This document shows positions 1 to 64,000 of a stretch of DNA of 64,000 nt, one piece after another. The translations under genes and the position numbers were made by a program. Source of the stretch: Antedon mediterranea (lineage: Eukaryota > Echinodermata > Crinoidea > Comatulida > Antedonidae); assembly GCF_964355755.1 (NCBI RefSeq), contig NC_092677.1:14344601-14408600 (forward strand), in the 5' to 3' direction. The notes beneath the pieces are model-generated. The model made no database searches, was not told the DNA's origin, and was given only the letters and a program-made list of their open reading frames with translations. The stretch's first letter is position 1, and every line of letters starts with the position of its first letter.

Positions 1-1196
1 TTTGCCATGGCCGTTTTCTTTCGGCTGCCATTGTAAACCCGCTTAGTATTAAAACGTGATTAAAATATCATTATCCTGACATGACATGTTATTTCTAAGT
101 ATCCCTTTGTGTAAGCTCTTGTTAAGTATTACTATTATTACTACGATCTACAACTTATTAGGTCTATATCTGATGGTAGTTAAACATCCGTCAAAGATAA
201 ATACAGTACACAAATGTTGTCCAAAGGTTCACGGACACAAATAAATACCATTTAATCGTAATTTAAAACAAATTGACCGCTTGGTCATCTGCGCTAAATA
301 ATTAGGTGATATTTTCAAATGTTCATATCAGCCAGATTATTGTTTTTTTCTTCTTTTTGTCTTTATTATATAACTTCGACGCAAGTAACAGTAAATCACT
401 GTAGATGTTTTGTACTGTATTTCCAAGTTGTCGTTACTGCTGAAATACGTTTTGTTACAGCTCTACAACAACTTTATCCTCTTGCATAAATCCATAGATC
501 TAACCACGATTTGAAAATGACTTCTTTCTGTTCCAACTAGGCATTGATACGCTACCGTTCACGTCAGTATTCTGGTTTGTTTCATGGTCTCCATTACAAA
601 CACTACGTTATATACCTATACATTTGTAATATGGATTTAAAGTGCCTCATTAATTCCCATATCTTCTATCACGTCTGAAGTGTCCCGAATGAATGTCATC
701 ATCAAACAGGTTTAAATCCAGCAAAATGCCTTTAGATCACAATCATGCGTAGTGATTGTTCGTGAAAGTGTTTATTTACAGTCTTATCTAGTTATTTAAA
801 TGCTAATTCTGTTTAAATTTGTTTTCTATAACCACTGGGGCTAGCCCAGCAACTACAACTCTTTCACATCCCTGCGTATTGAGATTCATGTTTTGTTCTT
901 TATTATTTTCATTGACAGTTAAATCTTCTCTATTCTACCTGTCTTTTCAAGGTTTCACACAATAGTGTTACTATAATATTTACAGTACTTTTAAGAAATA
1001 CTTAGTGCATATTTGATAACCCAACAACTGTGTTAAGAACTCGCCTTAACAACATACATTTGTTATTTATGTTATCGATTATTGTTTGAACGTTTGCATA
1101 GCGAAGTTGTTTAGCAGACAGTATGCGTTTATATTTAACTCGACAGTAAAATTATTATTTTAATTATACGATTAACAAGGCCATATATATGGCTGC

Positions 1197-1282
1197 AGTC
1201 GCGTGCTTAAATTTGTATTAGTGTTTACCGACCAACCGACCGACCGACATAGTGAGCTGTAGTGTCGCGTTTGCACTCGACT
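1197..1282. repeat. GTCGCG-family short element (copy 1)
   Basis: Begins AGTCGCGTGC and ends with CACTCGACT, an imperfect inverted end. The inside carries CCGACCGACCGACATAGTGA followed by a second GTCGCG. Same layout as the copies at 17898-18018 and about 44866-44923. Confidence 0.6.
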
Positions 1283-2213
1283 AAAAATGAATGTTAATAA
1301 GGGGAAATGTTATTCCTTTTTTATAAATCGCGCCACATTCTTCGTACATTATTACAGTATTTTTAATTTATATGTAATACGTTGTTTTCACATTGCCATA
1401 CCGTATATTGTCAGAAGATACCCGCACCTCAACCTCCCTCTCCGATACCCCAACTAAGAGATAATAATAATTGCACTGTTTGCAATATTCTATCAAACAA
1501 ATGGAAGCAATCCGAACAAGTGTACTATTTGGATGCTTTTCAAAATAAACGGTTACTCTCACATTTAAAACATGGACACTATTGAATTAGATATGAGTTC
1601 ATACACTTGTTGCCAATCAGGTGTTGTGACGTCATTATACTTTGCCAATCGAATTTAAAAGTAGGACATTCACCTATTTCGCACATGCATGAATGGTCGA
1701 TTTTCTTCCGAAATTGTAATGTTTAATTTTCATGACGTTGTCATACAAGTGGGTATTACGTGCTGCACTATGGACACGATTCAGCACTATAAACGTATTC
1801 TTCAGGTCATATGATAGCATGCATCCTCTTTTCGCGCTCATACTTTAGCGTACGACGTGCATGCTGTACGTTTGGGCGATTAAAGAGTTTTTATGTAGAG
1901 ATTATCTGTTTTAATCACGAAGATCACATATAGTTTGTCTGTTGTCTGTCTTAGTTTATCATTAATTTGTGGCAAAAAAGTTTCTCAACTCAAATAAAAC
2001 ACTGTATGGATTTGCTAAAAACAAACCCCTCCTTCTTCCCCCTCTCAATATCTATTGAATATCCTGTTTTTACATTGCCTTTAGTACTATTGTACTGGAA
2101 GCAATAATGTTAAGTTATCATACTTACCCGTTTAGTGTTTCAACATTACAATAACCTATATCGTCTGAAACATAGTTAAGTGAAATACATCACAATAAGT
2201 TGTTAGTACTCAA

Positions 2214-2219
2214 TTTATT
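2214..2219 (-). terminator. Candidate polyadenylation signal of the PLP enzyme gene
   Basis: AATAAA on the minus strand, about 205 bases past the TAG stop at 2426-2428. It is the first such hexamer noticed on that strand downstream of the stop. Confidence 0.35.
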
Positions 2220-2425
2220 ATAACAAATACTTAACTGTATCTATTTTTAAATAAATAAGTGATCCTTTATATAAGGTAATGCTTACTTATTTTTTAAATG
2301 TTTATCTTTTTTTACCTCTATGGTATAACAAACGTTTGGTTATTTTCAAACAATAACTAATTCAGTAATAATTCCATTAGAACATGCTACGAATATCGGA
2401 AGAAAGTCGCGGTTAGACAACAAAA

Positions 2426-5400
2426 CTACATTTTTGCTAGAGCTTGTTCAAGATCCTTAATCAAATCGCTCGCATTCTCAAGTCCAACACTGAAATGAGA
2501 AAAAAATATATATTATATAATATTTATATCAATCAGAATGATTAATATGTAACAGATAATATGTAGTTGCAATGGGCATATTATGACGAAGTAATTGTCT
2601 TTAACAACCAGTAACATTTGCGATATTAGTAGACCCTCTGTTAAGCGTGGTTCTCACTAGAACTCGACGTATCGACGCAAAGTGTTGTATTGCGTAATCG
2701 CAAGTGGGAACCGACGAAGCAACAGTGCTGTGAACATCGCAGATTTGATTTCACGCAGGCGGGGGCAAGCACAATTATTAAATTAGGTTGCGTAGATTGC
2801 TTCACGTTGCGTCGCTAGTGAAGGGAGGGAACCAACCTTTACTATCGCTACACAATGGAGCACTAAATGGCATACTAACACACCATTGAAGCTTTCTACA
2901 CAGTGGAACCCCTCACTTTCCACAGGGACACCCTGATTACTAACAAAACTAAACGTAGTTCCCTCTGGCAACGTAACGCAAACTACGCAACGTAAGAAAA
3001 TGCCCTTCCAATCATTGTTTTTCCCCCCGGCCGCCTGCGTGAAATAAACCTGCGATGTTTGCAGCACTGTAGCTTCAATACGTCGCTTCTAGTTGGAACC
3101 ACGCTTTGCAAAGAGACAGTTTTAACACTGCACTGCAAAACATCCACTGTATCCCGAAGGTTTCCCCCTGGGCTATGCTGTATGTTTAATACACGCCCAG
3201 ACCGATTACTAGGTAAATGAATAATTTATTTAAAATATAAATTTAAATAAATCTATTTACCTAAGGCGTATCAGTCCATCCGTAATCCCGCCGTCCTCTC
3301 GTTCTTTTTTCGACATTATTTCTTCACCATGCGTCATTGATGCCGAGTGTTCAATCAGACTCTCATGGCCTCCTAATGACACGGCCAAAACAATTAGCTT
3401 CACGTTCTAGAGGCACAACAATAAAACATAACTATTGGTCAGATGTTTTGCCCTACTCTGACGTAATTTGTACTTCATACTAAGTACATTGAGAATACTT
3501 GCGAAAAAATACCTCATACCTTTAGACCACCGAGCTTGCGCTGATGGCTAGGGGTTAGATTCGAGCCCAAGTAAGCAGCGGGTACTGCACCAACAAGATT
3601 TTAATTGTTTGTAATACTGTGGAGTAGCTTCGCGTCAGGGTGTTGAGTAATTGGTCAGATGTTTTGCCCTACTCTGACGTAATTTGTACTTCATACTAAC
3701 AACTGACCAATTACTCAACACCCTGACGCGAAGCTACTCCACAGTAGTTACAAACAATTACACAACATAATTATTGATATATATATATATAATATAAACA
3801 AAGGTCATATATCTATAATGTTTTTATTTTTAAAACGTTGGTGCTGTTTAAAGGCCAATTTACACAGACGAGCGGTAACAGTAAGCGGAAAACCGCGTAG
3901 TTTGTCCCGCGTAAAATCTGTATTTATCCTGAGCTGAAGCTGCGTTGTGTGTAAATGGTCTATATTTGTATTACCGTTACCGCTCGTCTGTGTAAGGCCT
4001 TGTGGAGGTTGCACGTTTCATGAGCATGTTGACAGTTTACGCCGGATTAGCAAGTACCCGTAATGTCCAAACCTCTCCATACAAGCATAATATTGAGAAA
4101 AAACTGCATTACCGCTACCAACGTTTTGCCAGCTTCCAATCCTCCCGCCACATCAAAAACTACCATACCACTGAAATCTGACATCTGTTTTTTTGCGATC
4201 ACATGTTGTGGATGTGAAGCAAGGCCCGGATAGAAAACCCGAATAATCTGTAAATAACAATGCATTAGACAATCATTCATTTCAATGTGCAGAATTAACA
4301 AAATGACCATGCATTGAAGCTTCGGGTTTACCATTTACAATGTATATTTTAACCACTTTTAAAAATGGCGCCAATGGATCTTTGTTACCGATAAAGAGTC
4401 TGTACCCTGCTAACATTGTTCTATGCGTGCCTATTTTTATTTATTTGTAGCATTGGTTGTGTATCTTTTCTTTAAAAAAAGATTAGGCCTAAATATGTTA
4501 ACAAGTAAAATGGCCGAGTGGTCATGGCAGAGCGCCGTTTACTGAACTTAAGAGTCAACAATATCGGCATGGTTAGGCGCGCCTATTGAGGCCGACTCGC
4601 ATCTAGTTATGGGAAAATTCTTCTTGGATGAGGATTATAAACAGTGGGCCCAGTGTACACTACCAAAGTGCATAGGTGTCTTTTTTTCTCTTGGTGCGCT
4701 GCCATATCTGTTAGACAGTTGACTTCATCACCAGTGCATTCTGTCTTTTTATCATTACCATTCTTAATCTTTAGCGTAGTGCAGGTCTCAACTGTGTTTC
4801 ACAATCTTTACTGCGCAGTATGTATTCATTGACTGTGTCTCAGCCTAGTGCAGGTCAATTACTTAGTGCGTTTCACCATTCTCAATGCAGTATGTATTGG
4901 TCATTGATTGTCTCATTCTCAACGCAGTATGAATTTGTCAGTATTGATTTTGTCTCACCATCCTTGGCGTACTAGTCAATGACTGTGTTGCCCCATGGTC
5001 ATACCCGACTACTTACCTTCGGATGTGGTTCCAGATACTGGGCTATCACCAGTGCATTCTGGCTTGTGTTTTCCCATGGTCAATACCCGGGTACTTACCT
5101 TCGGATGTTGTTCCAGATACTGGGCTATCACCAGTGCATTCTGGCTGTGTTTCACCATTCTCAAAGGAAGTGTTCGAATTCCTCGTAGCATCAGGAAAGC
5201 ATCGAACGGAGACTTTAACCAAGATAAAATAAGTACAGTATTTAGTTGAAAAACACATGTAAATTGTTAAATGTCAAACTATTAAATATGGTAAGTGCGA
5301 AGTAAGGTACATATAATAAACCCTTCTGTGATTTCATTACGAGTACACAACGACACGTTAATTTAAATCAGAATTTACCTCCTAGGCGGATGTAAAAATG

Positions 5401-8400
5401 ATGGCATTCTAACAAGTACATACATATACTCTGATACCAGCTGTGGACACTATAGATATCAAATTTGTATTAATACCGGTATAAATTACGTAATGTTCTA
5501 TCAGTAACGCGTAAAACTATTCCTAAACTATCAAACATTATATGACCAAAAAAAGTGAACTTTACATGATGGACACGATGATGTTATATACTATAATATT
5601 TGGGCAAATTAAACTTTTTGTGTCAAACTAGTTTGGTAGTGTAGGCTTAACGAACGAGTAATACAGCGCCATGACAAATAATTGAACGGCAACTTACCTG
5701 TATGTTACCCATCTGCCGTTGTAGTTCAGCAATGTATTCATACAATTGCTTATTTGAAGTACAAAGTGAGCCTCCAATAACGTCGCTATGTCCACCAATA
5801 TACTTTGTACTATAATGTAAAATGTTAAACAAAATATACGATACCGGTATCAAAACAATTGTACTGAAGAAATGCACTTTCTTCTATCAAGTTGGGATGT
5901 CTATTTCGCCTTACGCTGTTTTGTAAAATCATTTCATTTTCCGTAGACTATTGTCGGTGACGCCAACAGTCAATGTGCGACATTCATGCGTCTACGTCAC
6001 CGTGATTTCGATTCACATTTTCTAAGGTTATTTTTTAACGGGACATTTCGTTGACCAGTCGTTATGATGCGTCCTACAGTGGGTTTTATGTTTGCAATTC
6101 TCAAATAATACGATTATGGTGTGAATAATCCACTGTGCCTTTGCTCTAAAGAGATGGTGTTACTCAAGTATTATAACTTACCAACTATGAATTGATATGT
6201 CCACACCATGTTTCAACGTTTGTTGTAGATAGGGACTTGCAAACGTTGCATCCACTATAGTCAGGGAACCACCTTTTACGCTCTTTGCAAGTTCAACAAA
6301 AGCATCAAGATCAAGAATAGTCAACGTAGGATTGGTAGGCGTCTCACCATACAGAACCTGGAGAACATTAGTTCAATACGTGTAATATGACGTGCGTTTA
6401 CATTACTAAGGTAGGCCTCTAACTTGCTTTTGGGGACATATCGTTGGGTGATTCTGGATCAGGAATCCGGGCTATCCATTCAGCCACGGATGCATCTGAT
6501 ATGGTAAAGAAATGCCGACAAATTATGCTAATCAACAGGCGATGACAGTACCGTATAATTTGCTTATATTGGCCTAGCGGTTTTTGTTTTATTAAAGCGC
6601 TTTATAAATCATAATTCATAAAGATAATTCGTTTTGTACAAAGATAATAACACATAAGCGCTTTCATCTTACCAATGGTCCATTCATGTCGAACTGCGAA
6701 CAAGCAGTGCTCATTCGTCCACGATGAAATGGACCTAAATCACGGTAAACCTCTTCCGAACGATGCACATGAGCACTGAGTATTCATCTTAAATTAATAT
6801 CTTTAAGATTTTGTTTAGAGACCTAATTCAGAATTTGAGGTTTTTAAATCCATGGTGTAATAATGAATGTCTAGTAGCAAAGCTACTCCAATCATTGAAT
6901 GGATTCGTATAATGTGATTTGTCACATTCAGAAGTGCTGGCCAAACGTGACTAACATGTGTTAAGATATTTCACGCAGTATCACATGTTTACCAAAGAAA
7001 TCAATAAACGGTAGGCCTGTTATAGTAGTCTCTGCCTCTGATAAGGGGTATTTTCTACTAGTTATTTTTTCGTGAATAACTTTAAATCTCACCTTTGTAT
7101 TGGGCCGTATTTCCTTCCGATACGCCTCAATGTTACCCGCTTCAACGATTGATATTTCAATGCCGTATTTGTGCAGCATATCTTTAGCAAATCTATAGGT
7201 ACCAGAGTACAATGGGTCTGGAAATATCTGAAGATTGAATCGTGATTTTTCTAGTTATATAACTACAGTATATACAAACACATTAGGCATAGAACATGAA
7301 TTATAAACCGCCCGGTTATATACTGAAATTTAATTAATTAATTTGAAACGATAAGATAAGGAAATCTTTGAGAATGAGAAAAATTCGCCCAAACCGTGAT
7401 TCAAACCCGGACCTTACAGAATATATAAATATATAACTATTTATAAATTGCACTGATGAAGGGCTAGTGTGGCCGAAAGCTCATTTATTTTTTCAAGCTG
7501 TTTTACTTTATCATTTTGATTTTGCTTATTTTATTTTGTATCTCAGTCACTGATATCCACAGCATTATCATTATTTTCAGTAATTTTCCTTTTGGATTTA
7601 TATATATAACAATACTATATACTTGCCAAATAAAGGATTGGCTTACTAAACAAATTACATTAATAGTATTTTGTTTAAACCAAGTCTTATTTTTAGGTTA
7701 GAGGGTGGGGTAGAAACGGTAGTGCGTTAGTAGTAGTGTTAGTGACACTAGGTCATATTTGAATGAAGGCACATTAACCCCAAAGCTATCTAGCTTTCTA
7801 TTCCCATTAAAGATGTAAAATGAAGATTAATAAAAAGACGTTGAATTCCGCAGATTTAGCTAAATCCATTCCGTAGAAGAAAAAAATGTTTTCACTTATA
7901 AAAAAAACACACGATAAACAGATAAATTCAACCAAAAATTTCCAATATTTTTTCTTTAAAATTAGTTTTTTCATGTAATTTTTTTTAATGTAAATAATTT
8001 GTTTTCGGTCCAATAACAATAACATTAAAATAGCATATTGAACAAAACATTTTGAACAGTTTTTTTTTCAGGGGACAAAATCTTTAAACTTACACTTCGA
8101 CGTGTAGATATCTTACCACGTGGTCCCCTTTTTGGAGCACAGTTAACAATGTTGTTGTGATAGCAGACATGCCGCTGGGGAATATTAAGGCCCCTGTTCC
8201 TCCTTCTAGCAAGTTGATAGCCTCAGCAGCAGATTCGCATGAGTGATTTGCCAGTCTACCATAAATATAGCCTTCCTGTGGGAAATGAAAATTAAATCAA
8301 TGTTGGTACACTGCCATAATATATCCTGTTAAAAGTATTTTGTGCAAGCTATCAGGTACAATATACAACTACTAGTACGTTTTAGGGCTTACTACCTTTT

Positions 8401-9552
8401 TAATGCGTGGTTCACACTAGAGACGCAACACAACGACGTAAACCGCAACGTATGTATATGCGTGAAAACTTTTTGAAAGTTTCAGAAAGACATCACCATA
8501 ATACAAGGGGCAGCATATACGATTATTTTAATATTTATAAAAAATCCAGTTGCATTGCTTCTACATTTTTTTATAATAGCATAATTCTCTGGAATAGTTT
8601 ACCTCAGAATATCAAAGAAATGAATTTAAAGTCCACCTTCAAGCTTCATATAAAGAAAATCCTCAAATAGCCAATTGACTAATTTAGTATTCTCTCACTT
8701 CCTGCCGTCTGATTAATTGTTCTTTTTTCCTTTGTTTTTTCTTTCGGGACCCCTCATGATACAAACCTCCGGGTTTAGAGGGTTATCCCTTGCTCCTACT
8801 CGTTTTTTGTTGTCTTTGTTCTGATTTTGTTGTTTGTTAAGTCTGCGACTTTTGATGTATATATATTTTCTGTACCACTGTTGATTTTTATATGAGCAAA
8901 AAATAAAAACAAGCAAACAAATAAGCAAGTTACTTGACCAATCAAAACCGATGGTCAATTCGCTTGCGTTATGGCCTTGTGTTGCGTCGTAGTGGGAACC
9001 CATCTTAAAAGTATAGGCTACTGGTTTTGTCCTTCAAAAACATGAAAGCCTAAGATGTATAACACATTGAATAGGTTTAACATTTGTAGTTTTAAATTAA
9101 TTCCCTTTTACCAAAAAAGACCCCCAAGGATTTCGCTTATAAAAATAAACAAAATCAACATATTTAACCAAAAATCCACTGACTTCCGTCCAGACAGTCT
9201 TCCTTTTGACTATCTTTTCCTTTAAAGTACAGTTTTACAGTCATATGGCATTAAAATGGCCTATTCAACAGAAACAAAGTTTTACATTAATAATAAGTAA
9301 CCGATAGTATCACTGTACCTCTGCACACTTTTTATATTCGCCAACATTGTTAATTCTGAATGTAGACGATAGACTTATTGATGGCACTACAGGGCTGGCC
9401 AGATTCTGATCCCCCAATTTGCATTGAGCAGTTACAGCAATCGTATCAAGCTTCGTGTCTGCGTCATATTCGTGAGTGTTTTCCAATTTTCTTGGACTAC
9501 AAAACGGGTAGTTACTCAAAAAGCCAAACTTCTTTTGATCCTTATCTGCCAT
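2426..9552 (-). CDS. PLP-dependent Cys/Met-metabolism lyase (cystathionine/methionine gamma-lyase-like), 9 coding exons
   Basis: Coding exons, in order: 9552-9319, 8275-8117, 7227-7093, 6357-6182, 5809-5698, 5212-5099, 4247-4113, 3406-3261, 2489-2426. All have GT-AG borders and compatible phases, giving 424 codons plus TAG. Family motifs in order: GYIYGR (about residues 80-85, substrate/phosphate Tyr and Arg), FPSGMSA, PLYSGTY (136-142), [16 protein letters not shown] (Asp212, the ring-nitrogen Asp), [11 protein letters not shown] with the PLP lysine Lys237 (codon 5803-5805), [25 protein letters not shown] and GLIRLSVGLE (carboxylate-binding Arg). Known of the family: cytosolic, tetrameric enzymes that cleave or form C-S bonds of cystathionine, homocysteine or methionine. 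VDATFASP and IYGR differ from the forms I expect in vertebrate CTH, so the substrate is open. Exon 7 could also end at 4119. About four residues before SPFDAF are unaccounted for. The ATG at 9552 opens the longest consistent frame. Confidence 0.88.
2642..3108. mobile_element. PIF/Harbinger-like MITE (family 1), long copy
   Basis: Left end AAGCGTGGTTCTCACTAGAA and right end GTTGGAACCACGCTTT are inverted versions of each other and match the other family-1 copies in the window. It lies in the last intron of the PLP enzyme gene. The inside (about 430 bp) has no protein similarity I can recognise. Confidence 0.6.
3434..3745. repeat. Perfect 43-bp inverted repeat plus 50-bp direct repeat
   Basis: 3616-3658 and 3703-3745 are exact reverse complements, starting ACTGTGGAGTAGCTTCGCGT. 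In addition 3434-3483 and 3650-3699 are an identical 50-base direct repeat starting ATTGGTCAGATGTTTTGCCC. Part of the same sequence recurs near 56510-56620. It sits beside a SINE-like stretch in intron 7 of the PLP enzyme gene. Confidence 0.85.
3520..3610. repeat. tRNA-like SINE fragment (family B)
   Basis: Contains CGCTGATGGCTAGGGGTTAG and GATTCGAGCCC, a B-box-like stretch. Similar GCTGATGGCTA cores followed by GTTCAAGTCCC or CTCGAGTCCC occur at about 35315-35400, 36170-36245 and 56570-56690. Confidence 0.5.
3847..4000. mobile_element. MITE (family 4), complete
   Basis: Left end AGGCCAATTTACACAGACGA and right end CTCGTCTGTGTAAGGCCT are inverted repeats, extended inward by GCGGTAAC and GTTACCGC. 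Other copies are at 35530-35705, 36345-36542 and a left end at 63153-63190. Confidence 0.7.
4992..5150. repeat. About 80-bp tandem duplication overlapping exon 6 of the PLP enzyme gene
   Basis: Two near-identical units (about 4992-5070 and 5074-5150) each contain, on the minus strand, the 3' part of exon 6 (CAGAATGCACTGGTGATAGC) and its donor CCGAAG|GTAAGTA. The true donor is at 5098; the second is about 78 bases downstream. More decayed copies of CACCAGTGCATTCTG and TTTCACCATTCTCAA reach back to about 4715. Confidence 0.85.
5550..5642. repeat. MITE (family 2, GATAGTGTAGACAG), degenerate copy
   Basis: Contains GATGGACACGATGATG and ends GTCAAACTAGTTTGGTAGTG, matching the inner and end parts of the better copies at 9590-9712 and 30020-30166. 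Confidence 0.55.
7279..7420 (-). repeat. tRNA-derived SINE (family A), 3' portion
   Basis: Read on the minus strand it has the T-arm-like GGGTTTGAATC followed by a tail with CTCATTCTCAAAGATTTCCT, TTTCAAATTAATTAATTAAA and CCTAATGTG. The same order is found at 36744-36930 on the plus strand, where the tRNA head is intact. Confidence 0.75.
7450..7600 (+). repeat. Penelope-like element terminal fragment with hammerhead-like core
   Basis: CTGATGA (7453-7459), a short GGC/GCC stem, then GAAA (7474-7477) followed by GCTC. The flanking tail (GCTTATTTTATTTTGT, CACTGATATCCACA) recurs at about 43500-43590. Terminal CTGATGA...GAAA motifs are known in Penelope-like elements, some as hammerhead ribozymes. 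No Penelope reverse transcriptase is present here. Confidence 0.45.
7804..8092. mobile_element. MITE (family 5, AAAGATGT...GGGGACA)
   Basis: AAAGATGTAAAATGAAGATT at one end, GGGGACAAAATCTTTA at the other, and the inner marker CATTAAAATAGCATATTGAA. The same layout is seen at 22115-22335, 47633-47815 and 57645-57985. It lies in intron 2 of the PLP enzyme gene. Confidence 0.6.
8403..9004. mobile_element. PIF/Harbinger-like MITE (family 1) carrying a LINE fragment
   Basis: Left end GCGTGGTTCACACTAGAGAC and right end TTGCGTCGTAGTGGGAACCC are inverted repeats of family 1. Inside, 8458-8667 encodes the tail of a non-LTR reverse-transcriptase protein. The element lies in intron 1 of the PLP enzyme gene. 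Confidence 0.6.
8458..8670 (+). pseudogene. C-terminal remnant of a non-LTR retrotransposon ORF2
   Basis: About 70 codons ending in a TAG stop. The motif [11 protein letters not shown] followed by STFKLHIKK matches the ending common to many jockey/CR1-type ORF2 proteins (WNSLP then F-K-x-x-L). No upstream reverse-transcriptase domain is present, so this is a relic. Confidence 0.7.
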
Positions 9553-9589
9553 TTTGTGTAGCTGAAAAAAATGTGAAAACTTGTCAGTG

Positions 9590-9712
9590 AATCTGTCTAC
9601 ACTATCAAACTATTTGTGATGTGCCCAAATATGGTAATTGGTATGGCATCATCATGTCCATCTATGAGCATCACATTTGTTTTGTCACATATAGTTTGAT
9701 AGTGTAGACAGA
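9590..9712. mobile_element. MITE (family 2), complete copy
   Basis: Ends TCTACACTATCAAACTA and TAGTTTGATAGTGTAGACAG are inverted repeats. The inside holds GATGTGCCCAAATATGGTAA and CATCATCATGTCCA. It lies upstream of exon 1 of the PLP enzyme gene, in the leader intron. Confidence 0.75.
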
Positions 9713-9782
9713 ACTTCAAACATGCATTTGAAAATATACGACTGGAATTACTTATAAGTATTTCTCTTTATAGCCAAAGCTA

Positions 9783-9908
9783 TGCAATGTGATGTGCCCA
9801 TATATGGACATGATGATGTCATATCACTACCATATTTTGGGATATAGGCCTACATAATTTGGGAACACCACACTTTTTTTTTGTCAAACTAGTTTGTTTA
9901 GATAGAGC
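9783..9908. mobile_element. MITE (family 2), second adjacent copy
   Basis: Contains AATGTGATGTGCCCATATAT, GATGATGTCATATCACTACC and GTCAAACTAGTTTG. It lies about 70 bases from the copy at 9590-9712 and is more decayed. Confidence 0.6.
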
Positions 9909-10260
9909 TAGTGTCAAGCTGAGCTACATACATTCCTCTATTTGTATCAGATGCTTAATAAATATGATTCTGAATATGCTCTACAGAATTAACCTACATA
10001 GTTAGATAAAGGACCTTGTCCTATCTAGTAGTAGGAGGACCGGATCATCAAAAAGAGGTAGGCCTACTTACTGCTAGGGTGATTCGGATTCAGAAGAGGA
10101 TCTTCAATTAAAGGTTAAAGATATATTAAAATTGTTTGGTAGAATATGTCATTTTAATGTCACATTATATTAATTATTCACTTTGGATATAAAAAAAACA
10201 CCAATATTACGCTTACCTTGTTATGTTAGCAATAGTAGGCTTGCTGTGTAGTCACGGGAA

Positions 10261-11456
10261 GCGAAGTATGGTAGATAGTGGGCTACACTTATTTATATGA
10301 TCAAGATAGCTACGTGCGAGGCGTTATATAGCCTAGAATGCCGTACATACAAAGAGGGCGATTTACTTATTTATGCTAACGGTTAAAATCCCAGTTGTAG
10401 AAATTTCCTTCGGAATTTTATTCACGGATTTATGCCACTAGGTATAGTTACCCCGAATGAGGACATGGAAATGCACTTTCTGGGAACAAAATATTGTAAA
10501 TAACAAAATGCTGCTCTTTTTTTAGATGATTGACACATGGGATTGTTTTAGTACTACATTGGTGATGGCGCAATTTTTCAATGCAAGATCGAAGGGAAGG
10601 AGGGACGGATTCTATACCATTGTTTATGCTTGCACAATAAGATGTATACATTTATAGACATAGGTAAGTACTTAAGTAATATAAGTAAGTAATTAATAAT
10701 AGTAGAAAAATACATTTTTTTAATCCGTGTTGTAAAATAATAGTGTTAATATAAACATTTATAATTAAAGAAGATACAATTCTATCCAAGATCGAAAGTA
10801 ACACTCGAGCCTAGGTAAGCATGCATACAGTATACTTGGCAAAAACACCTGTGTGGTTGTAAAGAATGCACACCATTCAATAACAGTAAGCCCTACAGGT
10901 GGTGCGAGCGAGCGCTTAGACACTAAATTGAAGAGCTTGCATTAGAGTGTATTAATTTATTGGGGTATTTGTGAAAGAAGATTACCTATGACTTGCTCTA
11001 CATTGATTTATTTTGAAATGTGTATAATAAAACAGTACTTGTCGTTAGATCAAAGACGTCAACCGAATTGAGAATAATGTACAGTGATATACGTAAGCAT
11101 TTTACCCAACCAATCAGAACTGGATTGACATCTTTGCTTTATGTTACGTAGGCCTACACATAAGGAAAACAATAAGAAGACTAGATTGTGTAGGATTACG
11201 CTTACTAACTGTATATTTTATTGAAATTTAGAAAACGATAACAAATTATTCGACAACAACATGACTAGGCTTATGAATATTCAAAATATTGAAATTATAT
11301 TTATTACGTGTTATTTATGTAATTTGTGAAATCTTACAGTGTCGCCCTGAATTATTCAAATTATCAATTAAATTCTCTTTTAAATAGTTTGACCTAATAC
11401 ATACAGTAGGATCTACTGCTTTAGTATGACATGATGATTTAGGTGACACTTCTATT
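10261..11456. other. Intergenic, nothing recognised
   Basis: A+T-rich sequence upstream of the PLP enzyme gene without a recognisable exon, RNA gene or repeat end. A promoter may lie near 10220-10350 but no element can be named. Confidence 0.4.
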
Positions 11457-11458
11457 AA

Positions 11459-11872
11459 GGGGACACTTTCCCGTGAAACATACAAGGCTCAATATATGGA
11501 CCAATCCCACAGTTTCATCAAAGAACTTATAACACAAGAATCTCCTGTTCGTCCGAAGCGCATAACAATTTCGAAAGGCATTGTGGGATAGAATAGAGCT
11601 AATGGGTGGCGCCATTGTGAGCCATGGAGTAGGGCGCCCGCATCAAATTAGAAAGTCAAAATCATAGAGGGGATCTGCTAATACTCTAGGGGGTAGAGTA
11701 ATTGACTTCCTAGTTTGGAGGGAGCGCTGCTCCATGCTGTGAAATGGCGTCGCCCAGTTTGACCTTTTAACCCTGTACTTCCGATACTGTGTTTTGAATG
11801 CAAATTGGAGATTCTTGTGTTATAAGTTCTTTGGTATCATCCTTTTAAGGTAGGTCTCGAATGTGTCCCCTT
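11459..11872. mobile_element. piggyBac-like MITE with TTAA flanks
   Basis: Ends GGGGACACTTTCCC and GAATGTGTCCCC are inverted and both are flanked by TTAA, the piggyBac target. A second pair of inverted arms, AAGAACTTATAACACAAGAA (from 11522) and its complement ending near 11831, lies inside. Confidence 0.7.
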
Positions 11873-11873
11873 A

Positions 11874-12053
11874 AGCTTGGTTCCCACTAGAACGTAACGC
11901 AAGGACGTAAACGCAACGCAAGCGTTTTAACCAATGACAAGCGAAGTTATAGACAGTTAGCAATCACAAGCGAATAAGCCATCGCTTGTGATTTGTCAAT
12001 TCACTTGCGTTGCGTTACGTCCTTGCGTTGCGTCGCTAGTGGGAACCACGCTT
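11874..12053. mobile_element. PIF/Harbinger-like MITE (family 1), best copy
   Basis: About 180 bp, almost wholly foldback. Left end AGCTTGGTTCCCACTAGAAC, right end CTAGTGGGAACCACGCT. Inner arms ACGCAAGGACGTAAACGCAA and AAGCGA...TCGCTTGTGATT. Flanked by TTA on both sides, as expected for a 3-bp TWA target. Confidence 0.8.
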
Positions 12054-12671
12054 TAATAGGGGTTCTACTGTAAATAATAATAAATACAATAATATAAGGC
12101 GAGCTTCGTAGCATTTTTTATCAAATAAACAGGGCTAGAAACATCGTCATTTCAGTCCGTTTGATTGCATAGATCTAGTATTTCAACTTATGTAGATACG
12201 TTCAGTACACTGCGTGACCGTAACGCCAGGACAACTAATAATGCGTTTTGTCCGACGTCGTAAAATTAAATTATTTGCATATAAATAATGACGATTCTTT
12301 TTAAAATTAATTTATAAACTATATGTACACTACATATTCACAAGTACGATTTAAGCAACACAACTTTTATGCTTGTCGAAATAGGCTAAGCATCTGACCC
12401 AGGTGTTTGAGAGGGGTTTACAGTACCGTAGGTTGTGGTGAAGGTTATTTAGATGATAACGTAATTAACGCACCAGCCACCGATCGCCAATAAAATTTAC
12501 CGAATTGAGATACTTCTCTTGAATGTATTTAGGCCTAACTGAAGTAATTAAACACACCTAACCATTTCTTATTGCAAAATGCCCTGTTTTACTATTAATT
12601 GTTGAAAATTAGAATAGAATAAATGAGCCTTATAATTAAAGAACACAATATTATTTAATAATAATACTGAC

Positions 12672-12908
12672 TGTTCCGGAGATAATAAGACTGATAGAGG
12701 GCGCCAGATATTTGGTTGCCAGGAGGAATAGGAGGTGATTTGTACTGATGTAATGTTTGAACAGGGAGTTGTTAATATTATCTAATAACAACTCCCTGGT
12801 TTGAACACGTTCGAAGTTTATACGAAATAAAGTGACAGTATCTGTGAAATTCTTCCGTATTGAATTGAATTGAATTATAATTATGATGGTTGAGACTTCT
12901 CCATAACA
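12672..12908 (+). repeat. 5' LTR of the BEL/Pao element
   Basis: 237 bp, TG...CA ends. It contains GAAATAAAGTGACAG, also present in the 3' LTR. It has a 35-bp palindrome with a 9-bp duplication (12755-12807) that the 3' LTR lacks, and an extra 13 bases of ATTGAATTGAAT repeat near the end. Confidence 0.93.
12764..12798. mobile_element. 35-bp palindromic insertion in the 5' LTR
   Basis: Arms GGGAGTTGTTA and TAACAACTCCC surround a short A+T loop. GTTTGAACA stands directly on both sides (12755-12763 and 12799-12807), while the 3' LTR has GTTTGAACA only once. This shows insertion with a 9-bp target duplication. Confidence 0.85.
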
Positions 12909-12930
12909 TTTTGGTAGCAGAGCGAGGTTT
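12909..12930 (+). promoter_or_regulatory. Primer binding site region of the BEL/Pao element
   Basis: TGGTAGCAGAGCGAGG begins three bases after the 5' LTR. TGG pairs with a tRNA CCA end, the usual minus-strand primer. I cannot name the tRNA. Confidence 0.6.
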
Positions 12931-12943
12931 GTAAAAAGAAAAT

Positions 12944-14392
12944 ATGGCCATGCCAATTAATACTTTGAGGAGGCAATTAGGCCAAAGATATCGATACATA
13001 AAAGACCTCGTAGAAGAGGCCCGGAGAGTACTCAACATAGACCTACCGCTAAGACTAGGCCTAGGCCCAGCAGCGATAAAGAAAAGCACTTATGTTGAGA
13101 TTGAAAAAAATTACAAACTTAAAAACGCTGTTGGTGAAGTTTGAAACATACACAGAAGTGAATAATAAATTACTAAATGAAGATCAAGAAAACGAAGAAC
13201 AGTTACGTGAGTACGAAGAACAATAATATGATAGTATCGAGAATATGATTGATGACACGGTCGCAGCACTTGCGGCACGTGAGAAAACATTGCTTACCCT
13301 GACAACCGAGTCTAGGCCCTATACTAATACTAGTAATGTTTTAGGAGGCAACACACATGAGTCTGTAATCAAAGCTGAACAATATAAACTGGAAAACGAG
13401 ATAGAAAAGCTAACATTAGAATTAGATGATGAGTTATCCCAACTGAATTCTATTACAGTACAGAAAAAACAACAAAAGGCCAACTCCAATAATATTAAGC
13501 CAACAGTTAAACGATCATCCATCTCAAAACTGGACTACACCTATAACTCATCATCCGTCTACTACTACACAAAATATAAACCAAATTCCACAATACATGC
13601 CAGTGCCGCCAATACATACAAGTACAACTACTAAACAAAGGGCAAGTGGACTCGAAACAGACACGCATTTCCAATGCAGCAATGGACCACAAATGCACAC
13701 GCATGTTCCTGCTCAACTCTCAGGGGATGCATGACGACTGCTCACACGTGTAAAGATACCACAGTTTGAAGGAGATAAAAGAAATTATGAATGTTGGAAA
13801 TCGTTTATGGCATGTGTTGACAATACAAACTCCACAGCAGAGTATAATTATTAAGACTAAGGGACAGCTTGGTAGGAGAAGCACTAAAGGTAATAGAAAG
13901 TTTAGGACATTCAGCCAATGCATATACAGTCGCAAAAGAAAGATTGGAACGAAAATATGGTCCAAGTTTCACCGTTGGGCGTTTGACAATGGATACACTC
14001 AAAACACAAACTCCATGAGAAAATTCATTAATCAAGAAGCAATGTTCTTAACTACTGCATGTGAGGCAGTTGATGGAATCGGGAAAGAAAACAAGAATAT
14101 CAGAACATTTGTAACAGATACAGAAACCAGCAAAACCCAAAAGACTTGGCGAGACTGTGTAGTCTGTGGTGAAGGACATGCACTATATGCTTGTTACAAG
14201 TTTAAAGAATTGAACGTCGATCAACGATGGAACAAAGTGAAAGAAGAAAAGGCATGCTTCTGTTGTTTAAGGGGAGGACATTTAAGAGACGAGTGTAAAC
14301 GAAGTAGAACATGTGGATTGAGAGGCTGTCGCCGAAAGCATCACCGTCTACTTCATGATCCAGATTACAACAAAAACCAAAACCGGACCTAA
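12944..14392 (+). pseudogene. gag-like region of the BEL/Pao element, broken
   Basis: Starts with ATG at 12944 and is interrupted by a stop at 13142 and further frame changes; the readable pieces are 12944-13144, 13245-13634 and 13766-14392. The last piece ends with cysteine clusters CVVCGEGH...C (from about 14158) and CFCCLRGGHLRDEC (from about 14257), then CGLRGCRRKHHRLLH. This is the zinc-knuckle pattern of BEL/Pao gag. It would form particles and bind RNA, but is not intact. Confidence 0.8.
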
Positions 14393-14579
14393 TAACAACA
14401 TAGATGCCGATGATGAACCTTTAGTCACTCAAACTCATAATAATAATAACACCGCAGTCAGTCAGCATAGTCCATGTTCGGAAAATATGCAACCGAGTGC
14501 TAGCCCTGAAAATACGCTCCATAGTTTTGATCATGTAGATGAAAACCCAACAACCATGAAAACGGGACATAGTAGTGAA

Positions 14580-14893
14580 TCTGTAGCTCTTCGAACGATA
14601 CCGGTATTTGTATGTAAAGGTCAGAAGAGAATTAAAATAAACGCTCTCCTTGATGAGGCAAGCAGCAACAGCTATTTAAATGCGGTTATAGCAGCAGAAT
14701 TAGGACCCGAAGGTCGCACGGAACGGGTGAGAGTTAATGTTTTAAATGGAGTACAAGAAACACTGGAAAGTTCTTTAGTTGAGTTGGGAATCGGCAGTCT
14801 TGATGGTAAAATAATGAAACAGATATCAGCATATACAACAGAAAAAGTCACTGGAAATATGCATGCAGTTGATTGGACCATCAAAAAACAGTA
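14580..14893 (+). pseudogene. Aspartic protease region of the BEL/Pao element
   Basis: After the zinc knuckles comes INALLDEASSNSYLN (about 14636-14680). This matches the BEL-type protease active site (A-L-L-D-x-G/A-S) with the usual glycine replaced by alanine, followed by VRVNVLNG. The frame ends at 14892, just before the nested DNA element. Confidence 0.7.
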
Positions 14894-15023
14894 ATGGAGC
14901 CATCTGAAAAATATTCCGTTCTCAAGAAGAGCAGAAAAAAAGTTCACGCTGCTGACTTACTAATAGGAGCTGACCAGGCCGAACTTATGTACTCAATACA
15001 AGAAGTAAAAGGAAATCCGGGAG

Positions 15024-15961
15024 GCGATTTTTTTTTTCGTACATAAGTTGGGGACCCCCTCATGAAACGTCACAAAATAAACATGAATAATTCATCAGTT
15101 AAATTTTCTTGTTCCGTGTGCACCCAAGCGTATAGCAACAAGAAGTGATTACACAAGTGCCGTACGATTCTAGGCCTATCTCCGCTGTTGTTGTGGCGTG
15201 CGATTTCATAGAAGAATAGCGGCGTTTTGTGTGGATTGTCGAAATAATCAGCCTTTAGTTTATGGTGTTTTTAATATAATTTATTACTAAAGAATTACGT
15301 GTTAAAATTATAGTTTCTTTTAATACTATTAGGCCTAATTATTAGTCTCTAAACCCCGCTCTAAACCCATGTCTATTCTAGTACTGTAGTAGCTGTGTGG
15401 GTGTATGTGAGGTGTGTGTGTTAGGTATGACCAAAGATAGTTACACTATCTTTGGTATGACACAATCCGAGTAATAAGTCAGCAAAATTAAACAATAAAC
15501 ATTACACAAAAATACATTTTTTATTCTCGTGAGTCAAATCTTCCCATCTCATGTGTTCATATATACGCGCATTTTTAAAGTTCCTTTGAGTACATGCATG
15601 TTGTTTGATAATAAAATAGCAGAATTAAAAAAATACAGTACACAATTATACACATTCTTTATTCTTGTGGGTCTAAGCTTTCTGTCCAATGAATTACTAC
15701 TTAGTTTAATGTCTTGCCTAGCTGTCCATTAGCCTCGACTCGACACATTTTGTGTGAAGAAGAGTGCGCGAAGGCAATCACGTGAATTGACTTAGAATCC
15801 TAGGCCTACTGTAGAAAGTATCGTATCGCAGTTGTGTAATCACTTCTTGTTGCTATACGCTTGGGTGCACACGGAACAACAAATTTAACTGATGAATTAT
15901 TCATGTTTATTTTGTGACGTTTCATGAGGGGTCCCCAACTTATGTACGAAAAAAAAATCGC
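15024..15961. mobile_element. 938-bp non-autonomous DNA element with about 145-bp TIRs, nested in BEL/Pao pol
   Basis: Ends GCGATTTTTTTT and AAAAAAAATCGC begin long inverted repeats (TACATAAGTTGGGGACCCC..., ACGCTTGGGTGCACACGGAA...). The 9-bp duplication ATCCGGGAG is at 15015-15023 and 15962-15970. The core has no transposase and holds a small perfect hairpin around 15430-15456 (CCAAAGATAGT...ACTATCTTTGG). Long TIRs with 9-bp duplications fit a MULE-like element. Confidence 0.85.
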
Positions 15962-15970
15962 ATCCGGGAG

Positions 15971-17897
15971 AACCGATAGCTAGGTTAACCCCACTTGGAT
16001 GGACATGTATCGGCAATCTGGGTAGTACACCAACAGAAATTGAAACAAACTTTACATTCTTCAGCAAGCCAAGTGACGAAATAACGAAGTTAATACATCA
16101 ATACTGGGATATACCAAACATACCAGAAAATATTCACACTATCAATCAAGACAAAAAAACAACCCTGGAGACGACTGAAAAATCACTGTCTTACCAAGAT
16201 GGCAGATATAGCATAGGTATCCCATGGAAGAGTGAAATCAAAACTCAGCAAATGCCAGACACCTATCCCGTAGCAGAACAGCTTCTTCGGAACACAGAAA
16301 AAAGGTTACTAAGATCACCCCTGCTGGCAAAATCATATGATGAAATAATTCAAAAACATCAGGAAAATGGGTATATCCGTAAAGTGCCGCCAGAAGAGAA
16401 AACCCCCAACAACGTATGGTATCTGCCTCACTTTCCCATTATACGTCCAGAGAAACAGACTACAAAGATCAGAATCGTATTCGACGCTGCAGCTCAAACT
16501 CAAGGTAAATGTATGAATGACTACATCTTTACCGGCCCAAAACTCCAGAATGATTTGATAAATGTAGTAGCTATTATGTGTGACATAACTGAAATGTACC
16601 TACAAATTCCACTTTCTACTGAAGACCGACCATATTATCATCGCTTTTTGTGGAGAGAGAATGACACAGCTCGAATTCCAGATGTATGAGTTTCAACGAG
16701 TAGTGTTTGGAGTCAATTCATCCCCATTTATGGCACAGTATGTAGTAAAAAGACATGCCCAGCGGTATTGTAACGAATTCCCGCTTGCAGCGAAAACAGT
16801 GCTCAAGAGTACTGTACATACATGGATGACAGCATGGATTCTACAACAAATGTAGAGACAGGGATACAACTTTATAAAGAATTATCACAGCTGTGGAAAC
16901 GAGGTGGAATGCATGCCAGAAAGTGGATATCAAACAAGATTGAGATACTTGAAATAATTCCACAAGATGATTGTCCTACCGAAGTTGACTTAGATAAAGG
17001 GGATCTTCCTCAGGTGAAAACTCTAGGCATTCAATGGTCACCTAAGGAAAATTATTTTACATTCAAAGTAAATACATCAGTAGTTGAAGGAATTACGTGG
17101 ACAAAAAGAGGATTTTTGAAGAGGATCGCATCATTGTTTGATCCTCTTGGACTACTTGCACCGAACCTCATTATAGCAAAGACTTTACTTCAAGAAATAT
17201 GGATAAAGGGGTGTGAATGGGACGACCCCCTGGATTTAAACATTGCCAATAAAGCAGATCAGTGGATTAAGAACCTCCAACAGCTACAAGATTTGCAAAT
17301 TCCACGTTGTGTACGCTATGATCAACAAACAAAAGATGAGCAACTCCATACATTTTGTGATGCATCGGAGAAGGCGTACGGAGCATGTGCCTACTTACTC
17401 TATACGTACATGGATGGAAGTCGTTCATGTGTTCTTGTGGCATAAAAATCTCGAGTAGCACCACTAAAAGCAGTAAGCATCCCAAGACTAGAGCTGATGG
17501 CAGCAGTTGAAGGACTTCAACTAGCACAGAAGATTGGTGAAGCCCTACAAATTGATCAACAGCAGTGGACCATGTGGTCTGATAGTATGGACACATTGTA
17601 TTGGATTAGGGGTATGAGCAGGAGGTTTAAGCCTTTTGTTGCCAATCGAGTAGGGTTAATCCAAGAAAGAACTGATCCTGCACAATGGAAATATGTACCG
17701 ACAAAAGAAAATCCAGCAGACTTGCTCACAAGGGGTATACAGGTATCAGATTTAGCCCAAGAAACTAAGTGGTGGAATGGACCAAACTTTCTGTTACAAG
17801 AAAATTCAGAGTGGCCTAAATGCAAAATATACGCAAACGTAGAGAACAATTGCGAAATGAAAACTTCGTTTAATGAGAACAAGGCCAACAGCCATTA
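15971..17897 (+). pseudogene. Reverse transcriptase and RNase H region of the BEL/Pao pol, broken
   Basis: Recognisable blocks: VWYLPHFPI, RIVFDAAA (about 16474), CDITEMYLQIPL (about 16579), EFQRVVFGVNSSP, the catalytic YMDD at 16819-16830, and SLFDPLGLLAP, typical of BEL/Pao and gypsy-like RT thumbs. RNase H follows with CDASEKAYGA and IPRLELMAA. It needs frame changes at about 16690 and 16820 and carries an in-frame TAA at 17443-17445, so it is dead. ENPADLLTRG near 17706 marks the start of the connection to integrase. Confidence 0.88.
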
Positions 17898-18018
17898 AGT
17901 CGCGTGCTACAATGCATAGTGATACCGGACCGACAGACAGACCGACAGACCGACAAACAGACCGACAGACAGACCGACCAACCGACATAGTGAACTATAG
18001 AGTCGCGTCCACGCGACT
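17898..18018. repeat. GTCGCG-family element (copy 2) inside BEL/Pao pol
   Basis: Starts AGTCGCGTGC and ends CACGCGACT. The middle is a run of GACCGACA-type tetranucleotides followed by CCGACATAGTGAACTATAGA. It is inserted between RNase H and integrase coding blocks. Confidence 0.75.
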
Positions 18019-18039
18019 AAAAATCAAGAGACATTTTTT

Positions 18040-19551
18040 GTTGTTGATAATCAATTTGCAAATAGTCGACTGGAACCTACGCGATATTCGTGTTGGACTA
18101 GATTGAGCAGAGTCTACGCAACCGTTATTCGTTTTCTACAAAACTGTAAATTACCTGTTACACATCGCCACTTCGGAGGAAATTGTAGAAGCCCAATGCA
18201 GACTAGTCAGGAAATTTCAAAGTGAGACATTTGGGGATGAAATAAAAGCTCTAAAATACAAAAAAACAAATTCTCCATGGATCCAAGTTACTACCATTAA
18301 ATCCAATGATTGATTCAGATGGCGTATTAAGGTGTAATGGCCGGATCCGATACAGTGAATGTATTGCCTGGGAAACTAGATACCCTATTATCTTACCGAA
18401 GATCATCATATCAGTCAATTTATAATAATAGATGCACATGAACAAGCATTACATTCGGGGACAAATTATGTTCTATCCCAACTGTCAAGGAAATACTGGA
18501 TTATATCGGCTCGAGAGGCAATCAGAAGCTGGGAGAAAGAATGCTATGAATGCAAAAAGAGAAACGCAAGACCAATTCAGCCAAAGATGGCACCACTTCC
18601 GAAGTATCGATTAGGCACATCTCTCCGTGCTTTTACCTAACATCTCAGTTGATTTTGGTGGACCATTCATCACAATACAGGGACGAGGAAGGGCAAGAGT
18701 GAAAAGATACTTGTGCTTGTTTGCATGCCTAGAGGTACGTGCAGTACATCTAGAAGTAGCTTGGAGCCTGGACACAGATTCATTTCTCAATGCATTTTTT
18801 AGAATGGCGTCAAGAAGAGGTATGCCTGAGCGTTCTATCAGATAACGGAACCAACTTCGTGGGAGGAAATAATGAACTAAAAGAGCTGAGAAACTTGGAT
18901 AATCATATAACCACCGACAAAACAGCAGCCCATGGAGTAAAATGGAGATTCAATCCACCAGGAGCGCCCCATTTCAGTGGAGTGCATGAAGTTATGATAA
19001 AAGCAGCTAAGCGGGCGATAAAAGCGATATTAGAAAACGCTGACATCACTGATGAAGAGTTAATCAGCGCCGTAATTGGACCGGAAGGACTGATAAACTC
19101 AAGACCTCTCCATGCTCTAACATACCAATCGGCAAGTCCTAATGATGTAATTCCTTTGACACCTAATCATTTTATTCACGGTCAGATAGGATCAGAGGGA
19201 AGTTTGCACCCGAAGCTGTAGATCGAACAAAATTTAATTTAAAAAAAACGCTGGAGAAGAGTACAAGAGCTGGTACGACATTTCTGGTGTCGATGGCTAA
19301 GAGAGTATCTGCCGGCTTTGAACTCTAGAAAAAAGTGGAATCGATCAACGAACAATCTACGAGTGGGAAATGTAGTGTTGGTCTACAGCCCCGATACACC
19401 CAGAGGAAAGTGGCCACTTGGTATAATTCAGAAGGTGTTTCCAGCTGAAGACGAACAAGTCCGTGGAGTAGAGGTGAAATTTAATGATGGGATCATAACT
19501 CTACCAGTCAATAAACTATGCCCACTAGAATGCACCGAGGAGCAGAACTGA
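18040..19551 (+). pseudogene. Integrase region of the BEL/Pao pol, broken
   Basis: The catalytic triad is visible in pieces: Asp in SVDFGGP (codon 18651-18653), Asp in SDNGTNFVG (18841-18843) and Glu in GVHEVMIKAAK (18988-18990). The C-terminal part ends with VGNVVLVYSPDTPRGKWPLG and KLCPLECTEE. The triad lies in two reading frames that overlap at 18790-18845, and the zinc-binding N-terminus before 18600 is scrambled. Confidence 0.88.
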
Positions 19552-19936
19552 ACTTTGCTAATGAAAGAACTGTATAATTAACATTTTAATTTAGTAGCGT
19601 ATAATAAAAAAAATAATCAATACTAATAAAACTGGAAATGTCATGTACCGACGTCGCCATAATTAGGCCTATCAATGTTCTGTTGCCTAGTGTTGAGGTT
19701 TTGTTTGTTGTTAGTTACAAGATTAAACCGTAAAAATTGAATGCTATAGGTTTTCCAGCATGTTAAGTTAATAATAATACAGAATAGAAAAAGTAGTTAA
19801 AATTCAGTTACTAAAAAAGTATAAGATGATTTTGTTGAGACCAGTTTGCGTTAGGCCTACATTACGAATTTCTATAGATTTAGAAGTTGTTGAGAATAAT
19901 TTTTTGTTTTTAATTGAGTTTGACATCAGTCTGTCA

Positions 19937-19949
19937 AGAAGGGGGAGGA
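19937..19949 (+). promoter_or_regulatory. Polypurine tract of the BEL/Pao element
   Basis: AGAAGGGGGAGGA directly before the 3' LTR start, the plus-strand priming site. Confidence 0.85.
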
Positions 19950-20129
19950 TGTTCCGGAGATAATAAGACTGATAGAAGGCGCCAGATATGTGGTTGCCAG
20001 GAGGAATAGCAGGTGATTTGTACTGATGTAATGTTTGAACACCTTCGAAGTTTATACGAAATAAAGTGACAGTATCTGTGAAATTCTTCCGTATTGAATT
20101 TAATTGATGGTTGAGACTTCTCCATAACA
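19950..20129 (+). repeat. 3' LTR of the BEL/Pao element
   Basis: 180 bp, starts TGTTCCGGAG, ends CCATAACA, followed by the target duplicate CTGAC. It matches the 5' LTR apart from the 35-bp palindrome insertion and its duplication, a 13-base length difference and scattered substitutions. Confidence 0.93.
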
Positions 20130-20134
20130 CTGAC

Positions 20135-20545
20135 GATAATAAGACACTGGACGGAATGTTAAATTAATTAATTAGGGACTATTACTTGTTACTTGTTTGC
20201 ATAGCTATCCCCATTATTGGGGACATTTCGCCGTCATTGACATTATGTTGACCTAGCACAACAATGAGAGACATTAATTTTGATGAGAAGGTCATGGGAC
20301 ACTAATTAATTTTAAAACAACTAAAAATCTGAGACCTGTAATCCTTGGTAGGGACCATGACGGGTACTCTCCCTCCGGGTCAAAGGGATCCCGAAACTCA
20401 TCGGTGGGCAGGGGCGCTCATCTCCCTGTTCAGGACTATTCCTGATGATTACCCAACCTATTTACATTTAAAATTAAACATCAAGACATATAAATTAATC
20501 AACTTAACTACTCAACTGAACTACTGGACATAGTAGTTATCATTA
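20135..20545. other. Spacer between BEL/Pao element and CAP gene end
   Basis: No coding or repeat end recognised; includes GGTACTCTCCCTCCGGGTCA near 20365, with no known family. Confidence 0.4.
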
Positions 20546-20551
20546 TTTATT
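20546..20551 (-). terminator. Candidate polyadenylation signal of the CAP gene
   Basis: AATAAA on the minus strand, 45 bases past the TAG stop at 20596-20598. Confidence 0.55.
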
Positions 20552-20595
20552 ATTACTATGCAATTGTTACGCAATACAGCTTGGAAATCTGGTTG

Positions 20596-23500
20596 CTAAA
20601 TATTGACGTCTTGTTGTTCCATATCCTCGATTTTGTTTTTGGATTTCGAAACTCGAACTTGAAAAAGGAAAAAAAATATATAAATTATTACATTTTAATT
20701 CAAATGTACTGATGATGATAATTTATAAATTATCACTATAAATGGAAAAACAATAGAAAACAATGTATCCCATTACCGTTTTCAACTTTTGTCGACTTCT
20801 TTCCCCTAAAAAATATAATAAATAAATAAAAATGAATTCAGATTGCTGCGTAGCATTTATTTATATTCCAGACAGCAATTTAATTGCAATCATTGCTTGT
20901 CAGATCCGAAAGTTCGTTGTTTGTCTACAAAGCATTGGCCTAAGACAACTTAGGGTAAGTTTACAGCTTTCGTTCTCTGCGGTTGAAATCAGTTATTACA
21001 GGCGATGATAGTAAACTGCATACTACGTGGGAGGTATTTTTTTTATCAAATGACAAGCATAATATAAACATTTGGTTTACCTGAAAACAAGGTACAATAC
21101 ACTGAATGCAGCGACAATAACGGCGATGACCACGATGACAATCGCCGCTATAACTCCGTCGGAGATGCCGCCGTCATCTTCATCTTCTTCTTCCTCAATT
21201 ACTAATCCTCTTTGTACTTGTTCTATCGGTACGCCGATAGCTGCCGAAATGTCATTTACGCTATCCGTAATAACGGCTAGTAGGGTGTCTTGGTCAAAAT
21301 ATACTACGTAATTAAGAGAAATAATAATCGGTGACTCATGCGAGTTCGATATTGTTAATATTGTTATGTCCATGCGCTGGACATTCGGACGTACTTCCTC
21401 GCTCTATTCCTTTAGGTCGAGGTGACCTGACAATCTAACAACAGGATGCTGAGCTCCGGAGGTCAAAGAGTTTATCTGTGGCTGTGACACGATCAGTTCC
21501 ACGCCCCTTAAGCTTGGTTCCCACTGGCGACAAGACGCAAGGACGTAACGCAGCGCAAGTGTGTTGACCAATGACGAGCGAAAGTTCGAATAATCCAAAG
21601 CTTTTGATTGGTCAACCCGTTTTCTAGTGGGAATCAAACTTTAACAGATACGCATGCCGCGGAGAATATGTAAATAGTAGAGTACTGTTGGTATTTGTCG
21701 CAGTCAGACATAAGATGAAAGGAGCTCTGTGTCTTGTTGTTAGAATGCTTTGACGTGACAATTCTGGATAGGTCGATTGATTCCTCCCTATTATTTGTAC
21801 AGTAACCCAACGATACATACATTAATTTTTTTTAATTAAAATACGAACCTACTACATCTCTCTTTATTCTTTGGTTCAGCAATCGATCAGTATCTCGTCG
21901 TTTACGATTACCAGAGGAGCTCCCGGCTGCACACAGTTCGTTGTCCATTTCGGGTACAGCGTAAATCAGAATGTTGAATGAACTTGGATCTATACTTACG
22001 GGAAACCCATCTCCTACGTAGATGTCGTTTGTATCTATGTAGTTGTACGTTCCATCCCTGAAACGAAGAACAAGAAGATTTCTTTTGTGGTATATAATTG
22101 ATGTACAACATGAAAAATGAATTAAATCAGATTTTGAATAGGTTTTTATGTAGTTTTAATAAAGTTAATCACCGGGAAAAATAATGTTTTCACTTATAAA
22201 ATGATTAAATTCAACCAAAAAGCCCATGGGCTGATCAAAGTGGATAACTATTATGTGACATTAAAATGGTATATTGAACAAAAAAATGTTTTAAGAATTT
22301 TTTTTTAAGGGGACAATGCATCTATAATGATTACGCCTTGGTATGTTTTTTTTTATTATGTTTTGTATTAATTGGGTTGTATGATAGCATTTTAAAAACG
22401 GTAATAACACATGATACAATATAGGCATTTCATTGTTGTTTTCTCACGGGCATTACCCAGTTTTTGATCCACTAGATGGACAGCAGGTTTGGTAATTTTC
22501 GTCCAAATTGCAATATTCGTCAATAGCTGTTTTAACGGCGGCTAGCAAATCTGATTCAATACTGCTCCACTGAAAGTAAAATACAATAAAACCTTCATTA
22601 GGCGTGGTTCCCACTACGGACGCAACGAAATTACGTAAGCGAAACGTAATCAAGTGACCAATGATTGGATAGTCCATCGATTGTGATTGGTCAAATGTTT
22701 TGCATTGTTGTTGCGCTTACGTCCTACCGATTACGTTGCGCCTCCAATTCATCTTACGTACATCTGATTCATTGGATCGTAAGCTTGGTTCCTAGAGACG
22801 CAGCGCAAGGAGGTAGACGCAAATCAAGCGAATTGACCAATAAACCGACAGTTAGCACAGCTAACATAACTTTGTGATTGGTCAACTCGCTTGTGTTTAG
22901 TCTACAGTACGTCCTTGCGCTGTGTCTTTAATGGTATCCAGGCTAGTATAATAATGTTATCTAAATTTTGAAAAAAGCTTTACATATATATAAATTATAG
23001 GCCTATAATTATTTTCGCTCATGATTAATATTGAATTGTTTACTCACCGCTGATATCTCGGCTGTGATAGTGATTTGGACACCGTTTTGAACTTGTTCTA
23101 CGTTTTCTGTAAGATCAAGTAAATAATTTTATAGTAAATTTAGGTCCTTTCCACCATAAGGGTTCGCCCCTGTTGCTTGACTGTGATGTATACAGTAATT
23201 TGTTAAATTGTACGTTTGTGTTTTAAATCGTAAAATCTAGGCATGTGTGTGTGAGACAGATATGTATTCTAAACTGATACTTTCCGTTTCTAGAGAATCA
23301 GACAGGACCTGATTTTCGATCTTCGGCGCATGAAATTTATTATAGGCCTACATTTCATGATTATGGCATAAATTATAACACAAGGGGCGCTATATAACCA
23401 CGTCATATTTTGTCGAGGGTTTTCCACAAGTAACAGCTGTGTAGCTTAAAGGTTAGACTTCAGGTTGTAAAAACCAGAGGGTATGTTTAACAGCTGAGAG

Positions 23501-26500
23501 AGAATAATTAATTCTTGTACCATAGAGTCTATAAGTCCAAGCTTAGAAAAAAACGCTTCTGGGATTAGAGTTTGATACCGATAAGAAATCTAATCCTACC
23601 TTCACAATTATTGCCTTGATATTCACTTGTACATGAGCAACCACACGTGTTGCTGTTGATAGTCCCACCGTTTTCACATTCATTACTGCAGCCAGCAGCT
23701 TCTAAATAAAAATTAAATAAATATACTCAACCTTACATAAATAAAACCAACTTGCACTATCGTACGAATGTGAGATAAAATGTTAATTCAAACTTCAAAC
23801 AAAAACTTTTAACAAACACCTTTAACAAAAACCTGAATTCATTATTCACACATCACATCATAATTTCATTTCATTTATTTCTCTCATAAACATTATACAA
23901 TGAAAAATGCATATCAATAAAACACAAGGCCTGTTCACACTACACTATTTTGACAACAAATGTGATGTGTCTATATGGGATGATGATGATTTAATTTTAC
24001 TACCATATTTAGGCACATCAATTTTGGACACACCGAACTAGTTTGATAGTGTAGATAGGATAGAGATTTAGTTATTTATCTAGGTTAGTGACCTATTCAT
24101 AAACATTAATTGGTCCATTAAACCAATTTACCCGGGTAAATAGTCTGAACGGATTCACAGTCAATAAAAAAAACATTAAAAAGAGAAAGCAAAAACCAAA
24201 AGTAAACTGAATAATCAACAATCGCCAAGCAATTTACACATCAAACAAATTGGTGTTATGTTAAAGAAAAAACATCTGTAAACAAATATACACAGAATGT
24301 GTAATTAATTCACCAGTAGGCTGTTGATCTTGGGTTAAACCAGTGGTTGACATCGGTTCAATTGATTCTTGCGTTGTACCTGCGTATTTATTTAACATAA
24401 ATGAAACAAACATGGCATTTGGCAACAAAAAACTTATAGCATAGAACAACATTAACACATGCGCTCGTAAAACAGAAACTTGATAGTAATATATATTATT
24501 TTAATACAGTATAATACTGTATATCAATATTTATATGGTTGAAGTTTGACGTTCGAAACAATGTTTCTGCGAAAAAATTAAGAAAATACATTGTGGTAAT
24601 TTGTATCTGCCAGCATAATCTCTGTATTCCTCCTCTGTTTATGCTATTAAAATAGGTAAAAGAAAAGTAAAAGAAATGTTTACATGTTATTAGTTAAAAG
24701 AAATGTTTACATGTTAGTAAGCAAAAGAAATGTTTCAAAAGAAAATATTTTTTGTGTTATTACGTAAAAATCTCAATTCTTGAACATTTATTGGCATAAA
24801 GTGAGTAAAAAGTACAAAGTATATAAGTATGGGCCCAGGTTAGAAGTAGAACTTTTCTCACTAGGACCTACCTAGCAAAGACCCAAAAACAGATTACGAT
24901 TAAACTAACCAAGTTATAATTACAATGTGTTATTAGACACCATTTAAAACTCAGGTACAGGCATGAATATCTGGTTAATTGTACATAAATCAAATATTTG
25001 TAATAGAAATCTAGACGAAAAAACATTAATTTCCCTTAAAATGGTCAAATACAAAATTCTGATATAAAAATCAGGAAGACTTTTTTTCAGTAGTTAGGTA
25101 GTTTAACCTAATGCAATAACATGTCTGGTGACTCCCTAGAAGGTCAAAAAAGATGGTGGATATTCAGTGGATAATTTTTGCTATAGCATAAAAATAAAAC
25201 TCTGAAGTTGAATAAAAATACCAGAAACGTAAAATTCAAGTTAAATTATCTATATTTAATCATCTCATAAGATTTTTTACCACGTCGTTTATTTTTCATA
25301 GCTTTTTAAAAACGCCTCTATATTTACAAACATTTGTGTACAAAAGAATAGAGATTTTGCTGTGTAATTTGAATTACTGATAAGAAAGTGCTTATTTTCA
25401 ACAAGCTCGTGTAACACAAATGAAATCCCAAAAATTATGAAACATAGTCAAACTATACATCGATAATTATTGGAATGTATGATCAATAGAAATTTTTTGC
25501 CCGCACCTGACCTTTAATATTTATACAATTTAATACAAAAAAACAATAGCACGGAATTGTATGTGTTAGTTAAATTGTGGACATGTTAAAGTAAAAGAAC
25601 TGTTTACATGTAAAGTAAAAGAAATGTTTACATGTATATAAACGATATGTTGACATATTAAGTAAACGAAATGCTTACACGTTATTAAGTAAACAAAATA
25701 TTGACATTTTATTAAGTAAAAGAAATGTTGACGTGTTAAGAAAAATAAATGTTGACATGTTAAGTAAACGAAATATTGACATGTTAAGTAAACGAAATGT
25801 TGACAAGTAATGTAAAGAAATGTTGACATGTTAAGTAAACGAAATGTTGACAAGTAATGTAAAGAAATGTTGACATGTTAAGTAAAAGAAATGTTGACCT
25901 GTTAAGTAAAGGAAATGTTGACATGTTAGGTAAACGAAATGTTGACATGTTAAGTAAAAGAAATGTTGACATGTTAAGAAAAATAAATGTTGACATGTTA
26001 AGTAAACGAAATGTTGACAAGTAATGTAAAGAAATGTTGACATGTTATTAAGTAAAGGATATGTTAACATTTTATGAAGTAAACGAAATTTGTACATGTT
26101 ATTAAGTAAAAGAAATGTTACCCAGTTAAGTAAAAGAAATTTTGACATGTTAAGTAAAAGAAATGTTGACCTGTTAAGTAAAGGAAATGTTGACATGTTA
26201 AGTAAAGGAAATGTTGACATGTTAAGTAAAAGAAATGTTGACATGTTAAGTAAAAGAAATGTTGACATGTTAAGTAAAAGAAATGTTGACATGTTAGGTA
26301 AACGAAATGTTGACATGTTAAGTAAAAGAAATGTTGACATGTTAAGTAAACGAAATGTTGACAGGTTAAGTAAACAAAATGTTGACAAGTAATGTAAAGA
26401 AATATTGACATGTTATTAAGTAAAGGATATGTTAACATTTTATGAAGTAACGAAATTTTTACATGTTATTAAGTAAAAGAAATGTTACCAAGTTAAGTAA

Positions 26501-29500
26501 AAGAAATGTTGACATGTTAAGTAAAAGAAATGTTGACATGTTAAGTAATGGAAATGTTGACCTGTTAAGTAAAGGAAATGTTGACATGTTAGGTAAAGGA
26601 AATGTTGACATGTTAAGTAAAAGAAATGTTGACCTGTTAAGTAAAGGAAATGTTGACATGTTAGGTAAACGAAATGTTGACATGTTAAGTAAAAGAAATG
26701 TTGACATGTTAGGTAAACGAAATGTTGACATGTTAACTAAAAGAAATGTTGACCTGTTAAGTAAAGGAAATGTTGACATGTTAGGTAAACGAAATGTTGA
26801 CATGTTAAGTAAAAGAAATGTTGACCTGTTAAGTAAAAGAAATGTTGACATGTTAAGTAAAGGAAATGTTGACATGTTAGGTATAAACGAAATGTTGACA
26901 TGTTAGGTAAAAGAAATGTTGACCTGTTAAGTAAAAGAAATGTTGACATGTTAGGTAAACGAAATGTTGACATGTTAAGTAAAATAAATGTCGACCTGTT
27001 AAGTAAACGAAATGTTTACATGTTATTTAAGTAAAAAGATAACTAAAAGAAATTGTATTCTTCTTGCGTTGTAGGCCTACCTGTGTATATTTTTTACATA
27101 AACATGAATGAAGCTAACATGACGTTTTGGCAACACAAACATTATAGAAAAAAAAATGGAAACTATATTGTAATATCTATATATTAATATTAATACTGCA
27201 TGTAGTTGAGGTTTGAAGTTTGAAAAACAATATTAACAATAATGTTGGGGCGAAAAATTAAGAAAACAAATGGTCGTAATTTGTATCTGTCAACAGCATC
27301 TCTGTTTTCCTTCCCTGTTTATAATCCCATTTCTCACAAAGCCATATTCCGATATTAATAATATTATAATCATAACCATGTCGGTGTGGTTTCCGAAAAC
27401 ACAGCCATCGTCTTCGGGGCTTCCTCCATCGTCGCGACTTTATTCACCATCAGCGTACGATACCAACACCACCCCCCCCCCCCCCCCACCACCAACAAAT
27501 ATTACCAACGCCCTCATCTTTACTGGGTTATTACAATTATGACCTTTGTTATCGTTACCCTGTACATAAAGTGATGAACACATTATAATATGTATATACT
27601 CACCACTATCATCTTCCTCTTCTGTTAAAATAAAAAACAAAAATTATATATTTTGGAATCGTAATTTCGTAGAATCTGACGTGGTCAACTTAGTTAGGAG
27701 AATATCAAATTGGCCTAAATGATTTAATGTTTTACAGAAATAAGTACTTCTTATTTATTTCCATATTTACTTCTTACTCCAATCAATTGGACGTTATTGT
27801 GTCAGAAGTCAATATTTCAACATTGATCATCATGATTATGATTACAATGACGTATTTCATTTCCGTATTTCCTAATTAAAGTGGATTCGTGGACCGTTCA
27901 ACTATTATTATACGCTATAAATAATTACTCTCTTTATAGGTTGGTTTCATGGTTTCGCATCATTCGCACTACTACCGCGTGAAACAAATTTTGACAACGC
28001 GGTGCCATTGGATAGAACGAAATTATCGGCAAGAACGTGAATAATAATATTAATAATTAGCATTTACAGTAGTATTGATAAAAGGACGATAGGAATCAAT
28101 TATACATACCACATACAAAATCATCTGGCAATGCACCTAAAAAAAAACATCTATTGTTTTATCGGTGTTCTATGTAATTTATCCGATTTACAAATAAATT
28201 GATCGCTTGTACATTTCAACGATTTATGAATTCGTTATGTTTATTGATTTAAGAATAAATAATTGTTAACGTTTGTTTTACAGGTGAATTTTCTATTTGT
28301 TTGGCAGGACAACTCTCAAATATCATGGAAAATTACTAAAATGGTGTACATGATCTCAGATATGTACGTGAAATCGGAAAGATTAATCGTTACAATGTCT
28401 AAATTCAAGATAAATGACGTAATTGTGGAGAAGAAAAGCAGAAGAGAGCTGTACTATGTTTATTAAGCTTGGAAATAACACATTAATATTGTAGTAAGTA
28501 CGATCTCTTAATTTTATTTATTTTTTATTTAAATCCTAGTGGCCGTAATTTATTGTTTCTTAAAATATAAACAATAATTCACTTAAGTCATTAAGAAATT
28601 AAGAGGCACTTGTAAGGATGTTTCTATTCGCCTAGTTATTCGCGAGTTGACCAATGACAAGCGAAAAGTCAAATAATCCATCGCTTGTGATTGGACAAAT
28701 CGCTTACGTTACGCTTACGTTCTTGCATTGTATTCACGTGGGAACCAAGCTTAAGTAACTACTGTATTTGAACATACTGTATACTTACTACATTCGTTAC
28801 ACATAAGTGGACATCCTTCTCGTACGTAGTCATAACCAGTGCATTGCGCTGGATACCATCCCGCATAACAGTAGGCATTAGTGTCTTCACATAGTTCTTT
28901 AAAAAAGAAAATAAAGTTTTAAACACTTAGTGTCCCGCAAAGCAACAAAATAAAGTCATAACTTTTAAAGGCCATCTTTCACCGCAAAATAAAATCAACA
29001 AAAACTTCTACAAATATGAAAAAAACCACAAAATAATGATTTTTTTTAAATAAAAAAAGACAAAATAAACGGTTAGGCCTACATTTAAACAGCGGTTGTC
29101 TTCCAGAAAATTGAGTCACGTTTAAAACTTTTTTTCATCTTCAAATTACGATTTATTGGGTAAATATTTACTTTTTCAGGGGATAATATTACGTTAATGG
29201 AAGTGATCGGGTCTAATTGTTGAGTTATTAAGAATTACAGTTCTCGGTCCGATCATGGCATACTTACCAGAGCAGTCATTCCCCATGTAACCTTCAGGAC
29301 AGGTACAGTTGCAGTGAGTTTCACTCAATGTGCCGCAATTGGAACATTCTTGATTGCAAACTGTCGAATTAGAATCATAATATTCGATTAAAGGTAACTT
29401 CCTGGTCCACATACTCAATTACCAAACTGATATTTTGAAACAGCACCATATCAACCAGCGGATCAAATTAGACTTCCGCATTTTGTATTTTCTCCACTAA

Positions 29501-32500
29501 TTATGCAAAATTTGAGATTTAACTACAATGCACTGTCAAGAGTGCTGCAGTACATTTATTTCATATCATGTGACACACACTCGTCCAATCAAATGACAAG
29601 CATCTCTGTTATCTCTGTGTTATAATACCGTATTATTTAACATTATCAATTATAAGTATATACATGAGTGCTTGGTAATGCGTTTTTTGAGTACATGTTG
29701 GAAATAAATAGTAAAAATAAACATACAAATAGGTTTTGGTTAACGAAAGAGAATGCATCATCATTTTTATTTTCAATGTTTCCTACTAATAAATAAATTT
29801 AAACGATTTTTAATTTACCACACGCTTCCTCGTGTTCTGTACACGAACCTGAAACGAAATTAAACAATAATTCAATAACAACACTACTTAAGATTTAATC
29901 AACCTCATTGTGCATAGGCCCACTTAAATTAATTGAAATCCTAACCATGTATTGAGTTGTGGTAGGCTATAACTAGTGTTTAAGAAAACTATATTGTGAC
30001 TATACCGTACTAAGTGTGACTTGTGAACACGGCCACATTATCAAACTTTATGTGACAAAAAGCATGTGATGTGCCCATATATGGACACGATGACGTCATA
30101 TCACTACCGTATTTGAGCACATTACACTTTTGTCCCATAAAGTTTGATAGTGTAGACAGATAATGAAGTTTTGGAGTGTGTCTGTTAATGCTGTTGGCTT
30201 TAGTTTTTTCGTCTATAGTTAGCATGTCGGTATACTGATTATTTTTTAATTACATTACTTTCATTTATTGAAACACTTGATTAGAAGTAAATATTGAGAA
30301 AGGTTGACTGATCTGCTCAAATGTATAAACAATAATAATTATGATGATAATGTCATAATGGAATACAGCGCTTAGATTATTTTAAACACAAATATTTACT
30401 ATTTTTCTTTTTATGTATAGTTTTTCAAAAGTATAACAATGCTGCTAGATATACAAGCGCCACAGATTGTACGTTGACGAGTTTAGGTCTAAACGTATTT
30501 AGTCCACCATCTTAATGTACTTATACATACGGCATTGATTGTTGTAGCATTGTCCTGATCCAGAGGAACACTCAGTACAGCTTGATCCACTAAGGTATGG
30601 ATGTCTCTGGTAGTTACCTCTGTAAAAATCACAATAAAATGTCATATTAAAATATTGGCATGATCGTGCCTATTAGTTACATGAAAGTGTGATGTGCTCA
30701 AATATGGTAGTGTTATGACGTCAACGTATATATATATATATATATATAATGCCATATCATATTTTTTGGCCACATAAAATTTGATAGTGTAGACAGAGCT
30801 AAAGATGGGAGCTTAGCAACGAGCCCAATTGATATTTTAAAAGAACAAATACAACATTTCGAAGGTTTATACGCAAAAAATTTTATAAACCCTGGAAAAA
30901 TTACCTTTGAAAGAAATACCTTTGTAGTTCTATTATAAACAAGCTTTCAGAAATAGAAAAAGAAAATTGTGAAGGTTACATCACTATTGATGAATGTAAA
31001 AAGGCCATTTCAATGATGAAAAAAAAATAAAACACCAGGATCGGATGGTCTAAGTGTTGAATTTTATGTGTTCTTTTGGAATAATATTAAACATTTAATT
31101 TGCGATGCGTTAAATGAAAGTTATAATTCCCAAGAATTATCCTTTTCGCAAAAACGAGGTGTAAATCACCCTTTTGTTCAAGGATGGAGAAAGAGAAAAT
31201 TTGAATAATTGACGTCCCATTACCCTCTTAAACACCGATTACAAAATGCTTGCACATGTATTAAGTAACAGACTTAAAATGGTTATTAAATCAATAGTAA
31301 GTTCAGACCAAAAAGGCTATATAAAAGGCCGTTTCGCTGGTGAAAACATTCGGTTAATAGAAGACCTGCTTTATTATACAGAATGTAATGATATCGAAGG
31401 GGCAATAATTACCTTAGATTTTAAGAAGGCTTTTGATTCTATTAGTAGAGATTTTATGTTCAATGTACTAGAAAAGTTTAACTTTGGAATGTTCTTTTGT
31501 AACTGGGTAAAAGTATTATATAATAAAGTTGAATGTGTCACAGTTAACAATGGTTGGGTTTCAAACAATTTTAAAATGGAAAGAGGTATTAGACAAGGTT
31601 GTCCTCTATCCGCTCTGTTATTCATTTTAGTGGTCGAAGTAATGGCATCTAGAATAAGAAACAAAGATGACTATAAGGGTATTAAACTTCCAAATAATGA
31701 AAATAACATAGAAGCTAGAATAAGCCAATTAGCCGATGATACTGTTTTGTATGTTGGTAATGACAAAAGTATTAAGTCAGCAGTCAGTGTAATTGAACTT
31801 TTTTTGTAAAGTATCTGGAATGACACTAAATAAAAAAAAACAATGCTTTTTGGATTGGTAAATGGAAGAACAGAATAGATAGGCCTTTAGAATTAAATTG
31901 GGTAAAACACCCGATCGAAATTTTAGGCATATATGTAGGGTATAATACAGAAGAATGTACCAGAAAAAACTGGGATGTTAAATTAATAGAGCTAGCAACG
32001 ACTTTAAAGCAATGGAATGCTAGAAATCTCTCAATTTTTGGTAGAATAATAATCCTGAAAAGTCTTGCACTATCTAAATTAACATATGCTGCAAATATCA
32101 CTGATGTTCCAAAATATGTATATACACAAGTTACAAATCTAATATATAATTTTATTTGGAACAATAAAAGGGAAAAGATAAAAAGAAAAACTCTAATTGG
32201 TGATGATGAGATGGGAGGCATTAAAATGCCTGATTTTACTCTTCATGTTAACGCACTCATGTGTGGCTGGTTAAAAAAAATTATGAATGATGATGGTGCT
32301 AAATCGAAAACTATTCCAATGTATTATATTAAACAAATATGTGATGTTAATGTTTTACTTAATATGTCATGTTATAGCATTATTGATGTTAATTCTGATA
32401 AAATTCCACGGTTTTACAAAAATATGATAAAAGCCTACATAAATTACAACAGAATCTCTAAAAAAAACCTGAAACTTATAACGATATAATGAATGAGCAA

Positions 32501-35500
32501 CTGTGGGGAAACCACTACGTTAAACTAAAAAAAAAAACGCTTTTCTACAAGCATTGGATTGACAGTGGCATTATCAGTAGTATTAAAGACATTGTTAATA
32601 AGAACACTTTTTTAACATCAAACGAAATACTGGTGAAGCTACAATGTAAAACAAACTGGTTAAATGAGTATTTGTGCATTGTTAAGGCAATACCCATTCA
32701 ATGGAAACGTGTTATTAAGGAGGTAGATACTTTCAATTGTGATGATAATGATGAGTTAGTTGGGACCAAGTATGAGATTAATACTTATACCAAATTAATA
32801 TACTCATGGTTTGTGAAAGAATATTTCATTATTCCAATGTCACAATTAAAATGGGAAGAGTACTTGAATGAGAACAACATAGATTGGAAAACATCTTGGT
32901 TACGGAAAGTATGTAAAATGAAAGATAAGAAATTAGCACAATTCAATTATAAGATGTTACATAGAATACTGCCGACCAACAAACGGCTGTATCAGTGGAA
33001 AGTTAAGGAAACACAAACGTGTGACAAATGTGGAGAAATTGAAAATGAAAATCATTTGTTTTTTAGTTGTAGATTTATTCAGAAATTTTGGAGGAAAATG
33101 CTTAGTATCTTTGTAAGTTTAAACCACAATAATATATCAATTAAACAATCAATACTAGGAACGGGAGATAAGCTAATAGATTACATTTACACTTTTGCAG
33201 CATTTACTATTTATAGAATAAAAATGTTATCAGCACTAAATAAGCCAGTGGGTAAATCGTTATGGAATTCATTTAAAAGCAATATGTGGTATATAACATT
33301 GAATGTGAAACATATAACAATAAAGAAACAAATATAGAAAAATGGATAGCTTTAAGAAATACTATTATGCTAATATAATTTCTAATTTGATACGATTATC
33401 AGAAAAGGAATTACTGTGATACGGGTTACTGGTGGTACTGAGCTATTATTGTTTTTTATTTTTTATCATGTATATAAATATATTGTATAATCCGGGTTGT
33501 AAAATGAAAACAAGCAAATGAAAATGTGTGAACTATTTTAAAACGGGATAGATGATAATGATGATCCTGTCAAGTGTATAGCAAAATATAAGAAAATTAA
33601 TGAAAAAAGGAGTAATACAGAATTCGTATATGTAAAAATGTTACTTATGAACTGTAACTACATTTACAAGTTAAATAATACGATTTTATGTAATATGAGA
33701 TAATATGAATGTGAATTAAAGTGGTGTTTGCGCCACAAAAGAGAAGAAAAAAAAGTGTAGACAGAGCTTAATACAAATGTGAGGAATTTTACAATAGTTG
33801 ACTATATCGAATCGATTTTCGAATGTTATTTTTTGTTCGAAACATATAATAAAAATAAACTTACGCAGGCCCATAATTACACGTAAGTAACCAGGCATTT
33901 GTTTGCCCCTCGCTTGTTTCCGAACAGAATGTTATACCACAGCCTACTGCATAGGAGTCAGCCCAAACAACCTGCAATCAAGACAATCGGTGCATTGAAA
34001 ATTCCGCTAACTATATTAGTCATTATTATTCAGATTAAAGCTTGGTTCCCACGCAAGGACGTAAGCTGCGCACGTACCGCAAGTTAATTAGGCCAATCAG
34101 GACCGTCGCCAGTTATTGGTCAACTAGCATTCGGGGGAATTTGAGCTTTCTTTTTAAAGATGTGTAGGCCTATTATCTATACTTTTTAATTTAATTATGA
34201 CTTTCTAACCTGGGTATAATGTCCACAAACGCCGGTACAAGCCCTTGATTCGTACGTATACATGCTCACTTCATTGTACCAGGCTTGCGTAGCACCGACT
34301 CCATCAGGTTGGACATCGGCAGTACCGCTGCCAAGCCATAGGTTTTGCCCTATCGGATTAAATACAGATGTTGTGTCGCTGTCTGGTTGTCCATGATCCC
34401 AAGTACAAGTGTCCGACCACTCTTGAGCCAATGTCGCCAAATCATCATCCCATTTCTATGTTTAATTAATGTAAGTGAAAGTCAATGACATTCAATAATA
34501 TAAATTGAATAACATCACTATTTAGAGTTTTAAAAATGTTAGCGTTGTGCGAGAGTTTATTAAGTGTCTGTGAGCATGGAGCTATAAATAGCTCCATGCT
34601 GTGAGTAAAGTAAAAAATATATACATACATCTAGAAAACTAACTACCAATTCATTTATATGTCTAATTTTCTCATTCCTATTTCGTATTTTCAATTATTA
34701 TAATCTTTTTTTAAAGAAGTCCTACACCATATTTTCGAAGTGCTTATTTGGCGCAATTTTGTGATTTTTTTCTAATATTATTTATTCATTATAAATAAAG
34801 TCCCAAATTCTTATGTTTAATTAATATTATAAACAACTTAAAACGCGAGTAAGTCTACGTTAGCGAGACTACTATTTTCCTAATTAAATGATACCATTAC
34901 CAAACACTTTAATAATTAATTATGATCTTTCTGCAACGACCCATAGTATTTGATTAATTGCAGACGAAATCAATACATCGAGTGTTCAAAGCTACCCTAT
35001 TAGACAGGCGTTGGTAATCTGATGGTGAATTATTTATCAGTTTTTATAGGATTACAGCCCTTATACAACTATGTTATAAGGTTGCAGTACAAACATGTTG
35101 TTGGGGTTTTTCGGTAACTATACTACGATGTTTGCCGTATCAATTAGCTGTGTTGATGTATTGATTTTGATACTAATGATCTAAAGAGTAAAAAAGAGCA
35201 ATCAATAAGTTAGTCATTTAGCTGATTCTAGGCAGCAAAAGTCATACTATGTACAGTATCATGTAACATTGTGTGACTCGACCCCACGTTTTCCCGATTC
35301 AAGCCCCCCGGCGCCCAGACCTCTAGACCACAGAGCTTTGGCTGATGGCTAGAAATAGGTTCAAGTCCCACATGAGAATTACTTGCAAATGTATTCACAA
35401 ATGTACTTATTGTACAATTACGTAAGAATGAACAAACATCTGATCAATTAACTTAGCTCCATAACGTATAGTTTAAAAGTACTTATTATATCATCCTATT

Positions 35501-38106
35501 TTTAGTGTTTAAACAAATTATTATAGCCTAAAGGCCAATTTACACAGACGAGTGGTTACGGTAAGCGCGTAGGTTGTCCCACGTACAATTTGTATCTATC
35601 CTTTGTGGGTTTCCGCTCATCCGCCCTTTTTGTAAATGGTTGGTAAGAAATACTGTATATAGATAGACAGATTCTATATTGTTTTCCGCTTACTGTTTCC
35701 GACCACGTTAGACGAGACTATTATTTTCCTAATTAAATGATACCATTGCCAAACACTTTAATAATTAATTAGGATGTTTCTGCAACGACCCATAGTATTT
35801 GATTAATTGTAGACGAAATCAATACATCGAGTGTTCAAAGCTACCCGATTAGTAGACAGGCGTTGGTAATCTGATGGTGAAATATTTATCAGTTTTTATA
35901 GGATTACAGCCCTTACAACCATGTTATAAGGTTGCAGTACAAACATGTTGTTTTCGGGAACTATATGCCTACCACGATGTTTGCCGTATCAATTAGCTGT
36001 GTTGATGTATTGATTTTGATACTAATGATCTAAAGAGTAAAAAAAAGCAATCAATAAGTTGGTCATTTAGCTGATTCTAGGCAGCACAAGTCATACTATG
36101 TACAGTATCATGTAACATTGTGTGACTCGAACCCACGTTTTCCCGATTCAAGCCCCCCCGGCGCCCAGACCTCTAGACCACAGAGCTTTGGCTGATGGCT
36201 AGAAATAGGTTCAAGTCCCACATGAGAATTACTTGCAACATGTATTCACAACTGTACTTATTGTACAATTACGTAAGAATGAACAAACATCGGATCAATT
36301 AACTTAGCTCCATAACGTATAGTTTAAACAAATTATTATAGCCTAAAAGCCAATTTACACAGACGAGTGGTTACGGTAAGCGCGTAGGTTGTCCCACGTA
36401 CAATTTGTATCTATCCTTGGTGGGTTTCCGCTCATCCGCCTTTTTTGTAAATGGTTGGTAAGAAATACTGTATATAGATAGATAGATTATATTTTGTTTT
36501 CCCGCTTACTGCTTCCGACCGCTCGAGTAAATTGTCCTTAACCTTAACGCCATATAGAAAACAAAAACAAACATACTGACAGAACAATGTAAACCAATGA
36601 GGCAGGATTACCTAAATGTTATAAAAACAAAATATCAGTCGACACGGGCTCTCCACAAAGAAATACATACAAAGAATAACATATTTTTAACAATTTAAAA
36701 TTGCATGAAAATTATATATTTACCTTTGAACAATACTATGAAAGCCCCAGTGGTATAATGGTTAGGACAACTGCATATCAAGCAGACGGTCCGAGTTCGA
36801 CTCTCGGTTGGGGCGACCTTTTCTCATTCTCACAGATTTCCTCATCTCTATCGTTTCAAATTAATTAATTAAATTTCAGTATATCACCGGACGGTTTAGA
36901 ATTAATGTTCTTTGCCTAATGTGTTTACCTTAAATCAGTAAAATATGTCTTAATACTACGTTTGAAAGAATTACAATTAGTTTAATAACATGTGAATCTT
37001 TATCATAAAACTTTTCTGAAATAATCAATACATTCAGTACAAAAAAATAGGTAAATAATTTAGTTACATCAACGAGAAGGACACTTAATGCATACGGTAC
37101 ACTGTACATCTGAATAAAAACATTTTTTATTAAAAATGCAATTATCATCACACGCGATGTCATACTTAAGTAGTTTCATACAACTTTACAAATATTAGTT
37201 CTATTGGTTTTTTATAATTTTAAATAAAAATCAATGATCTAAAAAGCAATGCGATCATTTGTTAGGTTCTTAACTTTGCATCAATAAGTAATTAAATTAA
37301 AAAGTATGTTAACATCAATTACAAACGTACAGGCCTAGTGAAATTATAAATCTATTATTAACAATATAATTTTTTTTTTGAGAAATGTCTATAATTTGAT
37401 GGGAATACGTGTTCGTAAGACACTTTTTATCACCGAATTCTCATCCATCTCATCATGTTGCGGGCCTATCTTAAATTTGAAAAAAAAAATAAATGGAATA
37501 ATGAAAGAATATCAACTCTGAAAGAAAACAGAATTGATGATAATCGGAGAGCATTCTCCAATTTTGATATAACCCTAATCCTTTTATTTTTATTTGATGT
37601 TATGTGTACAGTAATTATCAATTACCATGGTAATAAACAATAATTGATTCTTATAACTGGTAAATGTCTGGTGTTTATTCGTTTATTTTCAAATTAATTA
37701 AATAGATCAATTTAAATTAATTAAATAATGTTACTTAAAAACTTTTAATGTTAGAATAAATTTTATTATAACGTTTCATGTACCATACGTTGATACCCCA
37801 GAAATTAGCAATGGCAAAAAGAGTGATTAAATTGCAAACAAAACTTGCCATAAATATCATATCCGATGCCTCCGGATTTACTCCTGATCTCAACTCATTG
37901 TGTTTGTCCAAAATCGCTTGTATTTCACTGTTTGAATATACCGTAGAGCGTCTTCTTCTTGAGTTAACTGTATCATTAGCTCGTTGCGTACTACCAACAT
38001 ATGGGTTAGGGTCTATTACTCCTACTGATGTGTAGATGATCTCTTTTGCGTAGCAAATACAACATACCCACGCTAACAACGGGATTACACACTGTCCTGC
38101 TCTCAT
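20596..38106 (-). CDS. CAP-EGF-ShKT-EGF single-pass membrane protein, 17 coding exons
   Basis: Exons: 38106-37849, 34455-34210, 33971-33865, 30619-30531, 29848-29819, 29360-29268, 28896-28789, 28136-28110, 27621-27604, 24379-24314, 23701-23600, 23106-23048, 22569-22457, 22057-21853, 21403-21081, 20805-20777, 20657-20596; 1935 nt with stop, 644 aa, all phases agree. Signal peptide about 1-20; furin-type RRRR at 50-53; CAP/SCP domain about 60-235 (HNELRSG, CTWDHGQ, NLWLG, signature GHYTQVVW across exons 2/3); EGF about 245-274; ShKT about 276-310 (six Cys); acidic and Ser/Thr linker 311-347; EGF 350-381; unrecognised ectodomain 382-589 with RKRR at 490-493; acidic stretch; transmembrane 590-614; basic tail 615-644. 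Least certain are the exon 15 acceptor and the exon 14 donor (21853 or 21856). Exon 1 uses a GC donor. Known: CAP domains are mostly secreted; function here unknown. Confidence 0.82.
21509..21642. mobile_element. PIF/Harbinger-like MITE (family 1)
   Basis: Left end TTA then AGCTTGGTTCCCACTGGCGA, right end TCTAGTGGGAATCAAACT then TTA. Contains GACCAATGACGAGCGAAAG. It lies in intron 14 of the CAP gene. Confidence 0.7.
22115..22335. mobile_element. MITE (family 5)
   Basis: Shares TTCACTTATAAAATGATTAA, CATTAAAATGGTATATTGAA and a terminal GGGGACAATGCATCT with the copies at 7804-8092, 47633-47815 and 57645-57985. Lies in intron 13 of the CAP gene. Confidence 0.6.
22600..22935. mobile_element. Two neighbouring PIF/Harbinger-like MITEs (family 1)
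   Basis: First copy about 22600-22745 (GCGTGGTTCCCACTACGGAC ... TTGCGCTTACGTCC), second about 22780-22935 (AAGCTTGGTTCCTAGAGACG ... CGTCCTTGCGCTGTGTC). Both contain GATTGGTCAA. They lie in intron 12 of the CAP gene; right ends are decayed. Confidence 0.65.
23931..24062. mobile_element. MITE (family 2)
   Basis: Starts with CACTACACTATTTTGACAAC and ends with ACTAGTTTGATAGTGTAGAT; inner GATGTGTCTATATGGGATG. Lies in intron 10 of the CAP gene. Confidence 0.65.
24355..24650. repeat. Duplicated intron segment, copy 1 (includes part of CAP gene exon 10)
   Basis: Shares with 27055-27330 the order TTCTTGCGTTGTA, GGCAACA, AAAAATTAAGAAAA, GTAATTTGTATCTG and CTCTGT...CCT...CTGTTTAT. The two copies flank the minisatellite. 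Confidence 0.75.
24650..24740. repeat. Small outlying cluster of the 24-bp minisatellite unit
   Basis: Three or so units of AAAAGAAATGTTTACATGTTA. Separated by about 830 bases from the main array at 25571-27035. Confidence 0.7.
25571..27035. repeat. 24-bp minisatellite array, about 60 units
   Basis: Unit ATGTTGACATGTTAAGTAAA plus AGAA, with variants (CTGTTAAG, ATGTTAGG, AAACGAA, AAAGGAA). The left 250 bases are irregular, with ATTAAGTAAA inserts, while 26100-27000 is nearly regular. As 24 is a multiple of three, long open frames arise on both strands by chance; these are not genes. The array lies in intron 9 of the CAP gene, between two copies of one intron segment. Confidence 0.93.
27055..27330. 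repeat. Duplicated intron segment, copy 2
   Basis: Counterpart of 24355-24650 with a decayed copy of the exon 10 acceptor (minus strand ATACACAG|GTAGGCCTACAAC). No usable donor follows because the minisatellite begins instead. Confidence 0.7.
28640..28755. mobile_element. PIF/Harbinger-like MITE (family 1), right part
   Basis: GACCAATGACAAGCGAAAAG, ATCGCTTGTGATTGG and the right end CACGTGGGAACCAAGCT then TTA. Left end decayed. It lies in intron 7 of the CAP gene. Confidence 0.65.
30020..30166. mobile_element. MITE (family 2), well preserved
   Basis: Inverted ends ATTATCAAACTTTATGTGAC and CATAAAGTTTGATAGTGTAG. Inner GATGTGCCCATATATGGACA and GATGACGTCATATCACTACC. It lies in intron 4 of the CAP gene. 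Confidence 0.75.
30683..30800. mobile_element. MITE (family 2), target of the LINE insertion
   Basis: GTGTGATGTGCTCAAATATG ... TTTGATAGTGTAGACAGAGC with a TA repeat of about 22 bases inside. The LINE begins immediately after it and the last 15 bases of this MITE are repeated on the far side of the LINE. It lies in intron 3 of the CAP gene. Confidence 0.75.
31246..31809 (+). pseudogene. LINE reverse-transcriptase core fragment
   Basis: 187 open codons covering RT blocks from about motif 2 to the LADD catalytic box. It continues with frame breaks into 31830-33337. See the LINE entry for motifs. Confidence 0.85.
32489..33337 (+). pseudogene. LINE ORF2 C-terminal fragment
   Basis: 282 open codons with WLRKVCKMKDKKLAQFNYKM, LPTNKRLYQW and the cysteine/histidine block near 33020-33070. 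This is the C-terminal portion of an L1/Tx1-type ORF2; not intact with the RT core. Confidence 0.8.
34037..34115. mobile_element. PIF/Harbinger-like MITE (family 1), left part
   Basis: AAAGCTTGGTTCCCACGCAA then GGACGTAAGC. Only one end is recognisable. It lies in intron 2 of the CAP gene, between exons 2 and 3. Confidence 0.55.
34856..36520. repeat. Tandem duplication, period about 849 bp, in CAP gene intron 1
   Basis: Copy 1 about 34856-35703 and copy 2 about 35704-36520 align almost throughout (for example GCAACGACCCATAGTATTTG, AATTAGCTGTGTTGATGTAT). Each copy carries a family-B SINE-like stretch and ends in a family-4 MITE. Confidence 0.9.
35315..35400 (+). repeat. tRNA-like SINE fragment (family B), duplicated copies
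   Basis: CTCTAGACCACAGAGCTTTG, GGCTGATGGCTAG and GTTCAAGTCCC, repeated at 36170-36245 as part of the tandem duplication. Related to 3520-3610 and 56570-56690. Confidence 0.5.
36345..36542. mobile_element. MITE (family 4)
   Basis: Left end GCCAATTTACACAGACGAGT, right end CCGCTTACTGCTTCCGACCG then CTCGAGTAAATTGTCC, imperfect inverted repeats. The sister copy at 35530-35705 lies at the end of tandem copy 1. Confidence 0.65.
36744..36930 (+). repeat. tRNA-derived SINE (family A) with complete tRNA-like head
   Basis: Head 36744-36814 folds as a tRNA: acceptor GCCCCAG/TTGGGGC, T-arm CCGAG/CTCGG with loop TTCGACT, four-base-pair anticodon stem CTGC/GCAG with loop ATATCAA (nominal anticodon ATC, Asp-like). 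The tail after it is the same as in the minus-strand copy at 7279-7420. A truncated head recurs at 63352-63425. The repeat tail and further copies make a SINE more likely than a working tRNA gene. Confidence 0.75.
37847..37848 (-). other. Non-canonical GC donor of CAP gene intron 1
   Basis: Minus strand reads TTTATG|GCAAGT; exon 2 opens with AAATGGGATGAT after ...CATAG. Only the GC donor keeps the CAP frame (MIFM|KWDDD). The paralogue has ATG|GCAAGT at the same codon. Confidence 0.75.
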
Positions 38107-38125
38107 CTTGGCTCTGACCTAAAGC
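38107..38125 (-). other. 5' UTR acceptor just upstream of the CAP gene ATG
   Basis: GCTTTAG|GTCAGAGCCAAG stands directly before the ATG on the minus strand. The paralogue has CGTTTCATAG|TCAAA before its ATG, so both genes probably have an intron in the leader. The leader exon itself was not located. Confidence 0.45.
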
Positions 38126-39299
38126 TTTAAAAAAGACAATTAAAGAGAATAAATTAAATTAATAATCTTCATTGTTAATAGTGACAGCAATAAGTTCATT
38201 ATAATAGGCAAGCTGTAATACAAGAGTGTTGTTAGGCTAGGTTTATGATCTGTTACGGTTGTCACATGTGATGAATATGTGACTCTGTATCACATAATTT
38301 TCCTTTGTTACTGTACAAATTATAGATATAGTACCGAATGGTAAATTCCCATAAAAAGCTACCGTACCGTACCGATATGTCACCAAAGTCCACTATAACT
38401 TGCATGAATTTACAAATCCACCAGCAAATTAGGTAACCAAGCCAATGTGTATCCAATATTTGGGGCAATTGTTTCACTCTTGCATGCACATTAGACCTAC
38501 TCGATATCACTAATTATCAATAGGTTGCATGCCAAGAGCATGCGTAAAGTAGCCTTTTAAAGCCGACCGACCAACTCAAGGATGTCGTACCTGTGACAAT
38601 CTTCGATCGTTAATCGTTTATGACAGTTATTATAGTTCAATTGGATATCGGACCATCTTCTTCTGTCCGGAATATCGATGCGTTTGTTTTGTCCTTTACC
38701 GTCACTTATTAACGGTCACTGAGTGACAAAAATTAACAGCGTGATAATTAATATATGTTTCAGTTATATATGTTTCAGTTGCAACTTCGTAGCTGTCTAT
38801 TTCCGCCACTTTGGCCGTATTCCACAGCCTAAAAATAACCGATAAGTCTATTATTATACAAAAAACACTCCGATAATTGCTGTTATGGCTGCGTGCGGCA
38901 TCTGATGTAGGCTATTACACAATAGGCACTAAACATTGAGAACAAACTCCCACTGAGAAAATACTCGGTATTCAGTAAAACATTTTTTTTAGACGGCTTT
39001 CTGAACAGCAAAAATGTTCTAGTGTTTTTACAAGTATTATCACTTAATCGATGTGGGCACAGCATAATTTACGACCTAAACGATCAATAATATTATTAGT
39101 TGTATTTTTTTCTAATCGTTATTAGTTAATAAAACAAGAGGTTCATATATAATACTCACGCCTGCATGGTGGCTATGGGCTGAAAAATTAGCCAAGAATA
39201 TGATATACGCATGCGTATAACAAACGCTTTCGATTCGCGATGGCCTAAAGAACAGGCGTTAATTGCAATTTGATAGTTGTGTCTAAAGGTAAAGGTCCC

Positions 39300-39523
39300 G
39301 TATTCAATTCTGAACATAGGGTTATGAGCTGTTAGGAGCTCATTTTACTTGAGCCGGCTTGTGTCGTAGGGTGGCCAGTTCCTTTCCATGCCGCCTTATC
39401 TTCCCTAAGTATTTTCAACTCATTTTCGTACTCATTTATATCCGAGTAGACTGGGAGTTGTGGGAATTGAACCCACTCTCTGACAATCAGGTGTCCTAAT
39501 CACTCGACTCCAAACTCCCGTGT
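39300..39523 (-). repeat. tRNA-derived SINE (family D)
   Basis: On the minus strand GGGAGTT...AACTCCC acceptor-like arms and a T-arm GTGGG-TTCAATT-CCCAC lie at about 39455-39520. A roughly 170-base unique tail follows, ending near GGTAAAGGTCCCG. Confidence 0.55.
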
Positions 39524-40106
39524 GTACTACAGGTCTAGTCTATAAAAAACAGGAATGGGAAAATAATTTGTCTTGATCTATATTGTTGACATGACAAAGC
39601 CGGTGAATGTCAATTAGGCCTAAAGTTATGTATATTCAACCCACTTAGATTAGTTTATTATATGAAATTTAGCTTGTATTATTTTACGCACCATTACCCA
39701 ACCCCTTTGCATTTCGAGAACGACCTGGATTTAAAATTAGTACATTCTAGGGGTTAATGGGATCGCAATAGATCTATTTACAAATAGTACAAATCGGCCT
39801 TCCCAAATGTATCTTCAATACCCACCGGTATCTGATTTTGTTAACATAACTTTTAAGATACAATTTTATGATGACCGTACATATTCGTTTTCAGAAATAT
39901 GAATTTGCCTAAACTGACAGTTTTTATATCAGAATGGATTAAAATTCACAACCAGAGGTCAGTATTATTATTATTTTTTAATTTAAAAGGCCTAGTAATT
40001 TTTATTTATGCAAAATACCTAGCTTTTATAAAATATACAAATGCATAAACATAAAAACGCAATCCTATTAGGGACTAAAGTATCATATTATAGTTTTTCG
40101 ATTTTG

Positions 40107-40958
40107 TTATATTTCCCGAATTCCGATCTGAACTTAATATCTTTCCAGGATTCCAATGTAAATAATAAATTTCCCGAATTCCAACCTGAACCTTAAATAC
40201 TTCCCGAATTCCAATATAATGTGTGGAGGTTTTACTGCGTTAAAGACTCTACTCGCTTGGTAGATTGAATATCACAGTTGTTTATTCAATAATACGTTAT
40301 AATACACAATACGATATAATTATAAAGAAACAGGAACAAAATATAAGTGATGCTGTAAGTGAGTATGCTTGAGGAAGTGTCGGTAAGGTGCGTCTTCGAA
40401 GAAGTGTCTATGAGGTGTGTCTTCGAAGAAGTGTCTATGAGGTGTGTCTTCGAAGAAGTGTCTGTAAGGTGTGTTTGAGCTATTCTCAAATAATATGAGA
40501 TAGGAATATATCGGCTTATGTTCATTAGCATATGTCATTACATCATCTGTGAGCTTAAGGATTGGTCCTAAGTCTGTCCAGGTACGTTTGGATGGGAGTG
40601 ATTGATTTTATCTGGGGTGCGGATGGATTGGCCCTATCGAATCTGCTTAAATCTGTCAATATATCTAACAGTTTTACGATGGGAGACATCATAAAGTCAA
40701 ATCAACTGTTTTCTTTTGTGGTTTAATTATGCCTAATGGACATTACATCTGGACAATTTCTTCACTGGAACAAATTGGTAAACCCAATTGAATTGTGATA
40801 CTAATGTTGATTTTTCAATTATAAATCTATATCATTACATTACATTACACTAAACCCGCCTATTTTTCCCGAATTCCAATTTAAACCTGAATATTTTTCC
40901 CGAATTCCAATTTAAATCTGAATATTGTCCCGAATACCAATCTGAACCTTAAATATTA
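40107..40958. repeat. TTCCCGAATTCCAA minisatellite in two clusters
   Basis: Units of about 33-38 bp containing TTCCCGAATTCCAA then CTGAACCTTAAATA lie at 40107-40219 and again at 40858-40958. About 640 bases of different sequence separate them, including a 27-bp repeat. Confidence 0.8.
40374..40479. repeat. 27-bp tandem repeat, about four copies
   Basis: CTTCGAAGAA starts at 40394, 40421 and 40448, exactly 27 bases apart. The unit continues GTGTCTATGAGGTGTGT. Confidence 0.92.
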
Positions 40959-42217
40959 ACCTCTCTCCTGTAATCAGTGAAGCGTTTTTAATCTTCCCTG
41001 GTTATATGAAAAAAAAATTGTATAATATTCATACTGAATTAATTGTATGTTTGTGAATTACCGTTAGTGTCCGTCAAATGGACCGTAAATTGACACAATT
41101 ATGCAGTCTTATATAGATTATATTTAACAACTAAATTGGATAAAGCCTACCAACCTCTTATGTGTTCTATTATTAGTTTTCAATGTCAGTGTTGCCTCTT
41201 TTCGTCTACACTCTCATCTTTTGTTTTCTCCGTGACGAATCTAACTTAAAGTACAGTGTTAATAAATGTCAGCTATCTGAAGTAGGCAAACACATTATGA
41301 AGAAGCTAGCTTCGTCTAAAATAAATGGCTATTTATACGTGAATAATGAAGTAACATGACTCGATGCTATTAAATTAAGTAGGCCTAGTAGCTTATGCCC
41401 ATTACTTGCAATGCAATGAGAACTGCAGTGAGATGCGCGGCAAACCCTCTTACAAATATTGGTAAAAATTTATATAAAAGGGCCTGAAAGATTGTGTTCA
41501 AAAAGCAAAGAAAAACACACAAAAAAGCAATCAAAAATGATGAACGTACGATTTAAAAATGAGATATAATTCTCATTAATATTCGGTTAGGCTACAGGTT
41601 TAATATTCTACTACCGGTACCGTACAGATCTCGTGTTAACCACAATTGCAATGTCAACGAATTTTGTTAATAATGAAACCGATGTAGCCTGGTACTTAAA
41701 ACTTCATTGATCTTTATAATTACATAGGTGTTTAATTAGAAGAAGACCCCGTCGTAATCGGATAAAGCGGCGATATCCGACCGAATATTCTACCAAATTT
41801 CATTATAATTATATATCGAAAATAAACTATATCCAGGTCAATAGGTAACAGACCGTTAATTCTATTTATGAATTGCAGCATTAGATAATTTTGAGCGGGA
41901 AATTAACGGATCCATTCAGACAATACAATGAATGCAATCGATTAATTGACTGTAATGAAGGATCTATTTTTCATTAACACCTTTCCTTTTTGTATGATAT
42001 TTTCGTTCGCGCTCGATCAAACAGTACCATGAGTATTGAAATAATTATTATAAAGGAAGAATTAATTTCTATAGGCCTAATACTTTTGATTTAGAGTTTG
42101 ATCCTCACTATGAAGATAACAATTTTTGTGAATTCTGGTACTGCTGGGGCCTATTTATATATTAATGTTGTTGCGCTGAGAAGCCTTCCATAAGCTGCAC
42201 TTCGTATCTAAAGCTAT

Positions 42218-42352
42218 CACTATCAAACTAGTTTGACAAAAAGTGTAATGTGCCTAAATATGGTAGTGCTGTGCCCACATTATGGTAGTAATATGACATC
42301 AGTATGTCCATATATGGGCACATCACATGTTTTTGTCACATAAAAAGTGTAG
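42218..42352. mobile_element. MITE (family 2)
   Basis: CACTATCAAACTAGTTTGAC at the left and GTCACATAAAAAGTGTAGAT at the right, with inner GTCCATATATGGGCACATCA. Confidence 0.7.
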
Positions 42353-43224
42353 ATAAATTGCTTTCCGGTTTAGTGTTATGCGCAGTGTCTTTCTTGGTCT
42401 TTATCTATCTGTCCGTGATAGGATTTCAAATCCGACTTCCCCAGAATCTAGTTTCTTGACCACGAGAAGCTCTTGATATTTTAAACCGGGTCCAACTATT
42501 TCTGGATCCGTAACTGGTTAATGTCACGTCAGTGGCTAAAGTACACTTAAATCTACGTACGAGGGAGCGCAAAAGGCAAAGTTACCGGATGAATATGAAT
42601 CATAAGAATACGCTAAGAAATTAATACCGGTACGCTAAGTGAATGTGTTAAGAACTTAACATTTAAAGAGATGTACTGTATATGTTAAGTTATGAATATT
42701 ATGAAATGAATATATTTTTAGTAATAAATAAAAGAAAAAAGTTACCGGATATGCGCCTTTTTTTTGACTGATCAACTTTTATACCTGAAGTATTTTATTT
42801 CATTCATATTACGTTGTAAATTTGGGATGTGTTGTTACACAGGCTAATCCCAGTTTATGTATTTTTACTCAGGACGTTTAATCAGGTATGAAAAGTTGGG
42901 TGTAAACTGTGTACAATCAATAATGTATCACATTTAGTGAGAACTGTTACGTTATGGTGTTTGACATTATTTTACCACTGTGTGTCAATGACACGGTGTT
43001 ATTAAATTGATTAGCACAGACAGACCATTCAAACAGAAAGGCGCATATTTTTCAATAAATTATAATAAAATAATAACAATAATATTCTGGATTTATTTAG
43101 CGCTTAATGTTGTGAAACCTCTAAGCGCTGAACATTATTACCCCGGTCATTTTTGGAAACATACTCCCATGAATGTAGCTAGTAATCAGCGCAAAGTTGT
43201 GTCTTGATCTAACCGGGTACCCAT

Positions 43225-43365
43225 TTATACACCTGGATGGAAAGAGGCAAACGTAAGTAAAGTATCTTGCCTAAGAATACAAGCAATGCGGCAGAGTTGG
43301 ATTCGAACCGCAATCTTACGATCAGTAGTCCAACACAGTACTGCGCCACCAACCCATACACTATA
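43225..43365 (-). repeat. tRNA-derived SINE (family C)
   Basis: On the minus strand: GGTTGGTGGCGCAGTACTGT (A-box region), TTGCGGTTCGAATCCAACTC (B-box region), then TTAGGCAAGATACTTTACTT, a tail common to many metazoan tRNA SINEs. Confidence 0.75.
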
Positions 43366-43489
43366 ATATATACATATAAGTTCTCAGCCTGTTGTGTTTA
43401 TATATAAGATATTATATAGGCCTATATATTCATAATTTATTGAAACATATCAATGCGTTAATAACACCGTGTAATTGAGAAAAAATGGC

Positions 43490-43600
43490 TGTTTGACTTT
43501 ATCGATTTGATTTATAGCTTTTTGCTTATTTTATTTTGTCTCCAATGAGATCCAACCACTGATACCCACAACATTGTCATTTTCCAGCATTGAGATTTAC
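43490..43600 (+). repeat. Penelope-like tail repeat, second copy
   Basis: TTTTGCTTATTTTATTTTGT, CCACTGATACCCACAACATT matches 7500-7575. Confidence 0.5.
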
Positions 43601-44490
43601 TGTATATATAAAATATAGGGCCTACTTTAAGAAATCAATGTTATTCTGGTTTCTCCATGGTCATATCAGTAATCAATGTAATGTAATATATATACCGTGA
43701 GAGGCAGAGACTTTTACGCGGCTTGTCATACCTGTTTAAACGTCTGGAGTTAGCCTGTGTAACAACGCTTCCAATGAATAAAATAAATATTTCAATAATA
43801 ATTAATTCGGTAAAAAACAACGCACATCAGTAAAAATGCGTACCTACCTTTGGATTTGAGATTATTATTAATATTAACACATAATACAAAACACATACAA
43901 ATCTGCTTATTCTATCTAAACACGTGTTTATAATGTTTATAAAGTTGCACTAGCAAATAATAAATAATTATTCAAATTATAATCATCATAAAACTGTATT
44001 ATTTGCTTATAAATATTGTTTGATTGTATAAGTATTATCTTAAATGGCAAAATAAAATATCTGGAGCCTACCTTATTTTTCAAACGAGCACGATTTAACG
44101 AGCAAATGCAGATTTCAAGTCGTCTCAAAAAGTAAATAAAATGATGTTATTCACATACTGTTTATTAACAGATATCGATAGGCGGTGGATGTGTTATTGT
44201 ATCTAGTTAAGTTTGTGTGAAAACAGTGTGTGTGTGTTTTCATTCAGCACGAACGAAAGTAACACGTTTAATGAAATCAATCCACGCGTTGGAGGAGCTA
44301 TAATTATAGATGTCAATAAACGAATTATTACATAATAATATAGCTATTATGTATTAATAATACTGTAGTTGTTTTCTATTACATATCGTAGGCCTGTGCC
44401 TACGTCCAGCAACAGCCGGCCTCCAACACAAATCATCATCAATTGATTAGGCGCGCGCGCCTGGTGGGGGCCGCCCTAGCCTAACTATGC

Positions 44491-44532
44491 CATGGCCAGA
44501 GCCATATCCTTATATATATGGCTCTGGCCATG
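44491..44532. repeat. 17-bp perfect hairpin
   Basis: Arms CATGGCCAGAGCCATAT and ATATGGCTCTGGCCATG with an 8-base loop, in a locally GC-rich patch. Confidence 0.92.
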
Positions 44533-44865
44533 ATGGCCGGGTAGGCCCCAGCAGCTAGACTTTGCCTAATTAAACCGGGCCTATCCTCTAATCTCTAGAG
44601 AGGGCCTAGAAGTAGTATTGTGTTTTTGTCGTATTGTTATAAAATAATATGACATTTTAATTATTACTTTTAAAAAGAGTGCTAATTTTTTATTTCTGTT
44701 ACAAATATTTGATTTATAAACAATTAACCAGATACTATATTTGAGATGCATGCCTGTACCTGAGCTTTAAACAAATTGTTTTGAAATTCGATAGTTAAAG
44801 CCTTTTGAACGTTATACATTTTAAAAACAAAAGACTCATCATAATACTCTATAGGAATAGTTGGA

Positions 44866-44923
44866 CACAAAAACCGACCAACCGACCGACATAGTGAGCC
44901 GTAGAGTCGCATTGTACGCGACT
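44866..44923. repeat. GTCGCG-family element (copy 3, partial)
   Basis: CCGACCAACCGACCGACATA, GTAGAGTCGC and the end GTACGCGACT. Left end not present. Confidence 0.6.
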
Positions 44924-47632
44924 ACAAATATGTTGAAAGAAGATGAGATCAAAAAAATGTAAAATTTCACATACAAAATTAAAAGTTACGTTACTAGTAG
45001 GCCTAGGCCTACTTAGTTTTATATTTGTTTTCTTCCATAACTTTATGAAGCGACGGCACAACTACAGTTTTCAATACCTTGACTGCAACTTCTTCTAATC
45101 TTTCATTTAAAAACGAAATAAAGTATTAAACTATATATACTATTTTAGCTTTATATTTGTATTTCTTTCCATAATATTATGGAATCCAAGATCCAACTAC
45201 TGCTCAATGCCTCAACCGAATCATTCTCTGGGGTTTAATAAATATAAATAACTTTGTATAATTATTTAATCCCATTCAATTATTCAATATTGTCTTGCTT
45301 GTCACATATAAAACACATAAGTAAAATAATATGGTAAAATACGCAACGAATACAAACATGGCATAAGATGGTTAGAAAACAGTGTCATATAAAAAGTTTA
45401 CAAATATGTTTTTGGTAATTCCTTCTAATGTATTAAAATTGAAAACAAATATTTTACTAGCTGCTTGAATGTAAAACAGATTGTAGAACAGAATAAAATA
45501 GATATAAAATATTAATTAACATTAAATGTCTTTATTCGTCTGATAAAATATAACCTCTGATTGGTTTATATTGTTTTCTTTCCATTACGTCATTTAAAAG
45601 ACGGTTCAACCAACTATCTCAATGCCTTAACCTTCACATAGTCGTTCATTTGCCATTTTAAAAGAAAAAAACTTTGTGTAGGCCTATTTAGTTTTCTATT
45701 TGTATATCATTCCATAATGAAAATGACGGCCAAACGAATTACTGTTATCAATGCCTCGCCGACATTTCCTATTATCTTTCATTTGTTTTTAAAATAATTA
45801 TATAAATAATATAATAACTTTGTATACAGTAACTATGATATTTTTGTATTTAGTTCCATAACATTATGAAACAAGAAGGCCCAGCCATCTCATGTTCTCA
45901 ATGGCTGTGTTTATACAACACACTTCTTACTTTACACGCCTACTGTAGGCCTAATAATGCGTGTTTCCTCTAAACTACATGAGCCGTCCATACATTTAAT
46001 GTTAACTGCTGTGCTATGAACAGCAAGGTCAGTCATAGCCACACGTCTGCCCCTATAAAAGGGCAATCTGTCCCTGAGGCTACTTAAAAGGGCTGCTTCA
46101 GCTCACCAACCGGCCAAATTTGACCGGTCCTGAAGAAGTAGCCTTTTTAAGTAGCCTTTCTAGGTGTTTTAGTAATTACACGGATCCGTTTCGATTCGTG
46201 TTGATTTAGCGTGTTGTCGGGACCAATACCTCGCCTGAAACTTCCTAAAATCGTTCCTTTGGGGTTTTAAATAATAATATAAATACCGTAACTTTGATTC
46301 ATGTTGTTGATAATTATTAACATAACAGTAAGTGAGACAAAAATTTCAAAATGCACCATGCATTACTATCAAGATGAAACGTATCTTGAAGCAATTCAGT
46401 TGTGCTTAATAATATAATACGCGTTTGTTCACACAGAAATTGGCTAGACAAAGTGCAGCAGAAATTGATAAAAATAAAACATCTTTAATGGTTAAATTAC
46501 GTTTGACATGTCATTAAATAATTACTTTTCTTTTGTCAATTGGTTCTATTTGTCTAGGCCAGGTCTGACCTGTACTATTATTCCAAATTAAACAAGGTGA
46601 CGAGGCGAAGTGAAATTTTAGACAAAACAACGTGGTGTTCCCACTGAAAAGTACATTTACATCTTCAAACAAGATGTGATGAATAACCACTGTTAAAAAT
46701 GACAAGCAGCAAGCAATGTGAAGCAGTAGCTACTTTAATTGTGGACTAACATTTAAAACTTGTCATTTAAAAATTGTCATGTTTAAATCCATCTACGCAT
46801 GCGCATTTATAAACCTGTTCGCAGCGACAGTAAAGCCAGTTTGACCAATCTGAATCTTGTGTTTCTTTACCATATTTTACTGTGCACGATGAGATGCTAA
46901 TGATGACATCATTATATTAAATTTGAGTTCACAACTTTATCATAAACAAATTGATTCCATGCTGATAATACTAATTATCCAGTTATCGAATTTAGTGGGT
47001 TAAAGTTATGACACACATTTCATATTTTGTTATCATTTCTAGAGGCATACCTAATTCAATTAACCATGATAGCGTAGGCTCTATTGTCGGATGTAAGCCT
47101 TTATCATCAAAGGTTAAGTCTAAGTGCAGTCAACAAGCAAACAAACTTGTGTAACAAAATGAGAATAAAAACAGCTTGCCATTATTTTGAGTTTACAAAA
47201 AAAAACACAATATACCTAGTAACGTATCCAGGAGGCAATGGTAGTCACGCAATAACAGTCTGATGATCGACTTTTAGACTATTAGAGGAACTAAACAAAG
47301 AAAGATCATTTTTAAATACAAAGGGTTCATTCACAACTAATAGTTGGGTACTTGGGTTATCTTGTCCCAGATTGTTTCCTGATACTTATATTATAACAGA
47401 ATGAATGATGCTATAACGTTGCCTTGCAATTATTTAGGTCAACAAAAAATTTCATTTTACGATTGTAATCATAACTTTCACTCCTTAAGAATTTATAATA
47501 AAAATACTTAAGCTAAACGCAATAGAAAACAAGGTTTTTTTTTTGTATTTTGAGAGATAGTCATCATTATTAACTCAGTAGTTTTCATATTCATTTTAAC
47601 AATAATAATTCTATTACACAGACATTTCTATT

Positions 47633-47815
47633 TAAAGATGTTGTCCTCCAAAACATGAAAAATGAAGATTAGTAAAATCAGACTTTAAATAGGCTATTTT
47701 GCAGTTTTGATAAAAGGTATTCACTTCTGTAAAACTATTACGTGACATTAAAATGGCATATTCAACAACAAAATGGAAACAAACATTTTTAGTGGGACAA
47801 TATCTTTACTGTTTT
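47633..47815. mobile_element. MITE (family 5)
   Basis: AAAGATGTTGTCCTCCAAAA ... GTGGGACAATATCTTTA, inner CATTAAAATGGCATATTCAA. Confidence 0.65.
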
Positions 47816-48089
47816 TTTTTTCTTAGATTATTTTATGTTTCCCATTGTGTAGACCTCTTCATACCATTTAAAAACTCATAACAATCTGCAGTTCTACCAA
47901 ATGTTTTAGAAAAAACTTATGTTTTCACCTACTCGAATTTTTTTTTTATCTTTTTACCAATAAGACAAATTGCTATCTAAGAGCCTAGATTAATCAACAC
48001 TAAACATTTATACAGTTTTAAAGTTAAAAGTTTTAAAGTTAAGATTCAAGATTAGCGAAAATGAGCTATAAAAATAACAACAATGTAGT

Positions 48090-48240
48090 GAAGCTGTAGC
48101 TTGGTGGTTAACGTGCTTACCTTCCAATCACAGTGTCCGTATTCGATCCTGACCTAATGCCAGGGTTCGATCCTGACCTTTTGCGAGGGTTGTAACTCAA
48201 CTCCACCCCCTAAGCCTCCAATGATTTATAAGCACGATAC
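48090..48240 (+). repeat. tRNA-like SINE (family E)
   Basis: GTAGCTTGGTGGTTAACGTG resembles a tRNA D-arm/A-box and TATTCGATCCTGACC / GGTTCGATCCTGACC a doubled B-box. Tail CCAATGATTTATAAGC. Confidence 0.5.
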
Positions 48241-48656
48241 ATAATACATTAGTTGGCGAGTTGCTCGTTGTTGGATGCGTATAAAATTAAAAAGGATACA
48301 TAAATACGTACAATCCTATCAGCCAATCACGGCAAAATATATCGCCAACGTGATCTTATCTTGCTACTGTCAATAACGGAGAATGATGATGGGTCATGGA
48401 TGGTGGTTTAAAAAAAAATTAAGAGGACAGTTTACCTATATTCACATCTTTCATTTATTGTTTAGCCGACATCAATTTCAATAAAACTATATAAGGTAAA
48501 GTACAAAGATTGCAAGCAATATACTATAAATGGGAGTATAACACTTCAATAAAAGTAAACGTTGTCAATAAAATAAAAGGAATTAAAATAAAATATATAA
48601 AATAATGGCGACATAATTCATATGCAGTATAAATTCATATTTTGTTTCTATGTTAA

Positions 48657-48702
48657 TTAAGCTAGGTTCTCACTAGAGTGCTAGTGGGAACAAGCTTTAG
48701 GT
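48657..48702. mobile_element. Minimal PIF/Harbinger-like MITE (family 1), about 40 bp
   Basis: TTA, AGCTAGGTTCTCACTAG, then almost at once CTAGTGGGAACAAGCT and TTA: only the two ends are left. Confidence 0.75.
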
Positions 48703-49259
48703 CTACAATAATTTCCAGTTTCCCTTCTCCAAACTACAATATTACTGATATATACAAAATACATTATTTTACGTATGGAATTGAAAGTACATTTCAAAAT
48801 GACGTTTGTGTAAATAAAAAAAAGTGTGATCTATACATTGCAATCTAACAACACAAAGCATTTTTTTTAACGATTGAGTTAAGGCTTCTGTACTTTTTTT
48901 TATTAATTATATACATAAGCTTTATATAAATATTATTCTATCAGTGTTGGATATGATTATTATTATGTCACCTAGGTAACAACTCAATGTTACTATAGAT
49001 AATATGTACTGTATAATTTCAATCAATACATTTTTATTGCCAAAAAGCAGACAGTAATAATAAGTATGGCAATATAGCTGGGTTAATGAATATAATATTA
49101 TTTATATAATCGGTTTTTTTAAACCCCTTTACAAATTAAGGAATAAAGCAGCATAAATATTAATGAGACCTTTTCTTTAATAAATTGTATTACCAACAAA
49201 CGAAAATATTATTAGAGTATGCTATATATGTTATTAATCATCTACTAAGTAGATTCAAT

Positions 49260-51850
49260 GGTCCAACAGTTACATTAATGCATCCAAAGTCAGATGGGAA
49301 CATGATATCATTGAAACTATTGATAATGATTTTATGAATGCTATCTCTCAAAATAAAATTGATGAGGCAGTTTCACATTTATGTAAAATTTTTGAATACG
49401 TATGTAAAGGAATTAAGTATACACAAACAAGTAAATCTTCAACTTCTACAAAACGAAACGAATGGTTTGATAAAGATTGTAAGAACCTTAAAATGCAGGT
49501 TAAACAATCATTAAAGAGATTTAGAATTATGCGCACTCAACCTTTTTTAAATAATTATATTCAGATAAAAAAGCAATATAAATCGCTATTAAAATGCAAA
49601 AAAAAATAACTTTCATAAAAGAATACGCAAACAAATTATCGATTCACTCAATACAAAGGATAGCAAAACGTTTTGGATGAAGTTGAAGACAAAACAGAAA
49701 TTATCTTGCGAACTTTCTATTAATCAATGTTATATTCATTTTAAGAACCTATTTAAAAACGATGAGTCTATTGGTAGCGCTGAGTTGCCAAAAATCACAG
49801 AATGCCAACAGAATGAAGACGATGATAATTTAGACCACGACATAACGTTGGATGAAATAAAAAAAGCATTTAATTCTCAAAATAGTGGAAAAGCTCCCGG
49901 CATTGATGGAATGAATTTTGAGTTTTTGCTAAACGCCCCCAACATTATTTTTGATATTTTAAAAATTCTTTTTAACGCCATTTTTTTAGTTGGAAAATTT
50001 CCCAAACAATGGGCAACAAGCTTAATCGTTCCAATTTTTAAAAATGGAGATAAAAACAAACCTGAAAATTATAGAGGTATTTCTTTAATTCCAATCCTAG
50101 GAAAAATATTTTTACATATTCTTAATTCTAGGTTAACACAATTTACAAATAGTAAAAAGTTAATTCATGAGGAACAAGCAGGCTTTCGTAAGGGATATAG
50201 AACGACAGATAATATATTCATTTTAGATACCCTCATCTCTAAATACTTAGATAAAAAGCGGGGTAGGATTTTTGTTTGTTTTGTTGATCTTAAACGTGCC
50301 TTTGACTCTATAAATCATACACTTTTACTACATAAGTTGAATTGTATCGGTGTTTCAGGCAGAATGTTACACATAATAAATTCCTTATACCAAAACTTAT
50401 CTGCTCATCTTAAAATTGGCAACAAACTTAGTCCATCTTTTAATTGTTCGATTGGAGTACAAACAGGGTTCTCCGTTGTCGTCTTTACTCTTTAATATTT
50501 ACATTAATGATTTGAGTGGTATACTTAATCAGGTAAACGATTTCATTCAAATTGGAGATTGTCATATGAATCATCTTCTTTATGCAGATGACTTAGTGCT
50601 TGTTAGTGATACGGTGAAAGGTCTCCAAAAATTAATAAATAAACTTGAACTTTATTTTGATACTTGGAAACTTACTGTAAACACTACAAAATCCAAAATT
50701 ATGGTTTTTAAAAATGGCCGCAATTTAAGGAACATTGAAAAATGGAAGTATAAAAATATTCAATTAAAAATTGTTAATTCGTATAATTATCTTGGTGTTA
50801 TTTTTAGTTCAAATGGTGCATGGAACAACTCAACGCAACATAATCAACAAAAAGCAAATCAAAGTTTATTCTGCTTAAAATCATTTATTTATCGTAACTT
50901 ATCTTTTCTTCCAATTAATACATGGAACCATATTTTTGATGTGAAAATACTTCCTATTTTAACGTATGGAAGCGAAATCTGGGGAATGTCAGATAGCACA
51001 AACATTATAGAAAAAACACATACTAAATTTTGTAGATATTTATTGCAAGTTGGAAAAAATGCACCAAATGCCGCTGTTACTTCTGAGTTAGGTAGATTAC
51101 CACTATCTTTGGATTGTTTAGTTACAGTTATAAGATTTTGGTTACATATTATTACTTTAGATCATGACAGATTCATTTTTAAGTGTTATGAGTTTCAACT
51201 TAGAAAAGTTAACGTAATGAGAATTGTTGGGCACAACAGGTCAAACACTTACTCTTTTCTACTGGTTTTGGTTATATATGGTTACAACAATATGTTAATA
51301 GTAAAGGTTTATTTTTGAGAGAATTTAAGTTGCGCTTATGTGATATCGAAAAACAAAAATGCATTCAAAAATTTAGTATACATAATAAGTTAAGGCTCTT
51401 TTCTCTTTATAAAAAAGAAATATGTTTAAGTTATCACTTGACCAACATCATTAATTTTAAACAAAGAAGATTATTAACTAAGTTACGTTTAGGGATATTA
51501 GAGCTAGAAATTGAAAAGGGCAGATGGGAGGGTGTAGAAAGATATAAGAGAACGTGTAAATTATGTAAAAAGAACATTGTTGAGGATGAATATCATTTTA
51601 TTTTGCAATGCACATTTTATAATGATTTAAGAAAAAGTTTTATTCCAAGATTTATTCGTGTTTTTCCTTCTATTAATAAGCTTTGTTTATTACTTTCCAA
51701 CAAAAATTTTACTTATAATTTAGGAAAATACGTCTACTTTGCTTTTGAAAGAAGAAACCATTATCTTAAGTTATAGTTGATTTTTATTTGTTTGTATTAG
51801 GGCCAAAGGCCAATATACTTTGAACCAATAAATTCCCTGAAAAGGGAAAG
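49260..51850 (+). mobile_element. Non-LTR retrotransposon (jockey/CR1-like ORF2), 5'-truncated and frame-shifted
   Basis: Blocks in order: KRNEWFDKDCK (pre-RT), SGKAPGIDGMNFEFL (about 49885-49930), VPIFKNGDKNKPENYRGISL, EEQAGFRKGYRTTDNIFIL, FVDLKRAFDSINH (about 50282), QGSPLSSLLFNIY (from about 50464), catalytic YADD at 50581-50592, NTTKSKIMVF, YNYLGV, and a late CKLCKKNIVEDEYHFILQC block. The catalytic Asp boxes are intact. A one-base shift at about 50460 in the GVQ/QGSPLS block, and others near 49608 and 51230-51316, break it. The 3' end near CCAATAAATTCCCTG and GGGAAAGAAGAAG shows no long poly-A. It lies in the intergenic region between the two CAP genes. Confidence 0.88.
49677..51318 (+). 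pseudogene. LINE reverse-transcriptase core in two frames
   Basis: The frame 49677-50495 holds the N-terminal RT blocks and the frame 50416-51318 holds QGSPLS, YADD and the thumb. They meet at about 50460, where one extra A in CAAACAGGG shifts the frame. A third piece, 51315-51776, holds the C-terminal Cys/His block. Confidence 0.85.
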
Positions 51851-51859
51851 AAGAAGTAA

Positions 51860-52405
51860 GTCTGAATTTAAGAATAGACTATACGGTATCTCACTACTTG
51901 TGGATTCGGTTCATTACTAGACACGATAGTCATAAAGATAAAGCATTTTGATAATATTTTATAATTACATTATAATCATATTGTTTTTGTTGATTTTGAC
52001 AGTAGTTGTGTTTGCTATCATAGTCGAGACACTTTACGCGCGTGTTTTAAACGTTGATATTAAAACGTGGACATAATTGTAATACACATGATCGTATCCT
52101 TGCAATTTGATTTGTTAATTACGCAACACGTGTGCCGTACGGTATTAGTTCTACATAACGGAAAAGTGATAATAATTATGATAATTAATAGACTCCAGTG
52201 CACGTTACCCGACGTGGCTATACAGTTGCCTGCAAGAAAAAGCAAATAAACAGATTCAATACTCTTATATGACAACAGAGTATAATGCCTTCCCCTTGAC
52301 TCATCTCCCTTACCCACTGACGCTGGTGCCACAGTAAACCTGATGATTTAGCCTATATACGTGATGTACATTATTGATATTTTAATGTCTTCTTTCTTTA
52401 CGTTT
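51860..52405. other. Upstream region of the second CAP gene
   Basis: Immediately upstream of the acceptor at 52410. No leader exon or promoter could be named. Confidence 0.35.
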
Positions 52406-52415
52406 CATAGTCAAA

Positions 52416-52688
52416 ATGAGAGCCCAATGTGTATTCATGCTAGCCGTGTACATGTTCACTGTTTGCTACGCAGATATCATATACACACCAACAGGAGTGA
52501 TTGATAGTAATCCATACGTGGGTACAAGTAAATTGAAAGTCGATCAGGTTCACTCTCGACAGAAACGGAATACTGATGACGGGTGGGTAAACAGCGTTTA
52601 TACAAGTGACCAGAAACAAGCTATAGCGGACAAACACAATGAACTCAGGAGTGGTGTGGATCCAGAAGCCGCCAACATGCAGTATATG
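52416..52688 (+). CDS. Exon 1 of the second CAP gene (signal peptide, propeptide, start of CAP domain)
   Basis: 91 intact codons from ATG to the GC donor ATG|GCAAGT at 52689. Signal peptide about residues 1-20 (hydrophobic CVFMLAVYMFTVCYA), propeptide ending in RQKR, then SDQKQAIADKHNELRSG. An acceptor CGTTTCATAG stands five bases before the ATG. Strong similarity to exon 1 of the minus-strand gene. Confidence 0.85.
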
Positions 52689-52690
52689 GC
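52689..52690 (+). other. GC donor of second CAP gene intron 1
   Basis: CAGTATATG|GCAAGT; exon 2 begins GTTTGGGACGAC after ATCATTAG. Same position and same six bases as in the minus-strand gene. Confidence 0.75.
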
Positions 52691-55600
52691 AAGTAGTAAC
52701 AATTATTATTTACCATTCCCCTTTTTAGCTTTACAATGAAAGAAACTCCTTTCACATACCGAATACTCGACTCCTACTTACTACCAAACACCACCAGTCT
52801 AAAATTCAATTAGGCCTACTTTCCTTGCATTCGGTACTCATACAATTGAAATTGTGTTGAAAATCTACCTATGAAATCAGAAATTTGTTTAAAACTCTTT
52901 TTAATATCTTCCTAAGATAGAAATGTGGAACAATATCGTAAAAGTGAAAACTAATGTTATCAAATTTACATTTCGCGGTACATCTGAGATAGATGAAGTT
53001 TTATATAGATGACGTATTTTTAAATAAACGTATACTTTCTCTCATACACTTTTGTAATGCTCCATTTATGTCATTGTTATCAAAACAAATGTAGAAAAAA
53101 CCTAAATTTTGTTAACGTTTATAACATTTCGAATATTACTCCTCCTGACGGCTTCTTTCATGCACAGATCTAAAGATACACTATCCTTGCTTTTATGTGG
53201 ACTCTAACCGTCTTCTCAAGCCGCAGTGTTTGGCACCTAACATTAAGCACTAAACTTAACCTCTATCTTTGGATTAAATACTGTATACTAATAAAGATAC
53301 AGAAAATAAAGGTTTATCAACCATTAAGCATAAGTTGAGAACACGAAGCATTTTCCAAGTTTATAATGACTTTCTTCGTATGTTAATTTCTAAATAAAAC
53401 CTCGAGTTATCTGTATCTTCAATATGGGCCTAAATATTGAAATAACGCGCCCTCTGTCGCTGTCTGCATTTTCTCAATTATAAATTAGCCCTCGGTTTCA
53501 GAGCACTTCAAGTTATCTTTAAATTTATAAACTTTTCATATTTCACTTAAAACGATCAATATCTAAATATTGTATACATAACGTTGATTGCCTTCCTTTC
53601 TTTTGTTATGCGTTGACTGTGTTTCCAACGTTGCCGTGGAAATTATATAATTATATTGTGTTGCCATTGTTACATAATCTCGCTGTATTTTGCACTTTAT
53701 AACGTATCTTTTCAGTGGGAAAGCCACTTCGCGTTTTGACCGTTAAATCGTGTAAAATCGACTTACTTCCGCATTGACGATTTTGAAGCGCCACCTATCG
53801 TTGAAAACTGAAACCACGATTTTTCGTCGCCTAGCAAATAAGTGCTGTTTTATTTTAAGCTCTCATGAATATTTAAGAACCGCCCAACATTACCTATTAT
53901 GGTAAAAGCATTTCCTAATAAGTATAATTGAATAACCAATCGGTTTCTTTCAAAGAAACCGAAGCTAATACAATACATTCGGCGACTGAAGTCGGGACTC
54001 GTGAAATTTATAAATGTGGTACGATTTGACTACTGTTTTGTTGTCCATTTTCTGAATAGTCGGAGGTGCATCCCAACAAATTAAAACAATTATAATCAAT
54101 TGTTTTATCAAGAATAATATTAGTTTAATCGAGTATGATATATTTCTATCCTGTTCAAAATTTTTTGGTGTATTCTCAGGCCTCGAAAGGTAGGTACATT
54201 TTCTAGCTGTGAGCGTGGTTTCGGCAACGCGAGACACGTGTGTCAGTATAGGCGATAGCGAGACGTGTGTTGTACTGTGTTGATGCTGATCCGATAGTCG
54301 TTAAGTTGTACTGATTACGAGTATCATTGGTCCTGGCCGGCCTAGCCTGGTGATCTGATCCCCCCAAAAAAATACTTTTTTTCAATCAGTATTAATATAT
54401 TATTTGATTTATTAGGCTCAATAGATGCCTAGCTAGGCTACTAGTAGGCCTAGGCCTAGATTATAAATAATAATAGTAAATACTGTAATTTAATTAATAA
54501 AATACAGCTTCCATTTGCCTTTCTTTTATGTCCTCTCTTTTATGTCCTCATGTAATATTATAATTATATATACAACCAGACATTAACATTTTTTAAAATA
54601 ATATTTATTATTTTTTCTGACACTTTCAGGAATCGTTGATGATGCAGAGTTCTTTTTCTTTGTGACTTCAAACTGAGAGTGAAGTGGATAAAAAGATGAC
54701 ACCGGTACCTACCGACATTGTCATACCCAAACTATAATTTAATTATTTAAAACAAAATGTTGAATTACAAAAATGTATGTTGCAGAGGATTTAGATGAAT
54801 ATTACAATACAAATATTTATGTTGAATGCAAACCTACTACACTATACTCTGTAAATTATGTTATTGTCATGTGGTAGACCTTAAAAATTGAATATTTATT
54901 GTATGTTAGGCCTATTTTATATTTTATTATTATTAATACTGTATTAGTTTAATATTTATACTACAATGTATTAATTTATATTATACAGTACTAGTTTGTA
55001 CATGTTTTTACCAAAAAAAAATGAATAAATAATTTGTTATTCAATCTAATTGCTTGTTTGTTCATCAATAGCAAAACAATTGTAAGCAAGTATATAACAG
55101 TTCTTGTTAGCCGCTTATTTCAGGTCATATTATTAATATTAGCTAGGCCCGACGCGCCCGATCACAACGTCACTAAGTGACTTTCCGCCCCTGGAACAAT
55201 CGCTGGCTAATAGGGCTAGGCCTCGGACTCGTATAAAAGCTATTATAATAGTTATGATAAATATTCCTCAACTAAAATGTATACTGTGATAAATAAACAA
55301 GTAATAATATACGTTGTATTGGAATGTATTTATTTATATGAATTCTTATACGCGGACAATTATAAACATCGCGTATATCGTTCGCTATAAATAAATTCAT
55401 AAACACGATGACGATGAGTTTACAAAATGGCGGTTTCGCTAGTTTTCGATGGAACAAATAGTGGTACCTTTAGTTTGAATAGTCGGAGCTGCATCCCAAC
55501 CACCGAATTTTGTATCTTAATATCGTATTCTGTAGATTATTAATTTTTCTAACAGGGATTTTAAATTCAGGACTGTTCAATTTTTCTAAACATTTTATTT

Positions 55601-56019
55601 TAATGATTTTCTAGGGTACAATTTCGGAAAAAAGACATTGGTTGATTTTGCCGTTAAATTACAGATTATCGTTTTGTTCAAATACATTTAATTTTACATG
55701 ACAATATATTAAAACCATTTATGAATTTATTTCACTAACAATATTTTTCCGATAATCAGCTAAATTTACAAATATTGTGTTTTTCCAACACCCTAAAATT
55801 TAGCAATTTTCAACTAAATTAGAAAAGTAGGGCGGCCTCTCCGAGTCGAAATTTGACACGATTTGTCGACTGGCTGTCCCACTGTTTTGTCAAATGTCAA
55901 AGTGTATTGCTTGGACATTGTTACAACTACTATTTTATTGTCGATGATGGTTTTACTAGAGATATTTATATTTATATTTAATTACAAAATAAAAGGACAT
56001 TCTAGAGTTACGACGGTAA

Positions 56020-56176
56020 ACAGTTTGACGTGATGTGCCCAAATATATGATAGTGATATGCCCAAATATATGATAGTGATATGCCCAAACATGGTAGTAG
56101 CATGACATCATCATATCCATATATGGGCACAGCACATTTTATTTGTCACATAAAGTTTGATAGTGCGACAGAGCTT
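56020..56176. mobile_element. MITE (family 2) with an internal short repeat
   Basis: GTGCCCAAATATATGATAGT repeated twice plus a third variant, CATATCCATATATGGGCACA and the right end CATAAAGTTTGATAGTG. Confidence 0.7.
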
Positions 56177-56509
56177 TACACCGATCATAGAGAACCACCA
56201 CAATTCAATTAATCTATTTTTAGAAATCGAAAATGTTCTTGACACTTTCAAATGTAAGTCTAAGATGTTTGAAGTAAGGTATAATATATTATGTATTTTA
56301 TGGATAAATTTGATGGCATGGTACTTGGAGTACATTTGATAATTACCGATAGAGGGAGACACATAACAATCCATGTGACTTAGGAAAGACATAGATTCTA
56401 ATTAATAATAATTATATGATTTTGATAGAGGGAGACACATACAATCAATGTGACTTAGGAAAGGCATAGATTTTAATGAATAATATCTGATTTTGTAATT
56501 TAGTAAACT

Positions 56510-56690
56510 ACTGTGGAGTAGCTTTGCGTCAGGGAGTTGAGTAATCGGTCAGATGTTTTGGCCTACTCTGACGAGCTTGCGCTGATGGCTAGTGGTTACT
56601 CCACGGTAGTTTCCTACAATTACAACCCTCTTGGTGCAGTACCCGCTACTTACTTGGGCTCGAGTCCCACCCGAGAACTACTTGCAACAA
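56510..56690 (+). repeat. tRNA-like SINE (family B) rearranged with the 43-bp repeat sequence
   Basis: CTGTGGAGTAGCTTTGCGTC, GAGCTTGCGCTGATGGCTAG and CTCGAGTCCCACCCG, i.e. parts of 3520-3745 in a different order. Confidence 0.6.
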
Positions 56691-57644
56691 AAGAAAAACA
56701 TGACTTTCCTTTAAAACCGCCACTAACATGATTGATAAACATACAGATACAGATACAAACTGAAATACAAACTGCGATGCACAATCAGGGAAGACTAGAC
56801 TTCCCTGTTCTTATGAATTGGGAAAATATTGGAAAACACTAGAATTAAATAATACATGACTACATCATTAATTTGATGTATCCAGATTTTGTAGAATCAG
56901 ATAATATTAGGAAGTTTGTTTTAGTGAATTGTAAATATATGTTTGTTTTACTCCGCACTGTTGACCAATTTGATCATAACACAGTGAAAGTGGAGGTGTA
57001 TTTAAAAGAGATATTTAATTTAAAATGTTATTAGTCATTAGACGCATGTGTAATACACATACCCTATACGTATTCCCTCACATATATTTATTTTATCATT
57101 AGGTTTGGGACGACGATCTTGCGACAATAGCTCAGACTTGGTCTGAAAAGTGCATCTGGGATCATGGACAGCCAAACAACTTCAAAACCTTGACTGATTT
57201 CAACGAGTTAGGGCAAAATCTGTGGCTTGGCGGCAGTACGGCAAACGACTCAACACCAACGGTATAGATGCAACACAGGCCTGGTACAATGAAGTGAGCA
57301 TGTATACATATGAGACAAGGGCATGTAGCGGCGTTTGTGGACATTATACCCAGGTAAGAAAATTCCATACATAATATACAGAGGGCATTATAATCTTCTC
57401 CTATTTATGACATAGTTGTAATCATGCAGAAAACTCTTATAAAGAGTGTCTGACCTTAGTTAGCGTATGGATGGACTTGCATTTGGTGTGGGTAACATAC
57501 ACATTCCTTTTTTCTAGACCTGTTTTGATTCAGAAATCATGAATAAATCATGAAATGAACCATGTCATAAATTAGGAGATTATAGAAGGAGCTAGATACA
57601 ACATTGTTATAGCGGAAAATCAACATTACCTTCTGATCGCCTAA

Positions 57645-57985
57645 CATTTAAAGATGTATTGTCCTCCTAAAAAATAATTCTTAAACAATTTTTTTTTAAT
57701 ATTCCATTTTAATGTAACATAATAGTTATCCACTTTGACCAAAAATTTTATCGGAAAAAAAATGTAATTTATAGCAAAAATGGTCAAATTGACTGCCACA
57801 ATTTATTTTTGGTTGAATCTACCCATTTATTTTGTCATTTTACAAGTGAAGACATTATTTTTTTCGGTTTTTTTTCTATGGAAGTGATTAACTTTATTAA
57901 AACTAAAAAATAACATATTCAAAGTCTGATTAAATTAGTCTTCATTTTTCATGTTTTTGGGGAACAATACATCTTTACATCTTAA
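57645..57985. mobile_element. MITE (family 5), long palindromic copy
   Basis: AAAGATGTATTGTCCTCCTA at the left and GGGGAACAATACATCTTTAC at the right are inverted repeats; inner arms TAGTTATCCACTTTGACC and GTCTTCATTTTTCATG. Lies in intron 2 of the second CAP gene. Confidence 0.75.
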
Positions 57986-58556
57986 CGCTCGAAATATCGA
58001 TGCTTTTAAACAGCCATTTTGCGCAATGTTTGCATTACATTTTTAGAACTGTACTTAATTAGTATTGAGATTCCTTGCTCGGTAACTTGCACCTCTATTC
58101 CATCCACATCCCCTCCCCATTACCTCAAACCACCAAATGTATGTTACTACCTGTTTGTGTATAGGTTGTTTGGGAGGATTCTTATGCAGTAGGAAGTGGT
58201 GTAAATTTCTGCAGTGAGACCGTTGAAGGTGGAGCAGAAGGTCCATCAAATTAGTGCGTGGCTTATAACGTGTAATTATGGAAAACCGTAAGTAATCATA
58301 AGATGTGTCCACACGCATGCCAAATTAATAGTGAATAGAACATAGTTAAGCTGATCGGAATCGTATCAGAGTTATATACGATGTGCGTGTTCTAGTGATT
58401 GGTTAACACCGGCGTGTATCGATCGATCAACCAAATTATTGAACAAACTTTCAACAAATGACACAAACACATACTGTAAATCTATGACACTTTCAACTTT
58501 TAAAAAATCAAACCAAAATATTACTGATTAAGTATCTTTTGCCTTGAATTCCTTAC

Positions 58557-58651
<95 letters not shown>
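58557..58651. repeat. (TA)n microsatellite, about 95 bases
   Basis: Uninterrupted TA repeats. A fragment of the family A SINE tail (minus strand, GGCAAAGAACATTAATTCA) follows at once. Confidence 0.95.
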
Positions 58652-58655
<4 letters not shown>

Positions 58656-61600
58656 ACAACAGGCAAAGAACATTAATTCATATATATACACTGTATGCTT
58701 TGTAGATAGTTACCTTTTTGTAAATGTGTGTGTACTAATGTAAACTAGAGTTGAACTCGTCACTTTGACGAGTTTGTTATCCGCACGACAAACGCCACGT
58801 GCACGTCATACGTTGGAAAATTGCACACAGAAAAAGATTATAGCATTAAGACCTGAACTGAAGAATATGATATGTTGTTATTGCTGAATTCTGTCAATTT
58901 TGTGTCATATAGTATATACAATATAAACAATATTTTCTGTATACATATTACATACAGTTTAGAATAGGTGAAATTACGAGACCGCCATTTATTCCTATTT
59001 TTAACATGGCGAAGGTATCAAAATGAAACACTAAGATAGCAATTTCGGAAGGAAATTATATTAGCAACAACATATGATAATAGTGCCTATGTGCTTATAT
59101 GATAAGTGTCAATTTCAATGATCAATCATTGAAATTCATAAAATCAAGCGTAAGTCACGTTGCGCAACTTTGACGTTATTCAAAAATACGAGGTGTGCAA
59201 CTTCACGTAAATGTCCATATGCAGGCAAAGTTATGAAATGTTATGTTTACAAGTTTTTGAGATAAGTGAGACACAAAAATGGAGGAGAAAGAAAGAAGAA
59301 TAAATATAAACAAACAAAAAAAGAAACAGGACGATTACAAGGTGCGGATAACTAATTACTTTGTTAGTTGTCTTTGAATTATTTTTATTAAATTGTTATA
59401 TATTTCATATATGTTTCTCTACTGAATCACTTTGGAAATCAATGCTTTAGCACTGAAAGTGTCATTCAGTATAAAGACAGAATAATTAAATAATCTTATT
59501 GGATGTTTATCCGATGTATTTGCGGTTGAATGTAGAAAAAACCGCTGAATTGACTGTATAACTACGATAGATCAAAGAGCGTGTAAACATATAAATAAAT
59601 CTGTGTGTCGTGAGATTGTGTATCATCAGACAAATTAGTATTATTAATGTCAGAATATAATAATATCATCATTAATATTCGGATGGGACGTAAAGCATTT
59701 GGTTCCTGTGTAGGCCTACATATAGTTCACGTTAAAAACTTGGTACACTATTCGTAGAGAGTAGGAGATCTTCTCCCGGTTTGCTGATCTCTGGTAGGCG
59801 CTGCACTGCTGGCTGCCGTTGGTCCATAGAAAGCCTAATCCGAATTTCTTAAGTTTCCGGTTACGCTTTAGGACCAGTATTAGTACCTTTACCTTTTACC
59901 TTTATTCAGTGTCACCTTTACCCGTTAAATTAAGTTTTTAATGTAAATAATAATAATAGTAAATAAAATAAAGATTACAACTTACTTACTTTCTTTAATT
60001 GGGTGAGTTGACTGCCATGTATTTATGAATATAATCCACTTTTCAACTAGACCCTATTGGCCCGATACAGGAGCGAAATCAAGTCAAGCGACGATACACA
60101 TCCTGTAGCAGTATCACATCTTCTAACAGAAATCTTCATGCCATGACACAAGAATAGTGAGAGATTATTCAGAGGGTAAGGTTATGTTAATTTTGGTGTT
60201 AGATGCTTTGGCATGGGCCTATTGCCGTCAGGAGACACGGTACTACAAGCTGTGCTGTCGTTTGATATATCCGTACGAGAATCGATTGATATTTTGTCTG
60301 CTAATTGTCTAAACTGGTTTTTATAAAATGAATATGATATAATACAAATCAATACTTTACATAACTAAAACAATTAATTATTTCATTGAATTGTTTTCGT
60401 TGATTTTAGTGGTAACTACCCGAGACATCCATACGTTGCTGGATCACCATGTACGAAGTGTGCTTCTGGTTCAGGACAATGCTACAACAACTTATGCCGT
60501 ATGTTTTGCTCGTTTTTTTATCCATGCAGTATAGACTCTCCCGTAGGCCTACGCATGAAGTATTGGACAATGCCTGCCTTAGGAGGTTTAGAGATACACT
60601 ATTCATACATAAAAATACAAATTATGATATAGCAGAGGTTGCTGAATTGCCTTTCCTTTTTTGGCAGAATCCGTTAATATGTAGATCCAGCTATGATATA
60701 ATTAGGCTAAACCTGTATAATCACTTTTTTTCACAATTGATTATAAGGTTATGTGTGAGTTTTAATCAATTCGTTTAATATGCACATTGTTGAATGTCCA
60801 AAAAATAAATATTTCAGAAACATAAGCAACATATACATTTAATAACGTTATTTTTATTTATTTTGTTTTTGAATACGCAGTTACAACGATTTCCCATGTA
60901 TATAGAGGGAATAATTCATGTTATGTCTAAAAGTACAATGTTAGACTAACATGAAACATGTGTGTCATTTTAGTGTCAAATTCTTAATCAGTTTCATTTA
61001 CACTCAATTTCTATTACTATACGTACGTAGGTCCGGCTACATGGTTGGTCGGTGTTTTGCAGCAGCTACCCTAGAAGCAGCGACGAGAGATCATTTTCGG
61101 TTACCAAGTGAAAACTATTTCCAGGGTTTTCCGTCACATCATGTATATTCATGTGTGATTTCAGGCCCTCTATAGTTTCTACCTTAACCTAATAGGAAAA
61201 AATAATTCTGCCGGGCTGCGGCAAGAGACAGTGTTGAAAGAGGGCGTTTGTTTATTTGTTTGTTGATTACTTTAGCGTAGGTTAACAGATGTTATTCTAT
61301 GATCCGATAGAATGTTCTTCCTGCACCTACAGTTCCTTTAACTTTGATCCACCAGTATTATTTTGAATGAAGTTAATATTTAAAATATTTATATCTTATA
61401 GGTCCATGTTCCGATCACGACGAGGAATGTGGTAGGTTTTATCATAGCGATTGACTTATGGCTATCCTATATATTTTTTTATTTCTAGTTTCTATCCGTT
61501 AATTAATTATCGGTTAATTTTTAGCTTCGGAAACACGGCCAAAAATAGAACTGAATGGTTATTAGGTAATTCGGTGGTTATTATTCTGTTCATTGGAACT

Positions 61601-62104
61601 ATGGTGCATTTTTAGATGTTTTGTTAAATTGTTTAAATTATTATTATAAGATCTAGAAAATAGAATAAAAATATGCAATTGTATTTTTAACTGTTTCCGT
61701 CCATTGGAAAGATATATAAGCCTATATATATATATTGGATATATTTTGTTAGAGTAATGCTATCGTCAGGACGTGTGTGCCAATAACTTTAATTATTTTT
61801 TAAGGAGATTAGGAGGAAGGAAATTGTGAGATTGAATAACAGATTAAGTATTTTTATTTATTAATTAATTTAATTATTAATATTAAATAATAAGTATTGT
61901 TAAATCAGAGAAGAATTTTATCAAAAACTGTTAAATATCTATGAATGTGACAGAAACGTATTCATTGTCTGCATTTTTGTGAAAGTAAATTTTTATATAC
62001 AACACTACTATTGTTATCAGTAACACACAAGACATTTCACTTTATAAACGTTCACAAAATCAGAAGCAATAATTGTTATACTAAGTATATGGGTAATTAG
62101 AGTT

Positions 62105-62235
62105 AGGGCCAACTCAGACAGAGTCGTTCGACGAGGCTCGATTTGAGTTGTCTTGAGAACTCTAAACATGTTTAATTTTCTCCAGACGAGACGACTCGTT
62201 GGGCCTCGTCGTAAGACCCTGTCAGAGTTGGCCGT
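62105..62235. mobile_element. Small foldback element, GGGCCAACTC ends
   Basis: Ends GGGCCAACTCAGACAGAGTC and GACCCTGTCAGAGTTGGCC are inverted repeats; inner arms GACGAGGCTCG and GGGCCTCGTCG. Only one copy in the window. Confidence 0.7.
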
Positions 62236-63351
62236 AGAACAGAATATTTGTTTTTATATTATATATATATATATATTTAATGTGGTTTTTTCAGCGTTTT
62301 ACTACAAAACATCTTATCTGATATAAGTTAATTTTAAGCAAATAATGAAAAGGTCAAGTAAAGTTATAGGCTAAAATTAATTTAACAATAGACTGTTCAT
62401 TGTCTTTCTAAAATGAATATGTATAATATGTTATCGTCTTTTTAAAAATATTCTAATAAATTCATTTTCAAAATGTGTGGTAAATAACGATAAAGTATCT
62501 TTAATCTTTGATGTACTAAAACATTGCTTTTTAAGTAAAAATTAAATTTCATTTTAGGTCAGAATACATATTATCTAATTCATTCATTTTCATACTTTTC
62601 GTCAAACTTATATACAGTAGTATTTCTCGCTACTCAGTGGTCATGTTGGCATCCGGATCTCGGTACCAGTACTGTACTAAATTTCTACAGTTTAGGAATA
62701 CCATGGTAATACAGCATCACATGTGTGTTTCACATGCATTTTCTACCATAACCATTAACTTAACTTACATGATACAGACACCATGTGATACACATGCGTA
62801 ATGCTGTATCATCGAATATTCCGTTGACGGGTATACGGACTTTATGTGAAGATACAACGTCAAGAACCTGGTGATATGAGAGAGTGGTGTGTTGATAGAC
62901 ACACACCAAGAGAACTGTCTAGAGTAAATCAATTGTATTCATACAGAAAATAGAAATATTATAGTATCATGGTCTTCAACATACGAATAATAACATATTT
63001 AAAAACCCACTGTACGGGAGCTTCAAGCACCACAACATAACCAAAGCGCATGCGAATGAACACATGATTACGTTAAAACTTTATAATTTTATCGTAAGAG
63101 CAAGGTAAGAATAATATTGTGTAAAACAACCTGCCCAATTTAACACAATGTTAAGGCCAATCTACACAGACAAGCGGTAACGGTAAGTTTGTTTTTAAAT
63201 AATAAAATTTGATTACAAAATTGCATCGATTGGTACAGATTTTTTTATGAATAAATTAATACATATGATTGCTGATATCAATTTGATTGGTGCACGTGCT
63301 TACAATTGAGGGACTAGTGCTGTTCCGCCATACCATGGTTGAACTATAACA

Positions 63352-63425
63352 TGAAAGCCCAAGTGGTCTATGGTTAGGACATCTGCATATCAAGCAGAAG
63401 GTCCGGGTTCGAATCTATTTCTCAT
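63352..63425 (+). repeat. Truncated tRNA-like SINE head (family A)
   Basis: GCCCAAGTGGTCTATGGTTA, CTGCATATCAAGCAG and GGTCCGGGTTCGAATCT, then breaks off into TTTCTCATTG, so the 3' acceptor strand is deleted. Confidence 0.7.
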
Positions 63426-63839
63426 TGAATTATTATGTAAATTAGGTTATATATGCAGATGTTTAGAACATTATGTACTTCCAGTACCCAAATAACGCAT
63501 GTCTATTAATATTATTATGTACAAATGGTTAATTTCTGCTGCCGATAACATTTCTAACAAGAAACATTTTACCACATAGATTTACCTCATTCAATTTTTA
63601 TATTAGGATATATATTCAGGTGTTTAGAACATTATGTAATTCTCCGTACCCAAATAACGTATTTCTGTTATTATTTACAAACGGTGTAGTGGTTAATTTC
63701 TGCTGCCGTATGACATTATTAAACACGTATAATGTTAGCAACGATTTCCACGTGGATTACCTCATTAAACTTTTATGATGCAAATTATGTTATAATGTAT
63801 ATGTTTAGAAAATGTTTAATTCCTTCCTACTTAAACTTG

Positions 63840-63907
63840 TCATTGGCCAACTCGCTTACGGTGCGCTTACGTTCTCGTGTTACGTCATAGTGTGAACCAA
63901 GCTTTAC
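63840..63907. mobile_element. PIF/Harbinger-like MITE (family 1), right part
   Basis: ATTGGCCAACTCGCTTACGG, TTACGTTCTCG and the end CATAGTGTGAACCAAGCT then TTA. Confidence 0.6.
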
Positions 63908-64000
63908 GACATTCCTTAAGCAGTTACACTACCTACTGGACATGCGCAGAGAGGAATAGTATTATGATACAGATACCAGCCTCACTCTAGTATGTCGTGA

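Follow-up and report, generated by a model that had tools for sequence, protein, structure and literature searches.

CAP proteins form a widespread family whose members are for the most part secreted. Research on them has dealt chiefly with secreted factors of venom, reproduction, and immunity, and to our knowledge the action of CAP proteins at membranes is unsettled. Human GLIPR1 is membrane-anchored, and we know of no EGF, ShKT, or furin-site ectodomain in this protein. The CAP-ShK type II proteins CreCAP-ShK 4-7 of the mollusc Cumia reticulata carry EGF and ShK modules mixed behind a signal peptide (accessible part of PMC6409789), and CLEC18 is described as CAP, EGF, EGF-like, and lectin domains (accessible part of PMC11103991). 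ShKT transcripts of the annelid Glycera, CAP+ShKT transcripts included, vary in transmembrane regions and extra domains (PMC4202326, in excerpt), while excerpts of two further papers report a starfish CAP protein of PI16 type (PMC10448888) and surface-bound GLIPR1L1 in sperm-egg adhesion (PMC6824042).

The window analyzed here, i.e., the whole stretch of 64,000 nucleotides (C8:14344601-14408600, within a searched genome of 354 Mb on 18 contigs), contains on its minus strand what is probably a single gene for a type I membrane CAP protein. The core of CAP, hinge, EGF, and ShKT, which a local family of genes has in common, would here be followed by a second EGF and then by an orphan ectodomain with a transmembrane anchor. 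The gene's chain of 17 exons runs from window position 38106 to 20596 and comprises 1935 nt and 644 aa with all splice phases in agreement. We could rebuild this chain from signal peptide to stop exactly as the preliminary description had given it, and the domain order proposed there (CAP, EGF, ShKT, second EGF, ectodomain, transmembrane helix, basic tail) holds in the rebuilt protein. The N-terminal half is laid out as signal peptide, pro-segment with RRRR, CAP with GLIPR1-like hinge, EGF, ShKT, and a DFVC micro-exon, and the C-terminal half begins with an acidic and Ser/Thr linker and the second EGF, followed by an orphan ectodomain that contains furin-like sites, the transmembrane helix, and a short tail:

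Exon 1, 37849..38106, minus strand: signal peptide, pro-segment of ca. 30 aa with RRRR, and CAP start; GC donor gcaagt
Exon 2, 34210..34455, minus strand: CAP core WDDDL...GQNLW...GHYTQ, with Pfam and PDB matches and paralogues
Exon 3, 33865..33971, minus strand: CAP, VVWADSYAVGCG...CNYGP, with Pfam match and paralogues
Exon 4, 30531..30619, minus strand: CAP end and cysteine-rich hinge, with PDB match and paralogues
Exon 5, 29819..29848, minus strand: micro-exon SCTEHEEAC, with homologues in L015, L016, and L017
Exon 6, 29268..29360, minus strand: first EGF with seven cysteines, with paralogues
Exon 7, 28789..28896, minus strand: ShKT module with six cysteines (ShK E=0.009), with paralogues
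Exon 8, 28110..28136, minus strand: micro-exon ALPDDFVC; similar exon after ShKT in L015, L016, and L039 (by eye)
Exon 9, 27604..27621, minus strand: acidic micro-exon EEEDDS, with a coding score only jointly with exon 10
Exon 10, 24314..24379, minus strand: Ser/Thr/Gln linker, the least certain exon
Exon 11, 23600..23701, minus strand: second EGF with six cysteines
Exon 12, 23048..23106, minus strand: ectodomain
Exon 13, 22457..22569, minus strand: ectodomain with three cysteines
Exon 14, 21853..22057, minus strand: ectodomain with one cysteine and furin-like RKRR and RIKR
Exon 15, 21081..21403, minus strand: membrane-proximal ectodomain, acidic stalk, and transmembrane helix; alternative start 21376
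Exon 16, 20777..20805, minus strand: basic cytoplasmic segment
Exon 17, 20596..20657, minus strand: cytoplasmic tail and stop

All introns are GT-AG except intron 1, which is GC-AG (15 of 16 GT-AG), exons 5-11 are flanked by phase-1 introns, and an AATAAA at 20551 starts 45 nt past the stop codon. A first-pass model from open frames, 1797 nt and 598 aa long with no break in phase, contained 14 of these exons; the full chain adds exons of 27, 18, and 66 nt and an exon 15 that is 27 nt longer. The acceptor of this exon lies at 21403 or, 27 nt further in, at 21376, and both keep the frame. It is not pyrimidine-rich, as is also true of the purine-rich acceptor of exon 10, whose first 14 nt fall within a duplicated intron segment. 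Agreement of phases is by itself weak evidence because exons can be chosen to fit, and the recurrence of exons 1-8 in paralogues gives the model stronger support. We distinguish exons 1-8, which are well supported, from exons 9-17, which are reasonably supported by phases, splice sites, and a modest coding signal. As far as can be told from the DNA, this locus is a real gene that had been assembled correctly.

The CAP head matched the Pfam CAP model over its full length (positions 1-117 of 117) with E=2.9e-18 and 67.3 bits against a cut-off of 21.1, and GLIPR1 (PDB 3q2r) was the best solved match for CAP and hinge together (E=6.2e-41 over aa 65-234; both with the 598-aa model). Judged by these matches, the CAP assignment is certain. 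GHYTQVVW at aa 164 and CNYGPAGNY across exons 3 and 4 correspond to GHYTQ.VW and CNYGP.GNY, which we take to be the named signatures of the CAP superfamily. The cavity tetrad of CAP proteins is His-Glu-Glu-His, though it is not required of all members. Here, the positions are H107, Q123, E148, and H165, so that the full tetrad is not present, and in the alignment it is the Glu of GEN in GLIPR1 that is Gln in our gene. GQN was found in nine of the 12 CAP rows of this genome and GEN in three, and a tree of the 12 rows splits the nine GQN rows, this gene among them, from the three GEN rows; L021-L023 cluster together in it, and L042 forms a long branch. Gln in place of Glu in the cavity may change metal or lipid binding. 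Scripted motif scans found the basic site RRRR at aa 50, in the pro-segment ahead of CAP, and two N-glycosylation motifs at aa 44 and aa 261; RVRR stands at the place equivalent to RRRR in L016 and L017 and is absent there in L015. For the 598-aa protein, Pfam gave neither a Crisp/ICR domain, the mark of the CRISP subfamily, nor a C-type lectin domain at E<=1.

Behind the CAP head, the Pfam scores are lower. Domain searches of the kind the preliminary description had proposed confirmed CAP, whereas ShK and both EGFs stayed below their cut-offs: the ShKT module alone reached E=0.009 (17.0 bits, cut-off 20.9), the second EGF alone E=0.06 with EGF_2 (14.2 bits, cut-off 22.1), and the first EGF alone E=2 (9.3 bits, same cut-off). 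The identities of these modules rest on cysteine pattern and on paralogues, and the ShKT of L015 does pass the ShK cut-off with 22.1 bits. In the genome-wide ShK list, which the ShKT modules of the CAP genes do not reach with their low scores, 12 of the 24 listed matches lie in one region, C8:18744439-18768488 (G000), far from the CAP loci.

With the first 344 aa as query, the genome showed 46 matching exons at E<=0.01, a figure that counts the gene's own; 40 of these lie on C8. Exons 1-7 all have exon-by-exon paralogues. The closest are three genes at C8:7.84-7.90 Mb (L015, L016, and L017/L039) on the same contig, which share the identical core order of CAP, hinge, micro-exon, EGF, ShKT, and DFVC; the L016 gene continues in L017. 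In all three, the exon after ShKT ends in DFVC plus at most two bases, like exon 8 (PDPDFVC in L015, EDADFVC in L016, DSDFVC in L039; by eye). Since all three genes of this cluster have a counterpart of exon 8 behind ShKT, the window gene runs on beyond ShKT, and Cys319 in exon 8 evens the cysteine count to that point (26 with it, 25 without). What follows the DFVC exon differs when read by eye: L015 has PTETPCPCTRHKPPGV and then a stop, i.e., a short Cys tail, and the L016 and L017/L039 genes have many near-identical EGF exons and end in TAYCPCY, whereas our gene has its transmembrane ectodomain. No membrane anchor was seen by eye in the three genes. L015, L016, and L017 have a GT donor at the position of intron 1, unlike the GC of the window gene. 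In L016 and L039 (C8:7.87-7.90 Mb), the near-identical EGF exons come with near-identical introns (by eye), which suggests that the exons were recently duplicated in tandem or underwent gene conversion.

Further loci vary the same modules. L041 (C4:20.80 Mb) reads by eye as CAP, hinge, EGF, ShKT, EGF, EGF, and a Thr-rich stretch, with an end that is hydrophobic and GPI-like or else read-through. L042 (C8:14.26 Mb) has CAP, hinge, EGF, ShKT, EGF, EGF, ShKT, and a final ShK-like exon, and L040 has ShKT, EGF, ShKT, and a ShK-like end with a CAP match upstream. L021-L023 carry CAP domains of this group, L021 and L022 together with an EGF-like exon, and no ShKT was found at these three loci. The CAP-EGF-ShKT-EGF order is therefore not unique, since L041 and L042 have it as well, and the core and the order through the second EGF are common to several loci. 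What is particular to the window gene, by these matches, is the ectodomain with its transmembrane anchor, which was not found elsewhere in the genome. Within the window, a broken CAP copy lies head to head with the CAP gene (52416-61432, plus strand) with exons 1-5 recognizable and, by eye, the same GC donor gcaagt after its first exon. Exons 2 and 3 are each spread over two frames, and neither an EGF nor a ShKT turned up by tblastn (E<=1) within the 40 kb that follow, so we reject it as an intact sister and consider it a divergent one that is decaying as a pseudogene.

Signal peptide and transmembrane helix were called by Kyte-Doolittle hydropathy, where windows above 1.6 start at two places, aa 6-7, in the signal peptide, and aa 583-599, and nowhere else. 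The 19-residue window at aa 591-609 peaks at 3.31, with an acidic stalk before the helix and basic residues after it, and the membrane anchor claimed for this protein is thus borne out by a window of transmembrane type. A script located furin-like sites in the ectodomain at aa 490 (RKRR) and aa 502 (RIKR). The ectodomain itself (ca. aa 382-585) matched no Pfam family (best E 0.15) and no relative among PDB sequences (best E 0.21), both best hits being judged chance. When the C-terminal 254 aa of the 598-aa model (exon 12 on) were searched against the genome at a cut-off of E 10, the hits were five of the gene's own exons and five matches around the helix (E 0.07-7.4; best local realignments with L038, at 31% over 49 aa, and with L034). 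No relative appeared, and the membrane-proximal 66-aa stem matched only itself. We therefore call the ectodomain an orphan by sequence, in this genome and against Pfam and PDB sequences. The SEA domain that had been suggested for it was not confirmed: the Pfam SEA model found nothing in aa 382-590 at E<=10, and it matches four genome sites at E<=0.001, none on C8. Three candidate relationships found no support: a stretch of L034 that looks SEA-like, aligned to the membrane-proximal ectodomain (equalled by 401 and 431 of 1000 shuffles in two runs), an internal repeat of the ectodomain (equalled by 98, 550, and 185 of 1000 shuffles in three pairwise tests), and four Pfam matches in the transmembrane region of the 598-aa model (E 0.25-0.87), judged chance.

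These results place the gene among known systems. It resembles the molluscan CAP-ShK type II proteins in having a signal peptide, CAP, and then mixed EGF-like and ShK-like modules in the 17-exon model, in its spacer before CAP (30-50 aa there, ca. 45 aa here from the likely signal cleavage), and in gene and module duplication within its family; unlike it, those are salivary-gland proteins for which the available text describes no ectodomain or transmembrane helix (PMC6409789), and the transmembrane-type window here departs from their secreted, anchor-free form. CLEC18 shares CAP followed by EGF modules and, in the available text, ends in a C-type lectin domain and has no ShKT, whereas our protein has ShKT; the comparison with CLEC18 in the preliminary description was apt, including the lectin end (PMC11103991). 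The Glycera transcripts share CAP and ShKT, and the accessible part of that paper does not give our gene's order or its ectodomain (PMC4202326). The earlier remark that no described family with this exact order was known needs to be narrowed, given L041, L042, and the CAP/EGF/ShK mixes of molluscs (PMC6409789, in part), and it holds for the ectodomain and helix, which lack a match in this genome, Pfam, and PDB sequences. The exact CAP-EGF-ShKT-EGF-ectodomain-transmembrane order was not found in the parts of the open-access literature searched, a negative that says little about print as a whole because only open-access literature was covered. We conclude that the gene is a membrane-anchored variant within a set of shuffled CAP-EGF-ShKT genes and not a new class of system.

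Since no ectodomain relative was found in this genome, exons 12-17 lack comparative support. We scored coding potential with a codon-usage model built from 1554 codons in exons of the family, leaving out exons 8-17. The null consisted of stop-free intron windows capped at 120 nt and is therefore conservative for longer pieces. The fraction of intron windows scoring as high was 0.0005 for exons 9-10 jointly and 0.0715 for exon 10 alone, 0/2000 for exon 11 (favored because the training set is cysteine-rich), 0.065, 0.013, and 0.0715 for exons 12, 13, and 14 (0.059 jointly), 0.126 for exon 15, and 0.089 for exons 16-17. Every tested piece of exons 9-17 lies above the intron mean, and taken singly, exons 10, 12, 14, 15, and 16-17 score modestly, with 6.5-12.6% of intron windows as high. 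These modest scores and the missing homologues in Pfam, PDB sequences, and this genome are what one would expect if exons 12-17 were chance open frames ending in a chance hydrophobic run, yet six consecutive in-phase exons with mostly consensus splice sites, the 3.31 window between acidic stalk and basic residues, and a stop with AATAAA 45 nt on make such a non-coding half very improbable.

A division into two adjacent genes, the upstream one for a secreted CAP-EGF-ShKT protein with exon 8 or 9 as its last and the downstream one for an EGF-ectodomain-transmembrane protein with its own signal peptide at ca. 24452, deserves more weight, though we consider it unlikely. With phase-1 introns on both sides of exons 5-11, either half could stand alone. 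L015 stops soon past its DFVC exon, and an ATG at 24452, with an in-frame stop upstream at 24503, opens the hydrophobic stretch MLFYAISFLLPNAMFVSFMLNKYA in frame into exon 10. However, this stretch lacks a basic start and has Lys at -3 of its sole likely cleavage site, a position subject to a residue rule in signal peptides. The ATG also sits within a segment, 24366-24642, whose duplicate at 27061-27322 lacks it (66% over 297 columns with gaps; 70 nt at 84%), and the two copies differ by gaps not in threes, as introns would. Moreover, L041 and L042 have the second EGF directly after ShKT, and no paralogue-like CPC end exon turned up for the upstream gene: the CPC motif of secreted paralogue ends is absent from 28788-20596, while the same scan finds this short motif in L039, at the end of the L016 gene, and twice in L015, once outside the end exon and thus by chance. 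A single gene could still have alternative ends, with a short secreted form, e.g., by read-through of exon 9, next to the long membrane form. Unspliced exon 9 reads 54 codons to a stop (ORF 27440-27643), and skipping keeps the frame because exons 5-11 are all phase 1-1, but the read-through tail is unlike the paralogue ends (by eye), and we rate this variant of the single-gene reading as rather improbable.

What we infer for the function of the single-gene product is as follows. The closest paralogues end as secreted proteins, and the window gene would instead have added the second EGF, orphan ectodomain, and anchor, with secreted to anchored as the presumed direction of change. A furin-like protease would remove the pro-segment at RRRR ahead of CAP and might cut again at RKRR/RIKR in the ectodomain, upon which the CAP-EGF-ShKT head would either stay bound in a two-chain surface protein or be released; shedding via these two sites is plausible. 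The CAP head presumably has a lipid or protein as its partner, and anchoring would then place a secreted factor at the cell surface as a protein of adhesion or recognition. The full proposal is tentative and rather doubtful in its entirety: a furin-processed transmembrane CAP-EGF-ShKT-EGF protein, its ectodomain of a new or very divergent SEA-like fold, exon-shuffled from secreted CAP paralogues and serving either as a CAP ligand that is tethered and can be shed or as a receptor holding its own cleaved CAP head. The family illustrates exon shuffling between phase-1 introns, and one genome in which the same head carries swapped ends (short tail, EGF arrays, EGF/ShKT modules, transmembrane ectodomain) offers a natural comparison of soluble and tethered forms.

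The window also holds various other elements. Intron 1 contains a tRNA-Asp-like gene with anticodon atc (36744-36815, plus strand), which a stretch near 63350 resembles by eye, and a tandem duplication (34864-36502) with three stretches of 96-97% identity spaced 815-849 bp apart. LINE-type reverse transcriptase remnants lie on the plus strand inside intron 3 (31213-33337; RVT_1 E=1.4e-25) and at 49253-51776 (RVT_1 E=5.4e-17), and a 24-bp minisatellite of ca. 60 copies (25576-27025) occupies the intron between exons 9 and 10. A BEL/Pao-type retrotransposon (13227-19551, plus strand) matched Pao peptidase at E=1.5e-32 in one of the three frames scanned and not in the other two. Downstream of the CAP gene, likely exons of a Cys/Met-metabolism PLP enzyme (6961-9609, minus strand) include one with PF01053 at E=2.4e-6 (26.8 bits, cut-off 27) and another that had no match when scanned. 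The motif AAGCTTGGTTCCCAC occurs 14 times in the window with at most two mismatches against 0.09 expected, several times in introns of the CAP gene, and perhaps represents the ends of a small DNA transposon family.
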